A stretch of 64,000 nt of DNA from Escallonia rubra (Eukaryota; Streptophyta; Magnoliopsida; Escalloniales; Escalloniaceae), in contig JAVXUO010000359.1 of NCBI GenBank assembly GCA_033065855.1, forward strand, positions 17,577-81,576, in the 5' to 3' direction. Below are positions 1-64,000 of the stretch, piece after piece. The translations under genes and the position numbers were made by a program. The number at the start of each line of letters is the position of its first letter. Position 1 is the stretch's first letter. The notes below the pieces were generated by a model. It was not told the DNA's origin. It saw nothing but the letters and a program-made list of their open reading frames with translations, and did no database searches.

Positions 1-832
1 CATAATTTACAAAGTCGGAGGACTGCAACATAAACTTGAATAGTAAGAACAATTTGCACTTTGCTAAAATGAGAATCATTTTCTTGTGAAAATATATCAT
101 GAAAAGTCGGAGACATGATTTCTGTCCGTATGGTATGGGTGCCATATCTGGTCCTCGAGAACTTAGGCAAGACGTATCACCTAGTGAGCAATATTAGAGA
201 GAAAATCCTGATGTAACACACGTGATTGGTTTATATTCCTATGATGAATGAAAGTATACAATGGCTGAGGGTGAGCCTTGGCGCAACGGAAAGGCTGCTT
301 TTGTTACAAAAATGGAGGAAAGCCCCAGTCGTGCACTGCGCCGCCCTAATGGTTGAGTGAAACTCGTCCACCAAAATGTATATTTGGTCCATGAAATTTA
401 GACAGAGATGATTCCTCTAGGTGAAACATTTATCTCTACCCCTTTCCATTTGTTTGGCTAACCAATGACATGTACTCCGCAACATGCCACTGAGAAAAAG
501 CAACGAGCGATGTGTTCACATACAACAACTTTGGCATGGGACAGCACTATAAATATATGTAAACTCAGGAGTTGCTTTGTACTTGTACATTTGAGATAGG
601 TGTAAGGCTGATTAAGGACAGCTCTAACAGTTGCGAGTAACCTTAGTTCCAACAGAGAGGGCTAGAGTTGTGAATCATGAAAAACTATATCCATGACAAA
701 TTCCATCATATGGTTTGTGCTATGTAGTGGTAATCTTAGCTAACCACCAACTAGTGATAAACACTGTCCAATGAATTATATCAACAAAAGAAGAAGAGAA
801 AAAGTCTACATGAATTGACAAGAATAACATAC
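1..832 (-). other. Intron 3 of the ALDH7 gene (no exon found)
   Basis: The donor at 832-831 opens an intron, and the next expected ALDH7 exon (VIDMCDFAVGLSRQLNG-like) was not found between 1 and 832 on the minus strand. The stretch is AT-rich and has no feature I can identify. The rest of the gene should lie to the left of the window. Confidence 0.55.
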
Positions 833-1694
833 TTGAACCTCCCCAATTCCCTCAGCAAGTATTTTACCCATCTCAATTGACACAAGCCGGCCAAGTTTCT
901 CACGTTTGCGTCTGAGTGCATCACCAATTTGCCTAACAATATCGCCTCTCTTAGGTGCAGGAACCTGGCATGAGATAAAGGAATGATCAATCTTCTTGCA
1001 ATATTCGCACTGGAAACTGCAGTATTATCGTGTTATTCTTAAACAGTGCTAATTTTTTCCAAATTTTTAAGATAACTCCAGTAGCAATCAAAGAATAAAT
1101 AAATACCGTTTAGCAAGTCAAACTAGGGTAAAAACACATCCCAAGTAGTCGCAACAAAGTCAGACGGGAAAAATCAATGGAACGGGAGTAACATTTATGA
1201 AAGAACTAAGCTACAAATCCATTCATCTGAATAGCTTAAATCATGGCAGTTGAGGAACTCACTTGCATCCATATCTTTGAGGCTTCGTAGCAAGCTTGTA
1301 CTCCTTCCTCGTAGTCCTCGATCGAAGGTTCGGTAACCTCCGCGATCATCTGAATCAGCAAAAGATGAATACTACGCAGTCAAGCTAGCATTAAACTTAT
1401 CTCGATTCATCAATCATCATTTGTCACAATCAAATAAAATAGCACAAATTATCCTTCACTTGTACTATCGGATCGTCTAGAAAAGATTCACACCGCTACA
1501 AAACTCCAATCAGGTCTAATACAGGAATGCGGACTGAAAGTGCTGGTGATTCGCACCTTGTTGTTAGCAGGATTAACAGTTTGGGCAATCGCGCCACTTC
1601 CCTTCCACTTGCCGTTGACATAGCAACCTGGGCTTCGCTCCTCGAGACCGAGCTCGCTCAGGAACTCGTACCCTTTGTCATGCCAACTGCTCAT
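833..1694 (-). CDS. ALDH7B: Aldehyde dehydrogenase family 7 (antiquitin-like), first three exons, partial
   Basis: This is the 5' part of an ALDH7 (antiquitin) gene, an NAD-dependent aldehyde dehydrogenase that in plants detoxifies stress-derived aldehydes. Reading the minus strand, exon 1 (1694-1557) encodes [20 protein letters not shown] and ends at NPANNK. Exon 2 (1349-1263) starts [16 protein letters not shown] and ends KIWMQ. Exon 3 (964-833) starts [18 protein letters not shown] and ends [14 protein letters not shown]. All junctions are GT-AG and phase 0, and together they match the first ~119 residues of plant ALDH7B without a gap. The catalytic Cys and Glu lie in exons beyond the left edge. 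I chose the ATG at 1694 because homology begins soon after it. An in-frame ATG at 1745 would add 17 residues and cannot be excluded. A hAT-like insertion sits about 245 bp upstream of the start. Confidence 0.9.
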
Positions 1695-1938
1695 CTCTGC
1701 ATACAACGATTGTTCCACGGGAGTACAAGAAATTATATCAGGCAATTGGCAACACCTGCAGAATTTACTTTTTTTGGAATAATTTCAGACTTGCATTCGA
1801 ATCAAGCCTTTGAATGTGTTGGAAGTGATTAGCGATTGGTGAGGGATGCGGTGATTGAGTACACGAACGGAATTGCAGAGAGGAGAGTGGAGAGTGCGTG
1901 CCGGAGCTGAGATAGAGACGGAGCCACGGAGGTAATAC

Positions 1939-2516
1939 TAGGGGTATGGCTCGGTGGTTCGGTTGCTTCGGTTTGGAGGCTGAATATCAAACCGAACCGA
2001 TCAATCTCGGTTTGAAGAAAAAAAAAAACCGAACCGTAGTTGAACGGTTCGGTTTCTGCGGATTGAACGATTCGATTTGGACGGTTTAATCGGTTTGGGC
2101 CAAACTCAATTTTTGGCAAGTTTAGGCCCAAAAAATTAATAACTTATACATATTAATAAGCTCCAAAAAAATTTGAATTTTTTAATCATAATTAATAACA
2201 CTTAGTGAGATGTAGGCGGCGAGTGAAAAATGTGTGTTACGTTAAGGGATTTAGAGTTTATCCCATTTTATATGAGTGATTAGATAACTAGAGTTAGTAA
2301 AAAATAACTAAGATTATGTAAAAATATAGATATGTTATATTATATACGGTTGGTTCGGTTTATGCGGTTTTAAAAAAATTCAAACCGAATCGAATGTACG
2401 GTTTGGGAAAAAAAAAACTAAACCGATTGATTTTTAGATCGGTTTAGAAATATACGGATTGGTTGGTTCGATTTTCACGGTTAAATTGGTTTCAACGATT
2501 TAAATGCTCACCCCTA
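1939..2516. mobile_element. hAT-like non-autonomous element, family 1 copy A
   Basis: The element is 578 bp, starts TAGGGGT and ends ACCCCTA. It is bounded by an exact 8-bp target-site duplication, GGTAATAC, at 1931-1938 and 2517-2524. Both ends carry many GGTTCGGTTTGG-type subterminal repeats in direct and inverted orientation, which is typical of transposase-binding arrays in hAT elements. It has no transposase. It shares ends and internal sequence with the copy at 10623-11172. The superfamily call rests on the 8-bp duplication and the terminal repeat style. Confidence 0.85.
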
Positions 2517-2524
2517 GGTAATAC

Positions 2525-3684
2525 GTGTTTTTTTGGAACAAATCAAGTAAACAGCTGTGAGGTACCATGAAAGATAATTTTGTCTTTTTATCATTTTTGG
2601 GACGCTCTGCTAACTCATCTTTCTAATTTCATTTTAATTCAAACTAATCTTAAACTCTATACATTGCACACTTATGTGGTTTTATCTTTGCAAATGGTCC
2701 CTTGTGGTGCAGTAGTATTGCATCCATAAAAAATCATAGCATAATATAAAAATGTCCGATTTACCCCTAAATATCTATGTTCAGCCATCATTGCATATAA
2801 TCATAAAACTCTAACAGCTAATCGAACCAAATCTGCAATAATCAAACCAGATTTAACCATGACGAACGTGGATGGTGGTGGTGATGGTGGAGACGGCTGA
2901 ATTGGTGAACGGTGGCAGTGGATGGAGCTAGGTTGGTGGTGGGCATGAGTAGTGGCGGTGGACGGGTTGGATTGAAGAGGTGGAGTGACGAGGACGTTGT
3001 GGTGATAGTTATCTCCTCGTATCCACGACCTAGATCTTGATGGGTGTTGATGAGGGGATTGGCAGTGAGGATGTTGCGTTATCCGTCATGCCGATAGGGA
3101 TGGCGGAAGCTGGGGTTTAAGGTAAGGAAGATGGGCATCAAGGTGGTGGTGACAAGGGGAAGGGTGATGGGGGGTTACCTCGTACTGTGGTATGTGATGG
3201 GTTAGTGGTGGTGACTAGGCCGGGTTGGTCTTGGGTGGAATTTGGTGAGTGAAGAATAAAAAATATGGTAGGTCAAGAAAAGCAATTGAAGGGTATTAAA
3301 GCAATTTACCCACGTTAATTTGTCCAAAATGCATTTTCAGCTCATATGCCGTCAGTTTGGATGAATGCAACACAATAACCACCACAACACGCGATTTGCA
3401 AAAACTAGAATCGGAGGTTTGTTCTTTCAGCTAGCCCAAACGACGAGGTGCTTCTTTATGATTAGTCTTGACATCTTTAAAATTTTAACACGCAGTGGAA
3501 ATAGGGCTTATCGAGTTGGGCAAGCCAAGGCTTGTCAATGCTTACGAGAACCCCATATGTGAGGTACAGTTGACAGTGAAGGATGGGTACAAGCATAAAT
3601 GAATGAAAAAGAATAAAATTTGGCTGCCAGCAATAATTAATTGTCCTTTAATTTTGCTTCATATTTTTTGCAAAAACATTTAGC
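2525..3684. other. Intergenic stretch with GGT/GGTGG-rich low-complexity core
   Basis: No gene was recognised. Between about 2870 and 3240 the plus strand is rich in GGTGG and GATGGTGG triplets, flanked by AT-rich DNA. This resembles the GC-rich cores found inside several non-autonomous elements in this window, but I could not find terminal repeats here. Open frames are short and repetitive. Confidence 0.4.
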
Positions 3685-3922
3685 GACAAGTCTTAACACC
3701 TTTTAGTGCAATGATTAAAATTCACTTTTTAACAAATATTATAATGATAAATTCAAATATGTGAGAAGAAAATACATACAGTTAGATCTTACCTTAGTAA
3801 AGCCGACAAGTCTTAACACCTTTTAGTGCAAGGATTAAAATTCACTTTTCAACAAATATTATAATGATAAATTCAGATCTGTGAGAAGAAAATACATACT
3901 ATTAGATCTTACCTTAGTAAAG
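3685..3922. repeat. Tandem duplication, two ~120-bp copies
   Basis: Two adjacent copies (3685-3804 and 3805-3922) begin GACAAGTCTTAACACCTTTT and end CTTAGTAAAGC. They differ at only a few positions, so the duplication is fairly recent. It directly abuts the copia pol fragment. Confidence 0.85.
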
Positions 3923-4900
3923 CTGCGATCAACATTGATCATGTGAGATCGAGTGATAATCTTATTGATGCACTGACGAAAGCTCTAGCTAAAGAAATAC
4001 ATTGAGAAGGGGGGGGGGGGGGGGGGTGGGGAGGGGGGTTGATAATTAAGTCGAAATTGTATAGGTCCCTATAGAGATACAACATCTTAAGAATTGGAGA
4101 TCCCCAATAACTTAGGTGAGGAGACTAATGAATAGAGTAACTGAGTTTATACATGTATTATTATTGTCTTATAATATAATGTTCATTTCTATGGTATAAG
4201 TGCATACTATATTGGATATTAAGATACTTTGTAATCTCTTATTACGAAAGTATATTGGATAGACCCACCTATTTTAGTACGGAAGTAGGGCCGTTTCTTA
4301 TGAGAGTTGAGCTAATTCTCTGAAGTACTCATGGAGAGTTGAGCTAATTCTCTGAAGCACTCGTGAAAATTGGGATAAAGCACATGGCCATAACATACTG
4401 CCTTATGAAGATTGTTATAGGATACTTGAGTCTCATGTGTGTGATGTGCTTTGAGTATCCTTAAGTAGCCATTCTTTCAAGGATGAGTCAACTTTGGCTC
4501 TAAAACGGAATGACTGTAACGCTAAGCAAAGATTTTCAAATTGAGTCACTTTCACAATGCATGAGATTCTCACATTTGCCCACAATCTAATTTGTTGAGT
4601 TTTTTTTTTTATATCAAAATAAGTGGGTGGTTGTTGGAGTTTTTTAACAATTTTTTTTAAACAAATAATGGTTTTGAGCAAAAATTGAAGTGTTTGGGAA
4701 AAAGGTTTTAGTCCCACGTTGCTTCTGGCTGGAAAAAAATATGAGTTTTTATGTAAATTTAAACTTTTTAAAAACACTCATCCGACATTGATCTCGTAAA
4801 GAAGTTTTAAGTAGTATATAAGATAACACTACATGACCTCTTAGTAATATGTGCTTGTATATTAGACATGCAAATGCAAATGAAGAACGTTTTTCGCACT
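3923..4900 (+). mobile_element. Copia retrotransposon 3' fragment with truncated 3' LTR
   Basis: A short frame at about 3925-3995 reads INIDHVRSSDNLIDALTKAL and then stops. This is the usual C-terminus of copia RNase H, where related elements have versions of H-V-R-S-x-[DE]-N-x-x-D-x-x-T-K. A G-tract follows at about 4008-4038. A polypurine-tract-like AAGTGGGTGG lies at 4621-4630, directly before an LTR start TGTTGGAG at 4632. The LTR is alignable to the complete solo LTR at 45694 for roughly its first 260 bp (including the TTTAGTCCCAC motif) and then loses similarity, so it is truncated. The rest of the element is missing. Confidence 0.7.
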
Positions 4901-6296
4901 TGATTTAGAATGAACATCTCTGATTAAGTTGAGATACGTATTTTGAAACTAAAAAAAAGAAAAGGAAGGAAGGAAACAAGTGTGAGTAACCATTTCATGA
5001 AATGGAAGCTACATTTGATCTCCCTGAGGTTTGCAAACAATATCACATATGAACTTACAGTTTCAATTTCACCGCATAAGACCTTGTGCTTTATAATCGA
5101 CTCTAATTGGATATATGGTGGTTTAGCTTCTACATCCATGGCAGATTTTTTCACGTGGCTTTCACATGACTGTTAGTTAGGGGTAATTTTAACAATCGAC
5201 TAAAATGACGAACTCATGAAGGTGACGCGACTTTGCAGATTTAAGAACAAAGTGGCGTTTCAATACCATTACACACAGCGTACTTAAACCTATAGGGGTG
5301 GCTTACACAAAACCCACAATCACACACACATGTTAGTATAGTTGCTTATATTAGACCCCTGTCAATTTCCATCTAGCAATCATACACACGCCCATTGCTC
5401 AAGTGGTTAATAAATAGCAACAACACGAGTTTGCATGGTGTATCACAAAGCAAACCGCGTATAAGGCCCTCGCTCTTTCACCAAGGGGAGGGTCACCCAA
5501 GCAAAATACACATACATTTTCTTTGCAAATACTCAAAATTTCAAAAAACTTACAAAACAAGTGGGGTATGTTCTTACAGAAGTACAAAGCTCCTTGAGAC
5601 TTATCTTGTAAAGATATTCGATTTGGATCAGCGATCGGCATACAGGTTTCCTCACTGTTCATTTTCATCTCATTAAATGGTTGTGAGACTATTAATACAA
5701 AACAAACATGGATGGTAAAACATACCCACATTCGCTCCAATAGAGACAATTGAACAACGATAGGACCCGATCGAAAACGGAAGTAAATCGCAAAGTGTTA
5801 AGTGATGAAACAGAAACTCGGGGGTGTATGAGAAACCATCGGCGAACCTCAATCGGGCTGGGTCAGGTGTAATTAATCCTTGTCATTTTTGTTCTTCTTT
5901 TTGTCGCCAAAACCAAACGAACGCTTCCAACTTTCCTTCATGATGACCTGAATTCAATTTGGCTCAGAGTGAGAGAAATAAGATTCAGGCATCTAAAATT
6001 CGTCTTGAACAATAAAACGTGATTTCGAGGAAGGTTCTTGCGTGAGCTTAAATCCGAAAAGTTCCATAGACGACGACGTCTTATCATCGCGGTACACCAT
6101 TTTGGCACCAGCAAATTCGTCGGTAAGAGCTCATTCTTATTGCAATTCGCAGTCTCCGATCAAAATTAGGCCAATTTTGGACACTGTACCGTACTTTTGA
6201 TCGAGGACTAGGGTTTCGTTCAATTGAAGCCCTAGCTCCTATTATTCCTCACCTCGGGGTTTCATTCCTTACTTCTGTTAGGATTCTGAGTTGCAA
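4901..6296. other. Intergenic region and CCX promoter/5' UTR
   Basis: No gene was recognised between the LTR remnant and the CCX start. The last ~300 bases before 6297 should hold the promoter and 5' UTR of the exchanger gene. I could not place a clear TATA box. Confidence 0.4.
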
Positions 6297-8267
6297 ATGC
6301 TAAAAATGAAGCTGTTGAATGGTTTCCGTAGTAGTAGGAAACGACCTAGATTTCGTTCGATCTTCAATGCAATATGTGCCGCAGTCCTATTGTTTTTCTT
6401 TTACAACCGTGAGGATGTATTAAGTAATCCACTCCTCAGGCAATCATCATTTACTTCGGATCGTTATTGGAGCTTAAGAAGTGGGTTTCTGGGTGGGGAC
6501 ACGATGGTAATTCATCGAAGGATGGCTGAAGTTAGTCTTAATACGTCTGAGTCTGTAAACAGCACCGATCCTAACAGTATCGCCTTACAAAACCCTGCAT
6601 TGTGTGTTGGATTAATCGATCATCAGGGTTACACAAGCAGTTGCGAGTTTTTGAAAGCGCACCCTCAATGCTCTTCTGATGGATTCTTTGATTACATAAA
6701 GTTTTTCTACTGTTATTGCCAGCAAAGTGGCTTGGCGTATCTGGTGTTGGGTATTTGGATGGCGGCTTTGTTTTATCTCTTGGGTAACACTGCTGCCGAC
6801 TACTTTTGTTGTTCTTTGGAGAAGCTATCGAGTCTGTTGAAACTATCTCCGACGGTTGCTGGGGTTACACTCCTTCCGCTTGGGAATGGTGCCCCGGATG
6901 TATTCGCAAGTATTGCCGCTTTTGTTGGGACTGGTGCGGGCGAGGTGGGCCTCAATAGTGTGTTGGGTGGGGCAGTATTTGTGACTTGTGTTGTTGTTGG
7001 GGCTGTTTCCCTCTGTGTCGCTGATCAGGCAGCTCAGATTGATCAGAAATGCTTTATTAGGGATATCGTATTTTTTATTATTACTCTGCTGTCCCTTTTG
7101 TTGATTTTGATTGTTGGTAAGGTGAGTGTCGGGGCGGCCATTGCATTTGTCTCGATTTATGTAGTCTATGCCTTTGCCGTTGCGACGAATGAAATTTTGA
7201 GGAAACATGTGCGAAGGCTGAAATTGGATGTTGTTACTCCATTGCTTCCAGTCAGAGGGAGTGTATTTTCTCAAGGAAACGAAGAGGATGAATCAATATA
7301 CAGCTCTTTGCTCGATATTGAAACTGAAAGTGATGGAACCCAGTCCCACAGTTCCTTGCCACAGTGGATGTGGGCTTCAAACGTGGCAATATACTCGAAT
7401 CAGGTTCTGAAGGTGCCATATAGTGAGAGACCTGTGTGGGGCTGGACCGATGATGGCATGGATATTGACCGCTCATCTTTCTCCTGTTCTAAACTTTGTT
7501 CGCTGCTGGAATTGCCTTTGACTGTGCCAAGGCGATTAACAATTCCCCTAGTCGAGGAGGAAACATGGTCAAAAGTGTATGCTGTAGGAAGTGCTTCACT
7601 TGCTCCAGTTGTTTTGGCGTTTCTTTGGAGCACCCAAGATAGTGTGGGTTCTCAAAGCAGAAAAGTTGCATATGCAATTGGTGTTTCACTTGGGTGTACG
7701 CTTGGTGTTCTTGCATATAAGTATACCAGGTCAGATCGTCCACCTCAGAGATTTTTACTTCCGTGGGTTGTGGGGGGTTTCTTGATGAGTATCGTTTGGT
7801 TCTACATGATTGCAAATGAGCTTGTTGCTTTGTTATTGGGATTAGGCGTTGTTTTAGGTGTTAATCCATCAATGTTAGGATTAACTGTTTTGGCATGGGG
7901 CAACTCGATGGGAGATTTGGTGTCAAATATTGCATTGGCAGTGAATGGTGGGGATGGAGTGCAAATTGCTTTTTCTGGGTGCTATGCAGGTCCAATGTTC
8001 AACACACTAATCGGTCTGGGGATCTCAATGTTGATTGGTGCCTGGTCCGAGAAATCTGGTCCATACATAGTTCCGCAAGACAGAAGCTTGTATTTCACCA
8101 TGGGGTTTCTCTTCTCCGGACTAATATGGGCACTTGTTATGCTGCCCAGGAAAGACATGCGTCCTAGCAGGATGCTTGGGGCCGGCCTCATTACCATCTA
8201 TTTGATTTTCCTCTCTGTTAGGATGAGTATTGCAATTGGAATCATATCAGTGGCTGGCCTAAGTTGA
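6297..8267 (+). CDS. CCX: Cation/calcium exchanger (CCX family), intronless
   Basis: This is a membrane antiporter of the CaCA superfamily, CCX subgroup. Plant members exchange monovalent cations or Ca2+ against H+ or Na+ across endomembranes or the plasma membrane. The 656-residue protein has an N-terminal hydrophobic segment (around residues 20-40) and two blocks of hydrophobic helices separated by a hydrophilic loop (roughly residues 305-415). Both CCX alpha-repeat signatures are present: GNGAPD at about 196-201 in the first block and GNSMGD at about 535-540 in the second. Length and single-exon structure fit the family. I used the ATG at 6297 (MLKMKLL). A second in-frame ATG at 6306 is equally possible. 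Which CCX paralogue this is, and its membrane, cannot be decided from the sequence. Frames antisense to it are shadows. Confidence 0.93.
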
Positions 8268-10622
8268 TCTTAAGTATTCACTCATCAACCAAAAGCAAGA
8301 AAAGAAAAGAAGAGTTCGATTAGAGCTTGTTATGGTAGACTAAGAAGACTGTTGACTTTAGAAGGCAGTGTATGTGGACTGATCAATTGGTAAGCTTCAG
8401 ATTATATCACTGAGTTTCACATTGTAGTTTATTAAGTTCTAGATTGGTAGCTAGGTCCTCTGATGACCTTAAAGCAGCTTGTTGTACTCATACATCAGAT
8501 ACTCATTATTGTTTCTGGATATGATAGTGTAAACTTGAACATGAAGGATGTATAATGCTGTCTCCTGTCTTTTCAGGCTCATATTTTTTGCAATATGGGG
8601 TGGATCCATCAATCTATATAGTTTTCTACTGCCTATTTGGTCACTAGTGTTCATTTATTTTGCTTTGCTTATAATTTGTATAGTTGTTCAGGTAGGTTAT
8701 TTGGTTTGTGACTATTCTTTTTAACTTAGTTTTCGTTGTCTAGTTAGGTGGGAATATATGTTGGATACTTCTACTGTGGTAAGTAAATGAGAATTTTTTT
8801 GTTGGATACCTCTACTATTGAAGAGGAAATCTTTAGTTCTTTGGTTTCATTTCTGGAAGATTTGTTACTTATGTTATTTGTTTAATGTCTAGTTTTTCCA
8901 ATGTGTCATCTTTTAATCGGATGAGAATTCTTTTGTTGGATGTCTTCAAGATAGGCCATTATCATTGAAAACATTATGCAAAAAATACAATAAGATAAAA
9001 TCTTCTAGCTAGGAGATTCTGTTATTTTGCAATTTGATATTTCATTGGCGGTGATTGTTACAGATGACTCTTGTTTGAGGTTTATGTTGCAGATACAGAA
9101 GTTGCTTCTCAACATCATCTCTTTTTGGTCATCAGAAGGGCAAAGAATGGCGTCGAGCCAAATTGTGCTGGATTTTGGATAGTTTTTTCTACAGTTAAAT
9201 TAACCTGCCAGTCAGATGGCAGACTGACGTATACCTCTCTATCACTGCCTAGACTAGTAACTCCGCCCATAAACTGCACGAAACTTATGAAAATTCTTGC
9301 CTACATATTTCTTTCTAGTTTTAGTAGTATTAAATTTGTATATTTGTGGAAACTTGTTTATGACCGAAAAGGATTTTACAAGTTTGTTTGTGTGTGTGTA
9401 TCACAATCTACGAAAAGCATGAATGGTGAAAAATCTCTTTTGAACATCATTGCCCTGTACAATGAAAAGTCATAAATGTCATTTTTAGATGTCTCTATGT
9501 ATGCTGCAATGTCCTCTCTTCCAAACAGCCCGACCTGCGTCAATTCTTCATCATGGCATGAGTTATCAGGGAATAAAAGGGAGGCCCATTATTGATGAGC
9601 TTCTCTCTCTTATGATTTCCGCTTGTAAATAACTGCCTCAAACCACTACAACCTGCTTTCAATTGGTTGGAGGTTAGTTCAGCTGTTTGTTGAATTGTCT
9701 TCCTTTTGATGAAATTAATGGATTTTTTTGTGATGATTTTTTTTGTCTTCTGGGAGAAAATCTTTCTGCTGTTTCCAAGAACTTAACACCAGATTCTACT
9801 GTCTTATATAACAGTTCATGTATCTTCTTCATATTACACTTTCCTTATGCAGCAGCTTGGTGTACTTTTGGTGCTTAAGTCTTTTAAGACCATCCACACT
9901 TGAATTCATTTTTAACTTTGGTGGTGACACAGGCCTTTCCATACTTGACAGAAGCAAGGATCGACAGGAGGCATTGGACTTGCTTGTCGCAGACATTTCA
10001 TCAGGTGATATTTTCCCGGCTCTCTTCCGATGTTTTCTTACCAATCTATTTTCCTTTAAGAGGTTGTAGATCCCAAATTAAATACAGAATATTGCTGGAC
10101 ACACCCCTTGTTCTGTAACACGGGACGATAAGGATACATGGAACTTTACGACGAAACCATACGATTTTAAGATACTATCTTTTGCCTTTCTCTATTCTTC
10201 CAACTTCCATTTACTTAACAACCTCTCTTTTCTGGTTTTCTTCCCCGGTGCTTTGTTAATCTTCAATTGAATGGTTTGAGGGTGAGTAATGCATTGCTTG
10301 AATTTGGTCACACTAACATTTGGTTCAGACTTTCATTTTCTGTCATAACCAATTGATGAAGTGTCATCCTTTTTTTGTAGGTATTTAGATTCCCATTTTG
10401 TGAAGTAGTACTCAATTGCCACTTGGTTTAGTTTAATAGTATCTAATGTAGCATGAATATGGTTCTAGAAAGCACACCTAGCCGTGCTCTAGGTGCAAAG
10501 CCCAGGTAGCCCACCCTTGGCCTTCACTTGGGTTAGGTGAAACCCCTTTCGAGGAATCCCACGCTTCGTGCGCTTAAGCCCAAAGCCCCTTTGAAGCGAG
10601 CTTTTTTGTTATTACTGGCTTC
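8268..10622. other. Intergenic, no gene recognised
   Basis: The first few hundred bases should include the CCX 3' UTR. The rest is AT-rich with only short frames lacking homology I recognise. One 134-codon frame (9071-9475) shows no family motif and has low-complexity composition. Between about 10470 and 10610 there are several palindromic GCTTAAGC-like words. Confidence 0.4.
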
Positions 10623-11172
10623 TAGGGGTGAGCACAGTTCGATTGGTTCAGTTTGAAGGCTGAATACCAAACCGAACCGATCACTATCGGTTTGGAAGAA
10701 AAAAAACCAAACCGTAGTTGAACGGTTCGGCTTCAGCGGTTCGGTTTCAATAGTTTGGACGGATCAGACGGATTGGTTTGGACGGATTGACCGGTTTGGG
10801 TTAGTAATTAATTTTTGAATTTTTTTGGGCCTAAATATTAATTATTTAGCATTATTTATACACATATTAACTAATTTTTAGGGCCTACTTATTGAAATTA
10901 GGTAGAGTTCACACACATATGTGGTGGTTAGATCATAAGTATAACAAAAAGTAAATAGTGACTAGGACTAGATAAAGATTTATATAGTTTTAATTAGATA
11001 TATATATGTTCGGTTTGGTTCGGTTTAGAACGGTTTCGAAAAAACCAAACCGAACCGAACATCGGTTTGGTAAAAAAAAAATCAAACCAATTGTTTCTTT
11101 AAATCGGTTTGTGATCAGTCGGTTTGGTTTGACCGGTTGGATTGGTTTGAACGGTTTAAATGCTCACCCCTA
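10623..11172. mobile_element. hAT-like non-autonomous element, family 1 copy B
   Basis: The element is 550 bp with terminal repeats TAGGGGTGAGCA and TGCTCACCCCTA and an exact 8-bp target-site duplication, CTGGCTTC (10615-10622 and 11173-11180). The subterminal GGTTCGGTTTGG arrays match copy A at 1939-2516. The terminal repeats are better preserved here than in copy A. No coding capacity is seen. Confidence 0.88.
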
Positions 11173-11180
11173 CTGGCTTC

Positions 11181-11975
11181 TAACTTTTTTGATTGACTTT
11201 TTTTTAAAAAAATTATTAATTTGACCACAGACTGTTAGTATATACGAGGAAAACAGTTCTCCTGCTTTAAAACCTTATCAACTCGCATACAAAAGAACCT
11301 AGTTGACCCTCTGAGGTCTCTTCTTCCTGTAGTCTGCACAAAGAAGGAAATAAAGAAGAACCAGAAGCATGCTTCTCCTCTGTTTTTCCGATGTCTTTTG
11401 TTGTTGCCAAATGATGATTGGAAATTTGCTGATTTTGGACGTATGATTGTGCAAACTTTTGCTATGAAATGCTATGTTTATGGATATATAGCCTGAATTA
11501 GTTGATTTTGATGAGGTATGACTATTTTTGGGTATTTGAAAAATGCTGCGCTTTTCATTGATTAAGCCCGCAGTTCAGCTTTGTGCTTTGTGCTTAGGCG
11601 CCGGTGAGCCTTTACACTTTGCAGGCGGTCGCGCTTCAAGTAAGTATGAGCATGAGCATTCCACATGATTAATACATCTTAGATTATATACTCTTCCCGA
11701 GTTTTCATCCCCAAAATTGTTTCTCAACAATGTGGCTAATCTTTGTCTAAGCTTTTCAAGACACTGGGTCTTGTACTTTAAAATGCGTGGCTTTATCATT
11801 TGTGATTCACTGTTTGGTAGAAATTTGAGTAGAATAGCATTACTCAAGAGTTCATTGCAACTGTACACAATTCATCATTCTCTCATTTATTTGTGTGTTG
11901 TGTTTCCTATTTTGGCGCTTTTGACTAGTAGATATCTAGTCACTAAGAAATTAAAGCAGAAATACAGTCAAACTC
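11181..11975. other. Intergenic, no gene recognised
   Basis: This is AT-rich DNA with short unrelated frames. Around 11560-11640 there is a GC-richer patch with GCTTAGGCGCC-type words resembling the patch at 10470-10610 on the other side of the hAT-like insert. That suggests both belong to an older repeat split by that insertion. Confidence 0.4.
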
Positions 11976-11978
11976 TAA

Positions 11979-12532
11979 GGGTTCGTTTGACAAAATTTTT
12001 TATTGGTTTTCAGTTTTTAAAGAGCAGTTTTTTAAAGAGTTGCTTAATTTTTTTTTTTTATAAAAACAAGTGGGTGTTTGATAACTCTTTTCTTTTTTTT
12101 TTTTTTTTGTGTTTGATATCCCTTTTTATTTTGACATTTTTTTTTTGATGGTTTGCGGTGGCGGTGGTGGGGCGTAGCGGTGGCGGTGGTGGTGGCGGTG
12201 GCCGGCGGCCGGAGCGGCGGTGGTCACCGGAGGTGGCTGCCGGTAGTCTCCGGCAGTGGTCGCCGGTGGCTGCCGGCAGTCTCTGGCGGTGGTCACCGGC
12301 GGCCGGCGGTGGTCACCGGCGGCCGGCGGTGGTCGCCTGAGGTGGCTGCCGACGGTGGGAGGGTGGTGGTGGTGGTCTAAGAAAAAAAAACCAAAAGTGA
12401 AAAAAAAAAATCAGTTTCTGGAGTTTTTTTTTTTACTCTTCAGTTTAAAAACTAGTTACCAAACGCTCCTTTTTTTGTTCAGTTTTTAAAAACTAAAAGA
12501 AAAAGAGCAAATTTTTTTTGTCAAATTGGCCC
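11979..12532. mobile_element. PIF/Harbinger-like MITE with GC-rich core
   Basis: The element is 554 bp with imperfect 16-bp terminal repeats (GGGTTCGTTTGACAAA and, inverted, GGGCCAATTTGACAAA). A TAA target-site duplication lies at 11976-11978 and 12533-12535. T-tracts occupy both arms. The centre (about 12150-12380) is a minisatellite of GGTGGTCACCGGCGGCCGG-like units with almost no A or T. Long frames through the centre are products of the triplet repeat, not genes. A larger relative with similar ends lies at 40732-45444. Confidence 0.8.
12150..12380. repeat. GC-rich minisatellite (GGTGGTCACCGGCGGCCGG-like)
   Basis: Several imperfect copies of a roughly 20-25 bp unit alternate CACCGG, GGCGGTGGT and GGTGGCTGCCGG. 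The block is sharply bounded and lies wholly inside the MITE at 11979-12532. Confidence 0.8.
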
Positions 12533-12535
12533 TAA

Positions 12536-13285
12536 GAACATATGTCAACTTTCAAGCAATAAAGATTGGTCGGGATAACAACTATGGCAAGAGAATTAGC
12601 GGTCTACGTTCACCTTATCCGGCTTACTCTGTAGCTTGTTCAAGTAGATTGTTGTCTACATTCACCTGCGTCCAATAAATCTCTGTTGTTGAATGGTTCA
12701 ATGAAAATGATAGAAGTTTGAGAGAACTACGCCATTGGTAAATCTAATTTAGCCATTGGACTTTTAATTCAGTCAATTTTGTCATTGAACTCTTCGATTT
12801 GGCCAACCAAGTCATTGTGTTAACATGAGTACGGTTAGATGCTCATGTTACTCTCCCATGACCTTAGCTTAAGGGTATTTTTGCAACTCTACGCAAATTA
12901 TTTCCTCCTTTTTTCTCTTCCCACTTTTTCTCTTGGCCCATGTGCGAGTCACGTGACAAACGGCACGTATTCCAAACAACAACTGACAAAGTGATCTGAT
13001 TTGTCAAATTGAAAAGCCTAATGACCAAATTGACACATATCGAAGTCCAATGACGTAAGTAATTTTCTCCAAAGTTTAACGATCAATGACGTAGTTATTA
13101 GTTATTTCTAAAAGGTTTTTTTTTTATCGTCTGCTTCTAAGTATGTCCAAAGGTCTGCTGCAGCTAATGTATGTAGTCATTGATGAAGACCATACTTTGG
13201 TTGCTATGCCTCATATTTGCACCGGCTTGCTTCTTGATTCTCTGTCACGTCCCTGTGGCACTCTTGTGGACATGTTTGTTCTGTT
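12536..13285. other. Intergenic, no gene recognised
   Basis: AT-rich sequence between two transposon insertions. Frames are short, and nothing in them matches a family I recognise. Confidence 0.4.
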
Positions 13286-13293
13286 TTCATGGA

Positions 13294-14120
13294 CGGTGGC
13301 GGAGCCAGTTTTTTTTTTACAAGATGGGCACTAAATATCTCAATATGAATTTAACAATCCCACTAATAGCAATTTTCAAATTCTATCAATTCCTAATTGT
13401 AAGTTTCAAAACTCAATTATCACATCCTTAATTGATACAAAAAATAAAGGGTTCCGAGAAGTAGAAAATTTAGAATCAATCACTGAATATTTTCTTACTT
13501 TTACGGACTGCGGCGACCATTAGTATCGTCATAGAGAAATTGACCTGACGACTGCCATTTGTGAGCGTTGTTGCCAGTAGCCTGTGAATCGGCCCTACTG
13601 CCTGCCTGAGCACGTGAGGCCATGACATTTGGGCTTTGGGTGTCGTGACTCGTAAGCCCGTGACCTGCTGGAGCTGGACCGGCAAGTGGAGGCAGTGGAG
13701 TTGGCCGTTGAGGGTGTGTCGTCGCCGTCGTGAGGTAAGGCCGGTGTGCGGTGAGGGAACTGAGGAGGAGGCGGTATTCTCCTGTCCGCATATGTGCCTT
13801 TAAGGCTTTGAAAGTATTGATGCTTTGAAAACCGTAGAAAGTGAGAACAAAAATAATTTTTGTGTTGACTTTATGCGTAAACTAAGTCTTTTATTTGTGT
13901 AAGTTTAGCATTTTAAATGATTAAAATGATATCCTTTATTACCATCCTTGAAATTTTTCGATACATTAACATGTAAAATGACCACAAATATATCTCCTTT
14001 AAGTATTTTTTAAATTTTTAGGTAGGTACCTTTATTGTTGGAGATAAAATATACCATATAAATGACAAAAATTCTGGAGAAGCATGTGCCCACCGGTGTC
14101 CCCCACTCCCTCCGCCATTG
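13294..14120. mobile_element. hAT-like non-autonomous element, family 2 copy A
   Basis: The element is 827 bp, starts CGGTGGCGGAGCCAG and ends CTCCGCCATTG, so the termini are imperfect inverted repeats. The 8-bp target-site duplication TTCATGGA is exact at 13286-13293 and 14121-14128. The body includes a GC-richer block (about 13500-13800) between AT-rich arms. It aligns over its length with the copy at 31364-32211. No transposase is present. Confidence 0.88.
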
Positions 14121-14128
14121 TTCATGGA

Positions 14129-15059
14129 GATGACAGTTCCAACCCCTCTTTGCTGGCTGAATTTAATGAGATGACAGGCAAATGTATGTTGAGAGGCCTT
14201 GAAATTCTAGCAGAGGGAGGAATGCCTTGTAATTTATGAGATCGAGTGCTTAATTGGTTGTAGGAAATTGGCTTGGATGATCTTCCCCCTACTTTTGGGA
14301 TCCTTTGACGTGTACGTCCATTTCCACAAGTGGATTTGGACATCTGAGCAACGCGAGGGCCAGCCGCAGGTCTTGCAACTCCCACAGTTGCGTATCAAAT
14401 GTTGTGTCAAATGTTATGTTTTTCATTCACGACTCTCTCGACCATAGAATGACACGATGGCGATGCTAAACAGGGGGTGACGGAGGGAAAGATAGGTGGC
14501 GATGGTGACGGTGGGTGGTCGCGAGTCGTCAGATATATGACTTAATTAGTAGAATTGTATATTACTAATTTTATGATTAGTTATGCACCCGTTTAGATCT
14601 CATTTAACCAGTGGACTGTTGAGTTTTATAGTTACAGATTCACTTAGACCTAATAGAAAAATGGATGGGTTTGAGTGACTTTTAAGTACAAATTTGGACG
14701 GGTATATGAGTTTGAACTGTTATGGCCACATCTAGTAATTAGAGACGATGTAGTGCAATCAACCAACGAATGAGATAAGAGAATAATAAAATTTAACTTA
14801 TCTACTGTTTAAATTTGTTTTTTATCTCCTTGAAGCTGGCTTATTCGTTGCACAACGTTATATATGTAACTTCTATAATAAATTTTTTTATCGCAAGTCC
14901 TACACTTGCCCTTTCTTTTGTCTCCACTCATCTCCATTTTACACTATAGGGAGTGTATTACATTACCACTAAGAAATTGAGAGTTATCCTCGAGTTGGGT
15001 TTGATTTTACTTGAAGCCACAGTACAAAAAATCACTTGTTACAATTGTCGGAAGGGCAC
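14129..15059. other. Intergenic, no gene recognised
   Basis: A minus-strand frame at 14122-14385 crosses the end of the hAT-like element and has no recognisable motif. The remainder is AT-rich and featureless to my reading. Confidence 0.4.
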
Positions 15060-15062
15060 TTA

Positions 15063-15820
15063 GAGTCCGTTTGGGATTGATTAAAAAAACAGATTTTACT
15101 TAAATCTTAATCAGTTTTTAAAATCTGATTTCATCAGAATCAGTTTGATATTTGGCAAAAGTAGTTGTTAATTAGATTAAATTTATAAAAAGTGTTTGGA
15201 TAAAAAGTACTTAAATCAGTTTCACTATAACAAAATGACCATAGAGGGCATTCAATAAACAATTTTTATAATATCCATGCAACGTTAACATAACTTTTAT
15301 TCGTAAATAATTATAATGTCCAAATAAATTATGAAAATAACTATTTTCACGTCCTACAAAAATTGTTACTTTTTATTTTAAATTAAAAAAATAAACAATC
15401 TCACGTTATTGCTTATAGTACGATAAAATTCTAAAATTACAAATAAAGTTTATCTTGCGCAAAAAAAAATAAAAATTTATCTAACAGAAATTGCATCGCA
15501 GGTAACATCACGAACATTAGTATTGAAAAAAAGGTTAGCAGAGAAGAGATAAACTCCAGCAATTATCTAATTAATTAAGGGGTATGAGAGGTCTTTTTGT
15601 AAAAAATATAAGGATAGGATGGTAAATTACATGGTCAAACTTGATTATGGAAAAAGTGATTATTTCATAATCCTCACTTTTGAGGATTATGGATTAAATC
15701 AGTTTTTAGCTTTTGGAGATTGATTAAATCTGTTAATCTCTTTTGTCAAACACTCACAAACCTGATATAATCTAGATTAAATCAGGTTTGACCAAGATTT
15801 AATCAATCCCAAACACCCTC
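15063..15820. mobile_element. PIF/Harbinger-like (Tourist-type) MITE
   Basis: The element is 758 bp with near-perfect 23-bp terminal repeats (GAGTCCGTTTGGGATTGATT and the inverted ATCAATCCCAAACACCCTC) and an exact TTA duplication at 15060-15062 and 15821-15823. The arms share further ATTAAATCAGTTTT-like words. No coding capacity is seen. Confidence 0.87.
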
Positions 15821-15823
15821 TTA

Positions 15824-16239
15824 GTTGCGACGAAATTCTCAAGCAGTAAGGTGTCACATATTTATTGTTTTCTAATCTCCTATACTTTGAAGTGAGATCA
15901 AAACTTAACCACGGAATTAAGAGCATTAGTAAAATAGGAGTGCATGGCGTTTAATTTCTTAATTCATTGGGTCATGCACGAACGGTTCAGCAGCACGCAG
16001 AGAAGGCTCGGTATCTGAGGTTTCACGGCGAACCATGGTACTGATACTGGCGAAGCAGCCGAGGCTTTGTCTTTTCAGTCTTAAAAAAGAAATGAAAACC
16101 AATTATAAAAAGACTTTAAATATACATTTCGTACCAACACGAGTCTGACACTTGGTTCAATCACCAAATGCTTCCTCCAGAGGTGATGAAAAGACTAGAC
16201 AAGAGCACTCTCCGTGTGACTGTGTGGGGGTGCTGATTA
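15824..16239. other. Upstream region of the G-gamma gene
   Basis: No separate feature is recognised. The promoter and 5' UTR of the downstream gene should lie here. A clear TATA box was not located. Confidence 0.4.
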
Positions 16240-18900
16240 ATGGAAGTTTCCTGTGACTCAACGTCGCCGGCGTCGTCAATGTCGCCGGTTTCCTCGCCGC
16301 GCGAGAAGTGGCCGCCGCCGGTGTGTCTGGATTTGTACGGGAGGCGTCGGCAACTGGCTAAGCTTCACGTTTTGGAGAGGGAGATTGGCATGCTGGAGGT
16401 TAGCTCAGTAGTTACTTCTTGCTGTTTTGCATTCTTATCTGCTTTAGCTTCGTTTCTTGTTATTGTTTCGTTCTCTTCTTTTTGGGTATTCTAATGCAAA
16501 GGGACTTTGGGATAAATCGGCAAGGTACTGGTGCAGTTGCAAAGATCATGTGAGGATCAGGATTCTTATAAGTGCAATAAAATGGCTGCAAAAAGAGGGC
16601 AACAAATAGCATGGATTTTCTTGTCAAGTTAGCAACCAAAAGGAACTATGTGAAAATTCTAGACAGTGTAACCACAAGCCTCTATGATCTCCAAGCCTCA
16701 TTTGTGGTTAAAAAGTGCATAAAGATAGGATATGAACCATTTAATGACTGAAACATTTTGAGAAATTTGTGGAATTAAGAACAAAGAATTTCACCAAAAA
16801 GAACAAAAAGGTAGGGCTTAGCATTCTTAGCGAACATGAAAAGCTGAAGAGGATGTAGAAATGGGAGTCGTGAACTCATCGAGTAAGCGAGCCAGGACTT
16901 AAAAAGACCCCAGATTTGGTTGGAAGGTTGTTAAGTTAAAGAGTTCACAATCATGTCGAGAATCTTGCGCTGAAGGTGGGTGAGCTTGGAAGTATCTTTT
17001 GACAAATCTAGCAAACATGAAGGAACTAACTGAAGGTCAAGATAAAGATAAGCATTTTAGCTATACTGGGGAAGCTCAATATAGCTAAAACGCTAGATAT
17101 TCTTTACATAGATTCAGGAAGAAACGAAAGCTGGCCAACATCTGCGAAATATTCAATCAGAGCAAAGAAGATCTTGCCATTTGAGGAAATCAAATAGTCG
17201 AAGTGAGGGGGGTGTCAGTTAATTGTATAAGCCCTAATTAGAACATAACTAAGAAGTGCATGAGCAATTGTCAGGGACTCCTACATCCACAAAGTTTGCA
17301 TATTATGGTTGTAGGGGGTGGGGGTGCGGGTGGGAGTGTTGTTGTTATGAATTGTGTGGATTTGCTCATGGTCAAGTTTGAAAGCACCGGTAGTTGTTTT
17401 GTATGTAAGCTACAGATGCTAGAAGTAAGCCCAATTGGGTCCATCAGTGATCCAACAGCGGTCAGTAAAAAGAAGTTTCATTTTAATATTTTAGTTTTCC
17501 CAATAATATATAATGGTGTAAAATCTTTTTTTTAACTTCTCACATCACCACATAATTCGTGTGTTGCGTACTAGCAGTGACTTGAGCTTGAACGCTGAAC
17601 ATAGCCAACAAAGTTCAGTAAATAGTTGAACTACATGCTTCTTCTTCAGTAAGAATGACTCCAAAAAAATCGTGTTATGAGCAGGACGAGCTAAAATCAC
17701 TGGAAGGCCATCAACTTGCTTCTAGATGCTGCAAAGAGTACGTCAAGCTTCACATATCTGTCATTTCCTTATAACAGTCTTGTCAAGCTCTTCTTAGATG
17801 TTATACAAGATGATTTTTGTTGATCATGGAAGTAATATGTACAGGCTTGATGATTTTATCGGGGCTAGGCTAGATCCTCTTATAGACAAGTATGGCTCCT
17901 TAACTCTTCCCTTTTCCTCATTAGTTTTACTTGTAAATTGATGGCACATAGATGATTACTTGTTTCGTGTTTTATCCTAAGCAGAGGTCAGAAGACTAGT
18001 AGATCCGATTACTTTTGGAAGACGCTCTGGTACTTCTTATGGGTTTTTCTTTCTTCGTCGTTCTTTTCATGTTCTGAATTTTCAGTTTCTTGAGATTGAC
18101 ACGTCAAATTGCATAATATACTTGTTACCATGCAAGAATTTTGCATGCTGAGAAATCTAGACAAGTACACACAACAAATATCCATTAAGATCTATGATAT
18201 GGCGGGCATTCATAGCTATTAGGCTAATTACAAGTAAGAGTCAGAGATAGTGTTTGTGGTTGGACAATGCCTACTCGTTGTCGAGAGGAGCTGGTTAAAT
18301 GCACTGCAAAATGCGGTTATTTGTTATTCATATCCGACTGGAGCAATATCCTTTACCACGTCGTCAAGAGGACTGTGATTGTATTACCAATGTGCTTGTG
18401 ATTGTAGTGCGCATCCTTTTACAATGTGCTTGTGATTGTATTACCAAGGTTTTCATACCTACGTATATTATGGCCAATGCTAGAATGTGATGGAGCTCCA
18501 CATCTGCACACTGCAAATCAATCGTATCAGCTCTTTTTATGCTTCGATTTTTTTTTTTTTTTGGGGGTCAAACGTGCTCTTTGATTTGAGATTATAACAA
18601 GCTTTTAACTTGGTGGTATGCAGGGTGAAATTTAGTTCGAGATTTTCACGAATGTTCTGCCTTCACAAATGTTACCCTTGTCTACAAGGGGCAATCTGCT
18701 GTGTTTGCTGTTCATCAGGCAAGTGTCAGGATCCTGGCTGCAGCTGCATGGAGAATACTTCCCATCCGGCCCGTTGCAACTATGCAGACCTTGCATGCCT
18801 ACACACTTGCAGCTACAAGGCTTTCATCCCAAAATGTATAAAGGTCAAGCTCTGCCGTGAGTGTGCCAAATCCTGTTGCAATCCTTGTTGTGTATATTGA
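16240..18900 (+). CDS. GG3: Heterotrimeric G-protein gamma subunit with Cys-rich tail (GS3/AGG3 type), five exons
   Basis: This is a type C plant G-gamma subunit. It pairs with G-beta at the membrane, and relatives such as rice GS3/DEP1 and Arabidopsis AGG3 control organ and seed size. Exons are 16240-16398, 17685-17737, 17845-17889, 17985-18029 and 18624-18900, all GT-AG with matching phases, giving 192 residues. The GGL domain spans exons 1-3: YGRRRQLAKLHVLEREIGML, then DELKSLEGHQLASRCCKE, then LDDFIGARLDPLIDK. Exon 4 adds a short basic stretch ending FWKTLW. Exon 5 encodes a tail of ~90 residues with about 20 Cys in C-C, C-x-C and CC clusters, ending NPCCVY. Five exons is the GS3 arrangement. 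The tail is short compared with the long GS3/DEP1 tails. No C-terminal CaaX prenylation box is present, as expected for this type. Confidence 0.9.
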
Positions 18901-19810
18901 GTAGCATTTGTATAATTTTTTGACCTTCTTCAACTTACTCTGACGCCTATCACTCTTTCAAGTTATAGTTCACGGCTTGCCTTCTTTTTCTTATCAAATC
19001 ACAGCCAAGGAGGCTCAGTTGTGTTAGGCATCAGACTTGCCTTGCTTCCTTGCTGTACTAATTGGCCGTTTTGATCCTTATATTTCTTACAACCTCTGAA
19101 ATATGAACCATGTATTCCAAAGTACGAGTTTTTCTTCACTTAATTTTAGCAAATAACAAATGAAGGATTTAGCGCGCAACTTCTAATGTCATACTATAAA
19201 TAGTAGTGTGACTTAATTCTCAAAATTTAGAAATCAAATATCGAGGATCATTTGTCACTGCAACGTACATTGGTCAAAGTTTTATGGTTACGCGAGAATC
19301 ACTAGTCGTCGTCAGTAAGCTATATGACAGTAAATTCGTTACGACGAAGTCCCTTAAAAAATACTCAACACAATTATCGCCAAATATGTTAATTCACGCG
19401 TAACGTGTGAGGTGCTCTAACCAAAGAAATGTAGACCACGAAGAAAAACGAATGTCTACATCCTATCCTAGCCGTAAAATGAAAAATTTTGTACCTCAAA
19501 TCCCCTATCAAACAACCTCGAAATAATTTCAGCATGGGGGTGTATATTATCTCCAAATTATGGATGATTAAATTCATTGTATGTGGACACCTGCAAGGTA
19601 GCTCAACCTCTTACTCCTGTCTCTGTGTGTGTCCAAACAGAGTACAATAATGCGAGGATACAACAAATCAACCGCACCAACGTGGTCGAATCAGGCCCTA
19701 ACGCAGGCACGGCACCTACTTCAACATCTCCTTTTATATCCAAGAACCAGAATATTCACGCACTTTCCTACTTCTAAGGAAGCAGAACACCCCAGACCCC
19801 ACTCTCTCAA
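18901..19810. other. Intergenic between G-gamma gene and SBT1.4, with SBT1.4 promoter
   Basis: No gene is recognised. A TATA-like TTTTATATCC near 19732-19741 lies about 75 bp before the SBT1.4 start and is the likely core promoter. Confidence 0.45.
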
Positions 19811-22141
19811 ATGGCCGTCCCTTCTTCCTCCGCCTTCCTCGTTCTCTTCCTCTGTTTCATCACCCCGCCGCTCACAACCTCCTCGTCGGAACCACCCGAC
19901 CGCCATGAGACCTTCATCGTCCACGTGTCCAAATCAGCCAAGCCGGCCATCTACACCACCCACCGCCACTGGTACTCCTCCATCGTCCGGTCAGTCTCAT
20001 CACACCCGTCGAAGATCCTCTACGCCTACCACCGCGCCGTCACCGGCTTCTCCGCCCGCCTGACCGCCGCTCAGGTCGCCGATCTCCGTCGCCACCCCGC
20101 CGTGCTGTCCGTCCTCCCCGAGTCCGTCCGCCAGCTCCACACCACCCACACCCCTCGCTTCCTCGGCCTCGCCGACTCCTTTGGCCTCTGGCCGAACTCC
20201 AATTACGCCGATGACGTCATCGTCGGGGTCCTCGACACCGGTATCTGGCCCGAAAGGTCCAGCTTCTCCGACGAGGGCCTATCTCCGGTTCCGTCTACCT
20301 GGAAAGGTGTCTGCGAGATGGCGCTGGATTTTCCTTCGTCCGCCTGTAATAAGAAGATCATCGGCGCAAGAGCTTACTTCAGAGGCTACGGAGCTGGACT
20401 GGGGAGTTCGATTGACGAAAGTTTCGAGTCGACCTCGCCTAGAGATACGGAAGGCCATGGGACGCACACGGCCTCCACAGCAGCCGGATCCGTGGTTGCA
20501 AATGCGAGCTTGTTCGGATACGCAAAAGGCGAAGCGAGAGGCATGGCGGCCAAGGCCAGAATCGCCGTTTACAAGATCTGTTGGAGCTTCGGTTGCTATG
20601 ATTCCGATATACTGGCCGCCATGGACCAAGCGATTGAGGACGGCGTCCACGTCATCTCCCTCTCCGTCGGAGCTAACGGCTATGCTCCTCAGTACGACCA
20701 CGATTCCATCGCAATCGGAGCATTTGGCGCCTCACAGCACGGTATTGTCGTGTCCTGCTCGGCCGGAAATTCTGGTCCAGATCCCTACACTGCTGTCAAT
20801 ATTGCTCCATGGATTCTAACCGTCGGTGCTTCCACTGTGGATAGGGAGTTTCCGGCCGATGTAATCCTCGGCGACGGCAGGGTTTTCGGAGGCGTGTCGC
20901 TGTACTCCGGTGATCCATTAGGAGATTCCAAACTTCCGTTGGTCTATGCACAAGATTGTGGAAGCAGATATTGTTACTCAGGAAGGCTCGATTCTTCAAA
21001 AGTCGCCGGTAAGATCGTGATCTGCGATCGTGGAGGCAATGCTAGGGTGGAGAAAGGAAGCGCCGTGAAGCATGCCGGAGGCGCCGGAATGATCCACGCG
21101 AACACGGCCGAAAACGGCGAGGAGCTCCTCGCGGATTCGCATCTCATCCCGGCCACCATGGTTGGTCAGGTCGCCGGAGACAAGATCAGGGAGTACGCAA
21201 GATCGGATCCCTCGCCGACGGCGACGATTGCTTTCCGAGGCACGGTGATCGGAAGTTCGCCGTCGGCGCCGCGAGTGGCGTCCTTCTCCAGCCGCGGGCC
21301 GAACCACTTGACCCGGGAGATCCTCAAACCGGACGTGATTGCCCCGGGCGTCAACATTTTGGCCGGTTGGACCGGGTTATCTAGCCCGACGGATTTGGAC
21401 ATAGACCCGAGAAGAGTGGCGTTCAACATAATCTCCGGTACCTCCATGTCATGCCCACACGTCAGCGGATTGGCCGCCTTGCTACGTGGGGCCTACCCTG
21501 AGTGGACCCCAGCCGCCATAAAGTCTGCGCTCATGACGACCGCTTATTACTTGGACAACACTGGCAAGAACATCACTGATCTCGCAACTGGCAAAGAATC
21601 AACACCGTTCGTCCACGGGTCGGGTCATGTGGACCCAAACCGTGCTTTGGACCCGGGTCTGGTTTACGACATCGACTCGAGTAGTTACGTGGCATTCTTG
21701 TGCACCATTGGGTATGATTCCAGGAGAATATCGGTCTTTGTGAGCGATCCCACTTCGGTGAATTGCGAAGCACAGAAGTTGGCTACTCCGGGTGACCTGA
21801 ACTATCCATCCTTTTCGGTCGTGTTTGGTTCGGACAATGGCGTGGTTAAGTACAAGAGGGTGGTTAAGAACGTCGGGAGCTTGGTGGATGCGGTTTACGA
21901 GGTGAGAGTGAGCGCTCCGCCATCGGTGGAGGTCAGCGTGTCGCCGAGTAAGCTCGTGTTTAGTGAAGGGAGTAAGACAGCGTCGTATGAGATCACGTTC
22001 ACTAGTGCTGCATTGGTGGATGGTGGCGTCGGTTCTACTTTGTCATCGTTTGGGTCGATTGAATGGACCGATGGGACGCACAGTGTTAGGAGTCCAATCG
22101 CAGTTGCATGGCGTTATGATTCCGTGGTTTCTTCTATGTGA
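19811..22141 (+). CDS. SBT1.4: Subtilisin-like serine protease SBT1.4 (SASP type), intronless
   Basis: This is a secreted subtilase of plant family SBT1, closest by eye to Arabidopsis SBT1.4 (senescence-associated subtilisin protease). The 776-residue preproprotein has a signal peptide (about 1-25), an I9 inhibitor prodomain with HETFIVHVSKSAKP and ending near the HTTHTPRFLGL junction (about 110), and an S8 catalytic domain. The triad is complete: Asp142 in GVLDTGIWPE, His216 in GHGTHTAS and Ser545 in GTSMSCPHVSG, with oxyanion Asn320 in SAGNSGP. A protease-associated domain is inserted between the His and Ser motifs (SRYCYSGRLDSSKVAGKIV region). The C-terminal fibronectin-III-like domain begins near GDLNYPSFSVVF. 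Single exon and length are normal for SBT1. The coding sequence is markedly GC-rich at third positions in its 5' half compared with the surrounding DNA. In that half all other frames are shadows. Confidence 0.96.
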   Translation: MAVPSSSAFLVLFLCFITPPLTTSSSEPPDRHETFIVHVSKSAKPAIYTTHRHWYSSIVRSVSSHPSKILYAYHRAVTGFSARLTAAQVADLRRHPAVLSVLPESVRQLHTTHTPRFLGLADSFGLWPNSNYADDVIVGVLDTGIWPERSSFSDEGLSPVPSTWKGVCEMALDFPSSACNKKIIGARAYFRGYGAGLGSSIDESFESTSPRDTEGHGTHTASTAAGSVVANASLFGYAKGEARGMAAKARIAVYKICWSFGCYDSDILAAMDQAIEDGVHVISLSVGANGYAPQYDHDSIAIGAFGASQHGIVVSCSAGNSGPDPYTAVNIAPWILTVGASTVDREFPADVILGDGRVFGGVSLYSGDPLGDSKLPLVYAQDCGSRYCYSGRLDSSKVAGKIVICDRGGNARVEKGSAVKHAGGAGMIHANTAENGEELLADSHLIPATMVGQVAGDKIREYARSDPSPTATIAFRGTVIGSSPSAPRVASFSSRGPNHLTREILKPDVIAPGVNILAGWTGLSSPTDLDIDPRRVAFNIISGTSMSCPHVSGLAALLRGAYPEWTPAAIKSALMTTAYYLDNTGKNITDLATGKESTPFVHGSGHVDPNRALDPGLVYDIDSSSYVAFLCTIGYDSRRISVFVSDPTSVNCEAQKLATPGDLNYPSFSVVFGSDNGVVKYKRVVKNVGSLVDAVYEVRVSAPPSVEVSVSPSKLVFSEGSKTASYEITFTSAALVDGGVGSTLSSFGSIEWTDGTHSVRSPIAVAWRYDSVVSSM

Positions 22142-22349
22142 TATGGCATGCCTCGAATGGAGGAGGACATGGCTAATTGTACCTTGTCTTTGCACCGGTG
22201 TGTTGAATAATGTTGTACCTCCTTCCTCCCTGTCACCGTGGTATCTGCGGTGGCTCTGATTTAGCGGTGGTTCCTGATGCAGCAATTCAAGACTTAGGGA
22301 GTGGGAATCCGCTTTGCACGAGCTGATTTTAATTTCTATTATCGATCAT

Positions 22350-22401
22350 GTCAAATGTTGTACATAAATGATGACGTCAAATGTTGTACATAAATGATGA
22401 C
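22350..22401. repeat. 26-bp tandem duplication
   Basis: Two identical copies of a 26-bp unit (core CAAATGTTGTACATAAATGA) lie in the 3' flank of SBT1.4. The second is followed by a partial GT of a third. Confidence 0.9.
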
Positions 22402-23214
22402 GTTAGTATTATCATCTATACAAGGTTGATCATATCGACGGAAATCAACACAAAAAATTGGATGGATTTAGTTCAACTTCTTTACTGTCTCAAATGAGAG
22501 GGGACAAACTGATAAATATGAAGGTGTTGCGTCTTTGGCAGTAGACAATTCCCAAAATGAGAGTCATCTTCAATAGAGTAGAAGGAAATCTTCTTTTTTA
22601 GTCTTACATTCTCCTAGTCTCCTGCAAACGCTTTTGCTTCTTATACTTCTTGTCACTGCAAACCATTTTCAAACTTTTTTATCCAAGGCCAGATTTTTTT
22701 TGTGGTCCAAAATGTAAATGAAGACATTATTATGAAACATGAATAGAAAACATAATAAATGACGACGAAAAGTATTGAAAATAAACAAAGCAGAAAAAAA
22801 TAGACTGGAAATAATCATGATTATTTATTATCATATTAGTAAACAAACATATATGAAGCGTGTACGTGAGCATGATTGTAATAAGCATGATTACGAAGGG
22901 TATACTTGATCATGCATGGTTAGCTCGCCGGCTCACATCAAAATTAATTGAATTTATAAATCCTACAATGCCAACGCCCGTGATAAAATAGTGCACGCAA
23001 GGAAAAGAAGAATGGAAACTGATATATTCCATTTTTTCCATTTTTGATTATGTTTGACTTACTTGCTTAGTTAGAATATGAGTCATATTTTATGAGTTTT
23101 TCATTATAAGAAAGGGAGACAAGATAGAAGAGAGAAAATATGTTAGTGGAGGATTAAATGTGGAGAGTAGAATAAAAAATAAAAAAAAAAGAGTGAATAT
23201 GAAAAAACACTTAT

Positions 23215-23300
23215 AGAATCTTTCTTAATTTAAAAAGTGATTAGTTTTTGGAACATCCTAAAATAAAAATATGATCAACATTTTGAGACGGAAGGAGTAA
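23215..23300. mobile_element. Truncated Stowaway-like terminus
   Basis: The sequence ends GAGACGGAAGGAGTA, the inverted form of the common plant Stowaway terminus TACTCCCTCCGTCTC. No matching left end was found upstream, so only one end survives or the element is badly diverged. Confidence 0.4.
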
Positions 23301-24546
23301 AATATTAGATGGACCTGAAATCAATGGTTACGACCAGCTAAAACAATTGGCTATATTATAAAATAACTCATTTAACCCCTCTTTCTCTAGCATTAACCTT
23401 AAAAAGCTGGACTAATGGTTCAAAACGATCTAGTTTAGGCAAAATACAGATTCTAAAACAAGCTGAACGAGTAAAGTCAGATTTGGATCCTCTGATGGAA
23501 GGGGTATTGGTTTACAAAGCTGCATGTCAGGAGCAGACTATAGCAACAGTTACGACGTGAAACTCCTCAAAGCTCATCTGGTGAAGTTTAATCATCCATC
23601 TTCCAATTCCCAACGGTTGTCTCCATAATCCTCTTCCACCTTCAGCAGTAACCATGATTTCCAGTTAGTTCAATCATCCATGATCAGAACCTTGAAAACA
23701 GGTTTTCCAATCGATTTTGGGCCTCAAGGAGGGGAGAACAAAACTAAGATCAAACAAGTAAATCACTTCATGCCTCCATTTAGTCTTCGCAATTTTCACT
23801 TTCAACCACCAAAAGGGTTAGGTGATTTTACCAGTGGTGATGATTTGGTGGACATGATCGTGATGGTACCAACAAGGGGCGGGGAGGCAGCGGTAAGGTT
23901 CTTGGTGTTGGGTGGTAGAGAGGAGGGAGGAGAGGAATGCGATCTGGATTCTTATGTGGTTCACACGTCACTACTACAACACCCCTCGTGTAACCCTAGC
24001 TACAGTAGATCGATATCCAATAAATGATATCGTCATGAATACTGTTATCTGGGTGAATTGTTCTATGGGACAGAGAAACGACCGAAACGCCGGCATACCA
24101 CAAAGGCAGCCAACTTCAGTGAATAACCAAAGCCTTCCACCAAAAGCTCATGAGTTCCATGTTTGCAGATAGGTGGTTGGTGCCTTGACAGAAAACTTCC
24201 AGCAAATGTATGACAATAGAGACAAGCTCGCAATAACAAGCAAATCGATAAGGTAACAAGCTAATCCACAAAATCGCAAGAACTTCACATTCAGTTAACA
24301 AGCATAGATGATAAGCTTCAGAAATGGCAAACCATCTCCAATTTGTAAATCATTAATCAGTGACGCGAGTTCAGGAGATTGCATATTTATGTCGTCCGTT
24401 GCCTTCTAGCCCTCACAAATTTACCCACTAATAAAATGTTGATTATGACAACAAATACAGCTACAGCGAGACCTCTCATTTTACCAATTGCCATCGAAAT
24501 AAAAATAACAGGCCCAAAGCTGCTCCACTGCTCACAACTCCAGACT

Positions 24547-29771
<5,225 letters not shown>

Positions 29772-30499
29772 CGTCGGCGGTAATCGAATATTTTCTGAAA
29801 GGTTTGGTTGGGCGTTCGATGCGTAGCTTCTGGTACGGTAAGATACCTAAAGCAGAGGATTCAGGTTAAAGTTGTGGAAAGCGAAAGTTTGGGCGAAAGA
29901 GACAATTTCACTTAGCCGCCTTGTAACATTCTGGTTTTATGTCACGTACCCACAAGTTACCTGATATTACTACTTCGTACCCCTTTTATTGTTTTTTTTT
30001 TCTTTCTTGGCCCCAACGATACAGTGTGATGGGACGAGAAATATGTGAAAAATGGCATTGTCACGTATTTTTTTAATTCTTATGCGACTTTGGAATTTTA
30101 GCTTTGGGTGTTTTTATTTCTTCATTTGATGAAGTTTTCAAGGTCGAATCCAATTTATTATATTTAGTAAAGTCGAAGATGAGACAATGTTATTCGGTCA
30201 CCGCTTACTTCAATAAGTTCAACTCATATTAGGTTGCAATCTTAATAAGGTAGATTCTTGAAGGTTGAATATGGCAAGGCTTAACGGCCGATTAATATGG
30301 CTATAATTTGACATGCGGGATTATCCATCAGTTGGCTACTGAAAGTTTGTTCATAAGATATGTTCTCTGTTTTCGGCGTGTTGGTATCTATCACCGGATC
30401 TCGTGGGCTCAAGATGGTTATCTTTGTAAGATTGTAAGACAACAAGCGAGCTCGTGAGCTCGAGCGATGTCGAAACAAATACGCTACCAAAAATCTCTA
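29772..30499. other. RBX1 upstream region and intergenic
   Basis: No gene is recognised. The bases just above 29771 should be the RBX1 5' UTR and promoter on the minus strand. Confidence 0.4.
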
Positions 30500-32678
30500 C
30501 TCCCTCAGTCCCTAAAAAAGTGATCAGATTTCATTTTTTGCTTGTCCCACAAAAAACGATCATTTCTATTTTGGGATATAAATTTTATGTGAAGTTAAAT
30601 GTTTGCCCTTAGCCACCTATTTTTTAATTTATTCTTTTTTTTTCTATCACCTGTCACAGTTATCACTCACCTCTCTCTCTCTCACACTATCTTTCTATCT
30701 CTCCATCTCCCTCCCCCTCCAAGCTTCGATCACCATTGCCGACTACCGGCATCACCACAGCCGACGACCCCAATCACCCCTACTGCTAACACCGACAACC
30801 CGATCACCACTACCGCGCGACCCTGACGATGCCGATCATGGTTGCCTCCAACCCCAACGGTCCCTATCACCACCGTTGTTACTGTATTCTTCCACCACCA
30901 CGACTGTCGGCTGTCATCGTCTTCTTCCCCATCACCCCGCCGTTGTCTCCGTGTTTTCTGCATCCATCATCAACCACAAGTACCGCCCCCTGCATCATCA
31001 ATCACAACATTTGACTATAAAGAAAAAATTGCAGATTTGCTTCTAAAGAAGGGCAGTGGGTATTTTGTTGGTCCTGTAGATCAGGTGGATCACGAGCATA
31101 GGTGTTTGCTCAGGCGCCTTATTTTGAGAATAAGATGACACAAGGCATTGCTGGGGTTTTAAGGAGGAAATCAGAGGTGTTCGGACGTTCGCCTAGGCGG
31201 TGTGAAGCGAGACGAAGGCGTTAATGAGGTGGCGAGGTAGCATTTGACAAGGCGATGTGACGGTTGAAGAGGCGAGATTAGGCGTTCGGGCTTTCGCCTA
31301 GGCATTTTCATCTTCCTCGTTTCCTCTTATTTCTCTGATCTCTCTCCCCTTACTCCTTCTCCACAGTGGCGGAGTCAGAAATTTTTTTTAAGGTGGGCAC
31401 CAAAAATCTCAATCTAAAATTAACAATCCCACTAGCAGTAATTCTACTAATTTGTAATTGCATATTGTAAGTTCCAAAACTCAATTGTCACATTCTAGAT
31501 TTATACAAAAAAGGAAGGGTTCTTAAAAGTAAAAAATTTAAGAATCAATCATTAGATCTTTCCTTACTTTCACAGACTGTCATAACCATTCGTGTCATCG
31601 TCGAGAAATTAACCTGCCGACTATTGTCCGTGAGCGTCGTCACCGGTGAGCCTGTAAATCTCCCCTGAGGCCATGCCTAAGAACGTGAGGCCGTAACCTT
31701 TGGGCTTAGGGTGTCGTGACTCGCAAGCCCGTGACCTGCCAGAGGTGGACCGGTCAGTGGAGGCAGTGGCGTTGGCCGTTGAGGGTGTGCCGGCGGAAGG
31801 TAAGGCCAATGGGCAGTGAGATAACTGAGGAGGAAGCGGTGCTCTCTTTCCACATATGTGCCTTTAAGGTTTTGAAAGTATTGAGACTTTGGAAAGTATA
31901 AGAATGAGAGTAAAAATCATTTTTTTGTTGACTTTATGCGTAAATTAAGTTTTTATTTCTATTTTTTTTTTGGTTTATTTGTTCAAGTCTAACATTTGAA
32001 ATGATTGAAAGGATATTTTTAAACCATATTTGGAACTTTTATATATATTAACATGTAAAATGACCACAAATACATCTCTTTTAGGCATTTTTTCAAATTT
32101 TTAGGTGAGTACTTTCACCATTAGGGATAAAATATACCATCTAAAGAGGAAAAATTCTGAAGAAGCAGGTGGGCACTGGCCCACCGGTGCCCCTCGCTCC
32201 CTCCGCCACTGCTTCTCCACTCACCATAGTAAAATTAGGGTAGAAAATCGCCAACATGGTATCAACTCACAGTAATGGCAGTGGGCAGCGACTGGGCGAA
32301 CTACCTGTGCAACCCAGGCGGAGGACTAAGCGACCAAGGCACGCCGCCTAGGCGTAGAGGCAGACAACGCTGATAATTAGGCGGGCAAAACGACAACTTT
32401 CTTTGTCATAAAAAAAAAGGAAAAACTTTCAACTTCATTGCTGAATCAAAGAACATAGTTCTGCCATTGAAGTCGTGAACAATTTTTTTTTTCTCTTTGT
32501 TGGAGTTGTTTATGGCAGACCACCGAGATGGTGGGACCATGGGTCCATGACAACTCCTTATCCGAAAATAGCATGCATATTTAAATGAGGGGTAGAACGG
32601 GAAAACCAATGCAACATTACCGACCTTCTTAAAGTTTGTACAAAAAAAAAGTTATCGCTTTTTTAGGGACGGATGAAG
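30500..32678. mobile_element. Tc1/Mariner (Stowaway-like) non-autonomous element with nested hAT
   Basis: The left end is CTCCCTCAGTCCCTAAAAAA and the right end, inverted, is CTTCATCCGTCCCTAAAAAA. A TA dinucleotide lies on each side (30498-30499 and 32679-32680), the Mariner target. At 2,179 bp it is far longer than usual Stowaway MITEs, partly because an 848-bp hAT-like element is nested at 31364-32211. It also contains a CCACCACC-rich core (about 30680-31010) and GCCTAGGCG-rich patches on both sides of the hAT insert. No transposase was recognised. Confidence 0.8.
31364..32211. mobile_element. hAT-like non-autonomous element, family 2 copy B (nested)
   Basis: The element is 848 bp with termini CAGTGGCGGAGTCAG and CTCCGCCACTG and an exact 8-bp duplication CTTCTCCA (31356-31363 and 32212-32219). 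It aligns over its length with 13294-14120. Its ends are better preserved than in that copy. Confidence 0.9.
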
Positions 32679-32680
32679 TA

Positions 32681-34972
32681 TTATCTTAAATATATTTTGC
32701 TGAGAAACTACTCAAACCCGTGACAACTCAACCACGTGACGTTGCCTAGAGCAATCTTATATTATTTTTAGCGGGTTTTCCTATGCTTGAAGGACAAACT
32801 TTAGCAGATAGCAGAACGAAATAGATGAACCTGGGTACTCAAACCTGTTATTCTGCATTAAAAATAGGGAGATCCATCGCCTTGCTTGGGTTGGGCCTGA
32901 GAATATCCATTAAGCAATGAACACACTTTTCTTGGGCCTAACAGTCACAAAAATGGGCTTAGTGTAACCAACCCAAGTAAGGCGCTACAAGCCTCTATTT
33001 CACAACATGGGCTTATTTGCTCTTTAAAGTAAGCTAAAAGTTTAAATAAAATTTAAGAAAACAATAATAACTAATCGTTAAAAAAAGATTATTTAAAGTA
33101 AGGACTAATAGCACTCGAATATCTTAATCCCAACATGTCCAAACATGGCCATATGCATGTCCTAGAAATTTGTTTCAAGGCTATAAATGGATGCATTATC
33201 CTAGAAATTTAATAGTATTCGAATATCTTATGTGGCCATGCTTAATCAATGTTCTCCTTTTGCTCCATTCCCTTCTGCGGGATGAAGAAGTTCATGTTTG
33301 CCAGATTTCCAAGGGTAAAAACGACAAGAAGTGATAGGAAACCGGAAAAAGAAAAATGATTTCAAAAATCCGAAATGTTTATATTCCTCTTCAAAATTAT
33401 TTCATTTTATGCGTGTTTTTCGTGACATTTACTGTAGCTGATACTTTAAAAGTCTTTTTAGCCCACCGTAGCTTAAAGAGCAAGTGACGTTTTCTAACAT
33501 AACATAACAACATTAATTGCGGCCAGTTTTCGAGTACACACAATAAGATTGCAACGTACTAATTTCTTCAGATTTGCAAAATATCCTTAAAGTAAAATAC
33601 AATCTTCTGAAAATCCAATTCAAAAGTTGGTAAAGATGCGAATGAATGCCAAGTACATCAGATGTGGTGCAAGAGATCGGGTATGTGACTCTAGGTTGAA
33701 GTCAGACAGTTTTGTCTGGCTTTTGAATTTAGAGGTCGTTGAAGATGGATTTTAAAGAACACTTTTCACATTTTACACTGAATCAATAACTATTTGGCAA
33801 GGTTACAAAAACTCTTCTTCAAAACGGGAAAAAGCGTTTGGTACAACGGTTGAAAATAGTTTCAATGCGAGAAGATGGCCAAAAAGGACATCGAAGAGAT
33901 AAATTCTGTTATTGTTTAGCACATGAAAAACTGTGTTCATTTTATAAGCAAAGCATATATTTTGTTCATTCTCTTACTCTTTTGTATTATGGTATTTTCT
34001 TTAAATATTTACAAAAATAATTAGTGAAACATATTCAACTCGGCAGCACTTAAATTAAAAAGAAAGGCAAGTAAAAATGTGTATGAATAGCTCTCTCTTC
34101 CCCTCTCCCAACCACCCCTCCCCTCTCCCCTCTCCCCTTTCTTTCTCGATGCATGAATTAAATATAAGTGGTCGTTAAAATGAAGGATAAAAGGGCATTT
34201 AATGTCCTTTTGTCGATAGTGTGAAGGTAATCTTATACTATGAATGGTCTAAAGATGTTTAAAAGCAAAAAACACTACCTCTTTATGTTTCTAGTATTAA
34301 ACACTTTTGATTAGGTTTCTTAAAGACTTTTGTTTGTTTGTCAATGTTTTTTTTAAGTATGTTTGCTCACTCCAAAATTAATTGCATATGCCCTCTTAGA
34401 GTTAAATGAGTTAAAAGACCCAAATTAAAACAGTTAAAAGAAGAGATAGGTGTTTGGACCAATCAGCGGAGGTCGTTGAAACAGCAAAATGGTAATAAAT
34501 GTTCTGTTTGCATTTTAACTTTATCATTTTTTTCTCGAGACGAGATAAGTCACAAGAGAGATTATTACATGGACAAAGAAGTTTTAAAAAAAGTTTCACC
34601 ACATGCAAGGGTTTCACACTTCATAATTGTATAGATGATGACACACTATACTTCATAAAAAACATTTTTCCTTCTGTATTTATTAATATTAGTACACATA
34701 ATATCATCGGAAGCCATCATACAAAAAACGATTGCTCACAGATAAATGCCTCTCATGCATAGTCAAACGTTCGAATCTCATCGAGAAAAACTCTTATGCA
34801 TAGTTACACGTTCGAATCTCGTGTCAAAAAAATTATAATCTCGTGTCAAGAGAAAAAGGTTCATCCAAGAAGAAAAAAGGTTCTTAATGCAAACATGCCA
34901 ATGCCACTGAGGAAGTTTTGGACAGTAGCCCTCCTCTAGCTAGCCCAAAGAAATTTACCAGGTGGAGCTTGA
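32681..34972. other. Intergenic, no gene recognised
   Basis: The stretch is AT-rich and carries a pyrimidine tract near 34080-34150 (CCCCTCTCCC repeats). It also has a pair of short direct repeats of CATAGTYAMACGTTCGAATCTC near 34758 and 34798. Nothing coding is evident. Confidence 0.4.
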
Positions 34973-34980
34973 TATAAATT
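34973..34980 (+). promoter_or_regulatory. TATA box of the small conserved gene
   Basis: TATAAATT lies about 145 bp before the ATG at 35126, a plausible core promoter position given a ~110-bp 5' UTR. Confidence 0.5.
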
Positions 34981-35125
34981 AAAGCAAAGATGCTCCCTCA
35001 ATTCTTAGTCAACTCTCTTGATAACTGTTCTCCATCGATTCTCTCTCCCACCCTGACCTCCCATCCCATCAAGATCTCCCCCATCCATTGTTTCTCTGAT
35101 CTGATCAGGGATCCCTACACTCCCC

Positions 35126-35539
35126 ATGGCTTCACATCTAATCCCTATGACCACCACCCTCAGCCAAATCACTCCCCAAGCCGCCGGCCAAAAACCTGCC
35201 GCCCCCGTCATCGCAGGGTGGTTCAGCCGCCGGGGAGTGCCACTGCGTAGGCGGCGGAAGGTCCCCACGGTGCGGCTGGGTGGGAAGAAAACCCGACGAG
35301 GGTTCTTTCTGGTAAGGCTTTTGCGGCGAGTTAGAGTGCGGTGGCTGAGGCTGAAGAACTCGTGCATGCTGAAGAAGCTCAAGGATTACTACCACTCGCT
35401 GGTGCAAGACATCATAGACGGCGGCGGCACCGTGGAGTCGTTCCAGCAGAGGCTGTTTCTGGAGACTTCCTTCGGCGTTCCGGTCATGGGGCTCACCTTC
35501 AACACCTTCCCTAACGCCGGATCCTCTCTGCATGGTTAA
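35126..35539 (+). CDS. Small conserved plant protein of unknown function, single exon
   Basis: This is a 137-residue protein that I recognise only as a member of an uncharacterised plant family. The N-terminus is low-complexity and proline/alanine-rich. A strongly basic middle (about residues 35-75, with RRGVPLRRRRKVPTVRLGGK) follows. The conserved C-terminal part (about 75-130) reads RLKNSCMLKKLKDYYHSLVQ, then an acidic DIIDGGGTVESFQQRLFLE and ASF-like SFGVPVMGLTFNTFP. In relatives I recall, the MLKKLK.YY..LV.DI pattern and the VPVMG motif are the constant parts. Basic composition suggests nuclear or nucleic-acid contact, but that is inference. A TATA box upstream and a GC-rich coding bias support expression. 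The overlapping minus-strand frames are shadows. Confidence 0.7.
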   Translation: MASHLIPMTTTLSQITPQAAGQKPAAPVIAGWFSRRGVPLRRRRKVPTVRLGGKKTRRGFFLVRLLRRVRVRWLRLKNSCMLKKLKDYYHSLVQDIIDGGGTVESFQQRLFLETSFGVPVMGLTFNTFPNAGSSLHG

Positions 35540-36420
35540 CAGCGCATTCCATGTGGGTGTGGAATTAATGTCACATAAATGTGTGAAGTCGATATCCGCT
35601 TGCATTTTCTAGTCATATATATTCATATGCATGTTCATGTTTGCGTCTGTTCGGATTCTGCAAGTTCATCGGATTCTGCAAGTTCAATGTCAAATGTACA
35701 AGAGTATCATATATAAAACCTCAATATCACCTCTTCTACATATCTTTATCCTTGATTTTGAAAGGATTTTGTCTGCGATCACCAGGGTTTTAGCAGCAAT
35801 TTTAGTGACAAAATGTCAATATAACCGGTGGCTTATGGCATTTTAACTTTTCGATGCCTCCAGATGTGTTGTATGCATTATTGTCACGGCACAACTCACA
35901 AGCATCAACAAGTATAGAACTGTCTTTGAAATGGTTGTAAAACCGACTAATTTGTTCATTAAATGCAATCACTTTTTGCACTTCAAATATTCCTTTGACA
36001 ATTAGTTTCTTCTTCACTTTACACCAATACTGAAAATCTGTTGATTCACTTTAAAATAAATCTGCTTTGAGTAAATCTAAAAACTTCGATTTTGATCTAA
36101 TCAGTTTTCGAGAATCAAGTTTGACGAAGAGAATAACCAAAATATCATCGTACGTAAACAGACATTAAATGTTCTCTTTAAACTTGAATACTTCATGTGG
36201 TAATTTTGTCACACTAAACCTACTTATCACTTTTTATTCAAACACATTCAACGACTCTGAATTTATGATACTTACAATAAATTAAAACTGATTTTAACAC
36301 CGAATTCTAATTTTGTCAAGATGTACTTTTGAGAATCAAACTTTATACATATGAATACTTTATGTCCCATGTGGAAACTTGAAACACAATAATTGATTGT
36401 AGATCAATAATTGATATTTG
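35540..36420. other. Intergenic, no gene recognised
   Basis: Beyond the likely 3' UTR of the small gene, the sequence is AT-rich without recognisable motifs up to the LINE remnant. Confidence 0.4.
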
Positions 36421-37354
36421 TTGCCCCCTGTGCGAGTCGAACGAAGAATCATTGATGCACTTGTTCCTTCACTGCCCGCTTATGCGTTCAATCTGGATGA
36501 TTTCTCCTGATGGGTTCAGACCTCCTACCTTGACCCCTCAACCTCCGCACAGCCTAAGCCCTCCTCCCTGGCTATATTTTATTCTCTCTCCCTCTTTGGC
36601 CTTTAACTCTTGATGCCAAGGAAAGTGGGTTCGTACTTACGTGGAGGTGCCACAAAGGCTGCAGTCCGAGTCAGCTTCCAAGTATGTTGATGTGAGACAC
36701 AGCAAGGGTGGAACAAGGGCAGAGACCAAGGGCTTCCTAGACAGAGCTTGAGGGTGGCAGTGCTGCGAGGGCGATGGCGCGGGATGAATACACGATGACA
36801 GTCACAGTCTGATGCTTAGGTCCAGAGTCAAGGTACTGTATGTTTCTCTCTCTAGAATTCTAGAGTGAGAAAGTGAAAATGTGAAAGTGAAGAAGAAGTC
36901 CAACCGTTATGTTCCGTTATCTTTTTGTCCAAATGAATTCTCAAGACCTCTATTTATAGAGATTGAGATGATGATGTCATAAACCGATACGTGGCGCTCC
37001 TCGGGAGTGACACGTCACCGGGGGGTCCACGGGTGCCGGTGCTCCATGGACTGTCAGATCGCATATTCACCCGGCCTGCCCCGCACAGCGTCGCTCCGTC
37101 TGTCAGGAAAGACTGGCTCCCACCGCATCGGTGTGGCCAGAGAACCCCATTGATCTAGCCTCCAATCCAAGCCCTTGCGGAGTCCCACAGGCCTGGCAGC
37201 GGTGGGGAAGACCCGACGCCCAACTGCCAGGTGAACTAGGCGCGATGCCCTCCGAAGACCTGCTCCCGTCTCAGAGTGACCCGGGGGTCATAGTCCCTAG
37301 GGGTGCCGACGCAAGCCCCCAGTGCCAGAGCACGTAGGCCAGTCACGCAGGCAC

Positions 37355-37890
37355 CCTAACGGAGATAGTGTCCCGGAGGAGTCGCCTATTCCGCAGGCCG
37401 AGGTAGCATCCCGGAGGAGCCGTCTACCTGGCCGGCCAAGGTAACATCCCGGAGGAGCCGTCTACCTGGCAGAAGGGGAGTCTTCGTGCCGGAGCACATA
37501 GAGCTCCCTGGCAAAGATAGTGTCCCGGAGGAGTCGCCTATCCCTGCGGGTGAGTCCTTATGCCAGAGCACTTGGAGCGAGTCAAGGTAGCATCCCGGAG
37601 GAGCCGTCTACCCGACTGGCCGAGGTAGCATCCCGGAGGAGCCGTCTACCTGGCGGAAGGGGAGTTGAAGAGCTCCCTGGCAGAGATAGTGTCCCGGAGG
37701 AGTCGCCTATCCCCGCGGGTGAGTCCTTGTGCCGGAGCACTCGGAGCATGTCAAGGTAGCATCCCGGAGGATCCGTCTACCCGACTGGCCGAGGTAGCAT
37801 CCCGGAGGAGCCGTCTACCTGGCGGAAGGGGAGTTGAAGAGCTCCCTGGCAGAGATAGTGTCCCGGAGGAGTCGCCTATCCCCGCGGATG
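37355..37890. repeat. Tandem minisatellite, ~150-170 bp unit
   Basis: The phrase GATAGTGTCCCGGAGGAGTC recurs at about 37363, 37514, 37684 and 37853. Between these are sub-repeats built on TAGCATCCCGGAGGAGCCGT. The last two units are nearly identical over 170 bp. It lies in the solo LTR. Confidence 0.85.
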
Positions 37891-38154
37891 ATGTACACTC
37901 CGGAGAGGGGGTTGAAGCATGTTCCATGACCAAGGCAAGGTGCGCATGGTGTGATGAATGAGTGTGGTGCCCGGGGGCATGATGACATGATTGTGGCGCA
38001 TGGGCGCGATGTAGTGAGTAAGGTGCCGGGGGCACGTTTGTGTCAATGGTGGCGCATGGGCGCGACAGAATACGTATGGTGCCGGGGGCACGGTGGTGTG
38101 ACAGAGAGCATGGGGGCACGGCTGTATCAGCGGCGCGGCGGAGTGTTGGAGTGT

Positions 38155-38475
38155 GACGCCCGAACGTCGGTGACGGGGGTCACGGAGACGACGTCCGGGC
38201 GACGGACGATGAGAGTCGTGGAGTTGTGTCTGGGCGACGGGGTCGCGGAGTTGTGTCCGGGCGACGGGGTCGCAGAGTTGTGTCCGGGCGACGGGGGTCG
38301 CGGAGTTGACATCCGGACGCCGGGCGACGGGGGTCGCGGAGTTGACGTCCGGACGACGTGTGACGGGGGTCGCAGAGTTGACGTCCGGACGACGGGCGTC
38401 GCGGAGTTGACGTCCGGACGACGGGCGACGGGGGTCGCGGAGTTGACGTCCGGACGACGGGTGACGGGCGAAGTG
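38155..38475. repeat. Tandem minisatellite, ~36-bp unit, CpG-rich
   Basis: At least five copies of a unit with core GTTGACGTCCGGACGACGGG, followed by CGACGGGGGTCGCGGA, lie head to tail. One copy is shortened. Shorter derivative units precede it from about 38200. All long frames here are by-products of the repeat. It lies in the solo LTR. Confidence 0.88.
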
Positions 38476-39441
38476 CGACGGTCGAAGCGTCATGAGGCTT
38501 GGTCACGTTCCTTGAGCGTGCATGCTTTGACCGGTTGTGAGCGTTGAAAATGTCTGTTGCTTGTGCGGACGTGTCACGCAAAGTGCGACCACAGTGGGCC
38601 TTTGGGTGCGACCAGAATAGGTTGGGAACAACTCTGAAATTGATACCAAACGCAGGTATACTCTGTTTGCGGTAATTGCTATGGAACATGTGTGGATGAG
38701 CAGGAATCAAAAAGTTTTCAGGGGAAATGCTCCAAATGCTTCTGATATAGGTAAAAAGGTCATTTTGGCTTTCAATCGTTAGGTCGCCGCTCTCTTAACT
38801 CCCAAATCGAGCACCAATTCTTCAAGGGCATGGCAACCTCCTCCGAGCCAATGGTTTAAAGTTAACTTTGATGCTGCAATTCGTATAACTCAATCTTTCC
38901 AAGCGGCGATCATCTGGGATCAGAATGGCATGGCGGTTGCGGCAGAAACAAAAGCTGCAAACGAAAGAGAACCTGTGATTGCAGAAGCAATGGCTGCTTT
39001 AATTTGCTTGCCACAGAAATAGCCTCACGGATGAAGTGCACCCACGTTATTTTTGAAGGCGACGCACAAACGGTGGTTGACTGGCTGAAGGATCATGACT
39101 CCACTCCACACTGGAGCTGTTTTGCAATTATTGAGGAAGCAAGGAAAAAGCTGGAAGTGTTCATCTGTTGGGATTTTTGTAAAGTTAACAGAACCGCTAA
39201 TAATGCGGCTCATAACTTGGCGGCTTGGGCTGATGTCCACCAGTTTTCTGGCCATGTTCCCATTTCATCCATCCCCCCTCCTTTTGTTCATGGATGAAAA
39301 GGAACTGGTTTGTACGTTTGCTGACTTTTAATATACACTTTTGTGTTGCCAAAAAAAAAAAAAAGATTCTACCTAATTATTACGGTGCTGAGTTAATTTC
39401 TCGTGACTCGCTGACACTTCTTTAACCATCAATTGAGTTGT

Positions 39442-39494
<53 letters not shown>
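39442..39494. repeat. (TA)n microsatellite
   Basis: An uninterrupted AT dinucleotide run of about 50 bp. Confidence 0.95.
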
Positions 39495-39496
<2 letters not shown>

Positions 39497-40731
39497 TAGA
39501 TAATGAAAATTTTAGCCCTCCTGCATAAAATAATATGTATATCTTAAACGAAACTGATAACACTATGGTATCCAAATAACAACATTTGTTCTTTATGGTA
39601 TTATTCAAGTGGTCCTATTTTTATCCTAGGTGTGCTTTAATCCGTATTTCTTTTTTTGGTCAAAGGTCCTTTGTATTCATTAAGCTCAAACATATACAAA
39701 AACGTTTTCAATCTATATACAGTTCTCTGATCTATATACAGTTCTCTGATCTATATACAAAAACATTTTCTTTAATCCGTATTTCGTTTCACGATAAATG
39801 ATTAAGCAAATGCTAACGGGTGCCCTCGCCTTTCTAATACATATACGCGGTATACACTTCTTGAACCCTTGTTTTCTCATTAAAGTAGTTTATAAGTGAA
39901 TCTTGCTTCTTGAGAAATTATAGATGAGCACAGGAAAGCAAAATATCCGGGATGCTCAATTAGCTATAGAGATCACAGTATACATTGCTTCGCCTGGCTC
40001 GGTACCTTTGGGTATAAACAACAGCAAATCCCAACTCATAATGTTCTCTCTCTCTCTCTCTCACATAGTCACATGCAAAAACAAAGAACAAGGTAAAATA
40101 ATAAGTGATGATTAATTAAGAGTGTCGTCTATGACATCAATCCTCTCGTCATGGCTTTGATTTCTACTGCTAGTACCCATGCATGAAGATGCCAACAGCT
40201 TCTGCTTTGTGCATAAGACAAAGGGAAGCTTGGATTAATGTAGCTTTCTTTGAGAGTCGTACATTCAAGATCGAATAATTTAGGACGCGATGATGGAAGA
40301 AGCGTGATAAGATATGTTTAAAGTAAGTCTTTCGAGATGAATACGTTGATATTCTACCAGCTGATTGTATTGTCTCCACTGCAGATCATCAGCGATGGTG
40401 ACAAAGGAAGGGGCTTTAAAGAAATAGAGAACAGAGACTCAGCAACTAATTCAATTCAGAGAATAATTAGGATGTTTATTGGGCCCCCTGTATTTATATG
40501 TTTATGCTTAATAAGTAACTTGAATTAAATAGTAAATACTTCTCTAATATGCATGGTATCTATATTATATATCATGAATATACTTATTTTGATATAACAC
40601 TTCTTTTGGTGTTACATAATTACGTTATAAGTACATATTTAGTTTTTATAATTTAAAAATCGTTAAAAAGTGTAGTTAAAATTAAATTTAAAGGTCAAGT
40701 TTGATACGATAATGATATGTTGTTAACTTAA
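39495..40731. other. Intergenic, no gene recognised
   Basis: AT-rich DNA with a short tandem repeat of TCTATATACAGTTCTCTGA near 39711-39755 and a (CT)n tract near 40045. Frames are short and unremarkable. Confidence 0.4.
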
Positions 40732-41349
40732 AGCTCTGTTTGACAAGTTTTCAGTTTTTTTTTTAAGAAAAGTGGAAAGAGTTTTGGTTTTTTTTTTTCA
40801 CCAGTTTAAAAAACTGGTGGACGTTTGACAGAGTTTATATTTTCAAAAAATAGAAAAGCCCAAGCGTTTGACATGACAGCTCTTTGGTTTTTTTTTAAAT
40901 ATACATTTTCACATAATTAAACAAATATATTATAATATCTTACAAATAACACTACGCCAAAACTGTCCTGTGGTGACGAGAAGGCCTACGGTATAAAAGG
41001 AACCGTAGGTACAAGTTATGTATGCCTACGGTTACGACTTGTACCGTGGCTATTCGTGCTGCTTCGGTTTGGAAGAGCAGTGACGACGGTGCTTACCGTG
41101 GGGGCAGAAGAAGTGTGGCAACTCCCTCTCTCTCTCTCTTCCCCCCCACCCCCGGACAGACGCACGACTCTCTCTGTCTCTCTGTGACTTGTCTCTCAGT
41201 CTCTCACCCACTACCAAACCGAAGACGGCAGACATCACCCCCGACGGCGACACGCTCACACGCCGACACGGTGGCCGGCAGGGGCTTTCACCTCCACCAG
41301 CCGACTCTCTCTGTTGAGGAGAGCTCAGATCTGGAACGAGTGGTCGGAG

Positions 41350-42498
41350 TGGAGCCATGGAAGGAGATGGAGATGGAGATGGACCGGCGAAGAGGTCTTC
41401 TTCTGTTCGAACGAGCTAGGGCTACGCCGAGGTCATTTTCGGAAGTTCGGGCGTGTCTGGAGCCGAACGAGCTCTGTGGCTGCTCGTTCTGGACCAAGCC
41501 GGCCGCGGCATTCTCGACCGATTCGAGTTTCGGCGGTGCCGGAATTGGAGGCGGAAAAGGCGTAGAAGGAGGTGGTGGGGTGCGGGAGGAGGGGGGCGAT
41601 ACGATTTCGTTTGGGGAGGCGAGGAAGCTGATGAGGCTGGTGAACGTGGAGGCGCTCAAGATGAAGCTGGGGACGGAAGGGAAGGAGGAGATCGGCTACT
41701 CGGAGCTGATCGAGGCGTGCAAGAGCATGGGCGTCGGGTAAGTCTCCTGTCACTTCAGAAGCTTTAAATTTCCGATGCTTCAGTTATGTAGCTTCTGGAT
41801 TTTGACTAGAAACCTGCCTCATTATGTCTCGAATGTGGAGATAAGAAACGTTAGGCTTTCAATATGTTCAGCAACAGTATTCTCATGTTGACTGGCTTGA
41901 GCTAAACGTTAGAGAACAACTACGATGAAGCCTTTTCTTCACATAAAAGACCTGTTGGCACAATCTGGTGGGAGGTTGCCAATATAACTACACCAGGAAT
42001 GGGTCGACATCACAAAGTACAATTAGAGTTAGAAAATTCAAAGTAGAAAAACACGCAGGAAAGAAAGTTAGAAAGACGAAAGATAAAATTGGTGTTAGAA
42101 TGTTTATGAGTGAACTTGTCATAAATCTGTAGGAGGCTGAGAGAGTTGAATCCAACTCCTGCCCCTTGAAACTTGGTCTCATAGAAGCTCCATTTTACAG
42201 GTTTGCAAAACTGCTGATGTAGCAAGCCGGGTTGAGAGCCAGCTTAAAATGGTCATCAGGCCCATGTATTCTAATCCACCTATTCACGGTGCCTCTATTG
42301 TGGCTGTCATACTCAAGGACAGGTATTTTTTCCTAGTAGATAATTTATGCAATGCAATCAACCCCTTTTTATTCTTGGACAAGTGAATGATCAACCTTAA
42401 TCAGGAAGGGACGAGGCGGCGGCTTTCGCGCGCGTGCTTGACGAGGCCGGCGTGGTCCTCCTCTTTAGAGATAAGGTTTACCTGCATCCCGATAAGGT
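41350..42498 (+). pseudogene. Captured mitochondrial calcium uniporter (MCU) exons 1 and 2
   Basis: Two pieces of a plant MCU gene lie in the CACTA element. The first piece ends at 41737 and includes ISFGEARKLMRLVNVEALKM and EACKSMGVG before a GTAAGT donor. The second (about 42405-42498) reads [20 protein letters not shown] then DKVYLHPDK, followed by a GT donor. The transmembrane helices and the pore motif of MCU are absent, so the product could not be a channel. Splice borders look intact, although joining the pieces in frame needs an acceptor at 42407-42408 rather than the better-looking one at 42403-42404. The upstream limit of the captured segment is uncertain; a long frame from 41022 runs into it. 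Confidence 0.85.
42201..42322 (+). pseudogene. Captured aspartate aminotransferase exon
   Basis: One exon, between an acceptor AG (42199-42200) and a donor GT (42323), encodes [20 protein letters not shown] and then [16 protein letters not shown]. This is the family's highly conserved segment that includes the IRPMYSNPP motif. It lies in the same orientation as, and within the intron of, the captured MCU gene. No other part of the aminotransferase was found. Confidence 0.9.
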
Positions 42499-43297
42499 AC
42501 TCCACTAGCCTTTTCTGTCGATTTGATGTATGGTTATCTTAGTATATTGGTTATGTAATGCCTTGGAAATGACATATCGTTATCGTTATATTACTAATAG
42601 AAGGTTATCATGACCTATCTTTCACGTGGAGCTGTTAAAAATTGATGGTTGACTAGTTTGGTAGGCAAACTCGTGGTGGTGTGAAGAATGTGTACAGGTT
42701 ATTGGATCTGTTAAATGTTAACAGCAACTGTTTGATTAATTCGTGTAGTGATTGAGGACCCTGATGCTTTCCTATGTATTCAAATGATTTTCTGAGTGTA
42801 TGGTAGGAACTGTTCGGTTTGTGAGGGAGGAGCAGATAAGTGGTGCTCTACTAACTGAAATCGTATCTCCAACCATATGAGCTTGGAAGTTCCAAACATG
42901 TTTTAACATGTACCGATTTACCAACCCCCCACCCCCCCAACCCACCAAAACACCGTTCGTTTATGTTTTTCTTTATGCTTTCTAGCACAGACAATTGGCG
43001 CATGTACATATCTTTTTTTGGTGTATGTCTCTTCAAGAATTATTACTTTTGGCCCACGATAATGTCATGATTGATAGTACAAATCTTATTGCGGCTTTGT
43101 TTGATTGGCAGAACACAATTATTCTGTGTTGTTTGTGATACCATTTTTACAACATGGGCGTAACTGGTTCAGGCAAACTAGAATTGAAAAATAAAATTTG
43201 TTTAGCTTCTCTTTTGTAGTTGTATTTCAACAAATGTAGGCCATGGATAAACTAGAATTGTGTCACCATTGATTGATTGTGTAGCAAGCAGTAGCTA

Positions 43298-44051
43298 GCA
43301 TGCAAGATGGGGGGATCTTGCCTGTGAACTATATTTTCTTAAACTCGTAACATCTTCGTTTCGATAATCTCATAAGACTTAAATGTGCCAGTATTATGAG
43401 ACTTGATAAATCCTGTGTTGTTGCAACTGCATATACTGGATAGTGATAACAACTAAACACACAATATCATCTAGTTAACAGGTAACACATTAAGATTGTA
43501 TATTGCAGGCATGAGCTAATTGTTAATATTGTGGCCGCGGTAGGTTTGCTCTCATGATTGTGGACAGTGCGACTGCACTCTATAGGACAGATTTTTCAGG
43601 AAGGGGAGAATTGTCAGCCAGGCAAATGCATCTTGCAAAATTTTTAAGGAGCCTTCAGAAATTAGCTGATGAGGTAGACTCCGCTCCAACTGGGAAACCT
43701 CATTGCTAGTGGTTTAACTTGCTAGGGATTATCATCATCTGGATGATTTATTGTGCGAAAAAGTTGCTAGACATGTTCTGTTCTACTGTACGTTAAGGAC
43801 CTTCCTCAGTTGATAATTTTGAAGTTATCCTTTCCTGTGTCAGTGCAGTTTGGTGTGGCAGTTGTTATTACTAACCAAGTTGTTGCTCAAGTGGATGGTT
43901 CTGCTCTTTTTGCTGGACCTCAAATCAAACCAATTGGTGGCAACATTATGGCTCATGCTTCTACAACGAGGTCTACCTCTGCATGCAAGATGGGGGGATC
44001 TTGCCTGTGAACTATATTGTCTTAAACTCGTAACATCTTCGTTTCGATAAT
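43298..44051. repeat. Pair of 71-bp direct repeats flanking the RAD51 piece
   Basis: The segment from GCATGCAAGATGGGGGGATC to TCGTTTCGATAAT occurs at 43298-43368 and again at 43981-44051, nearly identical. The two copies bracket the captured RAD51 exons. Confidence 0.85.
43542..43970 (+). pseudogene. Captured RAD51 recombinase exons
   Basis: Two neighbouring RAD51 exons and the intron between them are present. The first (about 43542-43673) reads [20 protein letters not shown], containing the Walker B region LMIVDSA, and ends KLADE before a GT. The second (43849-43970) reads [20 protein letters not shown] and ends MAHASTTR before a GT. The Walker A exon and both ends of the protein are missing, so no functional recombinase can be made. 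Reading frames in both exons are still open. Confidence 0.92.
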
Positions 44052-44185
44052 TATTTTTGTCCACAATGTCAAAATTATGGCATTGTGATTTTAGTTAATT
44101 TGATTGGCATGATAATTATTTTTGTCCACAATCACAATGCTTTATAAAGCATTGTGATTTTAGTTAATTTGATTGGCATGATTAT
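44041..44185. repeat. ~68-bp tandem duplication in the CACTA element
   Basis: AATTATTTTTGTCCACAAT ... GTGATTTTAGTTAATTTGAT occurs twice in a row (from about 44046 and 44112). Confidence 0.8.
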
Positions 44186-45693
44186 GGTTCCCTTACTGGT
44201 GCATCTATTGATCTTGCAATAGCGGTTCTATAAGTTGGTGCTTGGCAGGGGTGTAGTGATAGCATGGAAATGATTTTGTAAATATTTTTTTTGACAAATA
44301 AGGAGCTATGCCTACGGTATGTACCGTAGGCATAGGTTGGGAATAAAAATAAGAATACAGCTATACCTACGGTAGTACCGTAGGCATAGCTATAAAAATA
44401 ATAATACAGCTATGCCTACGGTAGTACCGTAGGCATAGCTGGGAATAAATGGGCTACGGTATAACCGTAGGCATAACCTTCAACCCCCGTAGGCATAGAT
44501 CTAGGGCATCGCCTCTTCTAGCTACGGTATAGTACCGTAGGGATAGGCTATGCCTACGGGACATGGCACCTATACCTACGGTACTGTACCGTAGGCATAA
44601 GCTGGTTTTCTTGTAGTGTAATTAAACATAATTCGCCAAATATATTACGATGTCTTTCAAATAATTAAACAAATACATTACAATGTCTTACACATAATTA
44701 AACAAATATATTACAATGTTTTAAATCCCTAGTCCTTGATTCAAGTGGTATTAACCGAATCTCAACAATAAATCAATGTCTGCGTTCCAAATTCTTGCAT
44801 CAATGCGGTCTCTTAAATTTCCCCATTCTCTTTTGTTGTTGAGGGTTACTTAGATCTGCCAAAGTATATCTGCCAAAGAAAGGTGATAGAGGCGGTGGCG
44901 GTGCTACGAGATGGATGCAATGGAGGTCGAAAACCCTGCACATAGAGAAATGACTTACCGATCTTGTCTTCGAGAGGATTAATGCGACTGAAAAGAGGAA
45001 AAGGGGAACCATACCTTTGCAAATGCAAATTGTGGCTACGTCGAAGAAAGAAGACGGAGGCGGTGACCGGTGGCCAGTGGAGGCGATGGAGGCGATGGGC
45101 TGTGGAGTCGGTGATAGAGTACAGCCGCGGCCGATCGAGCAAATGGATGAAAGAGATGAGAAACCCTAACTTTTAGGTGGGTTTTATACTATAGAAGAAA
45201 AAAGAAATCTGCTGTTGCTAGTGAGGCTCGATTGCTCGAAGCATCGACCACATTAATCCATCCTTCAACCCGCGTAAAAATGGGTTTCCAAAACTAGAAA
45301 AAAGAACAAATTGCTCTTTTTGGAAACGGGCCTATTTTTAAACTCTTGGGCCCTTTTTAAAAACGGAAGTATAACCAAACATCCCATTTTTGTTAGGTTT
45401 AGGCAAAAAAAGAGCAAAAAAAAAAACAGTTGTCAGACGGGGCCTTATTTTTACGATAAGCATACCTAACTTATTTTTTAGTAATTTAAAATTTACTTTA
45501 CCGAGTACTAAGATTTTTTTTTAACTAACCATGACTAGTAAGTAGTAAGTAGGGGTTTTGAGCACACACGTCATGTATACGTATATTGACGGTGGCTGAC
45601 GTTCGCCTTCTTCTTTCAGGGCAAACTCGGTTTCCCTTCTCCACTTCGATCAACACCTGAAGCTGCAACCACTTCACTTCTCAGGTTCCTATC

Positions 45694-46540
45694 TGTTGGA
45701 GTATTTTAACAAAAAATTCTCTTTGTTTTCAAGATTGGTTTTGAAAAAAGCATTGAAGTTTTGAGTAAAATTATAAAGTACTTTAGTCCCACATTGCTTG
45801 AAAATGGAAAGAGAAAACTTTCTTACATACTTAAACTTTTGGAAAGTTTTTGTCCCACATTGGCCATTGTAAAGAACTTTAAGGAGTATATAAAGTGACA
45901 CTCATTGGCTTTTAAGTAAGATGCGCTTGAGTTTAAGACTCGCACGCGCAAGGGGGGAAGGACAAGTGGGGGAGATACGGATGCTCTGTGGCAGCATTCC
46001 GGCCTCCCCGAAGCTCATATGGGACTATAGCATGTCTATTTATTCTGCAAAATATAGCTGTTGGGCAACAGTCATATTCTTCATTACTTCCCAACAGTCA
46101 CATTTTCTTTTATTACACAACAGTCATATTTTTTATTGCAGCACTTTATTTCTGAAATAAATTTCGGATTTATTTTTTGTAACAGATTTCCAACAGCTAT
46201 TTTTCTTCACCTATAAAAAGGAGATATCTTCCTCACTTTGCACACACAACTCTCAAACTCTCTTTTCTGATTTCTAAACACTTAGACTTGTGGGCATTTT
46301 GGTAAGGTATCGAGTGAAGCTTCTGCTTCATTCGTTTGTGCAGAATTATGAGTGAAGTAACAGTGAAAGCTGGGCTGTTGTATCCCGGAGGCGACGCGTT
46401 AATAACCTTGCTGCACCGGTGGTAATTCTCCGAAGGGGCGCGAATCGTCTTAAGAGAGCGACCTAGTCCGCGCCTCAGCCAGCTGTTTTATATTATATTT
46501 TAGGAGTTGTTCTTGCCTGTTTCTTGCAACAATTCCAACA
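45694..46540. mobile_element. Solo LTR, copia-type
   Basis: The LTR is 847 bp, starts TGTTGGAGTATTTTAAC and ends GCAACAATTCCAACA, with an exact 5-bp duplication CTATC (45689-45693 and 46541-46545). A promoter-like CTATAAAAAGG lies at 46211-46221. There is no internal region, so it is the product of LTR-LTR recombination. Its first ~260 bp match the truncated LTR at 4632 that follows a copia RNase H end, which is the reason for the copia call. Confidence 0.9.
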
Positions 46541-46545
46541 CTATC

Positions 46546-47393
46546 CCTCTCGCGCTTTCTCTCTATTTGAGTATCCACACATGCATGTTTATGGGATCGA
46601 TCTGAGCAATGAGGGGTTTGTTTTTTCAATTCCTGCCATTAGATATGTTGATTAAAGTTTTACGTTTGGATGGATTTGCTTCTCCTTCACTGGTGCATGC
46701 ACTATTAGAGACTATATTAAAGTTTTTGGAGGCGGACTTGTGGTTTGTTTGTGGGTAACGTGACGGAGAATGGAAGATGGTGACCGGTGGTGGTTTCGGA
46801 CGAGATTCATTTTCAATTGATGGTGACTGGTGAATGCTTGCTCGGATGGTAAATTATTGAGCATCGAGTGGAGAGCGAAGGGCCATCGCTCGTCTCTTCT
46901 CACAACGCTCCAGAAATCTACTGCGTTGATATTTTGGAAAATGGTTAATCAAGTTCCATTTCACTGTGAACTTTGACAAGGCGTACATGTAACCCCCTAC
47001 TTGTCTTCGTGAAAATTTAACTTTTGGCTAAAAGGTACTTGGAAAGGAGTGAAGACCAGAGAGCCATTTTTCTTGCCTTCCTTTAATGGGACATAGGAAT
47101 CACAAGCGATCTGCTTAAAGATCACAATTTTCTTCGTAGATGATCTGCTTTTGGGTTTTAGATCGTGCTTGTTAATGATGAATCGCGACCAACTAGAGTT
47201 TGAAGAAGAGAGTTATGCTATGAACCAATTTCTGTTTACTTGTGTTATCCACAGAGAAGCTGACATGTTCTAATGCACATAAAGTTTCTTTTGCTTGTAT
47301 CTTAGGACATATTGTATGGTGGAAAAGATCACATTTTCACTTTGCATAACTAGTAATTGAAGCAGTTGAAGCTTGTTTTGTACCCAGTTGATC
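46546..47393. other. Intergenic, upstream of the ferredoxin pseudogene
   Basis: No gene is recognised. If the ferredoxin locus was once a normal gene, its promoter and 5' UTR (often with an intron in this family) would lie here. A pyrimidine-poor but AG-ending TACCCAG sits just before the homology at 47394. Confidence 0.4.
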
Positions 47394-47850
47394 GTTTCTA
47401 CAGCGAGACTTACTTCCCAATGCATGCTCAGAAGTGCACCTCAGTGCTTTACTATGAGCGCCTTTATCAAGGCCCCATCTTCCCTTGCCTCTGTCAAAAG
47501 CATTTCTAAAGCCTTTGGCCTGGAATCTGCCTCTGGTTTCAGAGCAACTGCAATGGCAGTATATAAGGTTAAGCTCATTGGACCTGAGGGTGAAGTTAAT
47601 GAGTTTTGAGGCCCCTGATGATGCTTACATCCTCGATTCAGCCGAGAATACGGGACTTGAGCTGGCGTATTCATGCCGGGCTGGTGCGTGCTCCACCAGT
47701 GCTGGGAAGATGGTGAAGGGTGCTGTTGACCAGTCTGATGGATCATTTCTTGATGAGAACCAGATGAAGGAGGGTTACTTGCTAACCTGCATTTCCTACC
47801 CAACTGCTGATTGTGAGCTTCATACTCACAAGGAAGGTGATCTTTACTAA
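47394..47850 (+). pseudogene. Root-type plastid ferredoxin (Fd3-like) pseudogene
   Basis: The sequence matches non-photosynthetic 2Fe-2S ferredoxin over its whole length. The transit peptide ([17 protein letters not shown] region) and mature start [18 protein letters not shown] are on one frame. [20 protein letters not shown] to the C-terminal HTHKEGDLY are on the next. A T run at 47604-47607 has one base too many and creates a TGA at 47607-47609. In the cluster loop, [12 protein letters not shown] has Ser (AGT, 47698-47700) where the family has the third iron ligand Cys. The usual MST... start appears as VST at 47394. Three lesions in a small gene argue for a pseudogene rather than a sequencing error. 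No intron splits the coding part, which is normal for ferredoxins, so retrocopy and decayed duplicate cannot be told apart. Confidence 0.9.
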
Positions 47851-49121
47851 GGCCTATTTCGGGCCATACATCTTGTTTGGTGAGGTAGAGTTACTTTTCT
47901 TGTTGGAAAATTGGTTGTGTGAGGATAACTTTGTATTTAGATTCATCAAGTTAGGGTTCGTGATTTTCCCTCATCTCAATACACAAATGCCAGATCCAAA
48001 TAGTGCCTAATGACTGAAAAGCCCTCCTTCTTGTCCTCCTAATTTCTGACATCTGCTCCTAAACCTGAAGTTGGCATCATTTCCCATAAAACAAACTTTA
48101 GCTTTTACTGGTTAGAAATTTTTTTCCAATCCCGTATATAGTGACAATTAATAATCGCTAAATGTTTATAGTGACTTTTCTTCTAACACTTTCAGCGACA
48201 ATTATTGACAGCACTCTTTTAGCGTCATTAAATAAAACTCACTACAAACATTTAGAGACGATTAATTATCGTTATATAGGAGGTAGGAGGAAGATTCATC
48301 CAATCGCAGTAGAGCTAAATTTTTTTCCTTCCCAAAACTCGTGGATGTGCATGACAAAGTTGGTCTACCTGTTGAGATCTTCAACACATCTGTAGGACAA
48401 AGTTGGTCATCATCTTGCTGCACTTAGACTGACGTACAATATTAACTCAACGTTACAAAAAATGTGTTAGGTTAATTACAAAAAGTACCCATTATTCTGT
48501 GTTGGAACTAATCCATCGTCCAACTTTAGTGACTTTATAATAGTAATTTTTAGCGGCACTGATAACCTTTTCATGCGGCTCTTTCAAAACTGTATGCTAA
48601 CTTGAATAAGAGAATTATTTGTAGACGGATTACTCTCGTTTTTTCTGTGCGGTGCCTTCTAAAGTTTCATCCAGTTCTCAGCCCGGCATCCAAGTGAATA
48701 TGTTCATGCAATATGAAAAATGATGTTCTCTGAGGAGGGAGCACTGTGCAACTACGTTACTATATCAGGGAGCTTTATGCAATTAGCTTTAGAAAAGTAA
48801 AAAAAAATATAAAGAAAATTGACTTCTTCGACTCACCACTCTTTTACCATCGGGAGCGATCAATTTTGCCGTCAAGAAAACGTATCCATGGGTGAGAAGA
48901 AGAAAGATGTGGTTAGAAACCAAAATTAAACGATTGGTATTGATTTTGTAATCATAATATAACAGCGATATAGTACAAATGAATGATCAAAATGGACGGA
49001 ATGGCGATAATAATTGAAACCAAAATTTAGCTTGGTTTTTGGTCAGATGTTAGAGGTTTTTGGTCGAAAGCCCAATGTGGGCCAGTTTTTGGTGACAATA
49101 TAAAGCCCAAATCAGAAAACA
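47851..49121. other. Intergenic, with a foldback MITE
   Basis: No gene is recognised. Besides the foldback element at 48133-48277, several isolated TTTAGCGNC-like words occur (for example near 48550), suggesting older relatives. Confidence 0.4.
48133..48277. mobile_element. Foldback MITE, ~145 bp
   Basis: The left arm TATATAGTGACAATTAATAA then TCGCTAAATGTTTATAGTGA is matched, inverted and imperfect, by the right arm (TATATAACGATAATTAATCG then TCTCTAAATGTTTGTAGTGA when read on the minus strand). The arms are about 40 bp. No clear target duplication was found. Confidence 0.65.
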
Positions 49122-49135
49122 ATATACGTGACCTA

Positions 49136-49218
49136 TTTTTTTTTTGGTGCAAAAAAGGCTAGACCGTAAGGCTCTAATCCAACCGGCAGGGAGTATTGCG
49201 CCTCGGGGACCTACAAGG
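49136..49218 (-). mobile_element. SINE-like retroposed insert with 14-bp target duplication
   Basis: The 83-bp insert is bounded by exact copies of ATATACGTGACCTA (49122-49135 and 49219-49232). On the minus strand it reads from TCCTTGTAGGTCCCCGAGG to an A10 tail. A poly(A) end with a long target duplication is the signature of LINE-driven retroposition. It is too short to show a tRNA-like promoter, so it may be a 5'-truncated SINE. Confidence 0.75.
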
Positions 49219-49232
49219 ATATACGTGACCTA

Positions 49233-52200
49233 CTATGTGACCCAAAAATGGCCTAAGCCGATGAAAGAAGCCCAAATCTATTACATTTGTAAAGCCTTAA
49301 GCAATTATAAATCCAAATATTAACCTTGTCCATTGACTGAACAGAAGACCGTTTGAATACGAACATTAAGCAAATTGGTTGAACCCCTGCAATCGAACAT
49401 AATCATTAACAAAAGTGGTATCACTAGTCTTCTTGTACATATAATACTAAGTTTGAGCGGGTCAAAGGCAGACCATTCACGTCCAGCAAAAAATTAATTC
49501 CTCGTGTTTTGAAAAACTCGAACACAAGACATAAGAATATTTCACAGAGTCGTCACGAATACGGTTTTGAATTTATATTTTGTCCCCTCCAACTTCAACT
49601 GTATAGGACCAAGCAAAACCAATGACTTGTGTTGCTGGTAAAAGAAACATCAAGCATGCACCTAACCAAAGAATTCTATGAACTTAGGGTTCATATTGGA
49701 CTCGTCATTCAAGGATATGACTTGCTCTAACTCAGTCCACCTGTTCAATTGAATAGTAGTAAATTCTAAGCTGCCATTTGTTCCTACATTCCGTTCAAAC
49801 GCTTGCAGACCAAACATGATGTTGGACCAACTTCAAAAGTCCCAACTCCCAGGTCTCCTTTTTCTTTGTTCTGGTCAGCTTTTTATATAGCCCAAAGAAG
49901 AGAAAAGTTTCACCTTTAATTCAAACCATGCAACTAAGTTTGGAGCCTCGGACCGTTTCCTCCAGTTGCCACGAGACTTTTCTGATTACGTAGTACCTTT
50001 GAAGTCACTAATGATGTATCAAAATTAGGGTTCTCCAAGTCGATTTAGCAGTGTATAGTCGAAATGCATTAGTCTCTACAACATTGCTAATGCGCTATTT
50101 GCTAGATAGGTGTTGAATGCTCTCGCAGTATCGCTGATAGATTTTTTATAATGTTTATGGTACATGGGCGTCCCAAATTCTGATTGAACGTTAACCATGT
50201 GTAATTACAATTCTTATGTTTTGATGTTTGGTAACAGTGCCTTCTGACTTTTTTTTAAACTATATGTGAGAGGACTTGCAAAAATATCCTCTTTTCGCAT
50301 AATGTTTTAGTACTGTTCGTGCTATTTTGATTACCGTTACTCCTACCAAATATACCCCTACTCTTAGTCAAATGGAGTATATAAATATTTTGAGCATAGA
50401 CAGTTTACCTTGATCATGGTTCAAAGAAATCAACTCTTATGAATCTTTAACACTTTGAAAGTACAAAAGCTTCGATTAAAAGATGAATTACTCTTTGCTT
50501 ATTGTTCAAGGGAGTTAATAGTGACTTGATGCATCTATGACAAGTTTGTTTACTCAGGGTAAACAGAGGTGTGCTAGTGAAATTAAGACTTTGTTTGTGT
50601 GTGGTTCTAAAGAGGATTAAATGGTACGACGTGTATGGCTTTTTATAGGTGGAATTTCAATCATTAGTCTCACGTCAATCCAATCTAGATCAATCCAATC
50701 TGGGCTTTGAATGAAGACTTGCCTCGATTTGGAATCCATTGGTGATGTGGCATGTGGAGGATTTAGATCGAATGAGCCTTGCTAGGTCTGAGTCGTTACA
50801 AATACTCCTTGGTGCAAATAATAGGTTAGGTTTCCGATCGGCAAAGGTGGAGTCTTTTTTACGGTCACACGAAATGTCAGATGTGGAAGGGTTCTGTGGG
50901 GAGGAGACCCTTGGTGGTTGAGCGCACCGACTTTCCATCATCTATATCTAACTTTTATCTTTAAAGATCTTTAAAGACAATTTCTATTTAGTGAATTGGC
51001 TTTGAGTGACAAACGGAAAGTATAAGAACTAAAAAGTGGAGTGCAATTACTAAGTTGCATTTCCATATCCGAAACAACATAAATTTGATTACATTCCTCA
51101 AGATAGGTTGCTAAAAAAAATTTAGCGAATGTTTGACTCTCATCTTTGTTTGTTTGTCTACACTTTTTGAAATTATAGATACAAATAGTTTGTTGTCGGG
51201 GGCACGCAAAAGTAATTTTCAAACCCTCAAATTCATGTATTACAATTTGATGGTAGACGGAAAGAAATTGTAAATCGACTCGAAAGATCAACCAATCCAC
51301 TCTTTCCCATCGTATGAATTATACAAGCTCGGTTCTTGCGACTTTTATCGCCTTCAAATAAATGCATGATTAGTTATAGTTGGAGTTTTCGAAGTCTAGA
51401 ACTACCGTTATATTCTTTAAAAAGTAACTTGAAGCCTAGAACTACTGTTATACTCTTTAAAAAGTAACTTGATAGCTACCGTAAATAGTATAGATCTGTT
51501 ATTTTGCAATATATTAAAATTCTTCCTCCATGCATATATAATAACAAAAGTTTTATCTTCTTTTGTGTTTTCAATCATTTGCGACAAATATTGTGCCTAC
51601 GTTTTGTCTATAAATGTCAACAATATCAATCAATCTCTCCGGGCCACTCTTCTTCTCCTCCAAAAATGGTCCTCCTTAATTAGGACGGTGGACCAATCCA
51701 CTGCTTATCAACATTTTGGCAGTTGGATTGACCATCTGCATTCATACCTGACCAATATTTTCTTGACAGTCTGTCTAAATTTTTAGTCCCTTTGGTCTTA
51801 ATTAATGTTACATTGTCCTTTTTATTTCCGGTGTTTGTAAATAAATCCATCTCGTTTCTAATGATTATGTGTATGCAAAATAAGATGAATGGCCAAATTA
51901 TATTTTTTGATAATTCTACACATGTTGAAGGAGTTCAAGGGGATTGTGGCTCAGAGAGTTAAGGAAAGGTGGACTTGTGGAGTTCGGGGTGAGAGAAATT
52001 AGAGATGTGGGATGTCGTTGCTGTCGAAAAAACTCATCAAAGATCGTTTCATAAGATAAACCAATGAAGCTTGTTCACAATTAAAAGCTCGTTAACTTGT
52101 TGAGCTCAGCCGAGCTCATTAAGCAAATTTTATAGAGAGGCTCAGTTGAGATCCGCTCGATTGATAAAGAAGCTAAGCTTGATCACAATCTAAAAGTCAA

Positions 52201-55200
52201 TAAGTGAAATTAATGGAGGTTGAACACTCCTAAACCGGGGTTCGCTCACCTCATTTATAGCCTTACTAAGAGTTCATTTCCACATGCCTGTATTATGGTT
52301 AACTAACTATATGTTTCCCTTTTAATTTCTTTCATTTCGTCAACAAAAAGACCCACCGTGATAACCCTTTTTCGAGAACACAATTTCCTTGTGATGTCTT
52401 AAATACCACCGCAACATGCATTCGAGACGACACATTTCATTGTGTCCATCAAATAAGTTGTTTGGAACGGAAATTTTGACCTTTTTTTATTCTCCATAAA
52501 ATAAGTTTTTTAGATCTCAAGTTTTGGCATCTCAAAATCCACTCTGAAGATTGACCGTGACAATCTTCGTTATCATGCATCTTCATCAAAGCCATTAGCG
52601 TAATCCATTGCAAATGTTACAATGATCTGGTATAGCCGAAACTTAGACTTTGGACGGTCTACATGACATTATGATACTCAAAATTGAATAAACAGCATAA
52701 CATGGTTCCGCCATTTTCTGGCACAACGCAAAGTTTAGATTGTATAACGAGACAACATAATTTTTTTGACTTTCACAAACGGATTGTGACGGCCTTTGGG
52801 TGCTGAGCTAAGATTCTTTAGACTGGCAGCATGGATGTGGATTGTCGTTATGTCTTCAAGTCAATTTGTAGAGTTTATTTTAAAGAAAATAAATTGACCA
52901 CTTGGGGGTCTCAAACTGTCAAAATTGATCCCTTGAGATTGTTGAGACAATTTGCTAGTTTCTGAATATTCCAATCGGTCAATGCTCAATAGCTAGTTGG
53001 CTACGACATTGAACAGGAATGGTTTGTCAAAGTGGAGAAGTTGAATAAAAATTTGTGGTTTTCAATGACAGAAAATGGGTGGAAAGAAAATGACCCGCGA
53101 AGGCTTTGTCAAAAGCATGAGAAACGTCCTTCGCTTCACGTCTTTTGACATGGTAGAAAAATTTTGACTACAATTTGAATGTAACGGTTAATGACCATTA
53201 AATACAGTTATGAACATTTAACAAGTGACATTAAAAAAATAATACTAAAATTTTTGTTGCTAATTTTTTTTTAAAATTGTGATTAACATATTTAGCAACC
53301 GTTAATAACCGAGATATACTCCAGAAAGAATAGGCAATACCCTTCGAGAACTATTTTGAATTTTTATTTGCTTCAAAAGGGGTTGGGTAAAGTTTTTGTA
53401 GCTGAAAACCCGATATAGATTATAATACTATAGTTGTTAGTCCTTTTTGAAAGGTGACAAAAAGACATGTTCCAAAAGCCTCTTTTAGTTTATACCTTCT
53501 CTAAATAGTTTTCAAATGTTTTCTAGAAAGGAAATACTAGTTTTTCTTAGACCGGAGTGTTCGTACTTGGACAACTAGTTAGCTCGATGTGGCTTAAGAA
53601 AACACAAAGCACGATGTTTTGTTGGGTGTAATTGTACTTTTTATCCGTCTCCGAACATCATTGATGCTCACTACGTTACTTATATGTCCTTACTATCACT
53701 GCCAACCTTTCTTACTATCCTTACCAAAGACATGAAATCGATCAGGTCTCTTTTTACTCCCTGAATGTGACGATCAAAACCATATGCTCAACATTCGCAT
53801 TGTGGAGACGAAGATATGGGGATTTTCATTCGATACGTTGAAATAAGTTTAAATAGCTATCCACGACTTAGTTTTTATGGCTCTGCCATTCTTGTCCATT
53901 GAGTTTTAAGTTTCTTTTACAATTTTATTAGGTAGGCAAATCATTATCACAACACATATACGATCGGGATATTAGGTAAAAAAATATAAATTGAGCATCT
54001 GCAATAAGCTTGAAACCCCTAATAGTAAACACAGCCAGTCCGGTCTTATTTTGGAGAATTCCCCATCTGATCCAAGATGAAACTACTAAACTTGATCTCC
54101 GAGAGCTACAGGCTAGTTGCTGGGAGTGTCATCAACGTCTTGGTAGATGTGTTAGCTAATCTAGTAGACCTAGGACATAGCGGGTGGTTCACGCTCAATG
54201 GACTAGTTAAGACCGTTTGATATACGATATAACTTCTCCTTTCGTCACATCAGTCCCCAAAGTCCAATAGTTCTACATGATCGGACCCATGGTCTCGGAC
54301 AATATAGTATTTACTCCCATTAGGCCTTTGACAAATTATGCCAAATTATGGGCGAAACATCCAAAGTAACATATGAGGATAGTTGGTCCATATTTGAATC
54401 TTTATTTTCTCCCTGCTTTGCTTAGAGAAAAAAAAAAATGCATAGTCAACTGACTAATCTGTAGACAATCGAATCAATGAAAAATAAAAAATTTCCCATG
54501 AGCTACCTAGATAAACATTGAGCCGGTTAGAACATTTGGGAGCTAATATCTGGCTCAATGACGGAAAACAATATGATGTTTGGATACAATACTTAAAGTA
54601 AACATTGTGTGGTACGATTATAATCGTGGTACCAAACGACTCCTGCAGTACTAACAAGCAACAAGAGAAATTTATTCCAAGATTGCGAAACTTTAGCAAT
54701 ATATTGCTTTTGATATTTCTAAGTAAAAAGTGTTCAGTCTTCTGAAATACGTAACGATCCAAAGAAAGAAAACGAGAATGCTTGTTTTTGTCATGTACCT
54801 CCTTCATGATCCAAGAAGTTGCTTAAGGGGGCCGTTTCGTGGATAAGAGTTACAGATTATCATATTTGATTTGATAACGCAGCTTAAAGTTCAAACCATG
54901 CTTTAAACTTGGAATATATTGGACTAAAAAGCTGCCAAACTGGCGGCAAAGTGAAGATAGTTGCCTAGTCAATTGCTTAGGCCAATGCCATGATATCTAA
55001 TTATGCGAAAAAGTGAATAGACAATAAAACTAGTAGCACGCTATACATCCTCCTCTTTTTTTATTTTTAGTTATCATACGATTGCCAATGCCCTCGTCTT
55101 TTCTTTTATTACCAGTTATGTCCCAATCCTTCTCTCCCAGCTACAGTGCCGTATGCTATCATCACCGCTTGTCACCACAATACCGTCGACCACCGCAAGA

Positions 55201-58190
55201 CACCGACAACAAGCACTCCATGTCTGACCCAAGTCATTGTATCCTTGCCGCTGTTCACCACCACCCTAATTAACCACTAAGCGACAACAACCACTCTAAT
55301 AACCTAACGTCTGATAGAAGGGAGAGGCCGAGTGGAGGGACCTAACTAGAAAGGACCTGACTAGAAAGGGAACTGGGAAAGGAAGGATAAATGCAAGGGG
55401 AAGGGGGCCTAGCAGGAAAAATCTTCAATTGAACCTTGAATGGCTATTCACCACAGAATCCCGCGCCAGCCAGCATGAACCACCACCACACAAACCACCC
55501 GCCCCAACTCAGGTGTTAGAAATTGCACCGGACCCCTAACCGACCAACAGAGAGGACTAGCACAATGCTCGTGATGATACCACGTACCACCATCAACACC
55601 AGTATCCAGCCCAAATCACAGCAAACGGGAGCCAAACCCAAATATCATTCCTAGAGAGAGTTTTAAGGAGAGAAAGAGTCGTAAGGGAAGAACGTTTGGT
55701 CCAACGTAAAGAGCGTTAATTACAAAAATAAATGTACGGATAGTTAGAATGGAACGGAAAACGTTTGGTTTGATGGGCTCTGTTACCACAATTTCAGACC
55801 CCATTATGTTCCCAAATAAAAAAGTTTATTTTTATTCTGTAGGCTCAGAATCAAAACGAAGTGGCCTCTCTAATTGATCAGTTCAGTCATAAATCAATCA
55901 ATCTAGCGATCCGATTTCCGTACGAGATCAACAAATGATGAGATCATAATACGAATCAGTGATGTGTTTTGAATAAAGGAGTTCATGAGGCTTATCTAAA
56001 CTTTGGAGGGTGAAAGAAACTTATAAGGTGATTCATATATTCATCAGTATCTAGTTAGGACAAGTTAATGCTAAATAGGGAAAAAGTTCACACCCAAATA
56101 AGATCTAACCTACACGCATCATATAAAAAGACATGTCGGACTCATTATTTCATCTTGCTTTTGTTTTTCAGTATTACATTGCCTTCTACTTAATAAACAA
56201 CCTACAAGAACGGCCTAGCAAGGTTATTACTTATGAAGCTTGATGACTCCTTGTTTAAGGTTGATTCTATCTGGTTGGTGTCAGACTTATGTAGCTGTAA
56301 CAAATGGTAATCGACGAGAACAGTAGCTCCAACTTACCCAGATACTTGAATCTGATTTAGTATGCAACAGTGCCATGGTCCATCAATTTCTTTATCAGAT
56401 GATGGGTCATCAGTCATCAGCAAGTCAGTGGACTTTGTTTGGCTTCACAGAGTTTTTCTCCTTGTCCACTCACAGATCTCTCCTGTCGATGCTCTACTTT
56501 ATTCTTGTCTTCAAATCTTTGAAACATTATTCACATGGTATTACTCGTTACTATGTCCTACCACGGTAAAATGAAACATGGCATTAATGGTTACATCTTA
56601 GAGGTCCATTATTGAGTGGGGCGCGTTGAAAAAGAACGGTCGATAAAACTTTTGTAGCGAAATGGTGAAAAAAGTGCATTTAAAATAAAATTAAAATTCA
56701 TAAACAACATAGTTTTCCGAAATCACGAGCGTGAAGATAATGAGAAGGCCATCCAAACACAAGCTAAGGCACTATCTGCTTGGAGGAATATATTTTTTGT
56801 AAACCACTTTTTGCACTTACTAGTGTTCGATGTATGTGGAGTCATTTTAAAATGAAAAATCTCTAACAAAGCTAGGAGGATATCACACTTAAATTTCTCG
56901 AAAGTGACTTGATAATCCGAAACACGTAAGTCAATTTTCTAAACCACGTTGATTGTCCACCGACCATACTTCATCAACACCGGTAACCACCAATATCATG
57001 AAATCGATCTGCGTTATGTCTATTTGGTGGATACAAATCAAATAGCTGCCTTTGATCTCATACGCTCGCTCACACATGCTCCCACCAACCCACACACACA
57101 TGTACACACGCATCCACACACGTACGCGCACACTCATAAAGGAATATGTGTATATGCCTGTGCTGAGTTGAAGCTGGTGGAAAAAATAGTTGTTTGAGTA
57201 CGTTGGGTTGGAGGTGTGAGAGGGATGGCCAGCCGGCCGTTGGTTTTGAACTTCTGGTTTTGAATTAGAAGGTCATAATTAGGCCCCTAACTGACCTTGT
57301 AAAATGTTCAAGTCTGTTTGAATGGCCCCGTCTGTGATCAATGTTACCGAACTCAAGAAATATACTTTTTTTTTCCTCTTCTACAAGCATTTTTTGGGAA
57401 ACAATTTTCTCGATCTGTAGGATGTTGTTCGCGAAAGATTATGGCCTCATCCCAAGTAAAAATAGAGGTCTTTGAACAATTTAAAATCGCAAGTTTATAC
57501 TCCTGCGAGAGTGCTTCGTTATTAGAGCGTTGCAACTATCCTCAAACTTTTTAACTTTAGCAATGACTACACTTTAGTTGCACATTTCGCTGTGAAGCCC
57601 AAATCCACTTGTTGCTAGAGGGTGTCATTATTATGGTTGATCCATAAATCAAACCCTAAACATTTCCAAGACTAACTAGCATAATTATGATAGCAGCTTC
57701 AATGTTAGCAACAATATCTAGTGCACGCTATAACACACTACTCGATCTCAGAGGAACGGATTTACCGATTTTATTAATTTTTGATGCAATATAACTAAGA
57801 TTCGTAGTGTCGCATGTACGACACAATACGCCTTTGACAAAAAGTAAAATATACTTTATCGATCTTCTCTGAACCACTAGATCGAGGAATTTATTACTCG
57901 TACTCTATTTGGTCATAACACTAAATTCAAGAAAAAGTTGGCTTGTCCATCACATTGCTTCACGTACACTGCTTTGGTTGAGTTTTCCAGTTTGCATTCT
58001 CATCTTCATGATTAACATGGAATTCTAAGGCTGCCCTTACTACTTTTAATTCCTCAAGACTGGATTTGCCATTCTGGCAAAAGGACGGGGACGTAAAGGT
58101 CCAGTATTGGCTTTCCTCGGCCGCGTCTTTACCAGGAAACCAGAAACTCGGTTTGACTCGGATAGTTCTCCCATGGAAATCTCATAAAGA
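49233..58190. other. 9-kb gene-poor region
   Basis: I recognise no gene. Frames are short and lack family motifs. Low-complexity patches include a CACC/CCACC-rich block (about 55160-55270) and a CA-rich tract (about 57080-57135). The stretch probably holds decayed repeats whose ends I could not place. Confidence 0.4.
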
Positions 58191-58246
58191 GTGCACAAAC
58201 TCGGAAGAGTGGTATATATAGTGACACTTGCAAGAACAAAATTTAA

Positions 58247-58252
58247 AACGTG
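58247..58252 (+). promoter_or_regulatory. AACGTG (T/G-box) in the lipoxygenase promoter
   Basis: AACGTG lies about 55 bp before the TATA box. In jasmonate-responsive promoters this word is a known MYC2-type bHLH site, and LOX genes are commonly induced by jasmonate. A six-base match alone is weak. Confidence 0.3.
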
Positions 58253-58302
58253 TGGCCGGTGTAATCAAATATCTCACCACCTTTTTCATTCACTTGTTAA
58301 AC

Positions 58303-58314
58303 TATATATATATA
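58303..58314 (+). promoter_or_regulatory. TATA box of the lipoxygenase gene
   Basis: TATATATATATA lies about 140 bp before the ATG at 58446, giving a 5' UTR of roughly 110 bp. Confidence 0.6.
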
Positions 58315-58445
58315 CCCACCCGCCTCAGTCCCACCATACGCCATTAATATTTCCCACTTTCTTTCATCAAGCCTCAACTCCTCTCTTTCTCTCTTTCAAG
58401 AAAATCCACTTTCGAAGAGAAAAAGGGAGGAAAAGGATCGTAGAG

Positions 58446-61400
58446 ATGGCTTTGGCTAAAGAAATCATGGGTTCTTCTATGGTGGAAAGAACTTCGTTTC
58501 TTTCTTCATCATCAAAACTTGTTTTGGAGCGTCATTTCTGTTTTAATCCTGTTGTGGTTCCTCTGGAGAGACGAAGGTCATTGCAATTGAAAAGGGTTGT
58601 AAGAGCAGCTCCTACTGTGGCAGCTGTTAGTGACAATCTGGTGAAAGCCGCGGCGGAGAAGCCTGTGAAGTTCAAGGTGAGAGCTGTGGTTACTGTGAGG
58701 AACAAGCACAAGGAAGATTTGAAGGAGACTTTCGTGAAGCAGTTGGATGCTTTTACCGACAAAATTGGCAGAAACGTCGTGTTGGAGCTTGTTAGCACCG
58801 AAGTCGATCCAAGTAAGCCATTTTCTTAACAAGACTTTGCTCTTTACATATGCTAAAGTTTTTCTTTCTGGCAAATTTTTGGTTTTCCTTCATCTGGGTT
58901 TCCCATCAAAGACTGTTAACAGGATTTTGCTAAATGAACCTTAAGAGTCGTTAAGTTGTTCTTGGCAACTTCTTTGGGTTTTCTTCATCTGAGCACTGGG
59001 AATTGTAATCAATTCGATAAACATCTCTGCTTGGAGCTCTGGTTTTGTGGTATATTTCTTGGATCGTTTTAACCGAATTTATCATTTTTTTCTATTTTGA
59101 AGAAACAAGGGCTTCAAAGAAAAGCAAGCCAGCTGTATTGAAGGATTGGTCAAAGAAATCCAATGTCAAAGCAGAGAGAGTTAATTACAGTGCTGAGTTC
59201 ATGGTGGACTCAAATTTCGGGATGCCAGGGGCGATCACGGTGACGAACAAACACCAGAGAGAGTTCTTCATGGAGAGTATAACCATTGAAGGATTTGCAT
59301 GTGGTCCTGTTCATTTTCCCTGCAATTCTTGGGTGCAATCTAAGAAAGACCACCCTGAAAAAAGGATATTTTTCTCCAACCAGGTAAGACATTATTTTCC
59401 CATTATTTAGTTCCGTACTCCGAAGACTTTTCTCGACAGTGCCAGACATATAATACCGTATTTTCTTCCTTCTAGTTGTCATTCATATTATAAGTTTCAA
59501 GGTCAAACTATGTTTTCTAAAGTTGGAATTTGTGAAAGTTGAAAGCAAAACAATGTAGAACGTTCACACGTTCCCACTTGAAGTTATTTTCAGACTAGAG
59601 AGTTCTATCAGGAAGCTTTTCTTCCATCTGATCTGTTAGTTACTTTGACTCTTCTCAACTCTATAGCAGAAGAGGTGCTTGGGATTCCCTGGAGATTTAA
59701 GTTCTTTAGTGTACATTAGTGGGGCTTGACTTGTCTAATCTACAACGCCATTAATTCAGATTTGCCAATAACAGTCCTCTATTTTCAGTATCGAATGTCA
59801 GTATGCCACCTTACAATGGACCAGTTAATGGGTCATACTCAATTTCCCCACTTGGCCATGCTTTTCTTAATGGGAACTTTGGGGTCACAGTTCTAAAAGG
59901 ACCCCCCACCTATAATTGCTACACGTAAATGATTAGATTACCCCAATGAACTCAGAAGCTAATTTTTCAATAACATCATTGATATGAGCAGCCATATCTA
60001 CCAAATGAGACACCGGCGGGGCTGAAAGCATTGAGAGAGGAAGAGCTCAAAGATCTGAAGGGTGATGGCCAAGGCATCAGGAAATTGTCTGATAGGATTT
60101 ACGATTTCGACGTGTACAATGATCTTGGAAATCCAGATAAGGGTATCGATTTCGCTAGGCCAACACTTGGGGGCAATGATACACACCCATTTCCAAGGAG
60201 ATGTCGTACAGGACGCCTTCCAACTGATACAGGTAGTGTCTGCTTCTTCAATTTTAAGTTGATGATATATATCTTGTGTTTTAAGCGCTACTTCGAATCG
60301 CTTAGGCATAGAACTTGAACTTTTTTTTGGTGCTATTGTTGCGTAGATTTACATGCAGAGAGCCGCGTGGAAAAGCCATTACCTATGTACGTGCCAAGGG
60401 ACGAACAGTTTGAGGAGACGAAGCAGAATACATTCTCGGCTGGGAGGCTTAAAGCAGTGTTGCACAACCTAATTCCTTTACTAATGGCCAGCATCTCTTC
60501 AGATAACCATGACTTCAAAGGTTTCTCACACATCGATAGCCTGTACAGCGAAGGCCTCTTACTCAAACTAGGCCTGCAGGATGACCTCTTGAAGAAGCTC
60601 CCTCTGCCCAACTTGGTCAGCAAGATCCAAGAGTCTAGCCAGGGTGGTGGCCTTCTCAAATATGACACTCCAAAGATAGCAATCAGTGAGCACTCATCAC
60701 CCCTTTAATTAAAATCTTCTATTACCACTCCTAGAAACCACCCGCCCTCCAATCTCACATGCTATTTTGCTCACAACACCGACAAAACTTTACTAAACGA
60801 CGTGCAAAAATTACATTGCAAAATGCCAAAGGAACGTGCATCATCGCATTACGAAAATAAAAAATGGACTATGACGACCCATTAACGCATTATCTTCACG
60901 TGCAGAGGACAAGTTTGCGTGGTTGCGAGATGACGAATTTGCCCGCCAAGCAATAGCAGGGGTTAACCCTGTTACAATCGAGAAGCTTCAAGTTTTTCCA
61001 CCAGTGAGCAAGCTGGACCCCGAAATCCACGGTCCCCAGGAGTCTGCCCTCAGAGATGAAGACATTGTCGGCCATCTCAATGGCATGACAGTTCGACAGG
61101 TAATGATCAACCTCGCTTCCCGTCGCTTTTGGTTGGCCAAAAGGTGGTCCTTAATCAGCCTTTTGTATACCATCCACAGTTCCACTCAACAAAGTTGGCT
61201 CTACTTTTTTGTTCTAATTAACAGGCTTTGGAGGCGAATAAGCTGTTCATCGTGGACCACCATGACATTTACCTACCATTTCTTGACCGGATTAATGCAC
61301 TTGATGGCCGCAAAGCATACGCAACACGGACCATCTTTTTCTTGACTCCACTGGGCACCCTCAAGCCTATCGCCATAGAGCTCTCGCTCCCATCGGCTGG

Positions 61401-63671
61401 TCCTAGCTCCCGGTCCAAGCGCGTGGTCACACCTCCGGTGGACGCCACTGGCAACTGGATGTGGCTGCTAGCCAAAGCCCACGTGTGCTCCAATGATGCG
61501 GGTGTTCATCAACTTGTCAATCACTGGTGAGCAACAAAATGAAATCATGCCTTGATGTCACATTTGAGAGCTCCAAAAGCACTTTCGAGACATAAAATGT
61601 TAATCTTTAGCACGTTTTGACTATGAATTCTGCATTGTGAATCACTTCTCGAGCAAATTCAAAGCGGTCCCGAACGATGCGTGTGCTAAGATAAATGTGC
61701 CCTTTTGGATCTGCAGGTTAAGGACGCATGCGTGCTTGGAACCCTTTATATTGGCGGCTCACAGGCAACTGAGCGCGATGCACCCCATATACAAGCTTCT
61801 GGACCCGCACATGAGATACACGTTGGTAATCAATGCACTGGCGCGCCAAAGCTTGATCAACGCTGATGGTGTGATAGCGTCTTGCTTCACTCCTGGTCGC
61901 TACTGCATGGAGATGAGTTCCGCTGCGTACAAGAGCTTCTGGCGATTCGACTTAGAGAGCCTTCCTGCTGATCTTATCCGAAGGTAATCCTAGGGTTTTG
62001 TATTGCCTCATTTGGGGAGAGCCCAATCTTCTTAACTTTCTTCTGCCAACATACAAGAGTCCTACTGGTTCCAAAACATTTTCAAAGCCTTCATGAATAA
62101 TTTTTTCAACTTTCTTCTGATATGGATCTTTGCATGAATAGAAACAAAATATGCTTCTTGGCAGAGTAGTAACAAGGAATTTTTATCAGACAATTGTAAC
62201 AAGGAATGCTTATCTCTACACCAACATATATGCTTGCATATATGTCAGTGGTCGATCAGAAGCTAATAATTTGTCACTGATGCCTTTTTAATGATAAACG
62301 CGGAGGTGACTATTAAAAGCATGATTTAGTGTAAAAATAAGCACTCCCGTTCTAGTAAGCTGCCATCTTTCTAGAGGCAAAATATCATTATTGATAACTC
62401 AAAATTCACTTTTGGAGTTCTCTAGCAAAGTGTATCCAATCAGTAACTAAACGATTGAATTAGGGGTCGAAGAATAAAGAATTTAAGCGTGCAACGTGGA
62501 TTTTAGGAAGAGCTTACAACTTTCATATAGTAATTATTATTGATCACTATTTTTGCCTATACTTTTAGCAATTTCTTTAGCGTCATTTTGTTGCAACTAA
62601 ACTAGAGGCAAAATACCATTATTAATAAAACAAAGTTCACTTTTGGAGTTTCTCTTGCAATGAAGTGTCTCCAATCAGTAACTAAGCAGTGAAATCACTA
62701 TTGAATTAGGTGTCTGAATAATAAAGAATTTAAGCTGCGAGACGGATTTTAAGAAGAGGTTACAACTTCCATATAATAGTAGTCATTATTTGTCACCATT
62801 TTTACAGATACTTTTAGAGACTTCTTTAGCTTCATTGTGTTGCAACTTAAAAAACCAAGTTGCAACAATATTTTTCACTATGAAATCTAATGAATCCTCC
62901 TCTCAAATATGCAGGGGTATGGCAGTACCTGACCCAACGCAGCCACATGGACTGAAGCTCCTGATCGAGGACTACCCATACGCCTCAGATGGGCTCATGA
63001 TTTGGGCCGCCATCGAGGATTGGGTCCGCACCTACGTGAACCACTACTACCCAGACTCGACCGTGGTCTGCAACGACAAGGAACTCCAAGCCTGGTACTC
63101 CGAGTCCATCAACGTCGGCCACGCCGACCTCCGCCATGCAGACTGGTGGCCCGAGTTGGCCACCCCAAACGACCTCACTTCCATCCTCACCACCCTCATC
63201 TGGCTTGCATCCGCACAGCACGCTGCATTAAACTTCGGCCAGTACCCCTACGGCGGGTACGTGCCGAACCGGCCACCGCTCATGCGGCGGCTGATCCCCG
63301 ACGAAAACGACCCCGAGTACGCCATCTTCATGTCCGACCCGCAGAAATACTTCCTGTCGGCGTTGCCCAGCTTGTTGCAATCGTCCAAGTACATGGCCGT
63401 GGTCGACACGTTATCGACTCACTCGCCCGACGAGGAGTACATTGGCGAGAGACAACAATCTTCGACCTGGTCAGGAGATGCCGAGATGATCGAGGCGTTT
63501 TACCGGTTCTCGGCAGAGATTGGGAGAATAGAGAGGGAGATAGAGGAGAAGAATGTTGATGCTAGGCTGAGAAATAGGTGCGGTGCTGGGGTGATACCGT
63601 ATGAGCTTCTTGCACCCAGTTCTGAACCAGGGGTGACTTGCAGAGGTGTCCCAAATAGTGTTTCCATATGA
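58446..63671 (+). CDS. LOX3: Plastid 13-lipoxygenase, LOX3/LOX4 type, eight exons
   Basis: The enzyme adds O2 at carbon 13 of linolenic/linoleic acid in plastids, the first step to jasmonates. Exons are 58446-58812, 59103-59383, 59992-60232, 60347-60685, 60906-61099, 61225-61526, 61717-61983 and 62915-63671, all GT-AG in phase, giving 915 residues, normal for type-2 LOX. The N-terminus [11 protein letters not shown] and the following basic, Ser-rich ~60 residues form a transit peptide. The PLAT domain includes [20 protein letters not shown]. Iron ligands are His574 and His579 ([17 protein letters not shown]), His766 and Asn770 ([17 protein letters not shown]), and C-terminal Ile915 (RGVPNSVSI). 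Cys631-Phe632 (SCFTPG) at the regiospecificity site fits 13-LOX. LOX3-like wording is seen throughout ([34 protein letters not shown]). Intron 7 is 931 bp and contains a tandem duplication. Confidence 0.96.
62371..62849. repeat. Tandem duplication (~230-250 bp) in lipoxygenase intron 7
   Basis: Two diverged copies (62371-62600 and 62602-62849) both start CTAGAGGCAAAATA and both contain TTCACTTTTGGAGTT, TCCAATCAGTAACTAA, AATAAAGAATTTAAGC and TTGTTGCAACT-like ends. The second copy ends 65 bp before the exon 8 acceptor. Confidence 0.88.
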
Positions 63672-64000
63672 GCCTCCTTACTAGAATATGAGGTCAGTGA
63701 CAGTAGGGAAATATTGGTCTACCTGTGGTGGTGGAGTGGATACTTCAGAAATTATCTGTAGTTGTACCTGTAGGCTTTGTAAGTAATGCACAGTAGTGCT
63801 GGGTTTGACCTTAGGGATGCGTATGTAATTAGAGGACTTCCTAATTGAAGCCCTCCTCCTACTGTAATATATCAGTCACATACTCAAGGGCTCTTCAAGT
63901 TGAAGTTGTTCAAGGTGTTTAGATGAGTATTGCACCAACTAAAGGGAGGCAGAATCCGACTTTTCCATCTTTTTTTGGGTAAACTGGAACTAGAAACATT
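63672..64000. other. Lipoxygenase 3' flank
   Basis: This includes the likely 3' UTR. AT-rich signals such as TGTAATATATCAG near 63863 could serve polyadenylation. Nothing else is recognised. Confidence 0.4.

What the first reader, a model, noticed from the sequence alone, without database searches (positions are those of the whole stretch)
40950..44618. Pack-CACTA with pieces of MCU, aspartate aminotransferase and RAD51 in one orientation
Seen: CACTA termini, an exact TAA duplication, subterminal CTACGGTA arrays, and in-frame exon pieces of three unrelated conserved genes with their splice borders kept. Known: CACTA and MULE elements can capture gene fragments. Inference: all pieces face the same way, so a chimeric spliced transcript is possible, and it could also feed small RNAs against the three donor genes.
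Basis: partly seen in the sequence, partly recalled or inferred. Interest (0 to 1): 0.8.

Follow-up and report, generated by a model that had tools for sequence, protein, structure and literature searches.

The report
Jumping gene carrying spliced-together gene fragments
This is a plant jumping gene of the CACTA type that has picked up pieces of three unrelated host genes one after another, and sister copies in the same genome preserve stages in between, so the order and the likely way in which it collected genes can be read off.

Summary
Window 40950-44618 is a non-autonomous CACTA element with a TAA duplication; 38 other copies of the repeat it landed in align across the insertion point. At least four more full-length relatives exist in this genome, each with a 3-bp duplication. 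The copies record an order: MCU and the non-coding piece first; then RAD51, inserted into the non-coding piece with a 71-bp duplication; AAT last (3 differences in 672 bp), replacing 11 bp of MCU exon 1, a site still whole in copy C62 and sister C2344. Deletions followed; the window copy lost the MCU start codon. All pieces face one way and keep most splice borders, but not one frame: the predicted mRNA stops 6 codons into the AAT exon. A chimeric transcript is possible; a long chimeric protein from this copy is unlikely. Transcripts and small RNAs are untested. It is a new member of a known kind (Pack-CACTA, like soybean Tgm-Express1). Its value is the preserved intermediates, which favour internal break repair with foreign templates over fusion of neighbouring insertions.

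The parts
40947..40949 (.). left TAA target-site duplication
   Evidence: one TAA in the 5 aligned empty sites
40950..41411 (+). 5' terminal/subterminal region of the CACTA family (CACTACGCCAAAA...)
   Evidence: aligned in the 4 other copies and shared with many sister elements
41412..41414 (.). deletion junction private to the window copy (3 unexplained bases); about 350 bp, with the MCU start codon, are missing relative to C62, C1010, C1037 and C168
41415..41737 (+). MCU exon 1, first part (start codon lost)
   Evidence: 97% to donor C2596; end
41738..42409 (+). AAT piece: begins at the 5' splice site GTAAGT of an AAT intron, contains one full exon, ends inside the next intron
   Evidence: 3 differences in 672 to donor C2838
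42201..42322 (+). AAT exon, 122 nt ([14 protein letters not shown]...)
42410..43260 (+). MCU rest of exon 1 (coding to 42496) and part of intron 1; 273 bp of the intron deleted at about 43173-43176
   Evidence: 97.9% to C2596 over 765 aligned bases; the 273 bp are present in C1010, C62 and the donor
43257..43368 (+). non-coding donor 4 (contig C3058), left part; ATTG microhomology with MCU
43298..43368 (+). 71-bp direct repeat, first copy (donor-4 sequence present on both sides of RAD51)
43366..43982 (+). RAD51 piece: part of an intron, exon 43544-43673, intron, exon 43849-43970, a few bases of the next intron
   Evidence: 14 differences in 606 to donor C1222; PF08423; coordinates
43981..44051 (+). 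71-bp direct repeat, second copy
43981..44081 (+). non-coding donor 4, right part (right border read by eye)
44145..44618 (+). 3' terminal region with CTACGGTA/TACCGTAG near-palindromes
   Evidence: 97-99% identical at 32 further places, not counting the MCU-RAD51 copies; repeats
44619..44621 (.). right TAA target-site duplication

Best explanation
A non-autonomous CACTA transposon (Pack-CACTA) moved in trans by a CACTA transposase. It gained host DNA in several separate internal events: breaks inside the element were mended by copying or ligating DNA of other loci (abortive gap repair / filler DNA / template switching), and the enlarged element then transposed again. Shown: CACTA ends; 3-bp duplication in 5 of 5 copies, window included; empty sites; donors on separate contigs; order of gain MCU + donor 4, then RAD51, then AAT; later deletions of 273 bp and about 350 bp. 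Inferred: the repair mechanism, and trans-mobilisation. The pieces are DNA copies with introns, so a spliced mRNA was not the source. Any transcript of the window copy would be spliced but end early, so this copy most likely acts, if at all, at RNA level.
For: Five copies with duplications TAA, AGT, ACC, TAA, CGT and different flanks. 38 of 39 non-self matches to the joined flanks span the insertion point (40 of 843 candidates scored); 5 of 5 aligned show AAATAA|TTAAAC unbroken. C62 has MCU exon 1 whole at the AAT site, and so has sister C2344; the 4 AAT-bearing copies share one junction in which 11 bp of MCU are replaced by one extra G plus 672 bp of AAT. RAD51 sits inside donor 4 with 71 bp present on both sides. 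Sister C2344 keeps the MCU start and a 38-column match (92%) to the end of the donor-4 piece, with an OPT-family (YSL-like) piece between. Divergence from donor, window copy: AAT 3/672, RAD51 14/606, MCU 9/330 and 15/765 by BLAST. Five of the 7 inner junctions considered show 2-5 bp microhomology; in 20,000 sets of random breakpoints the sum was reached with P = 0.0002. No family ends were found within the 9.9-kb stretches around 4 donors or the 3-kb stretch of the fifth. Transposase_21: 150 of 150 scored places (2,228 candidates) pass the cut-off, many with an uninterrupted frame.
Against: The two AAT junctions have no microhomology, so one mechanism for all is not proven; overlaps were read by hand, junctions with the terminal regions were left out, and sister C2258 passes from MCU to YSL with 2 unexplained bases, which I took as a later deletion. 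No autonomous partner with these ends was found: the one candidate (C2266) has its transposase in an element with other ends. Donor 4 differs from the element by a 92-bp gap, so a closer donor may exist. Contigs are unplaced, so separate loci means different contigs only. One search scored 40 of 757 candidates, so further copies or closer donors may be missed.
Confidence: 0.75

Rival explanations
1. Fusion of neighbouring insertions: two family members flank a gene segment, lose their inner ends and move as one (the model described in PMC8903248 and the review PMC13317346 for Pack-CACTA).
For: It is the model in print for Pack-CACTA (sections read), and it could explain the first capture, MCU, whose left side joins the 5' terminal region directly.
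Against: RAD51, AAT and YSL are each bounded on both sides by older captured DNA, not by element ends; the donor stretches examined hold no family ends.
Confidence: 0.12
2. The element expresses a selected chimeric gene (fusion protein).
For: The MCU leader side and ATG were captured in the ancestor, splice sites are kept, the genes face one way; copy C1037 could give 177 aa (MCU start, shifted MCU, AAT exon) or, with the AAT exon skipped, 252 aa (MCU start, shifted MCU, both RAD51 exons); sister C2344 has a 283-aa MCU-YSL frame.
Against: No copy keeps MCU, AAT and RAD51 in one frame; C62 and C1037 have frameshifts in MCU; the window copy lost the MCU ATG; C1010b, sister of C2344, has its MCU-YSL frame broken. 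No dN/dS test was run.
Confidence: 0.05
3. The element acts on its donor genes through small RNAs.
For: Stretches at about 95-99.6% identity to MCU, RAD51 and AAT in several copies; conflict of this kind is discussed for Pack-TYPE elements in PMC8903248 (Discussion read).
Against: No small-RNA data; the pieces are all in one orientation, and the 4 inverted repeats of 20 nt or more in the element all lie in the 3' terminal region, none in donor sequence.
Confidence: 0.2
4. Assembly chimera or a real host gene misread as a transposon.
For: Reading of the window alone could not exclude it.
Against: Five copies with distinct flanks and a 3-bp duplication each, and empty sites.
Confidence: 0.01

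Closest known systems
Tgm-Express1 of soybean (PMC1947982; abstract and three sections read)
   Same: CACTA element with exon and intron pieces of several unrelated host genes; splice sites kept
   Different: Five donors, 5.7 kb, inserted in F3H intron 2, with chimeric transcripts shown from the host promoter; here no transcript data, but sister copies record the order of capture
Pack-CACTA / Pack-TYPE elements of Arabidopsis, rice and maize (PMC8903248; abstract and sections 9, 10 and 12 read)
   Different: Here new pieces lie nested inside older captured pieces, which tandem fusion of insertions does not easily explain
CACTA elements of Chenopodium with captured gene fragments (PMC8978399, passages seen)
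   Same: Captured fragments; that paper refers for the mechanism to Rubin and Levy (abortive gap repair)
   Different: Fragments of one gene per element in the passages seen; no nested series there
Pack-TIRs of animals, gap-filling and FoSTeST models (PMC8277862, passages seen)
   Same: Template switching with short microhomology (1-36 bp, median 2 bp in that paper)
   Different: Animal hosts; the gap-filling evidence in the passages seen concerns chiefly single-copy Pack-TIRs
Maize Helitrons with stepwise capture (PMC3288121, search listing only)
   Same: Stepwise gain of gene fragments (from its title)
   Different: Rolling-circle elements with other ends (recalled)

Membership tests
CACTA (En/Spm) superfamily | terminal inverted repeats beginning CACTA | tested here: met
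   CACTAC at both ends; beyond the first 6 bases the match between the ends is patchy
CACTA (En/Spm) superfamily | 3-bp target-site duplication | tested here: met
   5 of 5 copies; 12 of 12 sister elements with both ends recognised, 6 of 18 sister loci lacked a recognised end; empty sites
CACTA (En/Spm) superfamily | subterminal repeats in both orientations | tested here: met
   12 CTACGGTA units in both orientations, 11 of them at the 3' end
CACTA (En/Spm) superfamily | moved by a CACTA transposase | tested here: inconclusive
   many Transposase_21 frames in the genome; none recognised between these ends in the elements looked at
Pack-CACTA (Pack-TYPE) | non-autonomous, interior holds host coding DNA that exists elsewhere as a gene | tested here: met
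   donor loci with further exons, RAD51 and AAT exons partly by my reading of frames; the 6 frames of 100 aa or more that lie in the element have no Pfam match, so no transposase
Pack-CACTA (Pack-TYPE) | multiplied by transposition after capture | tested here: met
   4 copies share the AAT junction but sit at different sites
Pack-CACTA (Pack-TYPE) | capture by fusion of neighbouring insertions (a proposed mechanism rather than a defining feature) | tested here: inconclusive
   RAD51, AAT and YSL are bounded by older captured DNA, which speaks against it; it stays open for MCU
Tgm-Express-like expressed exon carrier | chimeric spliced transcripts | not testable with these tools
   no RNA data

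The most novel reading that the evidence does not exclude
The family is a serial exon trap: an ancestor that took in the MCU leader and start codon carries its own expression cassette, and repeated break repair inside it swaps in new exons in the sense direction (all 6 gene pieces identified so far, MCU, AAT, RAD51, YSL, MRPL53 and ribosomal L14/L23e, face the same way), now and then giving an expressed fusion such as the 283-aa MCU-YSL frame of C2344.
Probability: 0.1. Interest if true: 0.7.

Novelty: new member of a known kind. Interest (0 to 1): 0.42.

Why it matters
How DNA transposons take in pieces of unlinked genes is still argued; a 2026 review (PMC13317346, one section read) leaves room for an undiscovered mechanism beside fusion of neighbouring insertions. 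Here one genome holds the element before AAT, after AAT, after later deletions, a side branch in which another gene fills the same interior, and the donor loci. Junctions can thus be read at base level, and the models make different predictions. For the biology of this plant the finding may be ordinary: the window copy itself probably encodes no new protein.

Tried and rejected
Autonomous partner: the 10.4-kb C1010 element was taken as a candidate but held MCU-YSL DNA and, judging by one frame (recalled resemblance), a nested retroelement. C2266, with a Transposase_21 frame and our 3' end on one contig, was a candidate too, but the transposase follows another CACTA start that lies inside an MRPL53-bearing element; the stretch between 51500 and 57300 of that contig was not fetched.

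MCU-AAT microhomology: I first took TAAGTC, present in both, as the switch point; base by base the junction has one unexplained G and does not fit, so it was counted as zero.

Divergence of the MCU intron part was dropped for C1037, C168 and the window copy because the end anchor occurs twice and the alignment was wrong there; BLAST values were used instead. C168 has 8 AAT differences from the window and C1037 copies (11/672 to the donor); it is in the data and I have no explanation for it.

Novelty in print: judging by titles and starts of abstracts in the listings, I saw no Pack-CACTA with a preserved series of nested captures; only open-licence papers were searched, and the Arabidopsis Pack-CACTA paper (PMC6379663) is not held.

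Full report
What is there. Window 40950-44618 starts with CACTACGCCAAAA and ends with TTTTCTTGTAGTG; TAA lies on both sides. The window is part of contig C1178 of a 566-Mb genome whose name is not given; the genes say that it is a plant (my reading). The 12 CTACGGTA/TACCGTAG units of the window all lie in the element, 11 of them near its 3' end, where they form near-palindromes.

It is a true insertion. The joined flanks (one TAA kept) gave 41 matches: the two halves of the site itself, one short match, and 38 that span the insertion point; 40 of 843 candidates were scored. Five of the 38, fetched and aligned, read AAATAA|TTAAAC without a break. The element thus sits inside another, abundant repeat.

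Relatives. One search (40 of 757 candidates scored) found four more full-length copies, on contigs C168, C1037, C1010 and C62. Their 3-bp duplications are AGT, ACC, TAA and CGT, and their flanks differ. Patterns of 30 bases from the ends occur 207 times (3') and 119 times (5') with up to three mismatches, against none for reversed controls. Of 18 sister loci fetched, 12 had both ends recognised, and all 12 of these carry matching 3-bp duplications; C348 and C1515 are so alike that they may be duplicates.

Donors. MCU: contig C2596, a two-exon gene whose second exon matches PF04678. AAT: C2838, with further exons matching PF00155. RAD51: C1222, where I read the other exons in the frames; the captured exons match PF08423 at E = 2.4e-41. 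A fourth donor, C3058, shows no clear gene. In copy C62 the MCU piece is one stretch of 1,555 aligned bases at 95.9% that includes the start codon.

Order of events. C62 has MCU, donor 4 and RAD51 but no AAT, and its MCU exon 1 is whole at the AAT site; so it is in sister C2344. The four AAT-bearing copies share one junction: MCU is cut after GTCG, one G is added, 672 bp of AAT follow, and MCU resumes at GACGAGG; 11 bp of MCU are missing. C62 cannot simply have lost AAT, since it holds those 11 bp. C1010 still has 273 bp of MCU intron that the window, C168 and C1037 copies lack; only the window copy lacks the about 350 bp with the MCU ATG. Divergence agrees: for the window copy AAT differs from its donor at 3 of 672 sites, RAD51 at 14 of 606, MCU at 9 of 330 and 15 of 765 aligned. 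The C168 copy is out of line, with 11 of 672 AAT differences. With recalled plant rates of 6.5e-9 to 1.3e-8 per site and year the AAT capture would be a few hundred thousand years old; the rate for this species is unknown.

How the pieces came in. RAD51 lies inside donor 4, with 71 bp of donor 4 on both sides. In C2344 an OPT-family, YSL-like piece (99% to contig C2072; PF03169; the name YSL is recalled) lies between the MCU start and a short match to the end of the donor-4 piece, so it replaced the interior of an MCU-donor 4 element. Overlaps at the junctions considered: MCU/donor 4 ATTG (4), donor 4/RAD51 AAT (3), RAD51/donor 4 GC (2), MCU/YSL CTCC (4), YSL/donor 4 AATGG (5), the two AAT junctions 0. 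The sum of 18 was reached in 0.02% of 20,000 sets of random breakpoints. Junctions with the terminal regions were not counted, and C2258 shows 2 unexplained bases between MCU and YSL. New DNA thus enters between older captured DNA, with short overlaps, small losses or local duplications: marks of break repair with foreign templates. Fusion of two neighbouring insertions, the model described for Pack-CACTA (PMC8903248 and PMC13317346, sections read), would put element ends beside each capture; none are seen there, nor in the donor stretches examined. For MCU, the first capture, that model stays open.

What it can express. Native splice sites remain for the 3' end of MCU exon 1, the AAT exon and both RAD51 exons, all on one strand. 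With canonical splicing the window copy reads MCU out of frame into AAT and stops after FAKLLM; so do C1010 and C168; skipping the AAT exon ends these three at 133-135 aa. C62 has a 1-bp loss in MCU and ends at 87 aa. C1037 has a 4-bp insertion in MCU, after which the frame happens to fit: 177 aa with the AAT exon, or 252 aa with it skipped, the latter reading both RAD51 exons. Frameshifts in 2 of 5 copies and the lost ATG in a third speak against selection for a protein; no dN/dS test was run. Chimeric transcripts are plausible by analogy with Tgm-Express1 (PMC1947982, sections read) but untested here.

The wider family. Sister elements carry an MRPL53 piece (PF10780 for C2143; the same frame is visible in C2322, C2652, C1597, C3181, C348 and C1515), ribosomal L14/L23e (PF00238, C897) and MCU-YSL (C2344, C1010b, C2258; C3195 by DNA match). 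All six gene pieces identified so far face the same way as read from the CACTAC(A/G)CCAAAACTG end; by chance this has a two-sided probability of 0.03 (my arithmetic). In C2541, C1066, C1027 and C22 I identified no gene, and only some of their frames were searched; C472 and C1409 were not examined for content.

Verdict. A well-formed Pack-CACTA, a new member of a known kind, with an unusually complete record of how it was built.

Noticed in passing
L019 1099-1947 (contig C2344): Sister element with an unbroken 283-aa frame in which the MCU N-terminal part runs in frame into an OPT-family (YSL-like) transporter piece.
   Followed up: partly
L021, L022, L026-L029, L033; L030: Other members of the same family carry an MRPL53 piece (seven elements) or a ribosomal L14/L23e piece (one).
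   Followed up: partly
L038/L039 (contig C2266 46410-57983): A likely element with our 3' end, another 5' end (CACTACAACAAATATG) and TTC on both sides holds MRPL53 DNA and, nested in it, the start of another CACTA with an unbroken 776-aa Transposase_21 frame.
   Followed up: partly
window 40720-45440: The element sits inside an abundant repeat (at least 38 other copies) whose outer ends look like weak terminal inverted repeats (AAGCTCTGTTTGACAAG / AAGGCCCCGTCTGACAAC).
   Followed up: partly
window 41738-42409 versus L009: The AAT piece of copy C168 differs at 8-9 of 672 sites from the other three copies, some of them clustered, while those three differ among themselves by 0-1; assembly error or local gene conversion.
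   Followed up: no
L012 and window 44080-44618: The C62 copy and the AAT-bearing copies have different 3' subterminal types, so 3' ends seem to have been exchanged between family members.
   Followed up: no
window 37876-38502 and neighbours: Long overlapping frames made of short repeated units (RPDVNSATPVAR...).
   Followed up: no
window 6282-8267, 19778-22141, 58188-63671: Frames that look like a cation/calcium exchanger, a subtilisin-like protease and a lipoxygenase (names recalled, not searched).
   Followed up: no
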